Shown: positions 1-64,000 of the stretch, piece by piece
Layout of the letters: the number at the start of each line of letters is the position of its first letter
Position numbering within the stretch: the first letter of the stretch is position 1
Assembly: GCF_027587195.1 (NCBI RefSeq)
Contig: NZ_JAPDDP010000009.1
Coordinates: forward strand, 62,001-126,000
DNA: 64,000 nt
Direction of reading: 5' to 3'
Source: Solirubrobacter phytolaccae
GTDB lineage: Bacteria > Actinomycetota > Thermoleophilia > Solirubrobacterales > Solirubrobacteraceae
Notes under the pieces: generated by a model
Databases searched by the model: none
What the model was told of the DNA's origin: nothing
The model's input: the letters and a program-made list of their open reading frames with translations, nothing else
Program-made: the position numbers and the translations under genes

Positions 1-2
1 AG

Positions 3-743
3 CACTTCCGCATCACCGCGGGCGTGCCCGACACGACGGTGCCGACGTCGGCGGCGACCACCGCCGGCACGGGGCCCGTGACGGTCACGGTGACCGGCGC
101 GGACGAGGTCGGCGGCTCGGGCCTGGACAAGCTCGAGTACCGGCTGGACGGCGGCGCGTGGACCACCTACGCGGAGCCGGTCGTGGTGAGCGCGGTCGGC
201 GCGCACACGGTCGAGCACCGGGCGACCGACAAGGCCGGCAACGTCTCTGCGGTCGGGAGCGTGGCCTTCACGATCGCGCCACCGACCACCGGCGAGTCGG
301 TGCAGGCGAACACCGACCTCACCGGCAGCGTGCCGGGCGTGCTCGCGCTCGCCCTCACCACGCCACCCACGTTCGGGACGTTCACCCCGGGCGTGACCCG
401 CGACTACACCGCGACCACGCAAGCCCACATCACCTCGAGCGCGGGCGAGGCCAAGCTGACGGTGTCCGACCCCAGCACCGCCCACCCGGGCAAGCTGGTC
501 AACGGCTCTCTCGCACTGCCGCAAGCGGTGCAGGTCAAGGCCACGAGCGCCCGCGGCGGGACCGGGGTCTTCGCGGCCCTGGGCACCACGAGCGCGCCGA
601 CCACGCTGCTGACGTACAGCGGCCCGGTCGGCAAGGACACCGCGACGATCGACTTCAAGCAGTCGATCGCTGAGACGGACGACCTGCGTCGCGGCACCTA
701 CGCCAAGACGCTCACGTTCACCCTGTCGACTACGACCCCGTAG
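3..743 (+). CDS. Secreted multidomain protein, C-terminal part (truncated by window edge)
   Basis: The reading frame is already open at the first bases (HFRITAGVPDTTV...), so this is the 3' part of a larger gene. The first visible segment is an Ig-like/OmpL47-type repeat (LDKLEYRLDGGAWTTY, then HRATDKAGNVS), a module usual in extracellular mosaic proteins. From about nt 324 to the stop lies the C-terminal domain shared with five other secreted proteins in this window. Its marks here are FGTFTPG, YTATT, SSAGEA, LTVSDP, LVNG, DFKQS and the ending TLTFTLSTTTP. This is the longer variant of that domain, with an inserted stretch around GVFAALGTTSAPTTLLTY that the shorter copies lack. A hairpin terminator follows 28 nt after the stop. 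The N-terminal function cannot be seen. Confidence is high that it is coding, low for role. Confidence 0.8.
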   Translation, partial: HFRITAGVPDTTVPTSAATTAGTGPVTVTVTGADEVGGSGLDKLEYRLDGGAWTTYAEPVVVSAVGAHTVEHRATDKAGNVSAVGSVAFTIAPPTTGESVQANTDLTGSVPGVLALALTTPPTFGTFTPGVTRDYTATTQAHITSSAGEAKLTVSDPSTAHPGKLVNGSLALPQAVQVKATSARGGTGVFAALGTTSAPTTLLTYSGPVGKDTATIDFKQSIAETDDLRRGTYAKTLTFTLSTTTP

Positions 744-770
744 GCGACGTAGCTCTCCCCCACAGAGACC

Positions 771-798
771 CGGGCGGCCCGTGCACGCGGGCCGCCCG
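771..798 (+). terminator. Rho-independent-type hairpin after the first gene
   Basis: Perfect 11-bp inverted repeat CGGGCGGCCCG / CGGGCCGCCCG separated by the hexamer TGCACG, 28 nt after the stop codon. There is no long T tract, as is common in high-GC actinobacteria. Confidence 0.7.
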
Positions 799-856
799 TG
801 GGTGAACTTTCTCTGATCGCTTGCGTTGTACTGCGCGTGGCGGAGATAGTGGCGAC

Positions 857-2764
857 GTGAGCACGTACGTGAGGATCGGGCTTGGCTGCCTGCTGTACGT
901 GGGCGCGTTCGTCTTGTTCTCGGTCGGCGGGTACGACCGTGACTGGAAGCCGCTGGCGCTTGGTCTGCTCGGATTGGTGGTGGCGACCGGGCTGCTGCAA
1001 CGCGGGCTCGAGCGCGCGCGCAAGGAGGGCAAAGCCCTCGTCCGCGTCCTCGTGCCGGGCGTGATGATCGTGGGCGGCCTGCTCACGAGCGCCGCCTGGT
1101 TGTTCGACTGGTTCGGCGAGCCGACCGGCGGCGTGGGACTGGGCGGCCTGTGCGCGTTCTACCTCGGCGTCGGCCAAGCCGTCACCGAATGGCGCGCGCG
1201 ACCATCGCAGAGTCTCAAGCGCGGGAAGCTGTGGCTGGCAGGGGTCGGCGCAACCGCCCTCGCCGGGTTGGTCGTGACCATCGCGTTCCAGGCGTATGGG
1301 CTGCTCTTCACGGCGCTCGCGATGCTGCTGCTCCCGATCGGGATCACGTTGCTGTCGGAGGACCTGCTTTGGAACGAACTGGTCAAGCCGTGGTGGGCTC
1401 TGGTCGGCGCGGGATCAATCGTCGCGGGGGCGGTGTGCCTGCTCGTGCTCTTCGATGCCACACCGCGCCTCACCCTCGCGATCGTCGGCTTGGCCGTCGT
1501 GCTGATGTGGTTCATCGCCTCGAACACGCAGGCCGACACGCTGCTGGTCGTCGGTCTCATCGCCCTGTTCTGGGTCACGTACCCGACCGGCGAAGCCCCC
1601 GACGACTTCCGTGGGCCGGAGGCCGCCAAGCCCGCGCTCGTAGCCCTGGGCGACTCCTACATGTCGGGCGAGGGCGCCCCGGAGTTCTACGTCCGTACGA
1701 GTGACCCGGCGAAGAACAACGAGTGCAGGCGAGCGCCGACCGCGTACGCAGCCAAAGTCGTGCGCGAAGGGCTAATCGGGATCGACCATCTCGCGTTTCA
1801 CGCATGCTCGGGGGCCGTCGCGGACGAGATCCACGAGAAGGTCAAGTTCAAAGGCGACCCCGTGGACGACGACTGGACCGCAGGTCTCGATCAGCTTGAT
1901 CAGCTGCGAGACGTGCTCGATGAGACGAACGCGCAGGTCCGCTACGTGCTCGTCAGCATCGGCGGCAACGACGCCGGCTTCTCGGACATCGGTACCGCCT
2001 GCGTCGCGCCGGGCAGCTGCGTCGCGCGCGGGCAGAAGTGGCTCGACCATCTGACGAAGGGCGACGAGAACGTGCGGTCCGAGGTCCGGGCGGCCTTCCG
2101 CGCGATCCGGGGCGTCATCGGCTCCGAGGCGCCCGTCGTCGTCGTGCCCTATCCGAATCCGATCGCGCCTGAGCGCTGTGGCTACTCGGTGCTGCGCGAG
2201 GAGGAGCACAAGTTCGTCAACGCGTTCGTCGGCGAGCTCAACGGTGTCATTCGCACCGTCGCGCGCGAGGAGCGCTTCTACGTGGTCGAGCCGATGGAGA
2301 ACGCGTTCGTACCCGGAAGCAAGCGCATCTGCGACACCGATGAGCTCGACGACAGCGGGATGAACTTCATCGCACTGGGTTCGGTAAGGGGGGTCCTCGA
2401 CCAGGCGAGCAAGCCGAACAAGTGGATCCACAACAGCTTCCACCCGAATGAGAGGGGCCACGAAGCGATGGCCGAGGTCCTCGCCCAATGGGTCGGCTCC
2501 CACTCACGCCTACCGGCGAATCCGGTGGGAGCAGACGTGCCGAGCGCCTTCAGCGCGAAGACGATGGCCGACATCGTCGGCCCCGACGTCGCGTACTGCG
2601 GCGGCGCCGACGAACCTCGCTACTGCGGGCGCAGTGACAGGGACTGGGCCATCACGCAGATCGGCGGCTTCCTGATCAAGGTGGGAATCCCGGCGCTCGC
2701 GGTCGTCCTCGGCGCCTGGTTGCTGGTCATGCCCGCGCTGGCGCGATGGAGAGGACGCTCGTGA
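857..2764 (+). CDS. Membrane-anchored SGNH/GDSL hydrolase
   Basis: About 635 aa from a GTG at 857; an in-frame ATG at 821 would add 12 residues. GTG is preferred because GGAG lies about 11 nt upstream and the hydrophobic run follows at once. The first ~240 residues form about eight membrane segments (LGCLLYVGAFVLFSVGG, LTLAIVGLAVVLMWFIA and others). A SGNH hydrolase domain follows: ALGDSYMSGEGAP carries the nucleophile Ser at about residue 267, IGGNDAG gives block III, and HPNERGH gives the C-terminal catalytic His block. A last membrane segment (VGIPALAVVLGAWLLVMPAL) ends the protein. The catalytic domain is probably outside the cell, acting as an esterase or lipase on surface lipids or acylated sugars. 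This is inference from topology. The gene overlaps the next one, so the two are probably co-transcribed. Confidence 0.85.
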   Translation: MSTYVRIGLGCLLYVGAFVLFSVGGYDRDWKPLALGLLGLVVATGLLQRGLERARKEGKALVRVLVPGVMIVGGLLTSAAWLFDWFGEPTGGVGLGGLCAFYLGVGQAVTEWRARPSQSLKRGKLWLAGVGATALAGLVVTIAFQAYGLLFTALAMLLLPIGITLLSEDLLWNELVKPWWALVGAGSIVAGAVCLLVLFDATPRLTLAIVGLAVVLMWFIASNTQADTLLVVGLIALFWVTYPTGEAPDDFRGPEAAKPALVALGDSYMSGEGAPEFYVRTSDPAKNNECRRAPTAYAAKVVREGLIGIDHLAFHACSGAVADEIHEKVKFKGDPVDDDWTAGLDQLDQLRDVLDETNAQVRYVLVSIGGNDAGFSDIGTACVAPGSCVARGQKWLDHLTKGDENVRSEVRAAFRAIRGVIGSEAPVVVVPYPNPIAPERCGYSVLREEEHKFVNAFVGELNGVIRTVAREERFYVVEPMENAFVPGSKRICDTDELDDSGMNFIALGSVRGVLDQASKPNKWIHNSFHPNERGHEAMAEVLAQWVGSHSRLPANPVGADVPSAFSAKTMADIVGPDVAYCGGADEPRYCGRSDRDWAITQIGGFLIKVGIPALAVVLGAWLLVMPALARWRGRS

Positions 2765-5124
2765 TCGGACGCTGGACGGCGGTGGTCCTGGTGCTGGCCG
2801 CTGGTTTCGCGGGGGTGTGCGCCTTGCACGAAGCGCTCGGCCAGCGGGCGGTGGTCGTCGCCGCAGCGCTCGTCGTGTTGACGGCGTTCGTGAAGTTCAA
2901 CGAGATTGCGGGGCGGCTACTCGGCGCGGCGGTTGTCGGGACGCTCGTGCTGCTCGGCTTCAACACCAGGTGGGGCAACGAGCGGTCGATCGAAGTGGGG
3001 TTGGTGCTTGCGGTCGTGGTCCTCGCGTCCGCCGCGGCCTGGTATCTGCACGGCACCACGCCGACCAAGCCGACCAAGCCGGCGACGCGAGACGAGGAGG
3101 CGACGCGAGACGAGGAGGCGCACCGCACTCGCGAACCCGCGTACAAGCGGATGTGGCACTGGGCGATCGGCCGCGGGGCGCAGTGGCACTGGTGGTCGGC
3201 AGGTCAGGTCGCCTTCGCGCTGGCCGTGCTGCTGATCATCGACGTGCCGGTGCTGATCACGCCTCGCGACGACGAGAGCGCGACGGCAGTGGTACTCGTC
3301 GTCTCCGGAGCGCTGGCGGTCGTGATCGGGCAGGTCGTGTGGTGCCTGTACAAGCAGGCGTCGCCGCGATGGCAGCTACCGGCCGCTGTTTTCGGCGTGG
3401 TCGTGCCTGTGGCCGGTGTGGTCGTTCTCGGGCTCGTGCCGATCCTCGTCGAACCCGAGAAGGTCGACCCGAAGGAGATCGCTGCCCGAGAGGGAGTCGA
3501 CGTCGACGTGCACATTCGCATCATCACCACCGGTCGCAAGCACGCACCCCCGCCCGACGTTGTCGAGCAGGACCCGGATCTGAACGGGTTCACCGCCCAC
3601 TACAGCGTCGGCGTCGCTGAGGGCACGCGCGTGCGCTGGACGCTGACCGATACCACTGATCGTCGAGAGGCGCTGCGGGTGCTGGCACTGGGCGCCGAGG
3701 CGGGCCGAGAGCCCCGGCCCCGCCCTGTCCCCGACGGGGACGACTCGTTGCTCGTGCTGCTCGTCGACGGCTCGGCGCCGATGGTCGACCTGGCCCAACT
3801 CGATGAACGCACCGGTGACGACGTGGAGCGGTGGCGTAGCGTCCGACGAGCGGCCGGCGCCGGGGACCTCCCGACGTACGTGGTGCTGGAGACCGACCGA
3901 GCGGAACGACTGGGACGCTGGGAGGGCTTCTCGTCCAAGGGCGGCGTCGCGTCGCTCCAGCGCCTCAAGCGTCCGAACGTGACCGAGTTGGCGTTGGCGC
4001 TGGCGGTGCGCGCGCCGACCACGACGGCCGATCTCTCGCTCGCGATCAAGTACCGGCCGATCCTGCTGTTCGACAGCGCTGAACGCGTGCCACGGCCACT
4101 GTCGATCGACTGGCTGTTCGCCAGCGGGAAGCTCTCGCAGTGCAGTGACGGCGAGCGCTCGGAACCCGATTGCGAGCGGGTGACCGATCCTGCGAAGCTG
4201 TTCAACGGCGGGACGCATCTGCAGGTCGACCAGTCCGGCTGGGACACGCCTGGAAAGCAGAAGACACTGCAGAAGCTCGTCGAGGACGAGTTCGAGGCCG
4301 TTGGCGGCGTCGCGGGGTCCGAGCAGGGCACGCTCCCGGGCGCGGCGCAACCGCCAGAGCTCCCGAACGCGTCTGCGCAGCTTCCGGACACCGCGATCTA
4401 CGTCAACGCGGTCTCGGCCACCTCGAAGGGGCGGGACCTGCTCTACCTCGACTACTGGTGGTTTCTCCCGGACAACCCGGTGGATGTCGGTGGCGGGGCG
4501 TTCTGCGGCCCCGGGATGGTCATCCCGGGCATCACCTGCCACAACCACGAGTCCGACTGGGAAGGGCTTACCGTGGTGCTCGATCGCACCAAGGAGCCGT
4601 TCGTCGCGTCGGTGCACTACGCGCAGCATTCGAAGGTCGTGCGCTATCGCTGGGAGGAGGATCTGCGGCCGATGTGGGACAAGCCCGAGTACGCCGGCTA
4701 CATCGCCGAGTCTGAGGATGGAGAGCTGCGGCCGTTGGCCTTCGTCGCCGACGGCACGCACGCCACCTACCCGGACCGCTGCCGGGGTGGTGCGTGCAAG
4801 CAGTTCCCCGACCCCGACCTCGGAGAAGGCAGGCACAACGGAGCGCTGCGGTGGATCGGCAACCGGATCAACGTGTGCGGCCGTAGCTCGAGCTGCGTGC
4901 ACCGCTTCCCGACCCGGGCGGAAGGCCGCCAGCCGGCGCAGTGGAACGCCTTCACCGGGCCGTGGGGTGCCCGGGACTGCGCGCTTGGCTACTACTGCAA
5001 GTCGGGGACGCCACCCTCCGCGCCGGCGACGCAGCCGCGTTACCGGAACCCGGTCGACTGCCACGGGTGGGCCGAGCCAGTGAACGGCCGGCTGAAGTAC
5101 GAGCGCGAGGCCTGCACCGGCTGA
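2746..5124 (+). CDS. Membrane protein with Vps62-like C-terminal domain
   Basis: 792 aa from ATG 2746; a GTG at 2761 overlapping the upstream stop as GTGA is an equally good start. The N-terminal ~230 residues hold about seven membrane segments, interrupted by a small 2 x 18-nt direct repeat encoding TRDEEA twice (around 3083-3118). The middle region resembles no family I know. The C-terminal ~250 residues match the Vps62/DUF946 style: YLDYWWFLPDNP, HNHESDWEGLTVVLD, VHYAQHSKVV and FVADGTHATYP. These are the conserved acidic, His and Ala-rich motifs of that family, whose biochemical role is unknown. Eight or more Cys lie in the last 150 residues, consistent with an extracytoplasmic domain. It overlaps the SGNH hydrolase gene by 19 nt and probably forms a membrane unit with it. 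Confidence 0.7.
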   Translation: MERTLVIGRWTAVVLVLAAGFAGVCALHEALGQRAVVVAAALVVLTAFVKFNEIAGRLLGAAVVGTLVLLGFNTRWGNERSIEVGLVLAVVVLASAAAWYLHGTTPTKPTKPATRDEEATRDEEAHRTREPAYKRMWHWAIGRGAQWHWWSAGQVAFALAVLLIIDVPVLITPRDDESATAVVLVVSGALAVVIGQVVWCLYKQASPRWQLPAAVFGVVVPVAGVVVLGLVPILVEPEKVDPKEIAAREGVDVDVHIRIITTGRKHAPPPDVVEQDPDLNGFTAHYSVGVAEGTRVRWTLTDTTDRREALRVLALGAEAGREPRPRPVPDGDDSLLVLLVDGSAPMVDLAQLDERTGDDVERWRSVRRAAGAGDLPTYVVLETDRAERLGRWEGFSSKGGVASLQRLKRPNVTELALALAVRAPTTTADLSLAIKYRPILLFDSAERVPRPLSIDWLFASGKLSQCSDGERSEPDCERVTDPAKLFNGGTHLQVDQSGWDTPGKQKTLQKLVEDEFEAVGGVAGSEQGTLPGAAQPPELPNASAQLPDTAIYVNAVSATSKGRDLLYLDYWWFLPDNPVDVGGGAFCGPGMVIPGITCHNHESDWEGLTVVLDRTKEPFVASVHYAQHSKVVRYRWEEDLRPMWDKPEYAGYIAESEDGELRPLAFVADGTHATYPDRCRGGACKQFPDPDLGEGRHNGALRWIGNRINVCGRSSSCVHRFPTRAEGRQPAQWNAFTGPWGARDCALGYYCKSGTPPSAPATQPRYRNPVDCHGWAEPVNGRLKYEREACTG

Positions 5125-5207
5125 CCGACCTCCACTTTCTCATGAGACGGGCCTAAAGCCGGTTGAAGAAAGCGCTCATTTGGGCCACGCCGCGTCAGAT
5201 GTCGGTC

Positions 5208-5213
5208 TAGATT
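5208..5213 (+). promoter_or_regulatory. Possible -10 box of a leaderless ROK-gene transcript
   Basis: TAGATT lies 7 nt before the ATG at 5221, so transcription would start at or next to the start codon. No convincing -35 element is seen. The 96-nt gap 5125-5220 contains nothing else I can name. Confidence 0.35.
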
Positions 5214-5220
5214 CGGGACC

Positions 5221-6375
5221 ATGGCCACCATTGACGCGGGCTCGGCTCGAAGCGAGCGGCATGCAGACCTGTCCCGCGACTCGCTCTCGCGGGTGGTGAC
5301 CGCGCTCGTCCAGGTGCCGGGGATGACGCGCGCGGAGCTGGGCGCGCGTGCCGGGCTCACGCGCTCGCCGGTCGGGCTGGCGCTGGCGGCGCTCGACGAT
5401 CATGGCTTCATCGAGCAGCGTGTCGAGGCCGAGGGCGGCATGGGCCGGCCGCCGATGCGGATCTACCTCGCCGGGGACGCCGGTTACTCGCTGTCGCTCG
5501 AGCTCGTCGACCAAGGGCTGCGCGGCAGCCTGTTCGACCTCACGGGCGCCGAGCGACAGGCGCTCGAGCTGCCGCTCGCCGTCGCCGCCGACCCGGGCGC
5601 GGTGCTGGACGCGGCCACCACGCTCGTCGAGGACCTCATCGCCGGCTCCCAGGTCGACCGCGGCGCCGTGTTCGGCGTCGGGGTGGTGGGCGCGGGCCTT
5701 GGCGACTGGCCGGGCTCGGCGCTCGCGACGGCCCTGCAGCAGCGTGTCGAGCTGCCCGTGCAGGTCGAGAACGACGCGAACGCCGGCGCGATCGGCGAGC
5801 ACCGCTTCGGCGCCGGCCGCGGCTGCGACGACCTGCTCTACCTGCGGCTGTCGCCGACGATCGGCATCGGGCTGATCATCAACGGCAACCTGTACCGCGG
5901 CGTGAGCGGCATCGCCGGGGAGCTCGGGCACATCTCGCTCGGCGGCACCGGCCCGCTGTGCGAGTGCGGCAATCGCGGCTGCGTCGAGGCGCTCGCCGGC
6001 TCGCGCGCGATCGTCGGGGACGTGCACGGCGCCGCGCACGGTGACGTGAGCACGGTCGTCCGCGCGGCCCGCGCCGGCGACCGGCGGGCGCAGCGCGCGC
6101 TGACCGACGCCGCGACGGTCGTGGGGGAGGGCCTCGCGGCGGCGATCGGCCTGCTCAACCCGGCGCGCGTCGTGGTCGGCGGCGAGCTGGCCGCCGCGGG
6201 CCCGCTGGTGATGGCGCCGCTGGAGGCCGCGATCCACCGGCGCGCGTTCCCGGCCGCGGCGGACGCCGCCCGGCTCGTGGTCGGCGAGCTCGGCCCGCGC
6301 GCGGAGCTGCTGGGCGCGTCGACGTTGCACCTGCCGGGGCTCGCGGCCTCGCTGGTCGAACGCCTGCTCGACTGA
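5221..6375 (+). CDS. ROK family transcriptional regulator
   Basis: 384 aa. Residues ~15-75 are a winged helix-turn-helix (SLSRVVTALVQVPGMTRAEL, then GLTRSPVGLALAALDDHGFI). The rest is a ROK sugar-kinase-like domain: VENDANAGAIGEHRFGAGRG, SGIAGELGHISL and the zinc-binding ROK signature with CECGNRGCVE. ROK proteins with an N-terminal HTH are usually sugar-responsive repressors. The phosphate-binding loop DxGxT of true kinases is not obvious at the start of the second domain, so a regulatory rather than a kinase role is favoured. Its target is not clear, because neither neighbour is a typical sugar operon. It converges with the next minus-strand gene with almost no gap. Confidence 0.88.
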   Translation: MATIDAGSARSERHADLSRDSLSRVVTALVQVPGMTRAELGARAGLTRSPVGLALAALDDHGFIEQRVEAEGGMGRPPMRIYLAGDAGYSLSLELVDQGLRGSLFDLTGAERQALELPLAVAADPGAVLDAATTLVEDLIAGSQVDRGAVFGVGVVGAGLGDWPGSALATALQQRVELPVQVENDANAGAIGEHRFGAGRGCDDLLYLRLSPTIGIGLIINGNLYRGVSGIAGELGHISLGGTGPLCECGNRGCVEALAGSRAIVGDVHGAAHGDVSTVVRAARAGDRRAQRALTDAATVVGEGLAAAIGLLNPARVVVGGELAAAGPLVMAPLEAAIHRRAFPAAADAARLVVGELGPRAELLGASTLHLPGLAASLVERLLD

Positions 6376-6381
6376 CGCGGC

Positions 6382-8235
6382 TCAGCTGACGATGTCCGAC
6401 CGGCCGCGGATCTCGCGCGCCACGCCGGCGCCGGCGGCATCCGGGTTCGGCGGCGGCATCGTGTCGGCGCCGGTCAGCGGGCCGTAGTCCAGCCCGGTCA
6501 GCCCCGCGAGCTCGCCGATCGCCACCTGGTAGAGGTTGAACGGCTCCAGGCCGAGTGACTCGAGCTTGGTCTCCAGGTCGTCCTGCGTGAGCACGTAGGC
6601 CTTGGCGCGCAGCGCGCCCGCCTCCACGTAGCCGATCACCTTCCAGTACGAGCGCGGGACGAGCACGCCGCGGTACTGATGGTCGTCGGCCTTGAAGATC
6701 GGACCGCCGACGACGCTGAGCCTGAGGTCGTCGACCGTGACGTCCTCGTAGATCGCGTCCTCGAGCTGGCCCCACAGCCCGTGCTTGGCCGACTGGTTGA
6801 AGTCGTCCAGCTGCGGCGTGATGTTCGTGAACAGGAACGACTCCTGGTTCGCGCGCTGGGCCTCCTCGCGCGTGCCCCACAGCAGGTCGGCGCGGCGGGC
6901 GATGTGGCCGCGGTCCAGCCGGTTGTTGGAGTACAGGTCGTCGTCGACCTGGTGCTCGGCGAGGTACTCCGGGTCACGCTTGAACTCGATGCCCGAGCGG
7001 CTGAGCTGTTGGAGCCCGTTGCCGTCGACGTTCCAGGCGACCCAGCGGCAGAAGCGGCGCGAGGCGCTCATCGCGAGCGAGAAGTGGGTCGCGTGCCGGA
7101 CCACGCCGTCGCTCTGCTGCAGCGGCGCGTAGTCGGCTTCGACGGCCTCGGTGGCGACGGGGAACGGGATCGTCTGGCCGGGCAGGAAGGCCGCGTCGTA
7201 GCCCGCGCTCGCGGCCTGGCTGACGATCCGCGGGGGCGCCGCGAGCGGCGAGATCTCGAGCTTGCTGAACACCGACGACGCGTAGCAGGCGAGCGCGTGC
7301 TCGCCGCTCGTCCCGTCGGCCTCGCCCGCGAAGTGCAGCCCGAGCATCATGTCCGTCGCCGCGCCCTCCGCGTCGCGCGCCAGCCACGCCGCGCCCGAGT
7401 CGCCGCCGTCGGAGATCTCGCCGTCGGTGGCCGGGTGGTCGGCGTCGGGGCCGATCTCGAAGCCGCCGATCTGCTCCTCGTGGGCCGGACCGTAGGCGAT
7501 CTTGGTGATCGTGTGCACGCGCGTGACGACGCCGTAGGTGACGCCGGTCGTGCGGCCGGACTTGACCACGCGGTCGCCGAGCTCGGGGTCGCCGAGCCGG
7601 CGGACGGGGACGCCCAGCTCGAGGATCGTCTCCTCGGCGCCGCGGCCCTCGACGCTCGCGATCGCGCAGTCGCCGGCCAGGCCCAGGAAGCTGCGCACGA
7701 GCCGGCCGCAGCCGTTCTCGTCGACCCGGTTGTCGTCGAACGCGCCGGGCTGCACGATCCGGTCGCCGAGCGCGCCCTCGGGCCCCTGGAAGACGTGCCA
7801 GTTCGACAGCATCCGCGTCTCGCCGGTCGCGTCCTCGCGCACGAGGCAGCCGAGCGTGCCGGCGCTGACCGCGGTGTGGCCGATGCTGACGCCCGGGACC
7901 ATCGGGTCCAGCCGCCGCTTGCGATCGGCCTTGGGCTCGGCGTCGACGGCCGTCGGATGCGCCGTGTAGCGGCGCTCGACCACGTCGGTGGGGAAGCGGA
8001 TGCCGTTGGCGGTGAGCTCCGGCGGGATCGGCCGCGTCGGCGCGGCCTCCAGGCCTTCCGGCGCGAACTTCGTCTTGACCGTGAACTGCAGCGCGAGCTC
8101 GTCGGTCGGCTCGCCGCCCGTGACCTTGTACGCGACGCCGACCGACGTGATGTTCGGGTCGGCGAGGTACTCGTCGGCGACCTGACGCACCGCGGCCTCG
8201 ATCGTCGCTCGGTCCTTGAGGTCGCCCTTCCGCAC
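6382..8235 (-). CDS. Trypsin-like (Nal1-type) protease fused to DNA/RNA non-specific endonuclease
   Basis: About 617 aa from GTG 8235 (VRKGDLKDRATIE); another GTG at 8298 would add 21 unremarkable residues and neither has a clear ribosome site. No signal peptide is seen. Residues ~1-90 carry a short alpha/beta segment with LALQFTVKTKF. Residues ~95-330 are a chymotrypsin-fold protease with a visible triad: His in LSNWHVF, Asp in AGDCAIASV and Ser in GGDSGAAW. The C-terminal ~270 residues are a DNA/RNA non-specific (beta-beta-alpha metal) nuclease with the DRGH motif (LDRGHIARRADLLWG) and the downstream NITPQLDDFNQ block. Both catalytic centres look intact. A cytoplasmic protein that joins a protease to a nuclease suggests a toxin, self-processing effector or defence protein. 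That role is inference. Confidence 0.85.
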   Translation of the reverse strand: MRKGDLKDRATIEAAVRQVADEYLADPNITSVGVAYKVTGGEPTDELALQFTVKTKFAPEGLEAAPTRPIPPELTANGIRFPTDVVERRYTAHPTAVDAEPKADRKRRLDPMVPGVSIGHTAVSAGTLGCLVREDATGETRMLSNWHVFQGPEGALGDRIVQPGAFDDNRVDENGCGRLVRSFLGLAGDCAIASVEGRGAEETILELGVPVRRLGDPELGDRVVKSGRTTGVTYGVVTRVHTITKIAYGPAHEEQIGGFEIGPDADHPATDGEISDGGDSGAAWLARDAEGAATDMMLGLHFAGEADGTSGEHALACYASSVFSKLEISPLAAPPRIVSQAASAGYDAAFLPGQTIPFPVATEAVEADYAPLQQSDGVVRHATHFSLAMSASRRFCRWVAWNVDGNGLQQLSRSGIEFKRDPEYLAEHQVDDDLYSNNRLDRGHIARRADLLWGTREEAQRANQESFLFTNITPQLDDFNQSAKHGLWGQLEDAIYEDVTVDDLRLSVVGGPIFKADDHQYRGVLVPRSYWKVIGYVEAGALRAKAYVLTQDDLETKLESLGLEPFNLYQVAIGELAGLTGLDYGPLTGADTMPPPNPDAAGAGVAREIRGRSDIVS

Positions 8236-8310
8236 GCGCGGCGCATCGTACCCGCCGCACGCGACGCGTGGCCGGCCCCCGAGCGGAGGCCGAGCCACGC
8301 GCGCCGGTGC

Positions 8311-8676
8311 TCAGCTACAGGGCGTCTGCTGCAGCGTCTCGACGCCGGTGCCCCAGTCCATCATGTGGGTGACGACCAGGTTCTCGCAGGTCGTCTCGGC
8401 CGTGTTGTACAGGTAGTGCTCACCCTCGATCTCGTCGTAGAACGAGTACTGCTGCGTCGGGCCCCACACGGCCTCGTGCGCGACCCAGCCGTTGTAGTTG
8501 GCGAACGTCGTGATCTCCAGCAGGCCGTCCCCGCCGCTGACGCAGACGTAGTAGAAGTTCGCGTCCGGCCCCTCGCAACCGGACCCCGCGGCGCTCGTGG
8601 CCACGAGCGGCGACAGGCACAGCGCCGCCACCGTCGCGGCGGTCGCGAACCCGAGCTTCCTCCGAAGTGACTTCAT
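8311..8676 (-). CDS. Small secreted protein of unknown function
   Basis: 121 aa, starting MKSLRRKLGFATAATVAALC with a clear Sec signal peptide cleaved near TSAAG. The start at 8676 is fixed by the strong ribosome site GAGGGG upstream. The mature protein has four Cys (GCEG, YYVCVSG, TTCENL, TPCS at the very end), which could make two disulfides, and is rich in aromatic residues. I do not recognise a family. It lies 22 nt downstream of the lipoprotein gene on the same strand, so the two may be co-transcribed, and it ends 13 nt before the longer possible start of the protease-nuclease gene. Confidence 0.75.
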   Translation of the reverse strand: MKSLRRKLGFATAATVAALCLSPLVATSAAGSGCEGPDANFYYVCVSGGDGLLEITTFANYNGWVAHEAVWGPTQQYSFYDEIEGEHYLYNTAETTCENLVVTHMMDWGTGVETLQQTPCS

Positions 8677-8698
8677 GGTTTCCCCTCTGTGGTTGTTG

Positions 8699-9961
8699 TC
8701 AACTGCCCCCTGCTCGCCCTCCGGCCTCCAACCGCGAGACCAGGGACGTGGCGGGACCGGCCGAGGCGAACAGCACGAGCTGTCCGTCACGGGTCGTCCC
8801 GAGATCGGCGGTGGCCGGGTCTGCCCCGGCGAAGAGCGTGCGCGGGCGGCTCCATCCCTCGTGCCAGCGCACGTAGCGCAACTCCGATCGCTGCTCCCGC
8901 GCCGTGCGGTAGACGACGTGCACGACGCCACAGCGGTCGACCGCCGAGCGCACCTCCTGGAACCCCTCCTGAGGCTTCAGGTCGCTCGGCTCCGACCAGG
9001 TCGCCCCGCGATCGGGTGAGGCGACGTGGCGGATCACCTCGGGCAGGAACCCGCCCGAGACGTTCTGGCGCCACTGCAGGTGCAGCGCGCCGTCGGGTCC
9101 TTCGCGCACGGTGATCCCGTGCGCCTGTCCGCCCGCGGGCATCGCCCGGGGTGCGGTCCAGCTTGTGCCGCCGTCGTCGGACGCGGTGACGAGCGTCCGG
9201 TTCGGCTCCCCCGCGTGGGGCGCGATCGCGGCGACGGTCACGCGCCCTGCGGCGTCCGCGGCGACGCTCGCGTAGACGGCCTCGGGGATCCGCAGCTCGT
9301 GCGCCGTCCAGCGGCGGCCGTCGAGACGCAGGTAGACGAGGGCGTTCCCGCGCGCGTCGGTCGTGTGGGGGACGATCGCGTGGAGCCCGCCGTTCGCGTC
9401 GGCGCGCAGCTCGGCGCCGTCACGGTTCCACAGCAGGTTGCCGCGGGCGCGGTGGATCGCCTCCGGACGGCTCCAGCCGGTCGCGGCGTCGTAGGTGGCG
9501 TGCCAGAGCGTCCGCGTGCGCGTCGCCGGGAAACGCCGGCGCGGGATCGCCGCCTTCGTGGCCTGCGGCTCGCCCCAGAGCACGTGCAGGCGTCCGTCGC
9601 CGTCGAGCGCGGCCTGGGGGAGCAGGAACCAGAACGCCCCCGGTGGACGGCCGATCGAGCGGCCGGTCCGCGTGTCGACCGCCAGCAGCGCGCCCTGACG
9701 CATCGTCCCCGCGTCGAACGCCGGGATGTCGTTGCCGACGGCGAACGTGCCGCTACCGGCAGTGGCGAGTGAGCCGTAGCGGAGCGTGCCTCGCTCGCCG
9801 GCGAGCGTCGTCGCCCGCGTCCATTCGCCGGCCTGACAGCCGGCCGTGGGTGTCGTCGAGGTACCGCACGACGAAAGGAGCGCAGCCAGACATGCGCCGA
9901 CTAACGCGCTAAAGCAAGCTCTCCCCCGCCGCGAAGCCCCCACTTTGTGGGTGCTACGCAT
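8699..9961 (-). CDS. Lipoprotein with BNR/sialidase-type Asp-box repeats
   Basis: 420 aa with a positively charged n-region and a lipobox LLSSC (Cys about residue 32), so probably a lipid-anchored outer-face protein. At least two Asp-box motifs are visible, SDDGGTSW and SPDRGATW, typical of six-bladed sialidase-like beta propellers. Other blades carry related patterns such as TYDAATGW. The arginine triad and nucleophilic Tyr/Glu of true sialidases cannot be placed with confidence, so this may be a non-catalytic propeller. The spacing to the small secreted gene downstream is 22 nt. Confidence 0.75.
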   Translation of the reverse strand: MRSTHKVGASRRGRACFSALVGACLAALLSSCGTSTTPTAGCQAGEWTRATTLAGERGTLRYGSLATAGSGTFAVGNDIPAFDAGTMRQGALLAVDTRTGRSIGRPPGAFWFLLPQAALDGDGRLHVLWGEPQATKAAIPRRRFPATRTRTLWHATYDAATGWSRPEAIHRARGNLLWNRDGAELRADANGGLHAIVPHTTDARGNALVYLRLDGRRWTAHELRIPEAVYASVAADAAGRVTVAAIAPHAGEPNRTLVTASDDGGTSWTAPRAMPAGGQAHGITVREGPDGALHLQWRQNVSGGFLPEVIRHVASPDRGATWSEPSDLKPQEGFQEVRSAVDRCGVVHVVYRTAREQRSELRYVRWHEGWSRPRTLFAGADPATADLGTTRDGQLVLFASAGPATSLVSRLEAGGRAGGS

Positions 9962-10056
9962 CGGACTAGAGCCTGCCAGTTAATCCGAAGTCCGTCAATG
10001 CGTCGAGAACACGTTCTCATTCCGCATTGTTGCACTGCAAAACGGCGTATCCGGTG

Positions 10057-10302
10057 CTAGTACGCCCACCAGGAGCGCGAGCCCGTGTCGTCCACGTACG
10101 GGCTGGTCGAGCGGAGGGCCATGTTGAGCTTGATGCAGGAGTCGGTCTCCGGCAGGTAGCAGCGCAGGATCGCGAAGAACTCACCGGGCGCAGCCACGGC
10201 AGATGCGCCGGAGATGGCCACCGGCGGGCCGCTCGAACGAGTCGCAGTGACGGCTTCCACACCCAGGCCATCGTCCGTTCGGGCCCAAGACTTGATCCCC
10301 AC
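10057..10302 (-). CDS. Uncertain small protein
   Basis: 81 aa from a GTG at 10302 (VGIKSWARTDDG) with AGGGA about 9 nt upstream; the frame can be extended to 10410. The segment GEFFAILRCYLPETDSC followed by IKLNMALRSTS looks protein-like and the coding frame is unbroken, but there is no signal peptide, no known motif, and it reads into the promoter side of the next + gene. It is the only candidate in the 415-nt gap 9962-10376. That gap also contains a small hairpin CCCTGA/TCAGGG at 10313-10330. Confidence 0.35.
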   Translation of the reverse strand: MGIKSWARTDDGLGVEAVTATRSSGPPVAISGASAVAAPGEFFAILRCYLPETDSCIKLNMALRSTSPYVDDTGSRSWWAY

Positions 10303-10376
10303 CTCCCCGATTCCCTGACAAATCTCAGGGTTCGACCCCGATTTTCGAGGTTCTGCGGAGCCCGTACGCTCGCGGC

Positions 10377-12053
10377 GTGATCCGTCTCGCGCTCCTCGTT
10401 TTCGCTGCATTGCTCGTGTTCTCGGGGTCGGCCGAGGCGGCGGTGAACCGGACCTGCGCGTCCGGCACCACGGTCTATGAGAAAGATGGCGTGCGGGTGT
10501 TCGAAGCTGGACGGAGTGACGACTCGTGGTTCGCCTGCGGGCCGACGAGCACCCGCCCGAGTCTCCTGTGGACCGTCTCGCCGGCCTACGGGCACTTCGC
10601 GGTGACCGCGCGGATCGGCGACAAGCTCGTCTTCGAGGGGGACGGCTGGGGTGAGGGCGGCGGCGAGAACACGTTCGTGGGCTGGTTCGACGCGCGCACG
10701 TCCGAGGTGCGCCGTGGCGAGCTCGCCGGCGGGGTGAGCAACACGCCGTACGAGGTGACGGTCGCGGCGGACGGCAGCCTCGGCCTCGTCGTCGGGTTCG
10801 ACGAGGAGGCCAGCCTGCGGGTGGGCCATCTCAAGCTGTCGAGCACGCCGGGTGCGCTGCAGCGCGAGCTCGTGCTCGCCACGCCGGGGGCGCGCGTGCC
10901 CGGCTCGCTCGCCTTCGCCGACGGCGACCGGGCGCTCACCTGGCGCCTGCAGGACGGCACCACGCGCAGCGTCCCGACGAGCGGCGAGGCGGTCACCTGC
11001 ACGAGCGGGACGACCATCGCCGAGGCCGGCGGCGCGCGCGTGTTCGAGGTCTTCCCGAACCGCAAGACGGACCGGGGCTTCCAGGCCGACGTGCTGGCCG
11101 CCTGCGCGCGCGGCGCGACCAAGCCGCGCGAGCTCGGGGTCTCCGACGTCTACGACCAGCAACTCTGGGGCGCGCTCGCGCTGAGCCGCGCGGGCGACTG
11201 GACCGCGTTCGCGACCGGCCTGTCCGGCCTCGTCGTGCTCGACGGCACCACGGGACAGGTGCGGTTCGTCGAGCCGCGTGGCGTCAGCTTCCTGCAGGAC
11301 GTCGCGATCTCCGCGGCGGGCGAGGTCGTGTTCATCGCGAGGGAGTCGTGGACGGGCGGCACCGGCTCGTTCGTCTTCAGGGTCACGGATCGGGCCTCCG
11401 AGCGGCTGGCGACGCCCGGCGGCGAGACCGTGCCGGGCAGCCTGGCGGTCACGGGTGACGGGCGCGCGACCTGGCAGATCAAGGACGGCCTCGCGCAGTC
11501 GACGCCGCTCGCGGGCGAGGCCGCCGTCACCTGCGGCGCCGGCACGGCGCTGATCGATCGCGACGGGCTGCGCGTGTTCGAGCTGATGCTCAAGGGCGGG
11601 AAGCACACGCGGCTCTACGTGTGCCCGCCGGGCGCCGCCACGCCGGTGCTCCTGCGCACGGGGCCGCGCCGCGCCGGCTGGGAGGTGGCCGAGTTCGGCC
11701 GCGAGCGCGGTCGCGTCGCGCTCTACCTCGGCGCCGAGACCCACTTCGACGACGACTACCTCGTCAGCATCAGCGCGGCCGGGGTGCGCGCGGCATCCTT
11801 GGGGCAGACCTACTCGTGGGGCTACATCCGCGGCGTGGCGGTCGCGCCGGACGGGCGAATCGGGGTCGCGCACCGGCGCGGGAGCCGCTGGCGGGTGACG
11901 CTCTTCGACCGCGGCCGTCCCGGGAGGCTGAAGCGCGAGCGGACGCTGGCCAGGCCGCGCGACGGCGTCCGGCCGGGCACGCTGGCCTTTAGCGGCCGCC
12001 GGCTCGTGTGGCGCAGCCGCGCCGGCGCGTCTCGCGGCGTGCGGGTGCAGTAG
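10377..12053 (+). CDS. Secreted protein with three Cys-containing repeat units
   Basis: 558 aa from a GTG, with signal peptide MIRLALLVFAALLVFSGSAEA. The mature part is three similar units of about 180 residues, each opening with C-x-SGT or C-x-AGT, then an x-GxRVFE strand (TCASGTTVYEKDGVRVFE, TCTSGTTIAEAGGARVFE, TCGAGTALIDRDGLRVFE) and a second Cys about 25-30 residues later. Each unit later carries a PG-SLAF / TW-motif (SLAFADGDRALTW, SLAVTGDGRATW, TLAFSGRRLVW). This pattern suggests a beta-propeller or similar all-beta extracellular fold with one disulfide per unit. I do not recognise a named family or activity. Confidence 0.8.
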   Translation: MIRLALLVFAALLVFSGSAEAAVNRTCASGTTVYEKDGVRVFEAGRSDDSWFACGPTSTRPSLLWTVSPAYGHFAVTARIGDKLVFEGDGWGEGGGENTFVGWFDARTSEVRRGELAGGVSNTPYEVTVAADGSLGLVVGFDEEASLRVGHLKLSSTPGALQRELVLATPGARVPGSLAFADGDRALTWRLQDGTTRSVPTSGEAVTCTSGTTIAEAGGARVFEVFPNRKTDRGFQADVLAACARGATKPRELGVSDVYDQQLWGALALSRAGDWTAFATGLSGLVVLDGTTGQVRFVEPRGVSFLQDVAISAAGEVVFIARESWTGGTGSFVFRVTDRASERLATPGGETVPGSLAVTGDGRATWQIKDGLAQSTPLAGEAAVTCGAGTALIDRDGLRVFELMLKGGKHTRLYVCPPGAATPVLLRTGPRRAGWEVAEFGRERGRVALYLGAETHFDDDYLVSISAAGVRAASLGQTYSWGYIRGVAVAPDGRIGVAHRRGSRWRVTLFDRGRPGRLKRERTLARPRDGVRPGTLAFSGRRLVWRSRAGASRGVRVQ

Positions 12054-12090
12054 CCGGCTACTGAGGACGCGGGCGCGGATCGCGCCGAGC

Positions 12091-13021
12091 ATGGCGGTCA
12101 TGGAACTGTGGCTGCACACCTTCGCCATCCCGCGCCGTGTCGTCACGGTCGCGCGCTGGGCCGAGCGCGTCGGGTTCATCGGGCTGCTCCTCGCCGACAG
12201 CCAGCACCTGACCGCGGACCTCTGGGTCGAGCTCGCGCTCGCGGGCGTGGCGACGACGCACCTGCGGCTCGGGCCGGGCGCGACCAACCCGCGCACCCGT
12301 CACCTGGCCGTCACCGCCTCGGCGGCGGCGACCCTGCAGGCCGAGACCGGCGGGCGCGCCGTGCTCGGGATCGCGCGCGGCGACTCCGCGCTGAGCCACG
12401 CCGGGCTCGAGCCGCCGACGGTGGCGGAGTTCGAGCGCGACCTGGTGGAGCTGCGGACGTTGCTGGGGGAGGGCGCGCTGCGCTGGGTCGCGGGACGCGA
12501 CGACCCGGTCGTGCCGGTGCACGTGGCCGCGACGGGGCCGCGCGTGATCGCCGCCGCCGCGCGGCACGCCGACGGCGTCGACTTGACCGTCGGCGCCGAG
12601 CCCGAGCGGCTGCGCGCGGCGGTCGAGCATGCCCGCGCCGTCAACCCCGACGTGTCGATCGGCGCCTACGTCAACGTCGGCGTGCACGAGGACGTCGCCC
12701 GGGCGCGTGATCTCGTGCGCGGCAGCACGGCCACGTTCGCGCGCTTCGGCGACCACGACGGCCAGCTCGCCGACCGCTACGACCGCACGCAGCACGGCTC
12801 GGCGGCGAGCACGCTCGCGCGCGGCCTGCCCGACGAGCTGATCGACCGCTTCGCGATCGTCGGCCCGCCCGAGGTCGTCGTCGAGCGCCTCGAGGCGGTC
12901 GCCGCCACCGGGGTCGAGCGCGTGATCGTCGTGCCGGGCTCGCTCGACGCCGATCCGTGGGCTCTCACGCTCGAACGAGCTGCTCGCGACCGAGGTGGTG
13001 ACACGAGTCGTACGCGCCTAG
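12091..13021 (+). pseudogene. LLM-class (F420-dependent) oxidoreductase, frameshifted near the C-terminus
   Basis: Residues 1-290 from ATG 12091 (or ATG 12100, MELWLHTFAIPRR) read as a bacterial luciferase-like TIM barrel: WAERVGFIGLLLADSQHLT, GRAVLGIARGDSALSHAG, VAATGPRVIAAAARHADGV and ERVIVVPGSLDAD. Such enzymes usually use F420H2 or FMN. After about nt 12955 the frame loses family character. The +1 frame instead gives GLSRSNELLATEVVTRVVRA followed by TAG at 13019-13021, the expected family C-terminus. One extra base around 12955-12962 (for example the T in CCGTGG) explains this. Without the correction the frame runs into the next gene and makes a false 667-aa fusion. It may be a real lesion or a sequencing error. 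The loss is only the last ~20 residues. Confidence 0.8.
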
Positions 13022-13050
13022 TTGACAGATCCGCCGACCCCGCATATAAA
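13022..13050 (+). promoter_or_regulatory. Consensus sigma-70-type promoter of the pentose/Sde182 operon
   Basis: TTGACA at 13022-13027 and TATAAA at 13045-13050, spaced by exactly 17 nt. The -35 box begins the base after the corrected stop codon of the LLM gene. The predicted start of transcription is near 13057, about 60 nt before the isomerase ATG. Confidence 0.8.
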
Positions 13051-13056
13051 TGCCGC

Positions 13057-13092
13057 GCTGCTGCATTCGGTACTGAATTTTTATGCAGCGGC
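13057..13092 (+). promoter_or_regulatory. Inverted repeat at the transcription start (candidate SorC operator)
   Basis: Arms GCTGCTGCAT (13057-13066) and ATGCAGCGGC (13083-13092) match at 9 of 10 positions around an AT-rich 16-nt centre. It lies directly downstream of the -10 box, where a repressor would block transcription. The SorC-family regulator encoded within the same operon is the natural candidate to bind it. It could alternatively form a leader hairpin. Confidence 0.5.
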
Positions 13093-13116
13093 ACCCGGCG
13101 AGGAGGAGAGAGAGCA

Positions 13117-14090
<974 letters not shown>

Positions 14091-14094
<4 letters not shown>

Positions 14095-14924
14095 GCCAAG
14101 TCCGGGTCCAGCCCACCGCGGACGCGATCCGCGCCGGTGCCCGTGCGATCCGCCGCCGCAACGTCGAGATCGTCAACGCGGCGGGCCTCGGCCACATCGG
14201 CGGAGACCTCTCGGCGGCCGACATCCTGGCCACGCTCTACCTCGGCGTGCTCAATGTCGATCCGGACCAGCCGGACGATCCCGAGCGCGACCGCTACATC
14301 CAGAGCAAGGGCCACGCGTCGGGCGTGCTGTACACGACGCTCGCCGCGGCGGGGTTCATCCCGGACAGCCTGCTGGACACCTACATGGCCGACGGCTCGC
14401 CGCTGAACGGCCACCCGGACCGCAACAAGGTGCCGGGGGTGGAGACCAACACGGGCCCGCTCGGGCACGGGCTGCCGGTCGCGGTGGGCACGGCGATCGC
14501 CGCCAAGCTGGACGCGAGCCCGCGGCGCACGTACGTGCTCTGCGGTGACGGCGAGCTGCAGGAGGGCTCGAACTGGGAGGCGATCATGGCCGCCGGGCAT
14601 CGCGGCCTGGACAACCTGGTGGCGATCATCGACCGCAACGGGCTCCAGCAGGGCGCGCGCACCGAGGCGACCAACGCGCTGGACCCGCTGGACGCGAAGT
14701 TCGCCGCCTTCGGGTGGGCGGTCAGGACCGTCGACGGCCACGACATCGACGAGCTGCTCGCGACCTTCCGGGCGGCGCCGTTCGAGCGCGGCCGGCCGAG
14801 CTGCGTGATCGCCCACACGCGCAAGGGCCGCGGCGTCTCGTTCATCGAGGACCGCGTCGAGTGGCACCACAAGGTCCCGTCGGCCGAGCAGACGGCGCAG
14901 GCGATCGAGGAGCTCTCAGAATGA
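14091..14924 (+). CDS. Transketolase, N-terminal (ThDP-binding) subunit
   Basis: 277 aa, start overlapping the upstream stop (ATGA). It matches the N-terminal half of transketolase: GHIGGDLSAADILATLY, SKGHASGVLYTTLA, GHPDRNKVPGVETNTG, PLGHGLPVAVGTAIA and the thiamine-diphosphate motif GDGELQEGSNWEA...N. The length is that of split transketolases, which work as an alpha/beta pair with the next gene. In housekeeping pathways transketolase is normally one polypeptide of about 660 aa. Split forms like this usually belong to specialised sugar catabolism, and here probably the apulose-4-phosphate transketolase large-chain equivalent (assignment inferred from operon context). A 67-nt gap follows before the partner subunit. 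Confidence 0.88.
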
Positions 14925-14991
14925 GGACCCTGAAGACCGTGCACGACACGGCCGGCGCCGTGGATCAGGGGCCCCGGGGCGGCGGCGCGAG

Positions 14992-15936
14992 ATGAGCGAG
15001 CGCTTCGACTGCCGTGACGCGTTCCAGCGCACGCTGATCGACCTCGCGACCCACGACGAGCGGATCGTCGCCGTCGTGAACGACAGCGTGGGCTCGTCCA
15101 AGCTGGGCGGCTTCGAGAAGGCCTTCCCGGACCGCCTGATCAACGTCGGGATCGCCGAGCAGAACATGGTCGGCGTCGGCGCCGGGCTCGCCAACGGCGG
15201 GCGGATCCCGTTCGTCTCGGGCGCGGCGCCGTTCCTCACCGGGCGCGCGCTGGAGCAGATCAAGGCCGACGTCGCCTACTCGAACGCGAACGTGAAGCTG
15301 TGCGGGCAGTCGCCGGGCATGGCCTACGGCGAGCTCGGCCCGACGCACCACTCGATCGAGGACCTCGCGTGGCTGCGGGCGATCGCGAACCTGCCGGTGA
15401 TCGTGCCGGCCGACCCGGTCGAGACCGAGGCCGTGATCCGCTGGGCGGCCGCCACCCAAGGCCCGATGTTCATCCGCATCGCGCGCTTCCCGGTCACGCA
15501 GCTGCACCGCGCCGACTACACGTTCCGGCTCGGCCGCGCGACCACGCTGCGTGAAGGCGCCGACGTCACGCTGATCGCCTGCGGCACGATGGTCGAGCGG
15601 GCGCTCGAGGCGGCGACGCTGCTCGCGACCCGCGGGATCGGCGCACGCGTGCTGAACATGCCGACCGTCCGCCCGATCGACCGCGAGGCCGTGATCGCGG
15701 CCGCGGAGCAGACGGGCGCGATCGTCACGATCGAGGAGCACACCGTGCACGGCGGACTCGGCGGCGCCGTTGCCGAGGTGGTCGCGACCGAGCGGCCGAC
15801 CCCGATGCGGCTGCTCGGCGTGCCCGGCGTGTTCGCGCCGACGGGCTCGGTCGAGGCCCTGTTCACGCGCTTCGGGCTGACCGCCGACGGCATCCTCGAC
15901 GCGGCGCTCGCGCTCGTGGGACGGGCGGCGGCATGA
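14992..15936 (+). CDS. Transketolase, C-terminal (pyrimidine-binding) subunit
   Basis: 314 aa. It matches the central pyrimidine-binding and C-terminal domains of transketolase and DXS: FPDRLINVGIAEQNMVGVGAGLANGG with the catalytic Glu of the GIAEQN motif, FVSGAAPFLTGRALEQI, MAYGELGPTHHSIEDLAWLRAI, then the C-terminal Rossmann-like part (VTLIACGTMVERALEAA, RVLNMPTVRPID, IVTIEEHTVHGGLGGAVAEV). With the preceding gene it makes one complete enzyme. The stop overlaps the kinase start as ATGA, which argues for translational coupling. Confidence 0.88.
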   Translation: MSERFDCRDAFQRTLIDLATHDERIVAVVNDSVGSSKLGGFEKAFPDRLINVGIAEQNMVGVGAGLANGGRIPFVSGAAPFLTGRALEQIKADVAYSNANVKLCGQSPGMAYGELGPTHHSIEDLAWLRAIANLPVIVPADPVETEAVIRWAAATQGPMFIRIARFPVTQLHRADYTFRLGRATTLREGADVTLIACGTMVERALEAATLLATRGIGARVLNMPTVRPIDREAVIAAAEQTGAIVTIEEHTVHGGLGGAVAEVVATERPTPMRLLGVPGVFAPTGSVEALFTRFGLTADGILDAALALVGRAAA

Positions 15937-17264
15937 CCGTGCTCGCGATCGACCAGGGCACCTCCAGCACGAAGGGCGTGCTGGTCGCCGACGACGGGAT
16001 CGTGCTCGCGCGCGCGAGTGCGCGCGTGAGCTGCTCGTTCCCGCATCCGGGCTGGGTCGAGCAGGACGCCGACGAGATCTGGGAGAGCGTGCAGGCCGTG
16101 ATCGCCGCGATGCCGCTCGGCACGCCGATCGACGCGATCGCGCTCTCCACCCAGCGCGAGTCGGCGGTCGTGTGGTCCGGCGACTTCGTCAGCCCCGTGA
16201 TCGGCTGGCAGGACGCGCGGACGGCACCCGACTGCGACCGCCTGCGCGAGCACGAGGCGTTCGTGCGCGCCCGCACCGGGCTCGCGCTGGACCCGATGTT
16301 CAGCGCGACCAAGCTGCACACGTTGCTCGACGGCCGCGACGACCGGCACGCGGGCACGATCGACGCGTTTCTCATCCATCGCCTGACGGGCGAGTTCGCG
16401 ATCGAGGCCGGCAACGCCTCGCGCACGCTGCTGATGAACCTGGAGACGCTCGACTGGGACCCCGAGCTGTGCGCGCTGTTCGGCGTGCCGCTCCACACGC
16501 TGCCGGAGATCCGACGCTCCGACGCGGGCTTCGGAGAGCACCGCGGCATCCCTCTCGCCGCGGTGCTCGCCGACAGCCACGCCGCGCTCTACGCGCACGG
16601 CGCCGCGAAGGCCACGTACGGGACGGGCAGCAGCGTGATGGTCCCGTCCGACGCGTCCGTCGACGGCCTCGCGCACACGCTCGCCTGGCTCACGGACAAG
16701 CCCGTGTACGCCGTCGAGGGCAACATCCTCGCCAGCGCGGCGGCGCTCGACTGGATGGCGCGCACGCTGCACGTGGACCGGCTCGAGCCGCTCGCGCTCG
16801 ACGCGACCACGACCGACGGCGTCCATCTCGTGCCGGCGTTCAGCGGCCTCGGCGCGCCGCACTGGGACCGCGGGGCGAGCGGCGTGATCGCGGGGCTCAC
16901 GCTCGGCACGCGGCCGAAGCACCTCGCGCGCGCGGCGTTCGAGTCGGTCGCGCATCAGATCTGCGACATCCTCGACCTGGTCGGACTTGAGGCGCTGCAC
17001 GCCGACGGCGGCGCGACCGCGAGCGCGCTGCTGATGCAGCTGCAGGCCGACCTGTCCGGCCGGCCGGTGCACGTGAGCGCCTCGCCCGAGATGTCCGCAC
17101 TGGGCGCCGCCGACCTCGCCGCCGGCGGGCGCCGCGAGCGTCCCGTCCGCACGTTCGAACCCGCCATCTCCGACGACGAGCGCCACACCCGGCGCGAGGC
17201 GTGGCACGCGGCCGTCCGCCGCTCGCGGATGGCGACCCCCGAGCTGGAAGCGAGCCTGCGATGA
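15933..17264 (+). CDS. FGGY-family carbohydrate kinase, candidate apulose kinase
   Basis: 443 aa, somewhat shorter than the 480-500 aa usual for xylulokinases. The N-terminal ATPase lobe shows AIDQGTSSTKGVLV (phosphate loop), HPGWVEQDADEIWES, ALSTQRESAVVW, VIGWQDART and NASRTLLMNLETLDWD. The C-terminal lobe shows YGTGSSVMVP, AFSGLGAPHWDRGASGVIAG and LHADGGATASALLMQLQADLSGRPV. This is the family that phosphorylates xylulose, ribulose, glycerol, erythritol and apulose. The neighbouring isomerase and split transketolase favour a ketopentose substrate, with apulose as first guess. It overlaps the next gene as ATGA. Confidence 0.85.
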   Translation: MTVLAIDQGTSSTKGVLVADDGIVLARASARVSCSFPHPGWVEQDADEIWESVQAVIAAMPLGTPIDAIALSTQRESAVVWSGDFVSPVIGWQDARTAPDCDRLREHEAFVRARTGLALDPMFSATKLHTLLDGRDDRHAGTIDAFLIHRLTGEFAIEAGNASRTLLMNLETLDWDPELCALFGVPLHTLPEIRRSDAGFGEHRGIPLAAVLADSHAALYAHGAAKATYGTGSSVMVPSDASVDGLAHTLAWLTDKPVYAVEGNILASAAALDWMARTLHVDRLEPLALDATTTDGVHLVPAFSGLGAPHWDRGASGVIAGLTLGTRPKHLARAAFESVAHQICDILDLVGLEALHADGGATASALLMQLQADLSGRPVHVSASPEMSALGAADLAAGGRRERPVRTFEPAISDDERHTRREAWHAAVRRSRMATPELEASLR

Positions 17265-18250
17265 CCCCGACCCCGCTGCTGCGGCTGATGACCAAGGTCG
17301 CGCGCCTGTACTACGAGCAGGGGCTGCGCCAGGCGGAGATCGCCGACCGGCTCGACCTCAGCCAGTCGCGTGTGAGCCGCCTGCTCAAGCAGGCCGAGAA
17401 GGAGGGCATCGTGCGGATCACGGTCGCGGTGCCGTCGGGCTTCCACGCCGAGCTCGAGGACCGCCTGCAGGTGCTCTACGGCCTGCGCGAGGCGGTCGTC
17501 GTCGACTGCGAGCACGACGACGACCAGGAGGCGCTGCGCGCGATCGGCGCCGCGGCGGCCGCGTACCTGGAGACGACGCTGACCGCCGGCGAGATCCTCG
17601 GCATCTCGAGCTGGAGCGAGACGCTGCTGGCGATGCTGGACAACATGCACCCCTCGGCCCAGCCCGGCGCCGAGGCCGTGGTGCAGATCCTCGGCGGCTC
17701 CGGCAACCCCGCCGCCGAGGGCCACGCGACGCGGCTCACCAGCCGGCTCGCGCAGCTCGTCGGCGGCGAGGCGCGCTTCCTGCCGGCGCCGGGCGTGGTC
17801 GGCTCGCGCGAGAGCCGCCGCGCGCTGCTCGACGACCCGTTCGTCGCGGCCGCGATGCGCTGGATGGAGGAGATCACGCTCGCCATCGTCGGCATCGGCG
17901 CGCTCACGCCGTCGAAGCTGCTCGCCGCGTCCGGCAACGTGTTCACGGCGCAGGAGCTGCACGAGCTGGAGGACATGGGCGCCGTCGGCGACATCTGTCT
18001 GCGCTTCTTCGACGCCGAAGGCGTACCGGTCGCTTCGTCACTGGACGAGCGCGTGATCGGGCTCGACCTCGAGCAGATCAAGCAGCCGCGGCGCACGCTT
18101 GCGCTGGCCGGCGGGCCGCGCAAGTTCGCCGCGATCCAGGGCGCGCTGCGCGGGCGTTTCGTCAACGTGCTGATCACGGACCGCTTCACCGCCGAGCGCC
18201 TCGCCGGCGACTGGAGCACGGTGCCGCATGACGACGAGGTGACGGCGTGA
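17261..18250 (+). CDS. SorC-family transcriptional regulator
   Basis: 329 aa from ATG 17261, overlapping the kinase stop. An N-terminal HTH (VARLYYEQGLRQAEIADRLD, then LSQSRVSRLLKQAEKEGIVRI) is joined to a sugar-phosphate-binding SorC/DeoR-C domain (GEILGISSWSETLLAML, VVQILGGSGNPAAEGHATRL, ITLAIVGIGAL, LALAGGPRKFAAIQGALRGRFVNVLITD). Members bind phosphorylated sugars and repress or activate their own catabolic operon. Being the fifth gene of the operon, it would be autoregulated, and the inverted repeat at 13057-13092 is the best candidate site. Confidence 0.88.
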   Translation: MTPTPLLRLMTKVARLYYEQGLRQAEIADRLDLSQSRVSRLLKQAEKEGIVRITVAVPSGFHAELEDRLQVLYGLREAVVVDCEHDDDQEALRAIGAAAAAYLETTLTAGEILGISSWSETLLAMLDNMHPSAQPGAEAVVQILGGSGNPAAEGHATRLTSRLAQLVGGEARFLPAPGVVGSRESRRALLDDPFVAAAMRWMEEITLAIVGIGALTPSKLLAASGNVFTAQELHELEDMGAVGDICLRFFDAEGVPVASSLDERVIGLDLEQIKQPRRTLALAGGPRKFAAIQGALRGRFVNVLITDRFTAERLAGDWSTVPHDDEVTA

Positions 18251-18873
18251 AGGTGCGCGCGATCGGCGCCGCCATCGCGGTGCTCGTGCTGGGCGCGATG
18301 CTGCTCGACGCGAGCTGGCGCTCTGACGACGAGCCGCTCGCGGCGACCAACGGCCGCGAGGCCTTCGATGCCGCCAAGTTCGGCAAGGACAACTTCGCCC
18401 CCAAGGTCGTGCCGGAGCTGGAGAAGCGCGCGGTCGAGCTGACCGAGCTGGTCCCCGCGCTGGAGCAGGACGCCGACGCGGCGGGCGAGCAGTACGGCGT
18501 GCGCCAGGGCAACAGCCCCTACAACTTCGCCGTCCGCGGCGAGGGCAAGGCGAAGCAGGTCGACGGCAACATCGTCGAGCTCGACGTCGAAGGCGTGCCG
18601 TCCGACGTCACCGTCGCGCTGCAGATCGGCCCCGCGATCAACGGCAGCGCGCTGCGTGACGCGAGCGGGCTGTTCGACTTCAACGACTTCCTCAACCAGG
18701 TGGACTACGCGGGCGCGGGCACGGCGCTCAACAACGAGGTCAAGACCACCGTGCTCGCCGACCTCGACCGCGAGGCGCTGGAAGGCAAGACGCTCACGTT
18801 CCTCGGCGCCTTCACGTACCTCGCGCCGACCGCGATCACGATCACGCCCGCGCAGCTCGAGGTGTCCTCGTGA
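18247..18873 (+). CDS. DUF2291-family membrane-anchored protein
   Basis: 208 aa from a GTG overlapping the upstream stop. One N-terminal membrane anchor (AIGAAIAVLVLGAMLL) is followed by an extracytoplasmic domain. Typical family features are FDAAKFGKDNFAPKVVPELE near the start and FDFNDFLNQVDYAGAGTALN in the middle. DUF2291 proteins are often encoded directly beside ribose-type sugar ABC transporters, as here, and are thought to be an accessory of uptake. The precise role is not known. Confidence 0.75.
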   Translation: MKVRAIGAAIAVLVLGAMLLDASWRSDDEPLAATNGREAFDAAKFGKDNFAPKVVPELEKRAVELTELVPALEQDADAAGEQYGVRQGNSPYNFAVRGEGKAKQVDGNIVELDVEGVPSDVTVALQIGPAINGSALRDASGLFDFNDFLNQVDYAGAGTALNNEVKTTVLADLDREALEGKTLTFLGAFTYLAPTAITITPAQLEVSS

Positions 18874-20374
18874 GCGCCGTGATGACCGCGCGCGGCGTGA
18901 CGAAGGTGTTCGGCGCCACGCACGCGCTCACGGGCGTCGACTTCGACGTCCAGCGCGGTCGCGTCACGGCGCTGTTCGGCGAGAACGGCGCCGGCAAGTC
19001 GACGCTGATGAAGATCCTCGCCGGCATCGAGCAGCCCACCACGGGTGAGCTCGAGCTCGACGGCGAGCCGGTGACGCTGCCCTCGCCGCGCGCGGCGGCC
19101 GATCGCGGCGTGGTGATCATCCACCAGGAGCTCTCGCTGTTCCCGAACATGAGCGTGGCGGACAACCTATTCATGGCGCGCGAGCGGGTGCGCAACGGCG
19201 TGATGGTCGACGACCGCGCCCAGCGCGAGACGGCGACCGCGCTGCTGGAGCGGCTCGAGGAGCCGATCGACCCCCGCACCGACGTGGGGGAGCTGCGGCT
19301 CGGGCAGCAGCAGATCGTCGAGATCGCGCGGGCGCTGGCGCAGGACGCGCGCGTGCTGATCATGGACGAGCCGACCTCCGCGCTGTCCGCCGCCGAGGTC
19401 GAGGTGCTGTTCCGGATCATGCGCGAGCTGACCGCGGACGGCGTCGCGATCGTCTACATCTCTCACCACCTCGAGGAGGCGTTGGAGATCGCGGACACGA
19501 TCGTCGTCCTGCGCGACGGCGGCCTGGTCGCGAGCGCCGAGGCTGCCGACGTCGACCTCGGCTGGATCGTCGAGCACATGGTCGGCCGCCGCCAGGACGA
19601 GCTGTTCCCCGACGAGCACGGCGAGCAGGGCGAAGTGCTCCTGCGTGTGCACGACCTCAGCGTCGCCGACCCGCGCAACCCCGGCCGGCTGTCCGTCGAC
19701 GGCGTGGATCTCACGGTGCGCGCGGGCGAGATCGTCGGCCTCTACGGGCTGATGGGCGCGGGCCGCACGGAGCTGCTCGAAGCGCTCGCGGGGCGGCTGC
19801 GCGCGGTCACCGGCGAGGTCGAGATCGACGGCGCGCTGATCGAGGGCCCGGTCGCGGCGCGGATCGCGCGCGGGCTCACGCTCGTGCCCGAGGACCGCCA
19901 GCGCGACGGGCTCGTCCAGTCGATGTCGGTCGGCCAGAACCTGTCGCTCGCGGGGCTGCGGCGCTTCATCCGCGGGCCGCTCGTCTCGGCCGATCGCGAG
20001 CGGGAGGCCGTCGCGAGCACGATGCGCGACGTCACCGTCAAGGCGTCCGGTCCGGACGCGCCGATCACGTCGCTCAGCGGCGGCAACCAGCAGAAGGTCG
20101 TGCTCGGCAAGGCGCTGCTCACGCAGCCGCGCGTGCTGCTGCTCGACGAGCCGACGCGCGGCATCGACGTCGGCGCCAAGGCCGACATCTTCACGCTCAT
20201 GACCGAGCTCGCGGGACGCGGGGTGGCGGTGCTGTTCGCCACCTCCGAGCTCGAGGAAGCGCTGCACGTGCCCGACCGCCTGCTGGTCATGGCGAAGGGC
20301 AAGGTCGTCCGCGAGCTTCGGAGAGGAGCCGCGAGCCGGGAGGAGATCATGGTCGCATCGGAAGGGGGCGCGCG

Positions 20375-20378
<4 letters not shown>
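18870..20378 (+). CDS. Ribose-type sugar ABC transporter ATP-binding protein
   Basis: 502 aa from GTG, typical length of the RbsA/XylG class with two fused ABC domains. The first domain has Walker A GENGAGKST, the signature LRLGQQQIVEIARALAQ and Walker B ARVLIMDEPTSAL. The second has the degenerate P-loop GLMGAGRTELLEALAG, signature LSGGNQQKVVLGKAL and Walker B RVLLLDEPTRGIDVG. It powers sugar import with the next two genes. Overlaps on both sides are 4 bp. Confidence 0.92.
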
Positions 20379-22493
<2,115 letters not shown>

Positions 22494-22501
22494 GGTTCGT
22501 C

Positions 22502-25060
22502 ATGAGGAGGAGAGGGCTTATCGGGGCGGCGGTCGCCGCCCTGGCGTTCGTGGTCGCCGCGCCCGCGGTGGCCGAAGCGGCGAAGCCGCGCACGATCCTC
22601 ACCACCGACGGTGAGGTCGACGACATCGACACGATGATCCGCTGGTTCCTGTACTCGAACGAGATGACCCCCGTCGGGCTCGTCTACAGCAGCTCGCAGT
22701 GGCACTGGAAGGGGGACGGCAAGGGGACGCTGTACACGTCGGAGACGCGCGGCGGCGCGCCGCGCACCGACCTGCGCTGGGTCCGGAGCCTGAAGTGCGA
22801 CGTGCCGACGGTGCCGTGCACGAACCCGAACCCGGGCGAGACCTGGATCCAGGAGCTGATCGACCTCTACGGGGAGAGCTACGACACCCTCAAGCAGCAC
22901 GATCCGAGCTATCCGACGCCGGCGCACCTGAAGAGCCTGGTGCGGATCGGCAACATCGAGTTCGAGGGCGAGATGGCGAAGGACACGGCCGGCTCGGACC
23001 TGATCAAGGACGTCCTGCTCGACGACGATCCGTCGCCGGTGTACCTGCAGATCTGGGGTGGCACGAACACGGTCGCGCGGGCGCTGAAGTCGATCGAGGA
23101 CCAGTACAAGGGCACGCCCCAGTGGGACGCGATCTACGCGAAGGTGTCCAAGAAGGCCGTGATCTACACGGTGCTCGACCAGGACGTCACCTACAACCGC
23201 TACGTGCTGCCGAACTGGCCGCAGATCCGCGTGATCTACAACGCCGACCAGTTCTGGAGCTTCGCCTACCAGTGGCGCTCGCGGGTGCCGGTGGAGCTGC
23301 GGCCGTACCTGCAGGGCCCGTGGCTGAACCAGAACATCTTCAACGGCCACGGCCCGCTGATGGCCAAGTACTACCGCTACGGCGACGGCAGGCAGCTCAA
23401 GGGCGACGAGTCCGATCACCGGCAGGGGCTCGACATGAACCCGGCGACGCTGGGCGACTTCATCTCCGAGGGCGACACGCCCGCGTACCTGCACCTGATG
23501 GACACCGGCCTGCGCAGCACCGACAACCCGACCTGGGGCGGCTGGGGCGGGCGCTTCACCCAGAGCCCGACCAACCCGTACCGCGTCGAGGACCTGCCGA
23601 ACACGCGGGACTTCAACCCGTACGCGGTGACCAACACGACCACGGTCCTGCCCGCCGCGGCGGGCGCGACGCAGCTGTACGTCGCCAGCATCAGCGCGAT
23701 CGGCGCCGGCCTGCCGGTGACGATCGGCGGCGTCACGCGCACGGTGGCGAGCGTGGGCACGGCGCAGGGCGCGAACACGACGCTGCTGGCTCCGGCCGCG
23801 GCGGGCGCGACGAACATCAAGGTGCCGTCGCTCAACGGGTTCGTCGTCGGCCAGAAGCTGCTGCTCAACACCGGCGCGGGCCAGGAGACGCCGACGATCA
23901 CCGAGGTCGGTACCGCCGGCACCGCGACGGCGCTGGCGGGAGCGCACACCGTGGGGGCGACGAACCTCAAGGTCGCCTCGGTCACCAACCTCGCAGTGGG
24001 TGACACGCTCACGGTCGACAACGCCGCCAACGCCGAGACCGTCACGATCACGTCCGTCGGCACGGCGGGCGCGACCGGCACGGGCGTCGGCGTCACACCC
24101 GCGCTCGCGCTCGCGCACGCCAACAACGCCGCGGTGCGCAACCAGAGCAAGCCGGGCACCGGCATCACGTTCACCCCGGCGCTGGCCGCGACGCACGCCA
24201 TGGCCACCGGCGTCCGCGGGGCGGGCTCGGGCGTCACGCTCGCGCAGCCGCTGACCGAGGCCCTGCCCACGGGCACGACGATCTCCAGCAACTGGAACAC
24301 GACCTACCCGCAGACGCGCTGGGTGGACGTGATCCAGAACGACTGGGCCGCGCGCGCGGACTGGATGGTCAAGTCCTACGAGGACGCCAACCATGCGCCG
24401 ACCGTCACCACGCCGCACCCGGACATGGTGTTCGCGCCGGGCCAGCGCGTCGCGCTCAGCGGCGGCGCGGTCGACCCCGACGGCGACGCCGTGACGTTCA
24501 AGTGGTGGCAGTACTACGAGGCCGACACCTACGCGGGCCGGGTCGCCATCGACGGTGCCGACACGCGCGAGGCGAGCTTCGTCGTGCCCGCCGACGCGAA
24601 GAAGGGCGACACGATCCACGCGATCCTCGAGGTCAAGGACGCGGGCACGCCCACGCTGACCAAGTACCAGCGCGTGGTGGTGACCGTCGGGGAGAACGTC
24701 CCCGGGACGGTCGGCGGCACGGTGCCGGCGACCCTGTCGCTGACGCTCGGCGCTCCGGCCTCGTTCGGCGCGTTCGTGCCGGGCACCGCCAAGGAGTACA
24801 CGGCGCCCACGGACGTGACCGTGACGAGCACGGCGGGGGACGCGGCGCTGAGCGTGAGCGACCCCGGCCACATGACCAACGGCGCGTTCTCGCTGCCCGA
24901 ACCGCTGCGGGTCGAGCTGGCCAAGTCCTCGTGGACCGGACCGGTCTCCAACGACAAGGTCGGCGTCACGTTCAAGCAGCTCATCAGGGCCAATGACGCG
25001 CTGCGCACCGGCAGCTACAGCAAGACGGTCACGTTCACCCTCGCGACGACGTCGCCATGA
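22502..25060 (+). CDS. Secreted Sde182/nucleoside-hydrolase-like protein 1, with inserted repeat block
   Basis: 852 aa. Signal peptide, then a DUF1593/Sde182 nucleoside-hydrolase-like domain from about residue 28: TILTTDGEVDDIDTMIRWFL (Asp-rich metal loop), LDDDPSPVYLQIWGGTNTVARAL, FWSFAYQW, DFISEGDTPAYLHLMDTGL and WGGWGGRF. Residues ~378-600 are an inserted block of Ala/Thr/Gly-rich repeats (GATQLYVASI, GATNIKVPSL, GATNLKVASV). The domain then resumes with RWVDVIQNDWAARADWM. A Sde182 C-terminal Ig-like domain follows (WWQYYEADTYAGR, GDTIHAILEVKDAGTP), and last the shared C-terminal domain (24710-25057). The namesake Sde182 is a cellulose-binding protein of a polysaccharide degrader. Glycan substrate and catalysis are unproven. 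It lies 8 nt after the transporter genes. Confidence 0.85.
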   Translation: MRRRGLIGAAVAALAFVVAAPAVAEAAKPRTILTTDGEVDDIDTMIRWFLYSNEMTPVGLVYSSSQWHWKGDGKGTLYTSETRGGAPRTDLRWVRSLKCDVPTVPCTNPNPGETWIQELIDLYGESYDTLKQHDPSYPTPAHLKSLVRIGNIEFEGEMAKDTAGSDLIKDVLLDDDPSPVYLQIWGGTNTVARALKSIEDQYKGTPQWDAIYAKVSKKAVIYTVLDQDVTYNRYVLPNWPQIRVIYNADQFWSFAYQWRSRVPVELRPYLQGPWLNQNIFNGHGPLMAKYYRYGDGRQLKGDESDHRQGLDMNPATLGDFISEGDTPAYLHLMDTGLRSTDNPTWGGWGGRFTQSPTNPYRVEDLPNTRDFNPYAVTNTTTVLPAAAGATQLYVASISAIGAGLPVTIGGVTRTVASVGTAQGANTTLLAPAAAGATNIKVPSLNGFVVGQKLLLNTGAGQETPTITEVGTAGTATALAGAHTVGATNLKVASVTNLAVGDTLTVDNAANAETVTITSVGTAGATGTGVGVTPALALAHANNAAVRNQSKPGTGITFTPALAATHAMATGVRGAGSGVTLAQPLTEALPTGTTISSNWNTTYPQTRWVDVIQNDWAARADWMVKSYEDANHAPTVTTPHPDMVFAPGQRVALSGGAVDPDGDAVTFKWWQYYEADTYAGRVAIDGADTREASFVVPADAKKGDTIHAILEVKDAGTPTLTKYQRVVVTVGENVPGTVGGTVPATLSLTLGAPASFGAFVPGTAKEYTAPTDVTVTSTAGDAALSVSDPGHMTNGAFSLPEPLRVELAKSSWTGPVSNDKVGVTFKQLIRANDALRTGSYSKTVTFTLATTSP

Positions 25061-26886
25061 GACGGCTGCTGTTCGCAGTGGTCGTCGTCGCCGCGCTGCT
25101 CTCGGGCAGCGCGGCGGCGCAGGCCGCCAAGCCGCGCGTGATCCTCACGCAGGACGGCGAGGTGGACGACATGGACTCGTTCATCCGCTACCTCTACTAC
25201 GCGAACGAGTTCGACACCGCGGGGATCATCTACACGTCCTCGACGTACCACTACGCGGGCAACGGAACCACCGTGCAGCCGTTCCGCTGGACGGGCACCG
25301 CGTGGCTGAACCAGTACCTGGACCGGTACGCGCAGATCCGGCCGAACCTCGTCAAGCACGCCGACGGCTACCCGACCGTCGAGCACCTGCGGTCGCTCTA
25401 CAAGCTCGGCAACATCACCGACGTCGGTGAGTCCGAGCAGGTCACCGAAGGGTCGGAGTGGATCAAGCAGGTGCTGCTCGACGACGACCCGCGTCCGCTG
25501 TACGTGCAGGCGTGGGGCGGCAACAACACCACCGCGCGGGCGCTGAAGTCGATCGAGGAGCAGTACAAGGGCACGCCCGCCTGGGACGGGGTCGTGGCCA
25601 AGATCAACCGCAAGGTCACGCTCTACAACATCCTCGACCAGGACCCGACGCTCAACGCGTACATCAAGCCGAGCTGGCCGGGCATCAAGATCATCGACAA
25701 CCAGCGGCAGTTCTGGTCGTTCGCGTACCTGTGGCCGTTCGTCACGCCGGTCCCGCACCAGGCCGTGCTGCGCGCGCCGTGGATGGAGGCCAACCTGCTC
25801 AACGGCAAGGGGCCGCTGATGGAGCAGTACCGGACCTACCGCGACGGCAAGCCGACGCCGGGCGACAACGAGAACAACCGCTGGCGGCCGGAGGAGTCGG
25901 AGGCGAACCAGAACGTCGGCTACGGCGTCCACGACTTCATCTCCGAGGGCGACTCGCCGGCCTACATGTTCCTGTTCGACTTCAACGGGCTGCGGTCGAG
26001 CGAGGACCCGACCTGGGGCGGCTGGGGCGGACGCTTCGCGCCGAACGCCACGGGCTGGATCGACGCCGAGGACGACTTCCCGTACACGGAGCCGGGCGGG
26101 CTGGGCACCTACCTGACGACCCGGCGCGCCTATCCGCTCACGCGCTGGTTCACCGACCTCCAGAACGACTTCGCCTCACGGGTCGCCTGGGGCGTCGCGG
26201 ACACCTACGCGGGCGCGAACCATCCGCCCGTCGTCTCGGCCCCGTTCTTGAACGCGGTCTACGCGCCGGGCCAGCGAGTGGCATTGAGCGGAACGGCGTC
26301 CGACCCCGACGGCAACGCGCTCACCTACCGGTGGTGGCAGTACCACGAGGCCGACACCTACGCGGGCAGGATCACGCTCGACGGGGCGGGCACGGCCAGC
26401 GCGTCGTTCGTCGTCCCGGCGGACGCCAAGAAGGGCGACACGATCCACGTGATCCTCGACGTCAAGGACGCGGGGACGCCGTCGATCAGCCGCTACGCGC
26501 GAGTCGTGATCACGGTCGGGGAGAACGTCCCTCACGTGGTCGGCGGCACGGTGCCGGCGACGCTCGCCCTGAACATCACGCCGGCCTCGTTCGGCGCGTT
26601 CATCCCGGGCGTCACGAAGGAGTACACGGCGCCCACCACGGCGACCGTGACCTCGACCGCCGGTGACGCGACGCTCAGCGTCTCCGACCTCGGCCACCTG
26701 ACCAACGGTGCGTTCGCTCTGCCGGAACCGCTGCGGGTGGAGCTCGGCAAGGCGTCTTGGACCGGCCCGACGTCCAACGAGCCGGTGCCGGTGACGTTCG
26801 AGCAGCTCGTCAAGTCCACCGACGCGCTGCGCACCGGCACGTACAGCAGGACCGTCACGTTCACCCTCTCCACGACGAGCCCATGA
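25057..26886 (+). CDS. Secreted Sde182/nucleoside-hydrolase-like protein 2
   Basis: 609 aa, ATGA overlap with the previous gene. Signal peptide MRRLLFAVVVVAALLSGSAAA, then the nucleoside-hydrolase-like domain (VILTQDGEVDDMDSFIRYLY, DDDPRPLYVQAWGGNNTTARAL, FISEGDSPAYMFLFDFNGL, WGGWGGRF). The Ig-like Sde182 C-domain (WWQYHEADTYAGR) and the shared C-terminal domain (26540-26883, ending TVTFTLSTTSP) follow. It lacks the repeat block found inside paralogue 1 and is the plain form of the family. The metal loop DGEVDDMDS is intact relative to paralogue 1. It is presumably exported with its neighbours to act on the same plant-derived glycan. Confidence 0.87.
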   Translation: MRRLLFAVVVVAALLSGSAAAQAAKPRVILTQDGEVDDMDSFIRYLYYANEFDTAGIIYTSSTYHYAGNGTTVQPFRWTGTAWLNQYLDRYAQIRPNLVKHADGYPTVEHLRSLYKLGNITDVGESEQVTEGSEWIKQVLLDDDPRPLYVQAWGGNNTTARALKSIEEQYKGTPAWDGVVAKINRKVTLYNILDQDPTLNAYIKPSWPGIKIIDNQRQFWSFAYLWPFVTPVPHQAVLRAPWMEANLLNGKGPLMEQYRTYRDGKPTPGDNENNRWRPEESEANQNVGYGVHDFISEGDSPAYMFLFDFNGLRSSEDPTWGGWGGRFAPNATGWIDAEDDFPYTEPGGLGTYLTTRRAYPLTRWFTDLQNDFASRVAWGVADTYAGANHPPVVSAPFLNAVYAPGQRVALSGTASDPDGNALTYRWWQYHEADTYAGRITLDGAGTASASFVVPADAKKGDTIHVILDVKDAGTPSISRYARVVITVGENVPHVVGGTVPATLALNITPASFGAFIPGVTKEYTAPTTATVTSTAGDATLSVSDLGHLTNGAFALPEPLRVELGKASWTGPTSNEPVPVTFEQLVKSTDALRTGTYSRTVTFTLSTTSP

Positions 26887-28796
26887 CCCGATTGATCGTG
26901 CTGTTCGCGCTGGCCGTGTTCGCGGTCATCGCCCCCGCCGCGGCGCAGGCGCAGACGCCCAAGCCGCGCGCCGTCCTCCTGCTCGACCCCGAGCTCGACG
27001 ACCAGAACACCCTCATCCGCTACCTGCTCTACGCCAACGAGCTCGACACGCAGGGGATCCTGTACCAGAGCTCCGGCGTCCACTGGGCCGGGGACGGCAA
27101 GGGCACGTTGTGGTCGGTGCCCGGCCGTGAGTACGCGAGCCGCAACCTGTGCCCGTGCACGTCGTGGCGCTGGAAGGAGGGCGAGCGCTTCATCGACGAG
27201 GCGGTCGACCTCTACGAGCAGGTCTATCCGAACCTGAAGGTGCACAACGCGGACTACCCGGCGCCGGCGGACCTGCGCTCGAAGATCTACAAGGGCAACA
27301 TCGAGTTCGACACCGACATCTCCAAGGACACGGCCGGCTCGAATCGGATCAAGGAGCTGCTGCTCGACGACAACCCGGCCCGGGTCTACCTGCTCACGGG
27401 CGCGGGGCACAGCTCGGTCGCCCGCGCGCTGAAGTCGATCAAGCAGCAGTACGAGGGCACGCCGCAGTGGCCGGCGATCTACGAGAAGGTCGTCCGCAAG
27501 GCGTACATCCAGTCCTGGGGCGACCAGGACAACACGTACGCGACCTACATCCGCCCGAACTGGCCGGACGTCTACTACCGCAACATGTCGGCGGGCGTGT
27601 GGGGCTACGGCGCGCGCAACGCGATCCTGCCGGCCGACCGCTCCCTGCTCGACCCGGCGTGGATGAAGGCGAACGTGTCCGACGTCGGCCCGTTCGGCAG
27701 CTTCTACCGCGTATGGGGCGACGGCAAGCAGATGGTCCCCGGCGACATCTTCGACTTCTTCGGCTTCAGCGGCCTGACGGCGGCGCAGCTGACCGAGATG
27801 GGCTACGCGGTCTGGACCGGCATCCAGGCGCCCGGCGCGTGGATCTCCGAAGGTGACACGCCGATCTTCATGAACCAGATCGACAACGGCCTGCGCGCCG
27901 GCGACGATCCCTCCTACGGCGGCTGGGCCGGTCGCAGCGCCCAGGACGTCAACCCGGCGACGGGCACGCCGAACAACAACTACGCGTCCGCGCGCTGGTT
28001 CCGCACCGCGCAGAACGACTTCGCGGCCCGCATGAAGTGGACGGTCACGCCGACGTTCGCGGGGGCCAACCACGAGCCGGTCGTGTCGGTCAACGGGCCG
28101 CTGAACGTCACGGCGGCGCCGGGCGAGACGGTCAAGCTCGAAGGCCTGGCGACCGACCCGGACGGGCACGCGCTGACGTTCAAGTGGTGGCAGTACACGG
28201 ACGCGGACACGTACCCGGGTGCCGTCGTGCTGAACGGCAGCGGGCGCAACGTGTCCTTCGAGGTGCCGGCCAACAGCGTCGTGCCAGTCAACGCCGTGCC
28301 CGGCCAGACGATCCACCTGATCCTCGAGGTCACCGACGACGGGACGCCGGCGATGACGAGCTACCAGCGCGTGGTCGTCACGGTCAGCGCCCGCACGACG
28401 CAGTACGCGGCGGCTTCGGTCGCGCCGGTGCTGTCCGTGTCGGTGGGCGCGGCGCCCAACTTCGGCGCGCTCGTCCCGGGCACGGCGAAGGTCTACACCG
28501 CGACCTCCACGGCGACGGTCACGTCGACCGCGGGTGAGGCGGTGCTGTCGATCCACGACATCAGCCCGCTCAGCCCGGGCAAGCTGGTGAACGGATCGCA
28601 CGCGTTGGCGTCGCCGATCAAGGTCAACGGTGGCACGTTGAGCGGTTCGCCGCTGACGGTGAAGACGTACCCCGGGCCGGCGACGTCCGACGTGACGACG
28701 CTCACGTTCGAGCAGCCGCTGGCGGCGACGGACACGCTGCGGACGGGCTCTTACTCCAAGAGCCTGACCTACACGCTGGCGACGACGACGCCGTAG
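26883..28796 (+). CDS. Secreted Sde182/nucleoside-hydrolase-like protein 3
   Basis: 637 aa from the ATG that overlaps the previous stop. Signal peptide MTRLIVLFALAVFAVIAPAA. In the metal loop the sequence is LLLDPELDDQNTLIRYLLYA: compared with its paralogues the TDG is LDP and the last Asp is Asn, so metal binding may be altered. Further marks are YLLTGAGHSSVARALKSIK, WISEGDTPIFMNQIDNGL and SYGGWAGRS. The Ig-like domain has WWQYTDADTYPG. The shared C-terminal domain here is the long variant (28405-28793), like that of the protein at the window's left edge. It is the last gene of the operon, followed by a strong hairpin. Confidence 0.86.
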   Translation: MTRLIVLFALAVFAVIAPAAAQAQTPKPRAVLLLDPELDDQNTLIRYLLYANELDTQGILYQSSGVHWAGDGKGTLWSVPGREYASRNLCPCTSWRWKEGERFIDEAVDLYEQVYPNLKVHNADYPAPADLRSKIYKGNIEFDTDISKDTAGSNRIKELLLDDNPARVYLLTGAGHSSVARALKSIKQQYEGTPQWPAIYEKVVRKAYIQSWGDQDNTYATYIRPNWPDVYYRNMSAGVWGYGARNAILPADRSLLDPAWMKANVSDVGPFGSFYRVWGDGKQMVPGDIFDFFGFSGLTAAQLTEMGYAVWTGIQAPGAWISEGDTPIFMNQIDNGLRAGDDPSYGGWAGRSAQDVNPATGTPNNNYASARWFRTAQNDFAARMKWTVTPTFAGANHEPVVSVNGPLNVTAAPGETVKLEGLATDPDGHALTFKWWQYTDADTYPGAVVLNGSGRNVSFEVPANSVVPVNAVPGQTIHLILEVTDDGTPAMTSYQRVVVTVSARTTQYAAASVAPVLSVSVGAAPNFGALVPGTAKVYTATSTATVTSTAGEAVLSIHDISPLSPGKLVNGSHALASPIKVNGGTLSGSPLTVKTYPGPATSDVTTLTFEQPLAATDTLRTGSYSKSLTYTLATTTP

Positions 28797-28809
28797 CCAC
28801 GACGGTCAC

Positions 28810-28846
28810 GCGCGAAGATAAAGGCCCTGGGTCTTTATCTTCGCGC
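28810..28846. terminator. Strong bidirectional terminator between convergent genes
   Basis: Perfect 14-bp inverted repeat GCGCGAAGATAAAG / CTTTATCTTCGCGC with a 9-nt loop GCCCTGGGT. It closes the 15.7-kb operon on the + strand and contains the stop codon of the minus-strand exporter gene in its right arm. Confidence 0.82.
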
Positions 28847-30025
28847 CGCGCCGACCGCGCCGCCGACGAGCACGCCGAGCGCGATCGCGATGATCGCCGC
28901 GACCGCCGCCGTGACCGTCGCGAAGCCCGTCGACGCGTCCGCCGCGAGCTCGGTCGCGGACAGCACGCCGAGGCTGCCGGGGACGAGCAGCCAGAAGGCC
29001 GGGAGGAAGATCGCCAGTTGCGGTGGGCCGTGCGGGAGGCGGTTGACGACGGCGGCGGTGAACGCCGCGGCGACGCCGCCGACGAACCCGCCGAGGACCG
29101 GTCCGCCCGCCTCCTGCCCGGCGGCCTGCACGGTCGCCGTGACGATCAGCACCAGCAGCAGCCACGGGAGTGCGCCGGGCGGGGCGGAGAGGTGCACGTA
29201 GACGCCGACGCCGACGAGCAGCACGCCCGCCACGGTCGCCAGTCGGCCGAGGTCGTCGAGCCGCGTGTTCGCGAGCTCGTCCGGGCCGATGCCGACCACC
29301 CGCGCGGCGAGGAACAGCCCGAAGCTGAGCAGCAGCACCTGCACCGCGCCGAACGCGAGCCGCGCGGCGCCCGCGACCATCGCTCCGGCCGTGACCTCGC
29401 TCATGCCGGTGACGATCAGCGCGCCCGGCAGCAGGACGGCGATCGGCGCGAGCGCGGTGCGCAGCGGCGCGTCGAGCAGGTCCAGCCGCGCCGCCGCGAA
29501 CACGAGGCAGCCGGCGGCGAACGCGGCCAGCACCGGCGTGAGCACGCGCAGCACCTGCGCGCGGTCGGCGACGAGGTCGAGCCCCGCGACCACCAGCGCG
29601 GCCGCGGTCGCCGCGAGCGCGCTGGCCACGGTCGGCTGCAGCACGAGCGCCACGCCCGCGGCCTGGGGGAGGAGCGCCAGCGCCACGAGTGAGCGCCGCA
29701 GCCGCGGCGGCATCTCGCGCACGGCCCGCAGCTCGGCCAGCGCGCGCTCCGCGTCGAGCTCGCCCGCGAGCAGCGCGCCCGTCAGCTCCTCGACACGCGC
29801 GGCCTGGTCGAACCGCAGCTGTGGCCCGACGGACGCGAACCCCACCGACTCGCTCGCGCCCAGGCTCACGAAGATCCCGGTCGGCGTGGCCGCCGACCGC
29901 ACGTCCGGTGCGCCGAGCGCGGCGCCCACGCGGCACACCGCGGCCTCGACCTCGTGCACGGGCCGCCCGGCCGCCAGCTCGGCGACCCCCAGCTCGAGCA
30001 GCAGCTCCCGGACCGTGGTGGGCAA
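28835..30025 (-). CDS. Threonine/serine exporter (ThrE/DUF1212) family protein
   Basis: 396 aa. An N-terminal soluble segment of about 110 residues is followed by about ten membrane helices, the arrangement of fused ThrE proteins (DUF1212 plus DUF3815 halves). Typical stretches are RPVHEVEAAVCRVGAALG near the start, GALIVTGMSEVTAGAMVAGAARL in the middle and the diagnostic FLPAFWLLVPGSLG near the end. Family members export threonine and serine or small metabolites. No link to the neighbouring sugar genes is evident. It is followed after 36 nt (upstream on its strand) by the TetR gene. Confidence 0.85.
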   Translation of the reverse strand: MPTTVRELLLELGVAELAAGRPVHEVEAAVCRVGAALGAPDVRSAATPTGIFVSLGASESVGFASVGPQLRFDQAARVEELTGALLAGELDAERALAELRAVREMPPRLRRSLVALALLPQAAGVALVLQPTVASALAATAAALVVAGLDLVADRAQVLRVLTPVLAAFAAGCLVFAAARLDLLDAPLRTALAPIAVLLPGALIVTGMSEVTAGAMVAGAARLAFGAVQVLLLSFGLFLAARVVGIGPDELANTRLDDLGRLATVAGVLLVGVGVYVHLSAPPGALPWLLLVLIVTATVQAAGQEAGGPVLGGFVGGVAAAFTAAVVNRLPHGPPQLAIFLPAFWLLVPGSLGVLSATELAADASTGFATVTAAVAAIIAIALGVLVGGAVGAARR

Positions 30026-30061
30026 GCCGGAGATCCTGGCAGGGCCCGGAGCCCGTTGCGG

Positions 30062-30658
30062 CTACTCCTTCACGAAGAAGTCGAGCAGATCCGAGAAGAC
30101 CTGCTCGACGTCGATCGCCTCGTGGTCGATCTGGTCCTGCAGCTGCAGGCCGTCCAGCACGGCGACGAGCGCGGTTGCGAGCGTCTCGGCCGGCAGCGCG
30201 TCGGGGACGCGGCCCTCGGCCTGCGCGCCGGCGATCATCGTCGCGAACTCGGCGCGGATCATCCGGTAGCGGTCGACGAAGTACTCGTGCGCGGGGTGCG
30301 CGGGATCCACGCTCTCGGCCGAGAGGATCGTGTAGAGCTGGGCGAGGCCGCGGCGCTCGGCGCGGTACGCGGCGGTCTTGCGCACCGCGTTGGTGAGCGT
30401 GATGCCCTCGGTTTGGCTGAGCTGCTCCGCGTGCTCGCGATCCTGCTCGTCGCGGCGCGACAGCACGGCGATCAGCAGCTTCACCTTGGACGGGAAGTGA
30501 TGCAAAACCCCCTGGCGGGAGACGCCGACTTCTGCCGCAATCGAGTCGATAGACGCACCCCGGTATCCGCGGGCGGCGAAGGCCACGACCGCCGCGTCGA
30601 GGATGGCATCACGCGTCGCGCGGCCTTCGGCGGTGGTGAACGTCGGGGTCCGCGGCAT
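30062..30658 (-). CDS. TetR/AcrR-family transcriptional regulator
   Basis: 198 aa. The HTH is near the N-terminus (TRDAILDAAVVAFAARGYRG, SIDSIAAEVGVSRQGVLHHF, PSKVKLL), with a ligand domain rich in acidic residues behind it. It is transcribed away from the ThuA-dehydrogenase gene at 30839, and an inverted repeat lies over the promoter of that gene. A role as repressor of the secreted sugar-oxidation genes, and perhaps of the adjacent exporter, is likely but inferred from position only. Confidence 0.88.
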   Translation of the reverse strand: MPRTPTFTTAEGRATRDAILDAAVVAFAARGYRGASIDSIAAEVGVSRQGVLHHFPSKVKLLIAVLSRRDEQDREHAEQLSQTEGITLTNAVRKTAAYRAERRGLAQLYTILSAESVDPAHPAHEYFVDRYRMIRAEFATMIAGAQAEGRVPDALPAETLATALVAVLDGLQLQDQIDHEAIDVEQVFSDLLDFFVKE

Positions 30659-30744
30659 GCGTCAACAGTAGCCGTGTCCGGGGGAGGGCGTGGAGTGACA
30701 CGCGTCAGCTTTTTGCCTACCCCGCGCAATCTTTGGTCTGGTAC

Positions 30745-30774
30745 TTGACGGAACGACCTACGGGTCAGTAGGTT
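30745..30774 (+). promoter_or_regulatory. Promoter with TetR-type operator upstream of the ThuA-dehydrogenase gene
   Basis: TTGACG (30745-30750) and TAGGTT (30769-30774) with an 18-nt spacer. The inverted repeat ACCTAC-N6-GTAGGT (30756-30773) covers the spacer and -10 box. A leader hairpin GGCGTGGA/TCCACGCC with a 6-nt loop follows at 30778-30799. Confidence 0.55.
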
Positions 30775-30838
30775 GCTGGCGTGGAGGAACGTCCACGCCG
30801 GTGTCTGGGCCGGTGTGGACGCACATCGAGAGGAGAAC

Positions 30839-33800
30839 ATGTTCAGGTCAGGCACCGCTGTGGGCCTGCTCGCGGCTGCGTTGGCGCTGGGTGCGCCGGC
30901 GACGGGCGCGGCCAAGAGCACACCCAAGATCAAGCTGCGCACCGTGGGCACGCCGCCCACGACCGCCGCGCCCGGCGCGTCGTTCACGCTCAAGGGCCAG
31001 CTGATCAACGCCGCGCGCACGACGCAGCGGCCGAAGCTGACGATCACGCTGCGGCGCACGAAGACGTCGAAGGCGATCAAGCTCACGACGAAGACGCTGG
31101 CGCGCGTGAAGGCCGGCAAGACGCTGCGCTTCAGCGCCACGGTCAAGGTCCCGGCGAGCCTTGCCAATGGCAGCTACTACGTCCGCACCTGCGTGTCCGG
31201 CGCCTGCAAGTACTCGACGAAGCGCCTGACGGTGCGCAAGCCCGCCGTCACCCCGGCGCCGACCCCGACGCCCACGCCCGTGACCCCCGGCGCGACCGCG
31301 ACGCCGACCCCGACCGCGACGCCCGGCCCGATCGAGCCCACGCTCGACTTCCCGGCGACGACGGGTGAGTTCGACGTGCTCGTCTTCCACAAGGGCGCCG
31401 ACACCACCGTGGCGACGATCCGCGAGCTCGGCAAGACCGAGAAGTTCGGCGTGGCCGTGACCGGCGACGCGACCGCGTTCAGCGAGGCGTACCTCAAGCG
31501 CTACCGCACGGTGGTCTTCGCGGGCGTCACCGGCGATGTGCTCAGCGATGCGCAGCAGAACGAGTTCGTGAGCTACTTCAAGGAGGGCGGCGGCTTCCTC
31601 GCCCTCGGCGACGCGATCGCCGCCGAGCCCGGCTGGGACTTCCTGACCGGCGTCCTCGGCGCCCGCGCGAAGGGCGCGCCCGCCGCGTCCGCGCCGGCCA
31701 CGATCAAGGTCGCCGACCGCGGCCACGTCGCCACCCGCACGCTCCCGCAGTCCTGGAAGGTCACCGACGCCTTCCCGAACTTCGACACGAACGTCCGCGG
31801 CGTCGCGCACGTGCTCGCGACCGTCGACGAGCACACCTACACGGGCGGCACGATGGGCTTCGACCACCCGATCGCCTGGTGCAAGAACTACCAGGGCGGG
31901 CGCTCGTTCTACTCCGGCCTGTCCTCGTTCACGACCAAGGACGCGCAGGAGCACCTCGCCGGCGCGATCGAGTGGACGGGCGGCGTCGCCGACCGCATCT
32001 ACAGCGACTGCGGCGCGACCGTCGTGGCCAACTACCAGCAGACCAAGATCTCGGCCCCGCCGAACCTGAACGAGCCGATCGGCTTCGACATCCTGCCGGA
32101 CGGCCGCGTGCTGCAGACCGCGCGCAACGGCCAGCTGCGCCTGCACGACCCGGTCAAGGGCGAGACGAAGGTCATCGCCACGCTCCCGGTCTACACGAAC
32201 TCCGAGGACGGCCTGTACGGCCCGGCGGTCGACAACGACTTCGCCACCAACCAGTGGGTCTACCTGTACTACGCGCCGCAGACCGTCAGCGTGAAGAAGT
32301 GCGACGGCACCACGGCCAACGTGACGACCGGCGCAGGCTCCGCGCCCGAGACGGCCGCCGACCCGTGCGTGTGGCAGGACCAGTGGAGCGGCTACTTCCA
32401 GCTCTCGCGCTTCAAGTTCGTCGACGGTGAGACCCCGTCGCTGGACCTGGGCTCGGAGCAGAAGATCCTCAAGGTCGACAACGACCGCGGCGCGTGCTGC
32501 CACGTCGGTGGCGACATCGACTTCGACAAGCATGGGAACCTGTGGCTCGTCACGGGTGACGACACCCCGTCGGGCGGCGGCAACTCGGGCGGCTTCGCGC
32601 CGTTCAACGACTCCAAGCTCGACGAGAAGCAGACGGTCACGGCGACCGCGCCGTTCACGCTGACCTTCGACGGCCAGACGACGACGCAGCTCACCGCCAC
32701 CGCGACGGCGGACCAGATCAAGGCCGCGCTCGAGGCGCTCGCGAACGTCGCGCCCGGCGACGTGATCGTCACCGGCTCCGCCGCGAGCGCGACCGTGCAG
32801 TTCGACGGCGCCTACGCGGAGCGCAGCGTGCCGGCGCTGACCGCGACCGGCGCCACGATCGCCACCACCCAGGAGGGTGGCTGGTTCAACGCGCCGTACG
32901 TCGACGCCCGCCGCACCGCCCAGAACACCAACGACCTGCGCGGCAAGGTGCTGCGCATCAAGGTCAAGGGCGACGGCTCCTACGAGATCCCGCAGGGCAA
33001 CCTGTTCCCGCTCATCAACGGCGAGCCGGTCGCCAAGACGCGCCCGGAGATCTACGCGATGGGCTTCCGCAACCCGTTCCGGATCCAGGTCGACGAGCAC
33101 GATGTCGCGTACGTGACGGACTACTCGCCCGACTCGGCGGTGCCGGAGAACTTCCGCGGCCCGGCGGGCACGGGGCGCGTGGAGATCGTGCGCAAGCCGT
33201 CCAACTACGGCTGGCCGCTGTGCGCCTCGCCGTCGCTCCCGTACTACCGCTGGAACTTCAACACGAGCAAGCCGCTCGACGCGACCCCGACGCAGCACGA
33301 CTGCGAAGACCCGACGAAGGGGCCGAAGAACGAGTCGCGCTGGAACACCGGCTTGGACCACGCGCCCGCGCTCACCGCGCCGGACATCTGGTACTCGTTC
33401 CGCGACAACGCGGAGCCCGCGCTCGGCACCCCGTGCCTGGCCTACTACGACGGCTCCGGCGGCACCTGCCCGCAGCTGTTCCCGGAGCTCGGCAACCGCG
33501 GCGGCGTCGCTCCGCACGGCGCGGTCAAGTACACGTTCGACCCGAGCAACCCGAGCGAGACGAAGTTCCCCGCGTACTACGACGACGCGGTCTTCCTCGG
33601 CGAGTTCGGCCAGGACGTCCTGCGCGAGGTCCGCCTCGACGACAAGGGCGGGATCTTCAAGATCAACGACATCCTGGACTGCGGCGACTTCTCCGCGGAC
33701 CGCACGTCGCTGCCGTTCGAGTGCGACGGCCCGATGGACATGCAGTTCGGGGCCGACGGCGCCTTCTACCTGCTGACCTACGGCGACGGCTTCTTCAGCC

Positions 33801-34897
33801 CGAACCCGGACGCCGGCATGTACAAGTTCGAGTACGTCGGCGGCAAGCGCAAGCCGCAGGCGCAGCTGAACACGAACGTCACCAACGGGCGCGCGCCGCT
33901 GAACGTGCAGTTCTCGTCCGACGGCTCGCGCGACCCCGACCCGGGCGACTCGATCAGCTACGCCTGGGACTTCGACAACAACGGCTCGGTCGACTCGATC
34001 GACCCGAACCCGAGCTTCATCTACACCGCCAACGGCGTCTACACGGCCAAGCTGACCGTGACCGACTCCAGCGGCAACATCGACATCAAGACCACGCAGA
34101 TCACGGTCGGCAACACGCAGCCGAAGATCACGATCACGACCCCGGCCGAAGGCGGCTTCTTCGACTGGGGCGACAAGATCCCGTTCACCGTCACGGTCGA
34201 GGACGCCGAGGACGGCCCGGGCGACTGCTCGAAGGTCGAAGTCACGTTCGTGCTGCTGCACGACGACCACGGCCACGGCGAGCAGAACCTGCTCGGCTGC
34301 TCGGGCACGCTGCAGACGGTCGCCGAGGACATCAACCACGGCGGGCATCTGGCCGGTGGCATCAGCGTCACCTACACCGACCAGGGCGCCAACGGGCAGC
34401 CCGCGCTCACCACGATCCAGCAGACCGTCGTCCAGGCGAAGAAGCACGAGGGCGAGCTCATGACCTCGCGCTCGGGCACCGCGTCCGGGACCTCGTTCCT
34501 CGGCGCGCCGTCCTACGCGTCCAGCCTGGACCCGGGCGACTGGGTCGCCGTCAACCGCAAGATCGATCTCCGGGGGATCTCCGGGATCACCGTCAACGTC
34601 GCGTCCTGCGGCGCGACGGTGGGGGCGCCGGGCGGCTCGCTCGAGCTGCGGCTCGACTCGCCGACCGGCCCGCTCCTGAAGGCCATCGACATCAAGGTCA
34701 CCGACAACGGCCCGTACTGCGCGTACGTGCCGGCGTTCACGACGGTGACCACACCCGTCACCGACCCCGGTGGCGCGCACACCCTGTACCTCGTCCCGAA
34801 GGCCGTGGACGGGGGACTCGCCAAGGACCTGTTCCTCGTCGACTCCATCCAGTTCGACGGGGACGGCATCGGCACTCTCAAGGAGGAAACGAAGTGA
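30839..34897 (+). CDS. Secreted ThuA / PQQ-type sugar dehydrogenase / PKD fusion protein
   Basis: 1352 aa from ATG 30839, behind GAGGAGAAC. Order: signal peptide; CARDB-like beta domain (~30-130); Thr/Pro linker (~133-165); ThuA domain (FDVLVFHKGADTTVATI, GGGFLALGDA, EHTYTGGTMGFDHPIAWCKNYQGGRSFYSGL); six-bladed glucose/sorbosone-dehydrogenase propeller (GFDILPDGRVLQTARNGQL, HVGGDIDFDKHGNLWLVTGDD, NTNDLRGKVLRIK, MGFRNPFRIQVDE, NYGWPLC). Then a PKD domain (AWDFDNNGSVDSIDPNPSF) and a C-terminal CBM-like domain. About 80 residues near 600-680 are an extra module set into the propeller. This protein does not carry the shared C-terminal domain. It probably oxidises sugars outside the cell. It is coupled to the next gene by a GTGA overlap. 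Confidence 0.87.
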   Translation: MFRSGTAVGLLAAALALGAPATGAAKSTPKIKLRTVGTPPTTAAPGASFTLKGQLINAARTTQRPKLTITLRRTKTSKAIKLTTKTLARVKAGKTLRFSATVKVPASLANGSYYVRTCVSGACKYSTKRLTVRKPAVTPAPTPTPTPVTPGATATPTPTATPGPIEPTLDFPATTGEFDVLVFHKGADTTVATIRELGKTEKFGVAVTGDATAFSEAYLKRYRTVVFAGVTGDVLSDAQQNEFVSYFKEGGGFLALGDAIAAEPGWDFLTGVLGARAKGAPAASAPATIKVADRGHVATRTLPQSWKVTDAFPNFDTNVRGVAHVLATVDEHTYTGGTMGFDHPIAWCKNYQGGRSFYSGLSSFTTKDAQEHLAGAIEWTGGVADRIYSDCGATVVANYQQTKISAPPNLNEPIGFDILPDGRVLQTARNGQLRLHDPVKGETKVIATLPVYTNSEDGLYGPAVDNDFATNQWVYLYYAPQTVSVKKCDGTTANVTTGAGSAPETAADPCVWQDQWSGYFQLSRFKFVDGETPSLDLGSEQKILKVDNDRGACCHVGGDIDFDKHGNLWLVTGDDTPSGGGNSGGFAPFNDSKLDEKQTVTATAPFTLTFDGQTTTQLTATATADQIKAALEALANVAPGDVIVTGSAASATVQFDGAYAERSVPALTATGATIATTQEGGWFNAPYVDARRTAQNTNDLRGKVLRIKVKGDGSYEIPQGNLFPLINGEPVAKTRPEIYAMGFRNPFRIQVDEHDVAYVTDYSPDSAVPENFRGPAGTGRVEIVRKPSNYGWPLCASPSLPYYRWNFNTSKPLDATPTQHDCEDPTKGPKNESRWNTGLDHAPALTAPDIWYSFRDNAEPALGTPCLAYYDGSGGTCPQLFPELGNRGGVAPHGAVKYTFDPSNPSETKFPAYYDDAVFLGEFGQDVLREVRLDDKGGIFKINDILDCGDFSADRTSLPFECDGPMDMQFGADGAFYLLTYGDGFFSPNPDAGMYKFEYVGGKRKPQAQLNTNVTNGRAPLNVQFSSDGSRDPDPGDSISYAWDFDNNGSVDSIDPNPSFIYTANGVYTAKLTVTDSSGNIDIKTTQITVGNTQPKITITTPAEGGFFDWGDKIPFTVTVEDAEDGPGDCSKVEVTFVLLHDDHGHGEQNLLGCSGTLQTVAEDINHGGHLAGGISVTYTDQGANGQPALTTIQQTVVQAKKHEGELMTSRSGTASGTSFLGAPSYASSLDPGDWVAVNRKIDLRGISGITVNVASCGATVGAPGGSLELRLDSPTGPLLKAIDIKVTDNGPYCAYVPAFTTVTTPVTDPGGAHTLYLVPKAVDGGLAKDLFLVDSIQFDGDGIGTLKEETK

Positions 34898-36261
34898 AGG
34901 TTCGTTCGAAGCTCGCCGGCCTCGCCGCCGCGGGCCTGGCCGCGACGGCGATCGCGGCGCCCGCGGGCGCCCAGACCCCGACGGGCGAGATCCCGAAGGA
35001 CAAGATCTCCTTCCAGCTCTACAACTTCCTGATCCCGGTGTTCGGGGCGTTCCCGCTCGGGGACGGCACGTTCTTCCCGCCGGGCGGGACGCCGAACTCG
35101 CCGGAGGGCCAGCGCACGGCCGTCCTGAACGTGTTCGACCAGATGTCCGCGAACGGCTTCAAGTCGTTCGAGAACTTCAACGGCACCTTCGGCTGGACGG
35201 CCGCGGAGTACCGCGAGAAGTTCGAGAGCCGTGGCCTGCACGCGGTCGCCGATCACGGCACGGTCGACGAGGGCTCGTGGGACGCCCGCCTCGCCGAGGC
35301 CAAGGCGCTGGGCCTGAAGTACGTCGGCTCCGGCGGCTGGCCGGCCGGCACGAACATGAACACGGTCGAGGGCGCCAGGAACATGGGCGCCGTGCTCAAC
35401 CGCCTCGGCACCAAGGCGCGCGCCCAGGGCCTGTGGGTCTACGGCCACAACCACGACGCCGAGTTCTCCACGAAGCTCCAGTACGACACCAACGGTGACG
35501 GCGTCCTGGAGACGGTGCCCGCGCTCGAGGTCGTCATCCTCAACACGGACCCGTCGCTGGTCACCTTCGAGATCGACGTGCACTGGATCCTCGAGGGCCT
35601 CAAGTACGACCAGGACGCGGCCATCGCGTTCATCCGCAAGTACTCCAAGCGGATCTCGATGCTGCACGTCAAGGGCTCGGATCCGACCAAGAACCCGCAG
35701 ACGATCCCGTCCACGGACATGTCGCGCGTCACCGACGCCGGCGGCCCGAACGACGTGACCCGGTGGGCGGACATCTTCGCGGCCGCGGCCGACGTGGACT
35801 ACTACCACTGGGAGTACGACCTCGCGCTCGATCCGTTCGCCTCGTCGAAGGTCGCGTTCAAGCTCATGAACGAGCTCAAGTTCGGCAAGGTCCGCGACGA
35901 GCCGGGCACCGTGGGCGGCACCGTTCCGGCCACGCTGTCGCTGACGCTCGGCGCTCCGGGCACGTTCGGCGCGTTCACGCCGGGCGTGGACAAGGAGTAC
36001 ACCGCCACCACCAAGGCGACCGTGCTCTCCACCGCGGGCGACGCGACGCTCTCCGCGAGCGACCCGGGGTACCTGACCAACGGCGCGTTCTCGCTCGCCG
36101 AGCCGCTGCGCGTCGAGTTCTCCAAGTCCGCCTGGACGGCGCCGACGACCAACGAGAGCGTCGACGTCACGTTCAAGCAGCTGGTCAAGCGCACGGACCC
36201 GCTCCGCACGGGCTCGTACTCGAAGACCGTCACCTTCACGCTGAGCACCACTCAGCCGTGA
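34894..36261 (+). CDS. Exported sugar-phosphate-isomerase/epimerase-fold protein with shared C-terminal domain
   Basis: 455 aa from GTG 34894, with AAGGAGG just upstream inside the previous gene. It has a Sec signal peptide (KLAGLAAAGLAATAIAAPAGA) and then an AP-endonuclease-2-type TIM barrel: FQLYNFLIPVFG, KSFENFNGTFGW, VYGHNHDAEF, TFEIDVHWILEGL, ISMLHVKGSD and YYHWEYD supply the usual metal-binding Glu/Asp/His set. Most of this family is cytoplasmic, so an exported member is notable. From 35910 the shared C-terminal domain follows. Some TIM barrels of this group cleave 3-keto-glycosides by elimination. Next to a secreted ThuA-dehydrogenase that activity is an attractive inference, but isomerisation is equally possible. 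Confidence 0.85.
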   Translation: MKVRSKLAGLAAAGLAATAIAAPAGAQTPTGEIPKDKISFQLYNFLIPVFGAFPLGDGTFFPPGGTPNSPEGQRTAVLNVFDQMSANGFKSFENFNGTFGWTAAEYREKFESRGLHAVADHGTVDEGSWDARLAEAKALGLKYVGSGGWPAGTNMNTVEGARNMGAVLNRLGTKARAQGLWVYGHNHDAEFSTKLQYDTNGDGVLETVPALEVVILNTDPSLVTFEIDVHWILEGLKYDQDAAIAFIRKYSKRISMLHVKGSDPTKNPQTIPSTDMSRVTDAGGPNDVTRWADIFAAAADVDYYHWEYDLALDPFASSKVAFKLMNELKFGKVRDEPGTVGGTVPATLSLTLGAPGTFGAFTPGVDKEYTATTKATVLSTAGDATLSASDPGYLTNGAFSLAEPLRVEFSKSAWTAPTTNESVDVTFKQLVKRTDPLRTGSYSKTVTFTLSTTQP

Positions 36262-36267
36262 GCGAAC

Positions 36268-36312
36268 GAGGCCGGCGCTGAGCGGAGCTCCCCCCGCGTC
36301 GGCGCCGGCCTC
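36268..36312. terminator. Terminator hairpin between convergent genes
   Basis: Perfect 11-bp inverted repeat GAGGCCGGCGC / GCGCCGGCCTC with a 23-nt loop, directly after the isomerase-fold gene and 16 nt before the stop of the minus-strand RTX gene. Confidence 0.6.
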
Positions 36313-36327
36313 GATGTTCGACGGTCG

Positions 36328-37959
36328 CTACTTGATGAGCTGAGACGGCTTGGCGCGCGGCAGGACCGTGCGCTCGCCGTCGAGGCTCAGGACGGTCTTG
36401 CCGTTGACCGTCTTCGCGGCCTTCGTGAGCTGGATGACGACGTTGTCGCCCGCGCCGCCGTCGGTGACGTCCTGGCCCGGGCCGCCGAGCACGACGTCGT
36501 CGCCGTCGTTGCCGAGCAGCGTGTCGTTGCCGGCGCCGCCGATCAGGATGTCGTCGCCGGCACCGCCCGTGAGGGTGAGCGCGATGGCGTTCGCGGCGGT
36601 CTGGGACGCGTCGATCACGTCGTCGCCGGCGAGCGCGTTGACCGTCAGGCGGTCGGTGCCCGCGACGGCGTTGCCGACGTCGGTGCGGACGGCCAGGCCG
36701 AGCACGGACGCGTTGGCGCCGGAACCGAGCACGGTGACGACGTCATCGCCGTTGGTGGCGTTGGTGATCACGTTGTCGGCCGCGTTGTCGTTGAGGCCGA
36801 GGTCGGGGGAGACCGTGCGCAGGTCCGTGCCGGACAGGTCGTTGACCGTGATCGTGTCCGCGCCGCCCAGCGCCTTGGCGTCGATGGTCTCGACGTCGTT
36901 GAGGTCCATGACGATGTTCGCGATGTCGCGCGTGAACAGCACGCGGCCGCCGTTGGCCTGGACCGTCATGCGCTCGTTGATGTTCGAGCCGTTGAACAGC
37001 ATCGTGTCGCTGCCGTCCTGGCCCTCGATGACGTCGTTGCCGTCGCCCGGATCCCATTGGAAGACGTCGTCGCCGGCGCCCGTCAGCCCGACGTCGTTGC
37101 CCTGCTGGCCGTCGACGAAGTCGTTGCCGTCGCCGCCGAGGATCACGTCGTTGCCGTTGGAGCCGAGCAGGTTGTCGTTGCCCGTCCCACCGTCGGTCGT
37201 CATCTTGATCAGCGCGGCGAGGTTGCCGGTGGCGCTGGCGCGGTCGTCTCCGCCGTTGGCGTTGAGCGTGAGGTTCTCGGACGTGCCGATGTCGATCGCG
37301 AACGGCGCCGGGTCGAGCCGGTCGAAGCGCACGCGGGTGCCGTTGGCGGTGGTCGTGAACTGCTCGGTGCCGTTGCCGCCGTTGACCTCCACCGTGTCGG
37401 TGCCGGTCCCGCCCTCGTTGAGGTCGGTGTCGTCGCCCGGGCTCCAGACCAGCCGGTCGTTGCCGGCCTGCCCGAACGCCTGGTCGTCGGCGTCGCCGCC
37501 GGTCAGCGTGTCGTTGTCGTTGCCGCCGAACAGCAGGTCGAAGCCGCCCTTGCCGAGCAGCGTGTCGTTGCCGGCCTCGCCGAACAGCTGGTCGTTGCCG
37601 CTGCCCGCGGTCAGCACGTCGTTGCCGGAGCCGCCGAACAGGTTGGTCCTCGGCAGCGCGCCGTTGACCTCGCTGAGCGTGAGCGTGTCGTTGCCCGCCA
37701 GGCCGAAGACCTGGATGAGGGACACGTTGGCCACGGTCGGCGTGCCGCCGACGGTCGCGACTGCGCCGCCGTTGACCAGGATCTGGCCGGCCGCGTTGCG
37801 GCTGACGGCGATGTTGTTGTCCAGGTTGTCGCCCGTGATCGTGAGCACGCCGTTGCTGTTGAACGACGACGTCACGGCCGCCTGCGCGGAGGCGGTGAGG
37901 ACGGCGAGCATGCTCGCCGCGAGCACACCGCCGGAGAGGAGTCGAGTGCGAATGGTCAT
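36328..37959 (-). CDS. Secreted RTX/hemolysin-type calcium-binding repeat protein
   Basis: 543 aa from ATG 37959; ATG 37992 would add 11 residues, but its purine stretch abuts the start codon. The signal peptide is MTIRTRLLSGGVLAASMLAV with cleavage after AQA. The mature protein holds many nonapeptide Ca-binding repeats of the type GGxGND (GGSGNDVLTAGSGNDQLFGEAGNDTLLGKGG in part, GSNGNDVILGGDGNDFVDGQQGND, GGAGDDILIGGAGNDTLLGNDGDD). These are parallel beta-roll units between beta-rich segments with NERMTV and NVSLIQVFGLAGNDTLTL. No catalytic domain is visible, so it is probably structural or adhesive. A Sec signal rather than the C-terminal type I signal is expected in a monoderm. Confidence 0.87.
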   Translation of the reverse strand: MTIRTRLLSGGVLAASMLAVLTASAQAAVTSSFNSNGVLTITGDNLDNNIAVSRNAAGQILVNGGAVATVGGTPTVANVSLIQVFGLAGNDTLTLSEVNGALPRTNLFGGSGNDVLTAGSGNDQLFGEAGNDTLLGKGGFDLLFGGNDNDTLTGGDADDQAFGQAGNDRLVWSPGDDTDLNEGGTGTDTVEVNGGNGTEQFTTTANGTRVRFDRLDPAPFAIDIGTSENLTLNANGGDDRASATGNLAALIKMTTDGGTGNDNLLGSNGNDVILGGDGNDFVDGQQGNDVGLTGAGDDVFQWDPGDGNDVIEGQDGSDTMLFNGSNINERMTVQANGGRVLFTRDIANIVMDLNDVETIDAKALGGADTITVNDLSGTDLRTVSPDLGLNDNAADNVITNATNGDDVVTVLGSGANASVLGLAVRTDVGNAVAGTDRLTVNALAGDDVIDASQTAANAIALTLTGGAGDDILIGGAGNDTLLGNDGDDVVLGGPGQDVTDGGAGDNVVIQLTKAAKTVNGKTVLSLDGERTVLPRAKPSQLIK

Positions 37960-38065
37960 TGCCAGAACCAGACGCCCCGGGACCGAGTTCATTCCTTCGT
38001 AAGAGATGTTGTCCACACCGTGGGTACGTTCCGGGCGCTGCTCCACACGAACCAGGGGGGACGGG

Positions 38066-40714
38066 ATGAGGGCGCTACTCGCCGTGGGCTTCACGCTGTT
38101 GGCAGCTGGGACCGCGGAAGCGCAGGAACGGTCGTACACCTACGTGCCGATCGGCGGCTTCGGGTGGGATTCGATCAGCGTCGCCAACGACGTCAACGCG
38201 ACGGGCCAGGTGGCCGGCCATGGGGGCACGCCGGGCGTGATGAAGGCGCTGCGCTGGCAGGACGGGCAGGTCACCAACCTGGGCGCGATCAACGTCGGCG
38301 GCCAGAGCATCGGCAACGGCATCAACGACGCGGGCGACGTGGTCGGCCACACGCATCCGGTCAGCAACTACGAGCCGTCGCACCTGTTCGTGTACCGGGA
38401 CGGGAAGATGACCGATCTCGGGCAGGCGCTCGGCGGGTCGGTGCCCAGCTCGGGCAAGGAGATCAACAACGCGGGCTGGATCATCGGCGACCAGGGCAAC
38501 CGGGGCTTCCTCTACCGCAACGGCACGTTCACCGACCTCGGATCGTTCGGCGGGTCCACGACGGCGGAGGACCTCAACGAGCGCGGGCAGGTCGTCGGCT
38601 GGTCGCTCAAGTCAGGCGGGCCGCATCACGCGTTCGTGTGGGAGAACGGCAAGCTGCGCGATCTCGGCGTGCTCGGGCCGGACACCGAGGCGACGCAGGC
38701 GTTCGCGATCAATGACGCGGGCACGATCGTCGGCTCCTCGCAGGGGGATTCGCTGAAGATCGAGCCGGTGATCTGGGAAGGCGGAGGGCCGATCGAGGCG
38801 CTGCCGTCGCTCGGCGACGGCGGCTACCCGACCGACCTCAACGAGCGCGGCGAGATCGTCGGGTCCGCGCGGACGCCGACGAGCCCCTATCTCAACCAGG
38901 GCCACGCGGTCATGTGGGCGGACGGCGAGATCTACGACCTGAACGACATCACCACCAACCTGCCCGACGACGTGCAGCTCGAGGGGGCCTACGGCATCAA
39001 CGAGGACGGCGTCATCGTCGGTGACACCTGCAGCAGCTACTGCGATCCCGGCAAGACCGCGGCCTGGCACGGCTACATGCTCGTCCCGGAAGGCCGGCCC
39101 GTGCCGGTACCGCAGCCGGTCCTGACCGACATCTCCAGCCACGCCCGGAAGATCACCGTCGCCGGGCCCCAGCCGACCAGCGCCCAGGGCCAGTGGGGTG
39201 ACGCCCTGCAGTTCGCCGGTGGCCGGCTGCAGACGCCGCAGTTCGAGGTGCCCCTCACGCACAACTTCTCCGCCTGGCTCAAGCCCGATGGCCGCCCCGG
39301 CGAGCAGGTCGTCGCCGACCTCGGCGGTGTCGCCCGGTTCGTCTACGACGGCACCCAGCAGCGTCTGAGCTACTCGGTCGTCGACGGCGGCGGGCGGGTC
39401 ATCACCGCCGCCACCCCGCCCGGGAGCTTCCCGGCGTCGTCAGCCCGTCGCTTGGTGGCGGCGGGGCGGGCGAAGACGGGCGAGCTCGTCGTCTCGATCG
39501 CGGGCATCACGTACTGCGCCGCGTCCAAGCTGACCTCGGTGGCCCGCGGCGACGGCGTCACCCCGATCAGCTTCGGCAGCGTCGCCGACGGCAGCCGCCC
39601 GTTCTACGGCGTGATTGAGTACCCGGGCGTCAGCCCTGCCGCCATCAGCAACACGGACCACCGGCCGACGTGGTGGCCCTACTCCGGCGCGAACATGCTC
39701 GTGTACGTCTTCTACGACGTTGATCAGAAGCCGAGCGGCGACGACTACGAGCCGCCGCCGACCGTGCCGACGACGCCGTGCCGCGTGGTGGCGGACCCGA
39801 CGCCGACGCTCACGCCGACGAGCACGCCCACGCCGACGAGCACGCCCACGCCGACGAGCACGCCCACGCCGACGAGCACGCCCACGCCGACGAGCACGCC
39901 CACGCCGACGAGCACGCCCACGCCGACGAGCACGCCCACGCCGACGAGCACGCCCTCGCCGACGAGCACGCCCACGCCGACGCCCACGGCAACGCCGTCG
40001 CCCACCGCGACGCCCACGCCGACGGCGACGCCGGTTCGCACCCCGACGCCGACGCCGACCGCACCTCCGGTCACGACGCCTGCTCCGACCCCGACGGCGA
40101 CGCCGGTTCGCACCCCGACCCCGACGCCGTCCCCGTCCCCGACGGCCACCCCGGTCGCGACGCCGTCCGTCCCGGTGTTCGCGCCGAGCGCGCCGGCGAT
40201 CACCGCGCCCGCGTCCTACAGCTGGAGCCGCACCGCCACGTTCACGCTCTCCGGCACCTCACAGCCGGGCGTCACCGTCGAGCTCTTCGACGGCGGCACG
40301 TCGTTCGGCACCACGACCGCGACCGCGGCGGGCACGTGGTCACGCGCCGTGACCGTCCCGAGTGACGGCGGGTACGTGTTCACCGCGAAGGCGCGCACGC
40401 TCGGCGGCACGTCGCCGGACTCGAGCTGGCGCGTGATCCAGGTCGACACGCGCGCGCCCGCGGCGCCGGTCATCACCGCGCCGATCTCCAGCACCGGCTC
40501 GTCGTTCACGCTCACCGGGACGGCCGAGGCGGGCACGATCGTCGAGGTGTTCGAGAACGGCTCCTCCCGGGGCACGAGCTCCGTGAGCGGCGGGAAGTGG
40601 ACGAAGTCCTTCACCGGCACGCCGAGCGGGAGCCGCACGTTCACGGCCAGGGCCACGGACTTGGCCGGCAACGTCTCGGCGACCTCCGCGGGGTACTACC
40701 TGACGGTCAGCTAG
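38066..40714 (+). CDS. Secreted HAF-repeat / LamG-like / Ig-like multidomain protein
   Basis: 882 aa from ATG 38066 with a G-rich site just upstream. After the signal peptide (LLAVGFTLLAAGTAEA) come about seven HAF repeats (ANDVNATGQVAG, GNGINDAGDVVGHT, KEINNAGWIIGD, EDLNERGQVVGWS, AFAINDAGTIVGSS, TDLNERGEIVGSA, YGINEDGVIVGDT). A concanavalin-like sandwich follows (FAGGRLQTPQFEV, NFSAWLKPDG, RRLVAAGRAKTGELVVSI). A Thr-Pro-Ser linker encoded by an 18-nt tandem repeat comes next, then two bacterial Ig-like domains (FTLSGTSQPGVTVELFDGG, FTLTGTAEAGTIVEVFENG). No enzyme signature is seen. It is likely a surface adhesin or stalked binding protein. The stop codon overlaps that of the convergent gene. 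Confidence 0.85.
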   Translation: MRALLAVGFTLLAAGTAEAQERSYTYVPIGGFGWDSISVANDVNATGQVAGHGGTPGVMKALRWQDGQVTNLGAINVGGQSIGNGINDAGDVVGHTHPVSNYEPSHLFVYRDGKMTDLGQALGGSVPSSGKEINNAGWIIGDQGNRGFLYRNGTFTDLGSFGGSTTAEDLNERGQVVGWSLKSGGPHHAFVWENGKLRDLGVLGPDTEATQAFAINDAGTIVGSSQGDSLKIEPVIWEGGGPIEALPSLGDGGYPTDLNERGEIVGSARTPTSPYLNQGHAVMWADGEIYDLNDITTNLPDDVQLEGAYGINEDGVIVGDTCSSYCDPGKTAAWHGYMLVPEGRPVPVPQPVLTDISSHARKITVAGPQPTSAQGQWGDALQFAGGRLQTPQFEVPLTHNFSAWLKPDGRPGEQVVADLGGVARFVYDGTQQRLSYSVVDGGGRVITAATPPGSFPASSARRLVAAGRAKTGELVVSIAGITYCAASKLTSVARGDGVTPISFGSVADGSRPFYGVIEYPGVSPAAISNTDHRPTWWPYSGANMLVYVFYDVDQKPSGDDYEPPPTVPTTPCRVVADPTPTLTPTSTPTPTSTPTPTSTPTPTSTPTPTSTPTPTSTPTPTSTPTPTSTPSPTSTPTPTPTATPSPTATPTPTATPVRTPTPTPTAPPVTTPAPTPTATPVRTPTPTPSPSPTATPVATPSVPVFAPSAPAITAPASYSWSRTATFTLSGTSQPGVTVELFDGGTSFGTTTATAAGTWSRAVTVPSDGGYVFTAKARTLGGTSPDSSWRVIQVDTRAPAAPVITAPISSTGSSFTLTGTAEAGTIVEVFENGSSRGTSSVSGGKWTKSFTGTPSGSRTFTARATDLAGNVSATSAGYYLTVS
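39817..39978 (+). repeat. Tandem repeat, 9 x 18 bp, encoding a Thr-Pro-Ser linker
   Basis: Nine head-to-tail copies of an 18-nt unit starting GACGAGCACGCCCACGCC. One copy (39943-39960) has CTC in place of CAC. It translates as repeated TSTPTP. Less regular TPTPT-coding sequence continues to about 40170. Such a repeat is prone to length change by slippage. Confidence 0.9.
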
Positions 40715-41046
40715 ACGAGCGCGTGGCGGGCGTCACGGTCCAGCTCCGTGACGTCGTCCACGCGGCGGAACTCGACGCGGAACCCGTTCGGGTCCACGGT
40801 CACCCGACCGAAGCTGAAGGCCTGCGAGGGGTCGAGCGTGCGCAGCCACTTGGCGCGGCGCGCGGCGGCGCTGGCGCTCGTGGGCTGGAAAGCGACGTGG
40901 GGCGCGTGGGGATCGAGCTGGCGAGCACGGGTCGTCGCCCAGTCCTCGTATTCGTCCGCGGCACGCTGCACGGCGATGGCGGGGTGTGGGCACGCGTACG
41001 CGACGCGCTCTCCCTCCTCAACGTCAATGTCGGCGACGAACACCAT
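40711..41046 (-). CDS. Hypothetical protein, 111 aa
   Basis: Begins MVFVADIDVEEGERVAYACP; no signal peptide or membrane segment. The pattern WATTRARQLDPHAPHVAFQP, then FSFGRVTVDPNGFRVEFRR and a C-terminal DVTELDRDARHALV suggests a small alpha/beta cytoplasmic protein, perhaps glyoxalase-like in the beta part, but I cannot name a family. It lies 61 nt downstream of the USP-like gene and may be its operon partner. Confidence 0.6.
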   Translation of the reverse strand: MVFVADIDVEEGERVAYACPHPAIAVQRAADEYEDWATTRARQLDPHAPHVAFQPTSASAAARRAKWLRTLDPSQAFSFGRVTVDPNGFRVEFRRVDDVTELDRDARHALV

Positions 41047-41107
41047 GTGCGGTGTCTACAGAAGCCGCAGAACGCGGGTACGAGGTGCCTCCCCCGTAGG
41101 TGGGAGG

Positions 41108-41725
41108 TCAGCGCAGGAACGTGAGCGGCGGCGCCCAAGCGCGATCGCCGTCGGGCCACGCGCGGTCGCCGCCGTCCGGCACCACGAGCACCGGGGCGCG
41201 CACGTGCTCGAAGGCCCGCCGCGAGCGCCGGTCCTCCAGCGTGGCCCGGGGGGTGACGATCAGCTCGACGTCAGAGCCCGCGCGCTCGGGCCCGCGCGCG
41301 AACGCCGCCGGGCCCATCTCGGACCGCCAGTCGCCGAGTGCGCCGGCCGCGACCTCCGCGACCCGCTCACTCGCCGGCGAGTCCGGTCCGGCCACGTGCA
41401 GCACGACCCGCTGGCTGACGCTGACGCGCTGCCGGATGCGGCGCGACGCGGCGGGGGAGACCGCGAGCAGCGGGTGCGGCAGCGCGCGGCACAGCTGTCG
41501 TAGCCGTGCCGCGTCGCCGCTCCAGGGTATCACGACCGCGACGACCCAGTCGTGCTCCGCGATCGTGCCTCTCCGCCCAGGCCGTCCTTCCTCGTCGCGC
41601 GGGACGACCGGGATCGGCGCCCACGCGACTTCGAGTCCCTCCGCCAGCCGCAGGCCGATCCGCTCACACGCCCGGGCCTCCGGGGAGCCGTCGTCGAGCG
41701 TGAGGATGTACGGGACGTCGGTCAG
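41108..41725 (-). CDS. Universal-stress-protein-like protein
   Basis: About 205 aa. The protein-like part begins at TDVPYILTLDDGSPEARACE. No ATG/GTG/TTG is close by, and a CTG at 41725 overlapping the stop of the small upstream gene (CTGA) is the best start by position; longer starts up to 41920 would run through that gene in another frame. The C-terminal FEHVRAPVLVVPDGGD is the usual ending of UspA domains and HDWVVAVVIPW resembles their central strand. ATP-binding GxxGxx is not clear. Classification is tentative. It probably forms a unit with the 54-codon gene. Confidence 0.6.
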   Translation of the reverse strand: MTDVPYILTLDDGSPEARACERIGLRLAEGLEVAWAPIPVVPRDEEGRPGRRGTIAEHDWVVAVVIPWSGDAARLRQLCRALPHPLLAVSPAASRRIRQRVSVSQRVVLHVAGPDSPASERVAEVAAGALGDWRSEMGPAAFARGPERAGSDVELIVTPRATLEDRRSRRAFEHVRAPVLVVPDGGDRAWPDGDRAWAPPLTFLR

Positions 41726-41886
41726 CGCACCGCCTCGTGATCGGCCCCGCTGAGGTCGTCGTGGTAGGCCTCGCGCATGTCCCAGCCGCACGCCGTGCAC
41801 TCCACGTCCGCGGGCGGGGACGGAACGCCGCGCGCCGGCGTCTCGGCGTCCGGCTCGCGGTGCAGCAGTCGGTTGAACAGACCCAT
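41722..41886 (-). CDS. Small CxxC protein, 54 aa
   Basis: MGLFNRLLHREPDAETPARG to the stop, with CTACGWDMREAYHDDL in the second half. The ribosome site GAGGAG lies 8-13 nt before the ATG, one of the better ones in the window. The single C-x-x-C suggests a half zinc ribbon or redox pair, possibly dimeric. Its stop overlaps the inferred start of the USP-like gene, which supports both assignments. No family recognised. Confidence 0.65.
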   Translation of the reverse strand: MGLFNRLLHREPDAETPARGVPSPPADVECTACGWDMREAYHDDLSGADHEAVR

Positions 41887-41967
41887 GCGTGATCTCCTCG
41901 CTTCTCGGGGGACCTCGCACGCAACCTAGGCGCCGCCGTGCGGCGGGGCTATGGGATCAGACCCCCA

Positions 41968-42513
41968 TCAAGCGCCGGCGACCGGGTTGGTGACGGGGAC
42001 GTTGCCGCTCTGGCCGGTCATGGCGATGATCAGGTCCTTGCGCACCTTCGCGACCGACGGGTTCTTGAACGCGATCTTGATGTTCTGCGTGAGGTTGGTC
42101 GTGCTGCCCGGCGTCTGACCCGGCATGCTGCCGTCGTTGGTCAGCGTGACCGTGCCGGACGCGTTGCTCCACGTCGCGTGCGTGCGCGGCTTGAACGTGT
42201 GCAGGCCGTTGATCTTGTACGACAGGCTCACGGTCTCGCCGTACGGGATGGCGTTCGCGTTGACCGGGCAGACGGCGTACACGTAGCCGTGGCTGCTCTT
42301 GGCGACCGAGCACTTGCCGAAGCCCATCGAGGCCTGGGGCGTCTCCGGGTTCGCGGGCGAGATCTCGCCGTTCGGGGTCGCCGGGTTCGCCGGGGAGATC
42401 TCGTTCGTCGGGGTGGGAGCCGGCGCGATGATCTCCTGCGCGTGCGCCGCGGGAGCGGCGATGGCGACGGTGGCGACGGCGGTGGTGAGTCCAGCGAGGA
42501 GCTTGCTGCGCAT
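41968..42513 (-). CDS. Small secreted protein with Pro-rich N-terminal repeat
   Basis: 181 aa, ATG fixed by AAGGAG upstream. The signal peptide is KLLAGLTTAVATVAIAAPAAHA. The mature N-terminus has a repeat (NEISPANPATPNG, then GEISPANPETPQ), followed by a compact beta-rich domain with two Cys (GFGKCSVAKSSHGYVYAVCPVN) and strands such as VSLSYKINGLHTFKP and TTNLTQNIKIAFKNPS. It may be an Ig-like domain exposed at the cell surface. Function unknown. Confidence 0.75.
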   Translation of the reverse strand: MRSKLLAGLTTAVATVAIAAPAAHAQEIIAPAPTPTNEISPANPATPNGEISPANPETPQASMGFGKCSVAKSSHGYVYAVCPVNANAIPYGETVSLSYKINGLHTFKPRTHATWSNASGTVTLTNDGSMPGQTPGSTTNLTQNIKIAFKNPSVAKVRKDLIIAMTGQSGNVPVTNPVAGA

Positions 42514-42629
42514 GGGGAATCTCCTTGGGGTTGAGATGCGCGGTTGGTTGGTGAGGAGAGCTTGCGCTTCTCGACCCCAACGCGACTCCGTAGCCGACTA
42601 CTGGACTTTCCGCCCGCGACTACTGACCT

Positions 42630-42653
42630 CCGGCGGACCGTCCGGTCCGCCGG
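42630..42653 (-). terminator. Terminator hairpin of the thioesterase gene
   Basis: CCGGCGGAC-CGTCCG-GTCCGCCGG, a perfect 9-bp stem with a 6-nt loop, immediately downstream of the stop codon on the minus strand. The rest of the 140-nt gap 42514-42653 shows nothing I can name. Confidence 0.65.
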
Positions 42654-43340
42654 TTACGCGAGGAGGAGGAAGGACGCCGCGACCGTGCCGTCGGCGTGCG
42701 TGATCCAGCGGCGGTCGCCGTCGCTGAGCAGCGTCGCCGGTTGCAGCGTCGACGGGACCCGGTGCTCGACCTCGACGGTCAGCGGCGCGGGCGGCAGGTC
42801 CTCCTCCTCGAGCGCCTGCCAGTACGCCGCGTTGTTGACGTGCTCGGCGAGGTCGAGGTCCGCGCGCCGGAACGTCCACGGCTGCGCGTGCGCGTCGTCG
42901 GGCGGCGTGGGGTGGACGAGCCCGGACCGCACGCGGCGGTCGCCGGCGGACTCGCCGTAGACGTCGGCGAGCGCGTCGATCTTGGCCGGGCGCAGCGTGT
43001 GCGGGTCGATCGCCACCCACAGGGCGACGGCTTCGACACCGGGCAGGCTCGTGCGCCGCTCGGCCCAACGTGCGCCGAGCGCGCTGCACGAGGTCCGGAC
43101 TTCCACACGGTCGCCGAGCCGCGGAAAGCGCGTGATCCGCAAGGTCACGCGCCGCACCACCCACAGGACGAAGTCCTGCAGGCCGGCGTCGAGGATGTCC
43201 GCGAACGCCACGGCCTGCAGCCAGTCGGCGAGCGCGTCCAGGCGAACGCGCCCGTCGGCCGCAGTGTCACCGGGGCCGACGAGGCGCTGCTCCGCGAACA
43301 CGCGCCCAACGCTCGGGAAGGGCGGGATCGCGTCGCTCAC
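42654..43340 (-). CDS. Acyl-ACP thioesterase-like double hotdog protein
   Basis: 228 aa. Two hotdog halves as in FatA/FatB-type bacterial thioesterases. The first half has RVRLDALADWLQAVAFADILDAG and FVLWVVRRVTLRITRFP followed by GDRVEVRTSCSALG. The second has RRADLDLAEHVNNAAYWQALEE, the substrate/catalytic region motif (DxAxHVNNxxY). It probably hydrolyses acyl-ACP or acyl-CoA thioesters in the cytoplasm. It starts 5 nt after the stop of a 37-codon gene on the same strand, so the two are very likely one transcript. Confidence 0.82.
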   Translation of the reverse strand: MSDAIPPFPSVGRVFAEQRLVGPGDTAADGRVRLDALADWLQAVAFADILDAGLQDFVLWVVRRVTLRITRFPRLGDRVEVRTSCSALGARWAERRTSLPGVEAVALWVAIDPHTLRPAKIDALADVYGESAGDRRVRSGLVHPTPPDDAHAQPWTFRRADLDLAEHVNNAAYWQALEEEDLPPAPLTVEVEHRVPSTLQPATLLSDGDRRWITHADGTVAASFLLLA

Positions 43341-43345
43341 GCGGG

Positions 43346-43459
43346 CTAGTTAACCCGAGTGCGCTCGCCGTAGTGCAGGTACGGGCCGCGCGGGCCCGGC
43401 TGGAACTCACCCGGAGCGGGGAACTGGCGGGTGAGGAGATCGAGGAGGCGGCTGATCAC
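43346..43459 (-). CDS. Small protein, 37 aa
   Basis: GTG start (VISRLLDLLTRQFPAPGEFQ, then PGPRGPYLHYGERTRVN). It is preceded by AAAGGAG at ideal spacing and lies 5 nt before the thioesterase gene. An N-terminal amphipathic helix is followed by a Gly/Pro-rich tail with aromatic and Arg residues. It is too short for most gene callers. The strong ribosome site, the position in an operon and the palindrome upstream all argue that it is real. Function unknown. Confidence 0.6.
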   Translation of the reverse strand: MISRLLDLLTRQFPAPGEFQPGPRGPYLHYGERTRVN

Positions 43460-43499
43460 CGGTGGTCTCCTTTGTGATTGGGATTCTGGGGAGGAATGC

Positions 43500-43519
43500 G
43501 GACGCAAGCGCTTGCGTCC
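43500..43519. promoter_or_regulatory. Perfect 20-bp palindrome, candidate operator
   Basis: GGACGCAAGCGCTTGCGTCC is a complete palindrome with no loop, 41 nt upstream of the 37-codon gene that heads the thioesterase unit. The core AAGCGCTT resembles LacI/DeoR-type half sites. A looped hairpin terminator for the gene ending at 43593 is less likely, because the symmetry has no spacer. Confidence 0.6.
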
Positions 43520-43592
43520 ACGTCTCCCACGCTATCCGCGGCGGCTCCGGATCCGTGTCGGCGACGACTCGATCCCCCCGACTGTGGGGGGT

Positions 43593-44042
43593 TCAGTCGC
43601 GCTTGGGCTTCTTGGTCCGCGCCTTGATCTCCGCGCGCAGGTACGAGCCGCAGTCGCTGTACTCCTCGAGCTCGGTCGGGAGCTTCTTGAGTGCCGTGCG
43701 CAGCGCGCTCACGGGGTAGCGGCGGTCGAGCCAGCCGTCGTTGGCGCAGTCGCGCAGGATCGTCTTCGTGCTGCGGCTGGAGCTGCTCAGGCGCCCGTCG
43801 CCGCCACGCTTGAGGGCGCGGTTCAGGCGCGTCTTGCACTCCTTCTGCCGCTTCGCCTTGGTCGACAGCGCCTTGACGCCCTTGCGCAGCTCGGCCTTGG
43901 AGTACTTGCCGTCGATCCGGCCGTCCTTCGTGCAATCTCGCGCGGGTTTCGGCAACGTCGCGGCGGACGCGGCGGCCGGCAGGGCGAGCAACGCGAGGGC
44001 GACGAAAGCTGCGGTCAATACTCGGATCATGGGCAGCTTCAA
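43593..44042 (-). CDS. Small secreted protein with two Cys/Asp repeat units
   Basis: 149 aa (an internal ATG at 44030, MIRVLTAAF, is another possible start). The signal peptide ends at ASAAT. The mature part is two units of about 45 residues with the same skeleton: DCTKDGRIDGKYSKAELRKG...C and DCANDGWLDRRYPVSALRTA...C. Each has a Cys pair, an Asp-x-Asp-type loop and a helix rich in Leu. The DGxxDxxY loop recalls a calcium-binding (EF-hand/dockerin-like) turn, but the second Asp pattern is not canonical. The C-terminal tail is very basic (KARTKKPKRD). Confidence 0.72.
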   Translation of the reverse strand: MKLPMIRVLTAAFVALALLALPAAASAATLPKPARDCTKDGRIDGKYSKAELRKGVKALSTKAKRQKECKTRLNRALKRGGDGRLSSSSRSTKTILRDCANDGWLDRRYPVSALRTALKKLPTELEEYSDCGSYLRAEIKARTKKPKRD

Positions 44043-44066
44043 CGCACTCGGTGCGCGTTGGTTGCG

Positions 44067-46007
44067 TCAAACGGGCAGGCGGACCGTGACCGTGCGCTTG
44101 CGCTCGCCGATCAGCTGCATCACCTCGACGCGGACCCAGCGCGTGTCCGCGGCGTCCTCGAGCACGACGCGGTAGCTGCGGCGCCGCTGGCCCCATAGCG
44201 CGTCGACGGCCGGGTTGTCGTCCTGAGACTCGGCGCGGGTGCGCGTGCCGGTCACGGAGAGCAGCGTGTCGCGAGCGTCGGAGCTCATCCGCCAGCGAAC
44301 CTCGACGCGGCCACCGCTGAGCCGGCGTGCGCGGACGTCCTCGATCCGTGGGAGCGGCAGTGCGGGGAGCCGTCGCAGGCGCGGGGTGGCGACCGTGCGG
44401 GTGACCGTCCGCGCGCCCGGGGCGCTCGAGCGCACGGTGATCTTCACGGGACCGGGCCGGGCCGGTGCGATGCCGCGGTTGGACGGCGGGAGCCGGACCA
44501 TGACCGTGCCGGCCCGCGAGAGCGCGTGCTGAAAGCCGTCGTCCGAGCGGGTGTTCCCGTACGTGACGCTGAGGTCGCAGGCGGCGCTGCAGCGGACGGG
44601 CAGCACGAGCCACTGGCCGGGGCGGAGGGCACTCTCGCGCGGCGTGCCGATCGTCACGCGCGGCGCCGCGGGCTCGCGCGCGGCCGGCGCGCCCTCGAGC
44701 GCGTAGTGCGTCCGCGCGGGCGAGTCATCGTCGAAGCGGTCCTGGTTCGTCCAGGCGAGCGCGCGCCGGCCGTCGGGCAGGGCGAGCAGCGAGAGCCCTT
44801 CGGGGTCGCGCAGGCGGCTGCCGAGGCGCGCGCGCTCGACCACCGCGGTGCCGGCGAGCGTCGCGAGCCGCACGTCGCCGTCCGTCCACGCCACCGAGAC
44901 GCGGCCGTCGGGCGCGACCGCGGCCTGCAGCGGCGGCAGCGGCCGGACGACCGGCAGGCCCAAGCCGACGCCCTGCAGCGGAGGCAGCTTCGGCGGGGGC
45001 ACGATCACGATCGGCCGACCGAAGCCGGTCGCGCCGTCGCGGACCGCCGCACCCGTGGTTCCGGCGCCCTCTTCGTGCCAGGCGACGACGGTGCGGCCGT
45101 CGGCGCCGAAGGCGACCGCAAGCTGGTCCGCGTTGACCGCTGCCTTCGGGTCGGTGACGGGCTGCGGCGCGCTCAGGGGTCCGCCGCGCGGGCGTTCGAG
45201 CACGGCGACCGAGCCGCCCGACGTCGCCGCCACGACCACACGCCCGTCCGGGCCGACGCCCAGCGCGAGGCCGTAGACGTCCGGTGGCAGCGGCGTCGCG
45301 GGACCCAGCGGTGTCCCGCGGGCGCCGGTACGCACCGTGTCGGTGCTCGCCCAGTCCTTGCTCGTCCCCGTGGGCTCGCGGGTGAGCACGACCGCCTCGC
45401 CATCTGCCGCCATCGCTGCCAGCACGCCGGTCGAGCCCCGGTCGGGCCGCCAGGGCACGAGATCGGTGGGAGTGCCGAAGCTGCCGCCGGCGTCGCGCCG
45501 GGCCACGCGGAGCCGCACCCGCCGCGGGGAGAACGCGTACTCCGCCCAGGTCACGACCGCGTCCCCGTGCGGGGAGACGGCGACGCTGAGATCGAAGACG
45601 TTCTCGGCCGCGGCGAGCGTCACCGGCGTGCCGAAACCCGTGCCGCCCGGCTCGCGCAGCGCCACGCGCAGCGCGTCCTCCGTCGCTCCCGCGACGACGG
45701 CCGCGCCGGTCGCGTCCGCGTCCGCGCGCGGGCAGCCCGTGAGCTCGCCGAGCGGCACGAGCGTCGGGCGCCCGAGGCCGCTCGCCGTCGCCGTGAGCAG
45801 CTCCGCTCCGCCCCCGGCCCAGCGCGACAGCTCCGCGGGAGCGCCGGTCGGCGCCAGGCACGCGGTGCCGTCCGGCAGGCGCTGGAACGGCAGCTCGCTG
45901 AGCGGCGCGGCGTCCGCGGACGCCGGCAGCGCGAGCGCGACGACCACCGCGAGCCGGCAGGGGCCGCTCACCCACCTCGGCGCTCCTGAACGCGCGGTCG
46001 TGTGCAC
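44067..46007 (-). CDS. Large secreted beta-propeller-like protein
   Basis: About 646 aa from GTG 46007 (VHTTARSGAPRWVSG); a GTG at 45971 with a better purine site would give a shorter signal peptide, and the true start is uncertain. The hydrophobic core CRLAVVVALALPASADA is the export signal. The mature protein has repeated blades of the type GGSFGTPTDLVPW / GGTGFGTPVTLAAAENVFDLSVAVSPHGDAVVTWAEY, as in other extracellular propellers of this phylum. A C-terminal beta domain (PGQWLVLPVRCSAACDLSVTYG, then VRWRMSSDARDTLLSVTG) follows. Catalytic residues are not evident. It is divergent from the AMIN-like gene. Confidence 0.78.
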   Translation of the reverse strand: MHTTARSGAPRWVSGPCRLAVVVALALPASADAAPLSELPFQRLPDGTACLAPTGAPAELSRWAGGGAELLTATASGLGRPTLVPLGELTGCPRADADATGAAVVAGATEDALRVALREPGGTGFGTPVTLAAAENVFDLSVAVSPHGDAVVTWAEYAFSPRRVRLRVARRDAGGSFGTPTDLVPWRPDRGSTGVLAAMAADGEAVVLTREPTGTSKDWASTDTVRTGARGTPLGPATPLPPDVYGLALGVGPDGRVVVAATSGGSVAVLERPRGGPLSAPQPVTDPKAAVNADQLAVAFGADGRTVVAWHEEGAGTTGAAVRDGATGFGRPIVIVPPPKLPPLQGVGLGLPVVRPLPPLQAAVAPDGRVSVAWTDGDVRLATLAGTAVVERARLGSRLRDPEGLSLLALPDGRRALAWTNQDRFDDDSPARTHYALEGAPAAREPAAPRVTIGTPRESALRPGQWLVLPVRCSAACDLSVTYGNTRSDDGFQHALSRAGTVMVRLPPSNRGIAPARPGPVKITVRSSAPGARTVTRTVATPRLRRLPALPLPRIEDVRARRLSGGRVEVRWRMSSDARDTLLSVTGTRTRAESQDDNPAVDALWGQRRRSYRVVLEDAADTRWVRVEVMQLIGERKRTVTVRLPV

Positions 46008-46054
46008 GGCGCCGCTGATACCCCGCGGCCGGGACGGGCACACCTCGCGGTTCG

Positions 46055-46086
46055 TTGACCGACCCTGAGGGCTCAGGTATACCTGA
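46055..46086 (+). promoter_or_regulatory. Leaderless promoter with palindromic operators
   Basis: TTGACC (46055-46060), 17-nt spacer, TATACC (46078-46083), ending 8 nt before the ATG at 46092, so the transcript would be leaderless or nearly so. A perfect 14-bp palindrome TCAGGTATACCTGA (46073-46086) encloses the -10 box, and a second palindrome CCTGAG-GG-CTCAGG (46064-46077) fills the spacer. Confidence 0.65.
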
Positions 46087-46091
46087 CGAAC

Positions 46092-46586
46092 ATGGTGGCG
46101 GCACGAACATCGCTCCTCGTCGGGTTGCTGGTGTTGCTGGCGCCGGCGAGCGCGCAGGCGCTGCCGCCGTTCACGACCGGGGCGAAGACGTCCCCCTCGG
46201 GTGGTGGGCAGGCCGAGCTGTTCGGAGCCGCCGCGGGCTGTCACTCCACGTTCGATCGGTTCGTCATCCGCGCCCGGTCCGCGACGCCGGGGTACGACGT
46301 GCGCTACGTCAGCCAGATCGTCGAGGACGGCTCCGGCGATCCGGTGTCACTGCTCGGCACCCGGCGCATCCGGGTGATCGTGCGCGACGCGCGCGGGCAC
46401 ACGTCGGGCGGGACGAACCTGCTGCCGAGCGTCATCACGCCCGGGTGCTCGAACCTCCGCCAGATCAAGAACGCCGGCGACTTCGAGGGCCAGGTCACGT
46501 TCGGCCTCGGGCTCCGTCGTCGCACGGGCTTCCGCGTGTTCCGGCTCACCGGCCCGACGCGGATCGTGATCGACGTCAAGCACTAG
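46092..46586 (+). CDS. Secreted AMIN-like domain protein
   Basis: 164 aa. Signal peptide MVAARTSLLVGLLVLLAPAS, then a single AMIN-like domain as common in actinobacteria: CHSTFDRFVIRARSATPGYDVRYVSQIVEDGSG, LGTRRIRVIVRDARGH, GDFEGQVTFGLGLRRRTGFRVFRLTGPTRIVIDVKH. Such domains are thought to bind cell-wall components. The promoter appears to be leaderless and palindrome-controlled. Its last 11 nt overlap the end of the convergent gene. Confidence 0.85.
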   Translation: MVAARTSLLVGLLVLLAPASAQALPPFTTGAKTSPSGGGQAELFGAAAGCHSTFDRFVIRARSATPGYDVRYVSQIVEDGSGDPVSLLGTRRIRVIVRDARGHTSGGTNLLPSVITPGCSNLRQIKNAGDFEGQVTFGLGLRRRTGFRVFRLTGPTRIVIDVKH

Positions 46587-47535
46587 GGTCGAGCACCGCG
46601 AGGTTCGCGAGCGCTTCGCCGGTGCGCAGGTCGACGGCGACGATCCGGCCGTCCTGCGCGTACGCGGTCGCGGTGCCGCCGTGGGCACGGAAGTGGGCGA
46701 ACCGCGTGCCGGGGAACGTGACGACGGCGACCGGCGCATGCGCTGCGTCACGAACCGTGACCCGCGCGTCGATGGCGGTCTCTTGGAGGAGGGCGGAGCG
46801 ATCGCCGTCGACGTCGACCTCCGCGTAGTCGTCGAGCGGCCGCACGGTCTCGGGCCCGTCCACCGGCTTGACGCACTCGACCAGGTCGCCGTCGAGACGG
46901 TCGATGTAGACGAGCGTCCCGTCCGCGGTGGTCGCCGAGACCCGCAAGGGCGCGGCGACGGTGAACATGTCGCCCCACGTCTCGGTGTCCGCCTGCCGAT
47001 CGATCACGCGGCGCGACGGGAGCTCCCACGTCCAGCGCTCGACGCCCACCACCGTCGGGTCCTCGCCGCGGCGGAAGGACACGATCGCCGACAGGCGCGT
47101 GGGTGAGCGCTGATGCTCCTGCACCGTCGCGTCGGAGCGCTCGAACTCGGCCCAGGCGATGCGCGGCGGGTCCGTCGTGAGGTCGAACGCCCGCAGCCCT
47201 TCGTGGCCCTCGATCGTCACGGTCGTGCCGTCGAACGTCGGCGCGATGCCGTAGCCCGTGAGCGTCGGAAGGGGAGTGAGCTCGTGTGTGGCCAGGTCGA
47301 GCCGGTGCAGCGCGAACCCGCTCCGGTGTGGACCGACGATCAGCGCCGACGTACCGTCGTCGGCGATCGTCAGGCTGCTCGCCCGTACGTCCCATCGGGC
47401 CTCCTCGCGGCCGTCCGGCGTGAGCAGGAAGACGCCCGCGTTCCCCGCGGCGACGAGCACTCCGGTCGGCAGCAGGATCGCCTCGGAGATCACCGCCCCG
47501 GCCGCGCCGGCCTCGGCAGCGCGAACGGCGTTCAC
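46576..47535 (-). CDS. Cytoplasmic beta-propeller-like protein
   Basis: 319 aa from GTG 47535, 2 nt after the stop of the acetyltransferase gene. There is no signal peptide. Repeated blade-like units occur (ISEAILLPTGVLVAAGNAGVFLLTPDGREEARWD, SLTIADDGTSALIVG, FDGTTVTIEGHEGLRAFDL, VRVSATTADGTLVYID in altered form, GGTATAYAQDGRIVAVDLRTGE). This is the WD40/YVTN-like look without strict motifs. It is probably a scaffold or sensor. It is tightly linked to the GNAT gene, which suggests a shared task. Confidence 0.65.
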   Translation of the reverse strand: MNAVRAAEAGAAGAVISEAILLPTGVLVAAGNAGVFLLTPDGREEARWDVRASSLTIADDGTSALIVGPHRSGFALHRLDLATHELTPLPTLTGYGIAPTFDGTTVTIEGHEGLRAFDLTTDPPRIAWAEFERSDATVQEHQRSPTRLSAIVSFRRGEDPTVVGVERWTWELPSRRVIDRQADTETWGDMFTVAAPLRVSATTADGTLVYIDRLDGDLVECVKPVDGPETVRPLDDYAEVDVDGDRSALLQETAIDARVTVRDAAHAPVAVVTFPGTRFAHFRAHGGTATAYAQDGRIVAVDLRTGEALANLAVLDPSA

Positions 47536-47537
47536 GC

Positions 47538-47984
47538 CTACGCCCGTCCGGCGTACGCGACCCGTTCGAACGGCCACGCCTCGTCGAGCCAGCGGGACAC
47601 GAGCGTCCGCAGCGGCGCATCGCGCTCGGCGTGCGTGACGCGCACCCACGAAGCGACCTCGGCGTCGTGCCTGCCGCTCATGTCGGGGTAGATGTACACG
47701 CAGCCGATCACGCGGCGGTCCGACGGGTCGAGGACCGTGTAGGTGAACCCGTCCCGCTCCGCGAAGTCACGGGCGTGGCGTTCGAGGTCCGCGCGGTTCT
47801 CGTCCAGCGTCATCGTGCGCGGCCAGTTGCCGTCCGGGAAGCCGGGCGTGGCGCGGATGTGCTCGATCGACGAGGACCACGCCTCGTGGTCATCGACGTT
47901 GTGCTCGGTGCCGAGCGGCTCGAGCAGGAAGCCGTCCGCCTCGAGTCCTGCCGGCACGTGGAAGTCGTCCGGGACGAAGGCCAC
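47538..47984 (-). CDS. GNAT-family N-acetyltransferase
   Basis: 148 aa. GNAT fold marks are GFLLEPLGTEHNVDDHEAWS at the N-terminus, FTYTVLDPSDRRVIGCVYIYP (beta strand pair of the family), HDAEVASWVRV and the helix RTLVSRWLDEAWPFERVAY. The acetyl-CoA pyrophosphate loop (Q/RxxGxG/A) is weak, so the activity may be altered. The substrate is unknown. It heads a two-gene minus-strand unit with the propeller-like protein. Confidence 0.75.
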   Translation of the reverse strand: MAFVPDDFHVPAGLEADGFLLEPLGTEHNVDDHEAWSSSIEHIRATPGFPDGNWPRTMTLDENRADLERHARDFAERDGFTYTVLDPSDRRVIGCVYIYPDMSGRHDAEVASWVRVTHAERDAPLRTLVSRWLDEAWPFERVAYAGRA

Positions 47985-48015
47985 GTGGACATCGTCGCAC
48001 GGGAAGGGGGGAGGA

Positions 48016-48096
48016 GGGCCTGCTCCACATTGGGGTCCTCGGCCGCGAGGAGGAGAGGGTGTTGGCCGAGGCGCTGTGGAGCAGGCCCAGGACCCC
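48016..48096. other. Interleaved inverted repeats (pseudoknot-capable)
   Basis: GGGCCTGCTCCAC (48016-48028) pairs with GTGGAGCAGGCCC (48076-48088), and GGGGTCCT (48032-48039) pairs with AGGACCCC (48089-48096). The arm order is A-B-A'-B', the topology of an H-type pseudoknot with A' and B' directly adjacent. A further CCTCGGCC/GGCCGAGG pair (48037-48044/48064-48071) is nested inside A. The element occupies the 231-nt gap between the GNAT and F420-reductase-like genes. It may be a leader structure of the latter, an independent RNA, or a remnant repeat. Confidence 0.5.
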
Positions 48097-48215
48097 TATC
48101 GGGCGCTCGGTGCGCGACCTTGAGCGTGAATCTCCAATCGGTCCGCGTGACGACCCTCGCTTATCGAGCGTAAGTTGCGGGGTAGGCTTCGATGGACATC
48201 GAACTTGGAGTCGAC

Positions 48216-48908
48216 ATGAGCACCATCGGGCTTATTGGCAGTGGATTGATCGGCGGGACCGTCGCGAGGCTCGCGGTGGCGGCCGGCCACGACGTCGTGC
48301 TCAGCAACCGGCGTGGACCGGACACGCTGGCCGACCTGGTCGCCGAGCTCGGTCCGCGTGCGCGGGCGGCGACGCCGGCCGAGGCGGCCGAGGCCGGGGA
48401 CATCGTGGTGGTCACGGTGCCGCTGAAGGCCTACCAGCAGGTGCCGGTCGAGCCGTTGCGCGGCAAGACGGTGATCGACACCAACAACTACTACCCCGAG
48501 CGGGACGGGCAGATCGCGGAGCTCGACGACCAGTCGGCCACCGTGAGCGGGCTGCTGCAGGCGCACCTGCCGGAGTCGCACGTCGTGAAGGCGTTCAACA
48601 ACATCGGCTTCGCGCACCTCGCCGAGCTGGGCCGGCCGAGTGGGGACCCCGAGCGTTCCGTGCTCGCGATCGCCGGCGACGACGACGCCGCGAAGGCGAC
48701 GGCCACGGCGTTCCTGGACTCGATCGGCTATGACGCGGTGGACGCCGGCCCGCTCTCGGAGAGCTGGCGCTTCGAGCGGGACACGCCGGCCTACGGCACG
48801 CCGTACCTCGACCCCACGGCGCAGGACGCGAGCTTCGGCACCCCCGGGACGGGGCAGCAGGTGACCGCGGAGACGCTGCGCGGCAAGCTCGCCGAGGCCG
48901 TTCGCTAA
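48216..48908 (+). CDS. NADPH-dependent F420 reductase-like protein
   Basis: 230 aa from ATG 48216, chosen because GGAG precedes it at good spacing; ATG 48192 would add eight residues. The N-terminal Rossmann motif TIGLIGSGLIGGTVARLAVA, with NRRGP after the second strand, indicates NADP(H) binding. Further marks are DIVVVTVPLKAYQQVP, KTVIDTNNYYPERDG, HVVKAFNNIGFAHL and AGDDDAAKATATAFLDSIGYDAVDAGPL. This is the F420H2:NADP oxidoreductase-like group, which in many bacteria includes proteins acting on other substrates. Confidence 0.85.
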   Translation: MSTIGLIGSGLIGGTVARLAVAAGHDVVLSNRRGPDTLADLVAELGPRARAATPAEAAEAGDIVVVTVPLKAYQQVPVEPLRGKTVIDTNNYYPERDGQIAELDDQSATVSGLLQAHLPESHVVKAFNNIGFAHLAELGRPSGDPERSVLAIAGDDDAAKATATAFLDSIGYDAVDAGPLSESWRFERDTPAYGTPYLDPTAQDASFGTPGTGQQVTAETLRGKLAEAVR

Positions 48909-48927
48909 GTCGCACCGTGCGTTGGTC

Positions 48928-48959
48928 GGCGACGAACGTGCGCGGAGCACGTCGTCGCC
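48928..48959. terminator. Bidirectional terminator hairpin
   Basis: GGCGACGA-A-CGTGC pairs with GCACG-TCGTCGCC (13 pairs with one bulged A), 5-nt loop GCGGA, placed between two convergent genes. Confidence 0.6.
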
Positions 48960-48971
48960 GCTGAACGCCGA

Positions 48972-49385
48972 CTACTCGGTGCCCGGTGTCGTGTCCGCGG
49001 TCATGTGCTCGCGCGCGATCATCGCCGCGGCCACGCCGATGATGGCCGTCACCGTGCCGAGCAGCGCGCCGGCCTGGTCCTGCGTCAGGCTCCACCAGCC
49101 GAAGCCGGTGCCCAGGGCGAGCGTGGACGAGACCAGTGCCGTGATCGTGCCCGCCAGCGCGACGTTCTCCTTGGCGGTGCCCGGCTTCAGGTGCGAGAGC
49201 AGCGCCGCGAGGAACCCGAGGAGCGCGGCGGCCTCGGCGGTCACGAAGGCGGTCTGTGCCGCGGACCAGTCCACGATGGCGAACGCGGTCAACACGACGA
49301 TGACCGCGGCGGTGAAGGTCCCGAGCGCGGTGATCACCGGCTTCGGGTCGGGGGAGGGCAGCGAGGCTGCCGACAAGCTGGACAT
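48972..49385 (-). CDS. Small multi-pass membrane protein
   Basis: 137 aa from ATG 49385 (MSSLSAASLPSPDPKPVITA). About four membrane segments are visible (LGTFTAAVIVVLTAFAIVDW, AFVTAEAAALLGFLAALLSH, ENVALAGTITALVSSTLALG, AGALLGTVTAIIGVAAAMIA) with a short acidic C-tail. The arrangement resembles phage-holin or DUF-type small membrane proteins, but no phage genes are near. Function unknown. Confidence 0.65.
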   Translation of the reverse strand: MSSLSAASLPSPDPKPVITALGTFTAAVIVVLTAFAIVDWSAAQTAFVTAEAAALLGFLAALLSHLKPGTAKENVALAGTITALVSSTLALGTGFGWWSLTQDQAGALLGTVTAIIGVAAAMIAREHMTADTTPGTE

Positions 49386-49431
49386 GCCCCATTGAGGACC
49401 CGTGGGGCCGGGATGATACGTCGGGGGCTCC

Positions 49432-49475
49432 TTGACGAACCTAATGGTGTTAGGTATACTCCTAAGCACCTTAGG
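49432..49475 (+). promoter_or_regulatory. Promoter with a doubled TetR operator
   Basis: TTGACG (49432-49437) and TATACT (49455-49460) with a 17-nt spacer. Two copies of the palindrome CCTAA-N5-TTAGG lie at 49440-49454 and 49461-49475. One fills the spacer and one follows the -10 box, with centres 21 bp apart (two helical turns). The TetR gene of the same operon is the obvious repressor. Confidence 0.85.
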
Positions 49476-49487
49476 AAAGGACCGCTC

Positions 49488-50174
49488 ATGAAGACCACTC
49501 CCGTTACCGACCATCTGACCCAGCTCACGCGCTGGCACTTCGTCAACGCGTTCCTCGTGCGCGAGGACGACGGCCTGACCCTTGTCGACACCACGATCGG
49601 CCGGCGCCCGGACGCGTTGCTCGAAGCAGCGCGCCGGGCGGGAGCGCCGATCCGGCGGATCGCGCTGACGCACGGCCACGGCGACCACATCGGCCTGCTC
49701 GACGCGCTGCACGAGCGCCTCGGCAGCGAGGTCGAAGTGCTCGTCCCCGAGCTCGACGAGCGCATCCTCGCGGGCGAGACCGAGGGCAAGTTCCCCGGCA
49801 GCTGGCCGACCGTCAAGACGCGCGCGGACCGGCGGCTGCAGCCGGGCGATCGCGTCGGCAGCCTCGAGGTCGTCGCCACTCCGGGGCACACGCCCGGCCA
49901 CGTCGCGTTCCTGGACACGCGCGACCGCGCGGTGATCGCCGGCGACACCTTCACCGCCTACGGGCGCGTGATGACCTCCGACAAGCTGCGGCTCCCGTTC
50001 CCGCTGGCGGCGGCCGCGACCTGGCACGGCGACGAGGTGCTGACGTCGGCGCAGACGGTGCGCGCGCTTCAGCCGTCGGTCATGGTCGTCGGCCACGGCC
50101 CGGTCGTGCGCGACCCCGTCGCGCGGATCGACAGGGCCCTCGAGCTGGCCGGCGCGACCGTAGCGACGGCCTGA
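49488..50174 (+). CDS. MBL-fold metallo-hydrolase
   Basis: 228 aa, ATG behind AGGAAAGG. The metal site is clear: ALTHGHGDHIG (HxHxDH), then TPGHTPGHVAF (His), VIAGDTF (Asp) and VVGHGPVV (His). The N-terminus has HFVNAFLVREDDGLTLVDTT. This is the glyoxalase II/quorum-quenching-like branch. Its substrate is not visible. It is under a promoter with two TetR sites and is followed at once by the TetR gene, so it is probably induced by a compound it degrades or detoxifies. Confidence 0.88.
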   Translation: MKTTPVTDHLTQLTRWHFVNAFLVREDDGLTLVDTTIGRRPDALLEAARRAGAPIRRIALTHGHGDHIGLLDALHERLGSEVEVLVPELDERILAGETEGKFPGSWPTVKTRADRRLQPGDRVGSLEVVATPGHTPGHVAFLDTRDRAVIAGDTFTAYGRVMTSDKLRLPFPLAAAATWHGDEVLTSAQTVRALQPSVMVVGHGPVVRDPVARIDRALELAGATVATA

Positions 50175-50731
50175 TGGCGCGCGCCGGACTCGACCGTGAG
50201 GCGGTGGTCACCGCCGCCGCCACGCTGGCCGACACCGAGGGCCTGGAAGCGGTCACGCTCGCGAAGGTGGCGGCGCAGCTTGGCGTGAAGTCGCCGTCGC
50301 TGTACGTGCACGTCGACGGCCTCGCGGGCCTGCGACGCGAGATCGCCGCCCGCGGCGCGCGCGAGGTCACCGGCCTCTTGCAGGCGGCGGTCGCCGGGCG
50401 CGCCGGCCGCGACGCGCTTGCGGCCCTCGCCGACGCCTACCGTTCCTACGCCCGCGCTCATCCCGGCACCTACGCCGCCATCCAGAACGTGACCAACCTC
50501 GAAGGCCCCGCGGCCGACGCCGCCACCGCCGCGCTCGACGTCTTCTACGCCGTCCTGCGCGGCTACGCGCTCGACGACGAGGCGGCGATCCACGCCGCCC
50601 GCATCGTCCGCTCGGCCCTGCACGGGTTCGTCTCCCTCGAAGTCGGCAGCGGCTTCGGCATCGACCTCGATCTCGACGAGAGCTTCGCGCGGCTGGTGGA
50701 CGTCCTCGACCGCGGCCTCTCAGCCCGCTGA
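50174..50731 (+). CDS. TetR-family regulator with WHG-type C-terminal domain
   Basis: 185 aa, the start overlapping the MBL stop by one base. N-terminal HTH: DREAVVTAAATLADTEGLEA, then TLAKVAAQLGVKSPSLYVHV. The C-terminal HAARIVRSALHGFVSLEVGSGF matches the TetR_C_33/WHG group. The gene order hydrolase-TetR behind a doubled palindrome suggests simple autoregulation. The DNA half-site is probably CCTAA. It overlaps the convergent gene by 12 nt. Confidence 0.9.
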   Translation: MARAGLDREAVVTAAATLADTEGLEAVTLAKVAAQLGVKSPSLYVHVDGLAGLRREIAARGAREVTGLLQAAVAGRAGRDALAALADAYRSYARAHPGTYAAIQNVTNLEGPAADAATAALDVFYAVLRGYALDDEAAIHAARIVRSALHGFVSLEVGSGFGIDLDLDESFARLVDVLDRGLSAR

Positions 50732-51070
50732 ACCGAACCACCACACGTCACCGGTGGTGTGCGCCGTCGGCTCGCCCGACACGGTCAGCCGCGCGTCGCC
50801 GTCGTCGAAGACGATCGTCAGCGAGCGGTCCTCGGCCCGTTCGACCGCGGTGACGGTCATGCCGTTGAGCTCCAGCAGGTGCGGGAGGCCGGCGTCCGGG
50901 TCGCCTTCGGTGAGCCACCAGTCCGGCTCGCTCGTGCTGAACGGCGCGTCGAAGTAGAAGCGCACCTCGGTGGACGGCGTGGGGCGGTTGTCGCAGAACC
51001 CCAGGAACGGCCACACTTGGCGCACGCCGATCTCCACGACGAACTGGCCGACGAGCGCTTCGAGCTGCAC
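50720..51070 (-). CDS. Hypothetical protein, 116 aa
   Basis: GTG start (VQLEALVGQFVVEIGVRQVW); no clear ribosome site, so the start may differ. The body has VRFYFDAPFSTSEPDWW, LPHLLELNGMTVTAVE and LTIVFDDGDARLTVSGEPTA. It is a small mixed alpha/beta protein without signal or membrane segment. The pattern of strands with acidic turns resembles immunity-protein-like or DUF6188-type small proteins, but this is only an impression. It is divergent from the aminotransferase-like gene. Confidence 0.6.
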   Translation of the reverse strand: MQLEALVGQFVVEIGVRQVWPFLGFCDNRPTPSTEVRFYFDAPFSTSEPDWWLTEGDPDAGLPHLLELNGMTVTAVERAEDRSLTIVFDDGDARLTVSGEPTAHTTGDVWWFGSAG

Positions 51071-51131
51071 GGGGTCGCATCGTAGGCGCGTGCCGTCCCC
51101 GCTGTCGGCCAGACTGCAGGCGGTGATCGGC

Positions 51132-52250
51132 GTGAGTGAGGACTGGGTGCGCGACCTGTACCCGGCCACGCGGGACCAGGTATATCTCGACGTGGCCGCC
51201 GTCGGGATCGTGTCGACGCGGGTCGAGGCGGCGATGGCCGAGGTGCTTGCCGCCCACGGCCGACGCGGCATCGGCGCCGCGGCCGGGTGGGGAGCGATGA
51301 TCGCCCGGGCCCGCGCGCTCGTCGCCGCGCTCGTCGGTGGACACGAGGACCGCGTCGCGTTCACGCAGAACACGAGCACCGGCCTGGCGCTCGTGGCCAA
51401 CGGCGTCGACTGGTCCGCGGGCGACAACGTCGTCGTCCCGGCGGGCGAGTTCCCGTCGAACTTCTACCCGTGGACGCAGTTGCGCCGCCGTGGCGTCGAG
51501 CTGCGCGAGGTGCCGATGGTCGACGGGCACGCGGACCTCGCTGCCGCCGCGGCCCTGGTCGACGACCGCACGCGGGTGCTGGCGATCAGCGCCGTCCAGT
51601 ACTCCTCGGGCTATCGCTACGACCTCGCACCGCTCGGGGAGCTGTGCCGAGCCCGCGACACCCTGCTCGTCGTCGACGGCACGCAGGCGGCGGGCGCGTT
51701 GACGCTCGACGCCGACGCCACCGGGATCGACGTGCTGGCGGTCAGCGCCCACAAGTGGATGCTCGGCCCGCTCGGCATCGGGTTCGTGGCGCTGTCCGAG
51801 CGGGCCATGGGCCGCCTGCATCCCTCCACCGCGGGGTGGTTGAGCGTCGAGCGGCCGTTCGACTTCGACCACGAGCCGCAGCTCGCCGGCGACGGGCGAC
51901 GGTTCGAGTCCGGCACCGAGAACATGGTCGGCATCGCCGGGCTCGGGGCGACCGTCGGCATCGTGCTCGAGCTCGGACGCGAGGCCGTCGAGACGCTCGT
52001 GCTCGACCGCACCGCCGAGCTCACCGAGCTCCTCATCGCCGCTGGCCTGACCCCCACTCGAACGAGCGAGCGATCGCACTGGTCGGGCATCCTCATCGCG
52101 ACCACCGGCGACGACGACGCGGCCCTGCACCGCCGGCTCCTCGACGCCGACGTGCGGTGCTCGCTCAGAGGCGGGGGCATCCGGTTCGCGCCCCACTACT
52201 ACACGACCGCGAGCGACATCGAGCGGCTCGCGGCGGCGCTCCCGGCGTAG
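51132..52250 (+). CDS. Class V aminotransferase-like PLP enzyme
   Basis: About 372 aa from GTG 51132 (VSEDWVRDLYPATRDQVYLD); GTG 51123 is also possible. Typical fold-type I marks: FTQNTSTGLALVANGV, GDNVVVPAGEFPSNFYPW, AISAVQYSSGYRYDLAPLGELC, LLVVDGTQAAGA (PLP-binding Asp) and VSAHKWMLGPLGIGF with the Schiff-base Lys. The C-terminal RFESGTENMVGIAGLGATV and CSLRGGGIRFAPHYYT also fit the cysteine desulfurase/isopenicillin-N-epimerase/kynureninase-like branch. No catalytic Cys loop of a true desulfurase can be identified. It ends exactly where the convergent DeoR gene ends. Confidence 0.85.
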   Translation: MSEDWVRDLYPATRDQVYLDVAAVGIVSTRVEAAMAEVLAAHGRRGIGAAAGWGAMIARARALVAALVGGHEDRVAFTQNTSTGLALVANGVDWSAGDNVVVPAGEFPSNFYPWTQLRRRGVELREVPMVDGHADLAAAAALVDDRTRVLAISAVQYSSGYRYDLAPLGELCRARDTLLVVDGTQAAGALTLDADATGIDVLAVSAHKWMLGPLGIGFVALSERAMGRLHPSTAGWLSVERPFDFDHEPQLAGDGRRFESGTENMVGIAGLGATVGIVLELGREAVETLVLDRTAELTELLIAAGLTPTRTSERSHWSGILIATTGDDDAALHRRLLDADVRCSLRGGGIRFAPHYYTTASDIERLAAALPA

Positions 52251-53039
52251 CTAGCCCGCGACTTCGAGCAGCACGCCCGCGGCGCGGAACTCGGCGGCCA
52301 CGCCGGCGTCGAGCTCGGCGTCCGTGATGACCGTGTCGAAGTCCTGTGCGCCGGCGATCGTCAGCAGCGAGGCGCGCCCGAACTTGGTCGAGTCGATCAG
52401 GGCGACCGTGCGCTCGGCGTTCGCGCGCGCCGTGTTGATGACGTCGGCGAGCGGGCGGCGTGAGGTCGTCAGGCCCGCGTCCAGGGTGAGCCCCGCCGCC
52501 GACACGAACGCCACGTCGAAGTTCAGGCCGGCCATGAAGTCCGTCGTCCAGCGCCCGGCGAACATGCGCATGTGCTGGTCCAGCTCGCCCGGCACGGCGA
52601 CGACGACGATGCGGTCGTCCACCAGCTCGTAGGCGATCGCGGGGGAGTTGGTCACGAGCGTCAGGCCGGACACGGAGCCCGCGACGAGCTCACGCGCCAG
52701 GGCGAGGCAGGTGGAGGAGGAGTCGAGGAAGATCGTCGCGCCCGGGAGGACCTGGCGGGCGGCGTAGGCGGCGATCGCGCGCTTGGCCGGGCCGGCCTGG
52801 GCGGTGCGCTGCTCCCAGCCGGTCGGCGGGATCGCGGGCGCGTCGCCGTTAGACGAGGTGGCCACGACGCCTCCGTACACGCGCTCGACCTGGCCCTGCT
52901 CGGCGAGCTGGGTCACGTCACGGTGGATCGTCACGGCCGACACGCCCAGCTCCCGCGCCAGCTCGGTGAGCGAGACCCCGCCTTCGCGCTGCAGGCGCTC
53001 GAGGATCTGCGCTCGGCGCATGGCGGGCGGAACGGGCAC
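52251..53039 (-). CDS. DeoR/GlpR-family transcriptional regulator
   Basis: 262 aa. HTH at ~8-57: RRAQILERLQREGGVSLTEL, ARELGVSAVTIHRDVTQLAE with the family RVYGGV after it. The C-terminal sugar-phosphate domain has FLDSSSTCLALAREL, LTLVTNSPAIAYEL, FVSAAGLTLDAGLTT and VALIDSTKFGRASL. DeoR proteins normally repress sugar-use genes and respond to phosphorylated sugars. It is divergent from the 1636-residue ThuA-dehydrogenase gene, with a palindrome in the shared region, so regulation of that gene and of itself is likely. Confidence 0.9.
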   Translation of the reverse strand: MPVPPAMRRAQILERLQREGGVSLTELARELGVSAVTIHRDVTQLAEQGQVERVYGGVVATSSNGDAPAIPPTGWEQRTAQAGPAKRAIAAYAARQVLPGATIFLDSSSTCLALARELVAGSVSGLTLVTNSPAIAYELVDDRIVVVAVPGELDQHMRMFAGRWTTDFMAGLNFDVAFVSAAGLTLDAGLTTSRRPLADVINTARANAERTVALIDSTKFGRASLLTIAGAQDFDTVITDAELDAGVAAEFRAAGVLLEVAG

Positions 53040-53055
53040 GCGGTCGTTCTATCAC

Positions 53056-53072
53056 AGATTGTCTGACAATCT
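53056..53072. promoter_or_regulatory. 17-bp palindrome, candidate DeoR operator
   Basis: AGATTGTC-T-GACAATCT is a perfect palindrome in the AT-rich divergent region, 17 nt upstream of the DeoR start codon. Confidence 0.6.
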
Positions 53073-53092
53073 CTTGCATATTCGTTCAAACC

Positions 53093-53122
53093 TTGACAAA
53101 CCTTTTCAAGCATAGGTAATTT
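53093..53122 (+). promoter_or_regulatory. Candidate promoter of the large ThuA gene
   Basis: TTGACA at 53093-53098, then a 17-18 nt spacer and GTAATT/TAATTT at 53116-53122. It overlaps a loose inverted repeat CTTGA...TCAAG. The leader is about 45 nt, ending in a GGGGAGAGGG ribosome site. Confidence 0.5.
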
Positions 53123-53170
53123 GGCGGTTCGCCGTACTAAAGGGTCTCGCAAGGGAAAGTGGGGAGAGGG

Positions 53171-56100
53171 ATGCGTGCATTCAGCCGAAGGCTGATCGTG
53201 CTGTGCGCTGTCTTGGTGGCCACGTGGGGCGCGGCTGGAGCCGCGTACGGACAGGCCGTCGATGAACCACGCGTGCTGGTCTTCTCGAAGACCGCCGCGT
53301 TCCGTCACAGCTCGATACCGGCCGGCGTCCAGGCCATCCGCGAGCTGGGGACCGAGCACCAGTTCACCGTCGACGCGACGGAGGACTCGGCCGCGTTCAC
53401 GGACGAGAACCTCGCGCGCTACGACGCGGTCGTCTGGCTCTCGACGACCGGCGACGTGCTCGACAACGCGCAGCAAGCCGCGTTCGAGCGCTACATCCAG
53501 GCCGGCGGCGGCTACGCCGGCGTGCACGCCGCGAGCGACACGGAGTACACGTGGAGCTGGTACGGCGGGCTGGTCGGCGCGTACTTCTCCGGGCACCCGG
53601 ATCCGCAGTCGGCGACCGTCGAGGTCGCCGACCACGCGCACCCCTCCACGAAGGACCTTCCGGCCCGCTGGACGCGCAACGACGAGTGGTACAACTTCCA
53701 GACCAACCCGCGCGGAAGGGTTCACGTCCTCGCCACCCTGGACGAGACGACGTACACGGGCGGCGCGATGGGCACCGACCATCCGATCGCCTGGTGCTCG
53801 TACTACCAGGGCGGTCGCTCGTGGTACACGGGCGGCGGCCACGCCGACGCGTCGTTCACCGACCCGCAGTTCCGCAAGCACCTCCTCGGCGGCATCCTCT
53901 GGGCCGCGGGCGTGCAGGCCAACGACTGCGGCGGCACGGTCAACAACAACTTCCAGAAGGTCGTGCTCGACGACAACGTCGCGAGCCCGATGGGCCTGGA
54001 CATCGCGCCCGACGGCCGCGTGATCTACGTCGAGCGCGCCGGCCAGGTGCGCGTGATCGACCCGGCCACCAGCACCACCAAGACCGCGCTCAACCTGCCC
54101 GTCCACGATGCGCAGGAGAACGGGCTGCTCGGCATCGTGCTCGACCCGAAGTTCGCCCAGAACGGCTGGGTCTACCTCTACTACTCGCCGCCGACCGCGA
54201 GCATCCCGTCACCACGCCAGCACCTCTCGCGCTTCACGATGGTCGGCGACACGATCGACCCGGCCTCCGAGAAGGTCATCCTCCAGGTGCCCCACCAGCG
54301 CGGTGAGTGCTGCCACTCCGGCGGCTACCTGCAGTTCGCACCGGACGGCAACCTGTTCCTCGCGATCGGCGACGACACCTCGCCCGGCGCCTCGGACGGC
54401 TTCACCCCGATCGACGAGCGCCCCGGCCGTGAGGCCTTCGACGCGCAGCGCTCCGCGGCCAACACGAACGACCTGCGCGGCAAGCTGCTGCGCATCACGC
54501 CGCAGCCCGACGGCACCTACACGATCCCGGCCGGCAACCTGTTCGCGCCCGGCCAGATGGGCACCAAGCCCGAGATCTACGCGATGGGCCTGCGCAACCC
54601 GTTCCGCTTCAGCGTCGACCAGAAGACGGGCTGGGTCTACCTCGCCGACTACGGCCCCGACGCCAACGCCGCCGTCCCGGGCCGCGGCTCGGATGGCCGC
54701 GTCGAGTGGAACCTGATCAAGGCGCCCGGCAACTATGGCTGGCCGTACTGCCACGGCGGCGCGCCGTTCGTCGACTACGACTTCGCGACGGGCCAGTCCG
54801 GCGCCGCGTTCAACTGCGCCGCGCCGGTCAACAACTCACCCAACAACACGGGCCTGACGAACCTGCCGCCGGTCGTGGAGCCGACGCTCTGGTACGGCCG
54901 TGGCGTCGGCCATCCCGAGCTGGGCCGAGGCGGCGCGCCGATGGGCGGCCCGCGCTACGTCTTCGATCCCGCCGTGCCCGCCGAGCGCCGCTGGCCGGCG
55001 TACTTCGAGGGCAGCGCGCTGTTCTACGAGTGGGGCCAGAACCGGCTCTACCAGTTCCATCTGGACGAGCAGGGCACGCTCTTCGACACGACGCCGCTGC
55101 TCACCGCGATGCCGTTCATCCGCCCGCACGAGATGAAGTTCGGCCGCCACGACGGCGCGCTCTACATGATCGAGTGGGGGAGCGGCTTCAACGGCAACAA
55201 CCCCGACGCGCAGGTCATCCGGATCGACTACACCGGCGGGCAGGTCAACCCGGTCGCGAAGGCCGGCGCGAGCCCGCTCTCCGGCTCGCGGCCGCTGACG
55301 GTCAAGTTCTCCAGCACGGGCACCTACCACCCGCAGGGCAGCCCGCTCACGTACAAGTGGACGTTCGGTGACGGCGGCACGTCGACCGAGCCCAACCCGA
55401 GCCACACGTACACGGAGGAGGGCAACTTCACGGCGATCCTCACCGTCACGGACGCGCAGGGCCGGACGGGCACGGCGAACGCCGTCGTCTCGGTCGGCAA
55501 CACGCAGCCGGCCGTGAAGATCGAGTGGCCGGTCGCGGGCGGCGTGTTCGCGTTCGGCGACCGCATCGCCTACAAGGTCCGCGTCGACGACGTCGAGGAC
55601 GGCTCCACCACGACCGGCGGCATCGACTGCTCGAAGGTCGTCGTCGAGCTCATCCTCGGCCACGACGACCACGGCCACCCGATGCAGCAGCAGACGGGCT
55701 GCGAGGGCTCATTCGTGTTCGAGCCCGACGGCGGGCACGTGGACACCGACCAGATCACCTACGTGCTCGAGGCCCGGTACACCGATCGCGGCTCGCCCAA
55801 CGGGCAGGTCGCCCCGATGCGCGGGAACGACCTCGCGGTCTTCCACCCCAAGCGCAAGCAGGTCGAGCACCACGACCCCGACGGCACGATCCGCCACGAG
55901 ATCGCGGCCGACCCGCTCGGTGGCAACCAGAACATCGGCTTCCTCACCGACAACATGGCGATCTCGTTCGCCGACGTGAACCTGGTCAACCTCGACGCGC
56001 TGCGCATCCGGATCGCGTCGCCGAACGCCACGAGCCGGATCGAGGTCCGCAAGGGCTCCAAGACCGGCCAGCTGCTCGGCAGCGCGAACGTCCAGAACAC

Positions 56101-58081
56101 GGGCGGCTTCCAGAACTGGGGCTACGTCGACGTCCCGATCATCGACCCGGGGGACACGTTCGACCTGTTCCTCGTCTTCCGCGGGGCGAGCGGCTACCTC
56201 TACAACCTCAACTGGGTGGACTTCGTCGGCCCCGGCCTCGCCGCCGGTCCGTCCGCGGTCGCGCCGCCCACGGCGACCGTCGCGGAGCCCACCGGCGCCA
56301 ACGGTTGGTACACGGCGCCGGTCGACGTGACGCTCACCGCGGACGCCGCGCGCGAGTACCGGATCGGCACCGGTGCCTGGACGGCGTACACCGCGCCCGT
56401 GCGCTTCGCCACCGACGGCGTGTTCCGGCTCGACTACCGGGCGCGCAAGGACGGGTTGCCGTCGACCGGCCGCTCCCTCGATCTCAAGCTCGATCAGGCC
56501 GCACCGGCGACCGCCGCGGCGCTCGAGGGCGTCGTGAGCGGTGAGACGTTCACCGGCGCGGTCAGGTTCACGCTGACGGCGGCGGACGCGACGTCGGGTG
56601 TGGCGAAGACCGAGTGGCGGCTCGCGGGTGACGCCGCCGCGCAGGCCTACACGGCCGCGGTCACGCTCGCGGCCGCCGCGGGCGAGCGCACGGTCGAGTA
56701 CCGCTCGGTCGACGCCGCCGGCAACGCGGAGGCGTGGAAGCGCGCGTCGTTCACCTCGCCCAGCGGCACGCGGCCCAAGGTCACGCTGCAGTCCCCGGGC
56801 GCGGGGCTCGTCGTTCCCGCCTCCGGGCGCGTGCCGTTCCACGTGGTGGTGGACGGGCGCGGGCCCGAGGGCTGCGCGGACGTGACCGTGCGCCTGCTCG
56901 CGGGCACGACGGTCGCGGGCACCGGCACGGGCTGCACCGGCACGATCGTCGCGCCCGCGGCGGCCGCCGACCTGCGCGGCTACACGCTCGAGGCGACCTA
57001 CACGGCCGACAAGGGCACGGGCGACCACGTCCCGCTCATCCGGGGCACGGCGACGAGCGCGCTGCAGCCCGCGCGCAAGCAGGCCGAGCACTACGACACG
57101 GACGCCGCGGTGCGCACGGAGGCCACGGGCGACACGCTCGGTGGCGGGCTCAACGTCGGCTTCATCCGCACGGGCCAGGTGCTCAGCTACTCGGGGGTCA
57201 ACCTCAAGGGCATCAGCACGATCCGGCTGCGGCTGGCGACGAACACGATCGGCGGCACGGTCGAGGTCCGCAAGGGCTCGGCGACGGGCGCGCTGCTCGG
57301 GCAGACGACCGTGACGAGCACGGGCGGCTTCCAGAGCTACCGGTACTTCGACGCGCCGCTCACCGGCGTGACAGACGAGCTGATCAGGCTCGTGCTCGTG
57401 TTCAGGGCAACCGGAACCCACTACATCGCGAACATCAACTTCTTCGAGTTCGTCGGTGACGGGACCCAGCCCGAACGCCGGCCCACGCTGTCGCTGCCGA
57501 GCGACGTGAAGGGGACGGCGGCGACGGCCGCGGGCGCGCCGGTGACGTACAGCGCGACCGCGAGCGACCTCTACGACGGCGCGGTGCCGGTCACGTGCAC
57601 GCCGGCGTCGGGCGCGACGTTCGCCGTCGGCACGACGAAGGTCACGTGCTCGGCGACCAACGCGGGCGGCTACACGGCGACCGGGTCGTTCGACGTCACG
57701 GTCACGCAGGTCGTGCCCGCGGACGGTCCCGTCGGCGGCACCGTGCCGGCGACGCTGGCGTTGACGCTCGACGGTCCCGCGACGTTCGCGCCGTTCACCC
57801 CGGGCGTCGAGCGCGAGTACACGGCGGGCACGAAGGCGACCGTGATCAGCACGGCCGGCGACGCGGCGCTGTCCGTCAGCGATCCCGGCCGCCTGACCAA
57901 CGGCACGTTCTCATTGCCCGAGCCGCTGCGGGTCGAGCTGTCCAAGACGAGCTGGACCGGCCCGGTGGCCAACGAGCGCGTGGACATCGCGTTCAAGCAG
58001 CGCATCAAGGCCGGCGACGCGCTCCGGACGGGCACGTACGCGAAGACGTTGACGTTCACGCTGTCGACCACGACGCCGTGA
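53171..58081 (+). CDS. Giant secreted ThuA / PQQ-type sugar dehydrogenase / PKD / CBM protein
   Basis: 1636 aa from ATG 53171. Order: signal peptide; ThuA domain from ~30 (VLVFSKTAAFRHSSIPAGVQ, GGYAGVHAASDTEY, ETTYTGGAMGTDHPIAWCSYYQGGRSWYTGGGH); glucose/sorbosone-dehydrogenase propeller ~265-690 (GLDIAPDGRVIYVERAGQV, CCHSGGYLQFAPDGNLFLAIGDD, NTNDLRGKLLRI, MGLRNPFRFSVD, NYGWPYC). Then PKD (YKWTFGDGGTSTEPNPSHTY); two CBM6-like domains (~890-1040 and ~1290-1440, each with a VEVRKGS/IEVRKGS and TGGFQ motif) separated by an OmpL47-like segment; a HYR-type domain; and the shared C-terminal domain (57730-58078). The ThuA-dehydrogenase core parallels the protein at 30839 but has no inserted module. 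It is an extracellular sugar-oxidising protein that binds glycans, by inference. A terminator follows. Confidence 0.88.
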   Translation: MRAFSRRLIVLCAVLVATWGAAGAAYGQAVDEPRVLVFSKTAAFRHSSIPAGVQAIRELGTEHQFTVDATEDSAAFTDENLARYDAVVWLSTTGDVLDNAQQAAFERYIQAGGGYAGVHAASDTEYTWSWYGGLVGAYFSGHPDPQSATVEVADHAHPSTKDLPARWTRNDEWYNFQTNPRGRVHVLATLDETTYTGGAMGTDHPIAWCSYYQGGRSWYTGGGHADASFTDPQFRKHLLGGILWAAGVQANDCGGTVNNNFQKVVLDDNVASPMGLDIAPDGRVIYVERAGQVRVIDPATSTTKTALNLPVHDAQENGLLGIVLDPKFAQNGWVYLYYSPPTASIPSPRQHLSRFTMVGDTIDPASEKVILQVPHQRGECCHSGGYLQFAPDGNLFLAIGDDTSPGASDGFTPIDERPGREAFDAQRSAANTNDLRGKLLRITPQPDGTYTIPAGNLFAPGQMGTKPEIYAMGLRNPFRFSVDQKTGWVYLADYGPDANAAVPGRGSDGRVEWNLIKAPGNYGWPYCHGGAPFVDYDFATGQSGAAFNCAAPVNNSPNNTGLTNLPPVVEPTLWYGRGVGHPELGRGGAPMGGPRYVFDPAVPAERRWPAYFEGSALFYEWGQNRLYQFHLDEQGTLFDTTPLLTAMPFIRPHEMKFGRHDGALYMIEWGSGFNGNNPDAQVIRIDYTGGQVNPVAKAGASPLSGSRPLTVKFSSTGTYHPQGSPLTYKWTFGDGGTSTEPNPSHTYTEEGNFTAILTVTDAQGRTGTANAVVSVGNTQPAVKIEWPVAGGVFAFGDRIAYKVRVDDVEDGSTTTGGIDCSKVVVELILGHDDHGHPMQQQTGCEGSFVFEPDGGHVDTDQITYVLEARYTDRGSPNGQVAPMRGNDLAVFHPKRKQVEHHDPDGTIRHEIAADPLGGNQNIGFLTDNMAISFADVNLVNLDALRIRIASPNATSRIEVRKGSKTGQLLGSANVQNTGGFQNWGYVDVPIIDPGDTFDLFLVFRGASGYLYNLNWVDFVGPGLAAGPSAVAPPTATVAEPTGANGWYTAPVDVTLTADAAREYRIGTGAWTAYTAPVRFATDGVFRLDYRARKDGLPSTGRSLDLKLDQAAPATAAALEGVVSGETFTGAVRFTLTAADATSGVAKTEWRLAGDAAAQAYTAAVTLAAAAGERTVEYRSVDAAGNAEAWKRASFTSPSGTRPKVTLQSPGAGLVVPASGRVPFHVVVDGRGPEGCADVTVRLLAGTTVAGTGTGCTGTIVAPAAAADLRGYTLEATYTADKGTGDHVPLIRGTATSALQPARKQAEHYDTDAAVRTEATGDTLGGGLNVGFIRTGQVLSYSGVNLKGISTIRLRLATNTIGGTVEVRKGSATGALLGQTTVTSTGGFQSYRYFDAPLTGVTDELIRLVLVFRATGTHYIANINFFEFVGDGTQPERRPTLSLPSDVKGTAATAAGAPVTYSATASDLYDGAVPVTCTPASGATFAVGTTKVTCSATNAGGYTATGSFDVTVTQVVPADGPVGGTVPATLALTLDGPATFAPFTPGVEREYTAGTKATVISTAGDAALSVSDPGRLTNGTFSLPEPLRVELSKTSWTGPVANERVDIAFKQRIKAGDALRTGTYAKTLTFTLSTTTP

Positions 58082-58091
58082 GCTGAGACAC

Positions 58092-58121
58092 GGGGCCGGG
58101 ATGTGCACGCATCCCGGCCCC
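58092..58121. terminator. Bidirectional terminator
   Basis: GGGGCCGGGATG-TGCACG-CATCCCGGCCCC, perfect 12-bp stem, 6-nt loop, 11 nt after the giant gene and 7 nt before the stop of the convergent gene. The loop is the same hexamer as in the terminator at 771-798. Confidence 0.75.
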
Positions 58122-58128
58122 TGAAGCT

Positions 58129-60303
58129 TCAGCGCAGCGCGCGGGCCATCGCCTTCGCCTCGGCGGCGGTGCCCGCGATCGCCATCGCCACCTGCAGCGT
58201 CTGCTGCTTGAAGGCGCGGTTGCGGCGCGCGAGCTCGACGACCAGCGTCGGCCCGGGCACGGGCGCCGCGGGCTGCACGGCCGGCTTGACGATCGCCGTC
58301 TTCGCGCCCGCCGGGAAGCTGCGCGGGACGACGACGTAGCCCGTCTCGGGGTCACCGCTCTTGATCCAGAAGTACGCCACCTCGGCGAGGTCGACGGCAC
58401 CGGAGCGCGTCGTCAGTCGCCGCGAGCGTCCGGTCTTGAGCACCGCGGTCACCCGCGCGCCCGCGCCGTAGGACGGGAAGTGCGCGTCGACGTTCAGCCG
58501 CGCGGCGCCGCTCGTGCGCCGCACCGTCCACGTGGAGAGGATGCTCTCCTCGCGGAAGGCGTTGGTGGAGTTGACGGTCACGCCGCCGCCGCTGCGCTCG
58601 CCCGTCACCTCGAGGCTGGAGAACGCGCCCGCGTACGGGTCGGCGGGGTACCGCGCGCCGTCTTTGATCGGCCCGCGCGGGCCATTGGTCATGGTCAGCG
58701 GCGGCGGCCCGCTCTTGGTGCGCGGGGTGGAGCTCGCCACGACGCCCTTGCCGCTCGCGTCGGACACGATCACGCCGAAGTTCGCCGAGCCCGTGCCGCC
58801 GATCGCGCCCGCCACGCGCTGGTCGGCGTCCGAGAGCCGGCACAGGTCCAGGCCGCCGTACGGGAACGCGCCGTTGTTCTGCGCGAGGATCGCCGTGTTG
58901 TAGCGCCGCGTCGTGATCGTCAGCCGCCCGATCGACGGGTCGTACGCGTACATCGCCGCCGGCGCCTTCGCGGGGAGCTTCTCGATGTCCCGCCAGACCG
59001 CGCGGGTGGCGAGGAAGACGAACCGCGACGCCATGTCCGGCGGGTTCGGCGTGAGCTTGGTCTTGACGGGATAGATCGGCGTCTGCGGGACCGCCTTGCC
59101 CTGCAGCTCCGCCCAGCGCGTGTACGTGCCGAGCGCGCGGTCGAACATGTACTTCGCGGTCGCCGCGTCCGTCGCGTCGCCCTGCTCGTCGTTGAGCATG
59201 ATCGCGAACAGGCCGCCCAGCGACCACGCCCAGTAACGGCCGAGGTGCCAGCGCAGCAGGAACAGCCCGGTGTCCCAGTTCGGGTAGCCGGAGTGCGTGA
59301 AGTAGGCCGGGAGCGCGCGCTTGGACCACGCGCGCAGGACCCTCTTCTCCTGGCTGCCGAGCACGAGGCCGTGCTGCTTGGCCTCGCGCAGGTACGACAG
59401 CGAGTCCAGGATGATGCACGCGTACTCGTTGGACTCGATGTTCTCGGGCGTGTCGAGCGGGGAGAGCGGGTCGCGGTGGAAGCTCCAGCTCGGGCTCAGG
59501 TTCGGGATCTCCCACGGCGCGGTGACCTGCTCGGCGCCCTTGCACCAGCGGCTGAGCTGGTCGCGGAACTGCGGCATCCACTTGGTCGGGTCGTCGGCGG
59601 TGACGGCGGCCCAGACGTACAGCTCCATGTACCAGTTCATCTGGTTCAGGCGCATGTTCGGGTACTTGAAGAACACGCCCTCGGCCGTCGACTGGATGCA
59701 CTGGACGATCTTCGCCGCGGTCTCCGCGCTGAGCCCGATGACGTCCCGGACGAGCCACGCGCGGGCGAGCGCCTCCGCCACCTTCGGGTCGATCGAGACG
59801 TGCTGGACGCCGCTGGTGGACGTCGGCGAGCCGGTCCAGCCCGGCGTGTGCACCTGGCTGCTGGAGTGCGGGTCCGTGGTGCCGGTGCTCACCCCGTTGG
59901 CCGCGGGCTTGAACGGCGGCGTCTGCACGAGGCCTTCCGCCATCCGCTTGGCGCGGACGTCGTTGCGCGTCGGGCCGCCCGTGTACCCGACCTGGGCGGC
60001 GATCGAGTGCGCCGAGAGCATCGCGCAGGACGTGCGGATGTCCTCCCCGTAGAAGCCGGTGCGCTCGTTCCAGCCGGTGTCGGCGGCGGTCATCGCCCAG
60101 TCCGCGAAGGCCCAATAGTCCTGGTTCTTCCACCCCGCCCCCGCCGGCAGGGCGGGGGCGGGGATGGACGGGGCGGAGGTGGCGGCGAACGCGTTCAGCG
60201 TCGGCCCGGCCAGCACACCCGCGAGGGACAGCCGGCCCGCGTCGCCGAGCAGCTGACGCCGCGTGCGGGGTTGGAGAACCTGCTCGAGCGTCGTCATCGT
60301 CAT
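58129..60303 (-). CDS. Tat-exported protein, probable alpha/alpha-toroid carbohydrate-active protein
   Basis: 724 aa. The N-terminus has RTRRQLLGDAGRLSLAGVLA, a twin-arginine signal. The first ~400 residues are helical with many Trp (KNQDYWAFADWAMTAADTGW, NMRLNQMNWYMELYVWAAVT, NWDTGLFLLRWHLGRYWAWS). This resembles the incomplete alpha/alpha toroids of polysaccharide lyases and heparinase-type proteins. The C-terminal ~250 residues are beta-rich (GRLTITTRRYNTAILAQNNG, FREESILSTWTVRRTSG, GYVVVPRSF), like the beta sandwich that usually follows. No lyase motif can be fixed, so the activity is a guess. It starts 3 nt after the preceding minus-strand gene, so the two form one unit. Confidence 0.7.
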   Translation of the reverse strand: MTMTTLEQVLQPRTRRQLLGDAGRLSLAGVLAGPTLNAFAATSAPSIPAPALPAGAGWKNQDYWAFADWAMTAADTGWNERTGFYGEDIRTSCAMLSAHSIAAQVGYTGGPTRNDVRAKRMAEGLVQTPPFKPAANGVSTGTTDPHSSSQVHTPGWTGSPTSTSGVQHVSIDPKVAEALARAWLVRDVIGLSAETAAKIVQCIQSTAEGVFFKYPNMRLNQMNWYMELYVWAAVTADDPTKWMPQFRDQLSRWCKGAEQVTAPWEIPNLSPSWSFHRDPLSPLDTPENIESNEYACIILDSLSYLREAKQHGLVLGSQEKRVLRAWSKRALPAYFTHSGYPNWDTGLFLLRWHLGRYWAWSLGGLFAIMLNDEQGDATDAATAKYMFDRALGTYTRWAELQGKAVPQTPIYPVKTKLTPNPPDMASRFVFLATRAVWRDIEKLPAKAPAAMYAYDPSIGRLTITTRRYNTAILAQNNGAFPYGGLDLCRLSDADQRVAGAIGGTGSANFGVIVSDASGKGVVASSTPRTKSGPPPLTMTNGPRGPIKDGARYPADPYAGAFSSLEVTGERSGGGVTVNSTNAFREESILSTWTVRRTSGAARLNVDAHFPSYGAGARVTAVLKTGRSRRLTTRSGAVDLAEVAYFWIKSGDPETGYVVVPRSFPAGAKTAIVKPAVQPAAPVPGPTLVVELARRNRAFKQQTLQVAMAIAGTAAEAKAMARALR

Positions 60304-60306
60304 ACC

Positions 60307-63300
60307 TCAGTCCGGGAGGAAGCAGCCCTTGGTGGGGTTCGGGTCACTCGCGGTATTGACCGCGCGCAGCGTGTTGAACGGCAGGTAGTCGATCCAGAAG
60401 TACGGAGCGACGGCGCCGACGTTGACCTGCTGGTCGACCGGCAGCGCGGGGTTGATCGGTGAGAACAGCGGGTCGGTCACCGTGGTCGGCAGGCCGATGC
60501 CCGTGTGCGTGTACGCGTACTGCAGCGGGTCGCTGGTCTGCAGCATCGCGATCCACCAGTTGAAGGCCTTGCCGCCGGTGTCCGGCGTGGCCCAGGCCCA
60601 GTGGCTGTTGCCCGTGGCGCCGAGGCCCTTCATCGGGTACCACTCGTTGCTCAGGCCGTAGGAGCACTCGGGGTTGCTGCCGAGCGCGGGGTCGGCGATG
60701 AACGCGCCGTAGCTCGTCGAGAGGATCGTGCCCCACAGGAACTGGCGCATGCCGTACGTGGCGCTCGCCGAGAGGTCCTCCTGCCGGTCCGGCGTGAGCG
60801 TGAGCTCGCCCTTCGAGAGCGCGTAGGCGACGGTCAGGAGCTTCTGCGGATCCTGCACCAGGTAGTTGCCGATGTCGCCGAACCTGCCGGCGGCGCCCGA
60901 GTAGGTCGCGGCGACGGTGGCGAGCGCGTTCGCCTCGGTCAGCTCGACCTCGTTGGCGATCGTCGGCGTCGGGTTGTCCGCGCTGGCGACCGACTGCGCC
61001 ATCGCCGACATGCCTCCGACGAAGGACGCCATGAAGCCGACATCCGGGAACGCGGAGATCATCGCGAGGCTCGCGTTGATCATGTTGAGCGTGTCGGTGC
61101 TCGTCGAGCCCTGGCTCATCAGCGTGAGCTGCTTGTTCTCCTCGATCGTCTGGCCGATCACGTTGGCGTCGACGATCGCCTGCAGGCTGCCCTTGACCGC
61201 GTACAGGTTCGCGTAGGTCGCCAGGTCGGCCTGGACGGTGGCCACGTCGGCGATCTCGTTCTCGAAGTTGATCCTCGCGTCCGTCAGGTCCTGCTGCGTG
61301 TAGGCGTCGGTCGTCGTGTACGCGGGCAGCTGGTTGGTGATGCCGTCCTTGAGGTTCTGGAGGTCCTGGGAGCTGGTCGTGCAGTAGGAGGCACGGATCG
61401 CGTCGAGGTCGCCCGGGCACTTGGAGCCGGGATCGGAGACGGTCCAGCGGTGCTGGATCGCGTAGGCGACGATCGCGGCCATCGCCGCGCTCTGGCCGGG
61501 CGTCGCAGACACGAGCGCGTCGTTGTCGGCGTCGCGGATGACGTTCGTGTACGCCGTCGGGGCGCCGTAGATCAGCGGCAGGTACTGGTAGCGGTTGGGG
61601 CCGGCGCTGATGTCCGCGTCGTCGGCGTGCTGGACGATGTAGTCGTTGGCCTCGGCATCGCGCCACAGCAACGCGGTCAGCGCGCCGCCGCCCGTGCGCT
61701 CGAACGACGCTTCCTCACCGTGCCAGCCGAACAGCAGACCCTTGCTCCGGAGCGCGGCGATCAGCGCGTACGCGCCGCCGTTGGCGTCGTGGGTCCCGTT
61801 GAGCCGGTACGCGACGTCCGAGCGGCCACCGAGCGCGTCGAGCTGCGCGCCGAGCTCACTGCCCTGCGCGACCGACGGCAGGTTGCCGAAGCCCTGGATC
61901 AGCAGCGTGCCACCTTGGGCCGCCTGCGCCTTGAGCTCGACGGCGAGCAGGTTCTCGATCGCGGTGTCGGTCCCCGCGACGCCATAGATCGGGTACAGGT
62001 TCGACCACCGCGGAGCGCCAGCGTTGTCGAGCGCGAGCGCGTGGTAGCCCGCGATCGCACCCGCCGGGAGCGCGGCGGAGTACGCCGTGCCGTTGATCGA
62101 CATCGTGTTCTGCGTGGCGTCGGGGTTGGCGGTGCGCGTCTGCACCTGCAGGTAGTCCGCCCCGACCCACTTGGCGGTCACGCCCGTCGGCGTCGTCGGC
62201 GTCAGCCAGCCACGCAGGTTCGACACCGGGGTGCCGACCGAGCTGTTGTGGGCCACCAGCTGCGTCCCGATCCACACCATCGAGCCGTGCTGGTTGGTGG
62301 TGTAGGGGACGGTGGCGTTGGTCCAGACGCCGATCGTGATCATTCCGGCCTGCGGCGTGATCTGCGTGTGATCGCCGGTCTGCTTGACCGTCAACGTGGC
62401 GGGCTCGATCTGCAGGAAGAGGTCGGGGCTCGTCGGGCTCGCGGCGGCGTACGACTCACCGCCGTAGCTGATCGACGCGGCGCTGCCGAGCGTCAGGGCG
62501 GTGTCGACGTACAGGCCTTGGCTTCCGAACGTCGGCGCGGTGTACACGGTCACGACGTCCTCGGACGCGGCGCTCGCGGCGCTCGCCCGCGCCTGCCCGC
62601 GGTGGGTGGCCCGCAGCGCGAGCCGATAGGTCCCGGCCCGGTCGGGCATGAACCGCGGCGTCGACGAGCGGGCGCCGCGCAGCCGTGGCTTCGCGCCGTC
62701 GGGCGCCTCGACGACGCGCCATGCGTAGGCGAGCTTGCGCCCCTTGCTGGCCGATCCGTCGAGCTTGAGCCAGCGGCCGGCCTTCGCGGTGCGCGACTGC
62801 GGGCCGGCCTCGGCGAACGGCGCGCCCGCCGGGCGCGTGACCGTCCAGCGCTTCGTGGCGTGGCGGCCGTCCTGGTCATAGGTCCGGACTGTCAGCGTGT
62901 TGCGGCCGGCGCGCAACCCGTCCTGGCGGGAGACGAGCCACTCGTGCTTTTTCGCGGCTACGCCGTTGCGCGCGCTCGCGACCCGCGTGCCGTTCACCCG
63001 CAGCTCCGCGCGGGCGGCCGTGGGCGTGGCGATCGCGACGGGGATCTGACCCGCCTTCACGGTGCGGCCCGAGCGGAGCTTGAGCGGGGACGCCGAAGCG
63101 CGTCCGGCGATGAACGTGATCGTCGTCGCCTCGCCCGAGCGCTTGCCCGCCAGCGCGTGCACGACGAGCTTGTTCGTGCCGGGGGTGATGACCGAGCGCG
63201 GCAGCTTGGCGCTCCACACGCGCCCGTGGCGCTTGAACCGTCGCGTGACGTCGTGGGTGCCGTTGAACGCCTGGATCGCGGTGACCTTCGCGCCCGCGCG

Positions 63301-63498
63301 AACTCGCACGCGGACGTCGTCCGTGCCGACGAAGTCGTTCGCGCCGGGGGCGACGATGCTCGCTCCGGACGGGGCGCTCGCGTCCGCCTCAGCGGCGGGG
63401 GCGACGACGCCGAGCAGGACGATCACGCTCGCGCCGAGTGCCGCGAGCGTGGGGGAGAAGAGGGTCAATGCGGGCCTTTCAAAGGGAAGAGGGAGCAA
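60307..63498 (-). CDS. Very large secreted protein of unknown function
   Basis: 1063 aa from TTG 63498; a second TTG at 63468 with GAAAGG 6 nt upstream is also possible. The hydrophobic run AALGASVIVLLGVVAPAAEA is the export signal. Residues ~45-310 are Ig-like beta domains (RVRVRAGAKVTAIQAFNG, GRNTLTVRTYDQDGRHATKRW, a PKD-like LKLDGSASKGRKLAYAWRVV). The middle has LFLQIEPATLTVKQTGDHTQ and GGTLLIQGFGNLPSVAQGSE. The last ~400 residues are mostly helical with ELTEANALATVAATYSGAAG and end in NPTKGCFLPD. I recognise no family for the large middle and end. It is probably co-transcribed with the Tat-exported protein, and the pair may work on one polymer. Confidence 0.72.
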   Translation of the reverse strand: MLPLPFERPALTLFSPTLAALGASVIVLLGVVAPAAEADASAPSGASIVAPGANDFVGTDDVRVRVRAGAKVTAIQAFNGTHDVTRRFKRHGRVWSAKLPRSVITPGTNKLVVHALAGKRSGEATTITFIAGRASASPLKLRSGRTVKAGQIPVAIATPTAARAELRVNGTRVASARNGVAAKKHEWLVSRQDGLRAGRNTLTVRTYDQDGRHATKRWTVTRPAGAPFAEAGPQSRTAKAGRWLKLDGSASKGRKLAYAWRVVEAPDGAKPRLRGARSSTPRFMPDRAGTYRLALRATHRGQARASAASAASEDVVTVYTAPTFGSQGLYVDTALTLGSAASISYGGESYAAASPTSPDLFLQIEPATLTVKQTGDHTQITPQAGMITIGVWTNATVPYTTNQHGSMVWIGTQLVAHNSSVGTPVSNLRGWLTPTTPTGVTAKWVGADYLQVQTRTANPDATQNTMSINGTAYSAALPAGAIAGYHALALDNAGAPRWSNLYPIYGVAGTDTAIENLLAVELKAQAAQGGTLLIQGFGNLPSVAQGSELGAQLDALGGRSDVAYRLNGTHDANGGAYALIAALRSKGLLFGWHGEEASFERTGGGALTALLWRDAEANDYIVQHADDADISAGPNRYQYLPLIYGAPTAYTNVIRDADNDALVSATPGQSAAMAAIVAYAIQHRWTVSDPGSKCPGDLDAIRASYCTTSSQDLQNLKDGITNQLPAYTTTDAYTQQDLTDARINFENEIADVATVQADLATYANLYAVKGSLQAIVDANVIGQTIEENKQLTLMSQGSTSTDTLNMINASLAMISAFPDVGFMASFVGGMSAMAQSVASADNPTPTIANEVELTEANALATVAATYSGAAGRFGDIGNYLVQDPQKLLTVAYALSKGELTLTPDRQEDLSASATYGMRQFLWGTILSTSYGAFIADPALGSNPECSYGLSNEWYPMKGLGATGNSHWAWATPDTGGKAFNWWIAMLQTSDPLQYAYTHTGIGLPTTVTDPLFSPINPALPVDQQVNVGAVAPYFWIDYLPFNTLRAVNTASDPNPTKGCFLPD

Positions 63499-63585
63499 CA
63501 GGGCGCATCCTTCTTCCGCTCGGGCGGCGAGTCCTCAGTAGCCGATTACGGCAATGCGCAGCGGCACGTACGTAGGCTTGAGCGG

Positions 63586-64000
63586 GTGGGCACGAAACCG
63601 GTGTGTCGCCATCTCGTCGGGCTGACCTCGAGCGTCGACGGTCCGTCCTACTACGAGTGGTTCACCGGCGTGGGCCTTCAGCGCGAGCGGCTGTGCGCGG
63701 AGTGCGTCGCGCACCGCGAGGGCGGCGGGACGATCGCGTTGGTCGCCGTCGGCGAGGCCGAGCTCGAGGACGCCGACCTCGTCGGGATCCGCGGCGCGCC
63801 GGAGGTGCGCGAGCGGGCGGAGCCGTTCGACGATCGGGTCGAGCTGACGCGCCTGCCGTGGGAGATCCTCGACTTCGCGCCCGCTGACGACGCGTGGTTG
63901 TTCGTCCTGCGCGACGGGACGATCCATCGCGACCTCGAGCCGGTGTGCCGTGTCGAGTTGCCGCCCGCGGAGCCCGCGCACGCGTTCTGGGGCGGCGCCG
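63586..64000 (+). CDS. Hypothetical protein, truncated by the window end
   Basis: The frame opens at GTG 63586 (VGTKPVCRHLVGLTSSVDGP) and is still open at the last base, at least 138 codons. Visible pattern: CRHL near the start and CAEC about 30 residues later (possible zinc pairs), then acidic alpha/beta sequence (IALVAVGEAELEDADLVGIR, LPWEILDFAPADDAWLFVL). There is no signal peptide. The 87-nt divergent gap before it (63499-63585) shows no clear promoter. Function unknown. Confidence 0.6.
   Translation, partial: MGTKPVCRHLVGLTSSVDGPSYYEWFTGVGLQRERLCAECVAHREGGGTIALVAVGEAELEDADLVGIRGAPEVRERAEPFDDRVELTRLPWEILDFAPADDAWLFVLRDGTIHRDLEPVCRVELPPAEPAHAFWGGA

What the first reader, a model, noticed from the sequence alone, without database searches (positions are those of the whole stretch)
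24710..25057. A conserved C-terminal domain shared by six otherwise different secreted proteins
The same ~115-140 residue domain ends six exported proteins, always to the last residue: about 324-740, 24710-25057, 26540-26883, 28405-28793, 35910-36258 and 57730-58078. The conserved skeleton is VPATLxLTL, FGAFxPG, YTA, STAGDA, LSVSD, xNG, FKQ, DxLRTGSY and an ending like KTVTFTLSTTxP. Two length classes exist: the 5' edge protein and the third Sde182 protein carry the longer form. N-terminal partners range from nucleoside-hydrolase-like folds to a TIM barrel and a ThuA-dehydrogenase, so the domain travels independently. A common role in surface anchoring, wall binding or sorting to one extracellular assembly is the simplest reading. 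There is some resemblance in layout to WxL-type wall-binding domains of Firmicutes. No LPXTG motif or membrane anchor accompanies it. The ThuA-dehydrogenase at 30839, in the same operon as a carrier, lacks it.
Basis: partly seen in the sequence, partly recalled or inferred. Interest (0 to 1): 0.78.

Follow-up and report, generated by a model that had tools for sequence, protein, structure and literature searches.

The report
Pilin-like C-terminal tag on secreted enzymes
Soil bacteria of the genus Solirubrobacter end roughly 70 to 150 or more otherwise unrelated exported proteins with the same undescribed domain, always at the very last residue and predicted to fold like a pilus subunit, which points to a common docking tag that holds their secreted enzymes at the cell surface.

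Summary
All six window copies are real and end on the last residue. The window's own genome (genus Solirubrobacter, Thermoleophilia) holds at least 141 copies. All 139 that I read are complete and end exactly at the last residue, which is always proline. Six other Solirubrobacter genomes hold 68 to at least 150 each. Other genera of the family have 0-2, and nothing else in a sample of 396 genomes of the phylum has any. The partners fall into 53-65 unrelated groups, nearly all with export signals, mostly hydrolases. No Pfam or NCBIfam model covers the domain. Two AlphaFold models (pLDDT ~95-98 over the domain) give the incomplete immunoglobulin-like sandwich of chaperone-usher pilins, ending at strand F as pilins do. 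WxL membership fails: no WxL motif, no Pfam match, no conserved WxL partner. No PapD-type chaperone or TasA is found. The most likely function is a non-covalent C-terminal docking tag that keeps exported enzymes at the surface, perhaps by accepting a beta-strand from an unidentified partner. Fold, position and distribution are computed. Retention, strand donation and the partner are inferred.

The parts
297..740 (+). C-terminal domain, long form (about 148 aa with lead-in), of a protein cut by the window's left edge; preceded by an OmpL47-type beta domain
   Evidence: translation; alignment; OmpL47 NF047446 E=8e-23; AlphaFold model of 3-740, domain pLDDT 94-98
24704..25057 (+). C-terminal domain, short form, of Sde182-type protein 1 (gene 22502-25060)
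   Evidence: Pfam Sde182_NH-like 2e-63 and Sde0182_C 1e-25; domain
26533..26883 (+). C-terminal domain, short form, of Sde182-type protein 2 (gene 25057-26886)
   Evidence: Pfam; domain
28392..28793 (+). C-terminal domain, longer form, of Sde182-type protein 3 (gene 26883-28796)
   Evidence: Pfam; domain
35905..36258 (+). C-terminal domain, short form, of a small TIM-barrel-like exported protein (gene 34894-36261); the copy used for the first structure model
   Evidence: weak iolE-type hit E=0.047; AlphaFold pLDDT 94.7 pTM 0.82
57725..58078 (+). C-terminal domain, short form, of the 1640-aa ThuA / sugar-dehydrogenase / PKD / CBM6 / OmpL47 / HYR protein (gene 53159-58081)
   Evidence: Pfam and NCBIfam; domain
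30815..34897 (+). ThuA-dehydrogenase paralogue that lacks the domain (natural comparison)
   Evidence: no domain hit; ends ...GTLKEETK
12091..28796 (+). Continuous run of 12 genes (11 gaps of -64 to 67 bp), including an FGGY sugar kinase and an ABC importer (ATPase, permease, binding protein), whose last three genes are the Sde182 proteins with the domain
   Evidence: gene gaps; Pfam

Best explanation
It is a C-terminal docking and retention domain used across the genus Solirubrobacter. Proteins are exported by an ordinary N-terminal signal peptide. Their last 115-145 residues then fold into an incomplete immunoglobulin-like beta-sandwich of the chaperone-usher pilin type, whose last strand is the C-terminus of the protein. 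By analogy with pilins, and with what has been predicted for WxL domains, the open edge beside that last strand is completed by a beta-strand from a fixed surface partner (a wall protein or a fibre), so the enzyme is held non-covalently at the cell surface. Shown by computation: export signals, strict C-terminal position, shared terminal sequence, predicted fold, genus-wide expansion. Inferred: surface retention, strand acceptance, and the partner, which was not found.
For: Position: 139/139 copies in the own genome and 124/126 elsewhere end on the last residue; the final residue is P in 237/237, with L at -6, Y at -14 and G at -16 invariant, and the last 20 columns are more conserved than the rest (3.67 against 2.87 bits). 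Export: 133/139 carriers score as signal-peptide-like against 41% of neighbouring genes. Interchangeable partners: 53-65 unrelated groups, including peptidases M14, M1, M6 and S15, rhamnosidases, ThuA, sugar dehydrogenases, amidases, phosphodiesterases and CBM6/PKD proteins. Fold: two models of different copies. In the second look by VIA-align, pilin subunits and adhesin pilin domains fill most rows: CsuA/B Z 8.1, rmsd 2.8 over 107; CfaE Z 9.0, rmsd 3.1 over 122; Csu 7zl4_A Z 8.6, rmsd 2.8 over 117. Foldseek gives CfaB E=8e-4 and Csu TMq up to 0.70. The model has no strand after the last one and none in the linker before the domain (residues 92-108, lower confidence), so neither model shows the open edge filled from within. 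Profile comparison with CsuA/B-type (SCPU) pilins aligns end to end with score 24.8 against a maximum of 15.5 in 30 column shuffles. [quoted passage not shown] Context: three carriers end a gene run with a sugar-type ABC importer, which fits enzymes kept near the importer.
Against: No partner or chaperone was found: PapD_N is absent in 7 Solirubrobacter genomes, TasA-type PF12389 is absent, and no gene family recurs beside the copies. hhalign probability to SCPU is only 12%. Z of 8-9 is at the upper edge of what unrelated beta-sandwiches can give. AlphaFold models the domain confidently alone, so it may be stable without a donated strand. No localisation data exist.
Confidence: 0.45

Rival explanations
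1. It is a wall-binding module that works like WxL: the folded domain itself binds peptidoglycan or another wall polymer, with no strand donated by a partner protein.
For: Always C-terminal on exported proteins, as WxL is (PMC9772566). The end ...Y-xx-T-x-T-[FW]-x-L...P resembles WxL ends; 7 of the 11 WxL proteins gathered here also end in proline. No co-located partner gene fits binding to a ubiquitous polymer.
Against: No WxL motif in any of 139 copies; no Pfam WxL match; hhalign probability 1-2%. Few charged or aromatic invariant residues that would suggest a glycan site.
Confidence: 0.25
2. It is a self-assembly domain: carriers polymerise into enzyme-decorated extracellular fibres, as described for the Bacillus peptidase Vpr.
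For: An assembly-region domain of Vpr fibrils (8jmw, residues 594-687) is among the structural matches, Z 6.8, rmsd 2.6 over 92; Vpr forms active fibrils through assembly domains (PMC10657474).
Against: Self-assembly by strand exchange would need a donor strand in the same proteins; their N-terminal parts are unrelated and the linker before the domain is not a strand.
Confidence: 0.1
3. It is a sorting signal read by a dedicated export or surface-modification system, as in type IX secretion or PEP-CTERM.
For: Copy number, genus restriction, strict C-terminal position and invariant last residue are typical of sorting signals.
Against: Ordinary signal peptides are present; no match to the C-terminal sorting families held in Pfam or NCBIfam; no TM helix and basic tail.
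Confidence: 0.1
4. It is only a folding or protease-protection cap, without any role in location.
For: The terminal proline and compact sandwich would resist carboxypeptidases; the domain is predicted with high confidence on its own.
Against: Paralogues such as the ThuA-dehydrogenase at 30815 do without it; a cap does not explain the genus restriction or the spread to 53-65 unrelated partner groups.
Confidence: 0.1

Closest known systems
Chaperone-usher pilin domain, archaic Csu type (CsuA/B, SCPU, PF05229) and C-terminal pilin domains of two-domain adhesins (CfaE, PapG, FimH)
   Same: Predicted fold and strand order; last strand at the C-terminus; C-terminal placement behind a functional N-terminal domain, as in two-domain adhesins; GtYxxTlTxTl ending
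   Different: No significant Pfam match; no PapD-type chaperone in the genus; no common N-terminal donor strand seen; the N-terminal partners are secreted enzymes; the host is an actinobacterium
WxL domain (PF13731) with WxLIP (DUF916/DUF3324)
   Same: Always C-terminal on exported proteins of Gram-positive bacteria; beta-sandwich; similar last strand and frequent terminal proline; a completing strand from WxLIP has been predicted for WxL
Dockerin, type IX secretion CTD and PEP-CTERM tags (from general knowledge)
   Same: One shared C-terminal tag on many unrelated exported proteins
   Different: No sequence match in Pfam or NCBIfam; different predicted fold from dockerin and PEP-CTERM; their machinery was not searched for here
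Assembly domains of Bacillus Vpr fibrils and TasA-type fibres
   Same: Beta-sandwich domains of exported Gram-positive proteins that assemble outside the cell; moderate structural match
   Different: No TasA-type gene found in the genus; no evidence of assembly here

Membership tests
WxL (PF13731) | Match to the Pfam WxL profile | tested here: not met
   No WxL hit for any copy at E<=10; the only genome hit is a different small protein at C136, below cut-off
WxL (PF13731) | Two conserved Trp-x-Leu motifs | tested here: not met
   0 of 139 copies contain W-x-L
WxL (PF13731) | C-terminal position on exported proteins | tested here: met
   139/139
WxL (PF13731) | Clustered with a DUF916/WxLIP gene | tested here: not met
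   PF06030 in 1 of 7 Solirubrobacter genomes; the own WxLIP-like protein is in 1 of 7 genus members; no recurrent neighbour
Chaperone-usher pilin / SCPU (PF05229) | Incomplete Ig-like pilin fold ending at strand F | tested here: met
   Predicted models only; Z 8-9 to CsuA/B and CfaE, rmsd about 3
Chaperone-usher pilin / SCPU (PF05229) | Sequence match to the family profile | tested here: not met
   No PF05229 hit for the copies; none in the genome search, though no control rang there; hhalign probability 12%
Chaperone-usher pilin / SCPU (PF05229) | PapD-type chaperone encoded in the genome | tested here: not met
   0 of 7 genomes, E. coli control rings
Chaperone-usher pilin / SCPU (PF05229) | N-terminal donor strand on the subunits | tested here: inconclusive
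   N-terminal parts fall in 53-65 unrelated groups, which makes a common donor strand unlikely; donor strands were not modelled
TasA / camelysin (PF12389) | Profile match in the genome | tested here: not met
   0 of 7 genomes, B. subtilis control rings
Sortase substrates | LPXTG, hydrophobic helix and basic tail at the C-terminus | tested here: not met
   2/139 loosely LPxTG-like, 3/139 TM-like; all end in the domain

The most novel reading that the evidence does not exclude
A display system in an actinobacterium that works by strand complementation without chaperone and usher: a pilin-like strand-acceptor tag on 70-150 or more different exported proteins, all docking on one surface partner that supplies the missing strand, in effect a pilin-type counterpart of the cellulosome's dockerin.
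Probability: 0.25. Interest if true: 0.9.

Novelty: new variant of a known kind. Interest (0 to 1): 0.72.

Why it matters
C-terminal tags that sort many unrelated proteins to the surface are a known kind, but each one known has opened a secretion or anchoring system. This one has no Pfam or NCBIfam entry, is almost confined to one genus of soil bacteria, and takes roughly 2% of its genes by my estimate from genome size. It would explain how these bacteria hold a large set of hydrolases at the surface. It also gives a clean handle (fold, invariant tail, near absence in sister genera) for finding the partner, and it could serve as a display tag.

Tried and rejected
WxL homology: direct profile comparisons gave only a 14-column local match at the last strand. 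WxL/WxLIP as the machinery: the WxLIP-like protein beside one copy (C136) is not conserved in the genus. Chaperone-usher machinery: no PapD_N; the SCPU search gave nothing, but no control rang, so that absence is weak; ushers were not searched for. TasA-type fibres: none. Co-located machinery: no gene family recurs beside the copies except common ones such as ABC ATPases. Solved relatives by sequence: only chance hits. Plasmids: no copies. A stand-alone version (signal peptide plus domain only) exists in another genus of the family (L206) but was not found in the own genome. Papers: nothing on this domain in the library searched. No WxL structure appears among the structural matches, which does not exclude a shared fold.

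Full report
Observation. They align over their whole length with 33 invariant columns. The ThuA-dehydrogenase near 30839 lacks the domain. No Pfam or NCBIfam model covers the domain.

Source. The window is contig 169 (62001-126000) of a 7.74-Mb genome.

Scale. A tblastn search of the own genome lists 139 separate places, of which 137 were fetched or lie in the window. A profile search of the fetched DNA plus the window found 139 domain proteins, two of them not in the typed list; with the two places not fetched this makes at least 141. Every one of the 139 covers the profile nearly completely and ends exactly at the last residue. In other Solirubrobacter and single-copy relatives 124 of 126 hits are terminal; the other two are partial hits in one locus, L024. 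Other Solirubrobacter genomes hold 106, 109, 68, 149, 150 (the scoring limit) and 106 copies. In the rest of the family most genomes have none and a few have one or two; none was seen in other families of the order or in the rest of 396 genomes of the phylum.

The end of the protein. Over 237 distinct copies the last residue is always proline; leucine at -6, tyrosine at -14 and glycine at -16 are invariant, and the last 20 columns carry 3.67 bits on average against 2.87 for the rest. Only one copy has cysteines and none has a W-x-L motif.

Carriers. 133 of 139 score as signal-peptide-like by a simple rule, against 98 of 240 neighbouring genes; the rule is crude and only the contrast should be used. 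Without the domain the proteins fall into 53 or 65 groups depending on the linking rule. Pfam finds peptidases (M14, M1, M6, M64, S15), rhamnosidases, ThuA, sugar dehydrogenases, amidases, phosphodiesterases, xylosidase-type and carbohydrate-binding modules. On a protein tree the own copies are mixed with those of other species (47 changes against 75 in shuffles, shuffle minimum 65), so much of the expansion is older than the species, with some clustering within species.

Fold. An alignment of 103 copies gave an AlphaFold model of the short form with mean pLDDT 94.7 and pTM 0.82. Foldseek returned chaperone-usher pilins first: CfaB E=8e-4, Csu pilus TMq 0.69-0.70. VIA-align gave CsuA/B Z 8.1, rmsd 2.8 over 107. 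A second model of a different copy (long form with its upstream OmpL47-type domain) gave pLDDT 94-98 over the domain and again mostly pilins, led by the CfaE pilin domain (Z 9.0, rmsd 3.1 over 122) and Csu (Z 8.6, rmsd 2.8 over 117). Such Z values are at the upper edge of what common sandwiches give, but the list is dominated by one fold family in both models. The two models share most of their alignment, so they are not fully independent. In both models the final strand ends within a few residues of the C-terminus and nothing follows it; the linker before the domain in the second model is not a strand. In solved pilins this is the arrangement that leaves the sandwich open for a strand from another chain (established knowledge).

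Sequence relation. A profile of the family against ten CsuA/B-type pilins aligns end to end with score 24.8, above the 15.5 maximum of 30 column shuffles, but hhalign probability is only 12%. Against ten WxL domains the score is 19.9 (shuffle maximum 17.1), probability 2%, confined to the last strand. Homology to either is therefore not shown; the fold evidence favours pilins. The query used to fetch the pilins was written from memory and served only to retrieve real records.

Is it WxL? Defining features of WxL are two W-x-L motifs, C-terminal position and a cluster with DUF916 (PMC9772566). Only the position is met. The own genome does have one divergent WxL-like small protein with a WxLIP-like neighbour (L001), but that neighbour is found in no other genus member.

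How it most likely works. Exported enzymes carry the tag so that they stay at the surface. The absolute C-terminal position has a structural reason if the last strand must be a free end that lies beside the receiving edge, as in pilins. WxL offers a parallel: AlphaFold predictions in PMC10599100 place a WxLIP strand in a gap of WxL. The partner here is unknown; it is not a PapD-type chaperone or TasA-type protein by the profiles used, and it is not encoded beside the copies. In the window, three carriers end a tight gene run with an ABC importer of the sugar-binding type and a sugar kinase; nucleoside-hydrolase-like enzymes held near that importer would make sense. In two single-copy relatives the carrier has an HtaA-like domain. 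These context points are suggestive only.

Weighing. Surface docking or retention in some form: about 0.7. Docking by strand acceptance: about 0.3-0.4. Direct wall-polymer binding: about 0.25. Everything about location is untested.

Noticed in passing
L001 (G000:C136:94635-97985); WxL-like 1483-2121 -, WxLIP-like 429-1448 -: A divergent small WxL-like protein followed by a WxLIP-like membrane protein in an actinobacterium, convergent with a carrier of the domain; the WxLIP-like protein is absent from the other genus members searched.
   Followed up: partly
L206, 1498-2031 - (genome G025, another genus of the family): A stand-alone exported version of the domain with nothing but a signal peptide in front; possibly close to the ancestral form.
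   Followed up: partly
L009 and L010 (genomes G023, G014): Single-copy carriers outside the genus have an HtaA-like (haem-binding) domain in front of the tag and no membrane anchor after it.
   Followed up: partly
window 23633-24280: The first Sde182 protein has an insertion of about 200 residues of loosely repeated, alanine/threonine/glycine-rich sequence between its catalytic part and the Sde0182_C domain, absent in the two sister proteins.
   Followed up: partly
window 38063-40714 +: Exported protein with a long TPTPTS repeat linker and Ig-like domains that lacks the tag and ends differently.
   Followed up: no
L024, 520-1302 and 1376-1669 +: Two partial domain hits without the C-terminal half, in frames that do not end in the domain; they look like decayed copies.
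   Followed up: no
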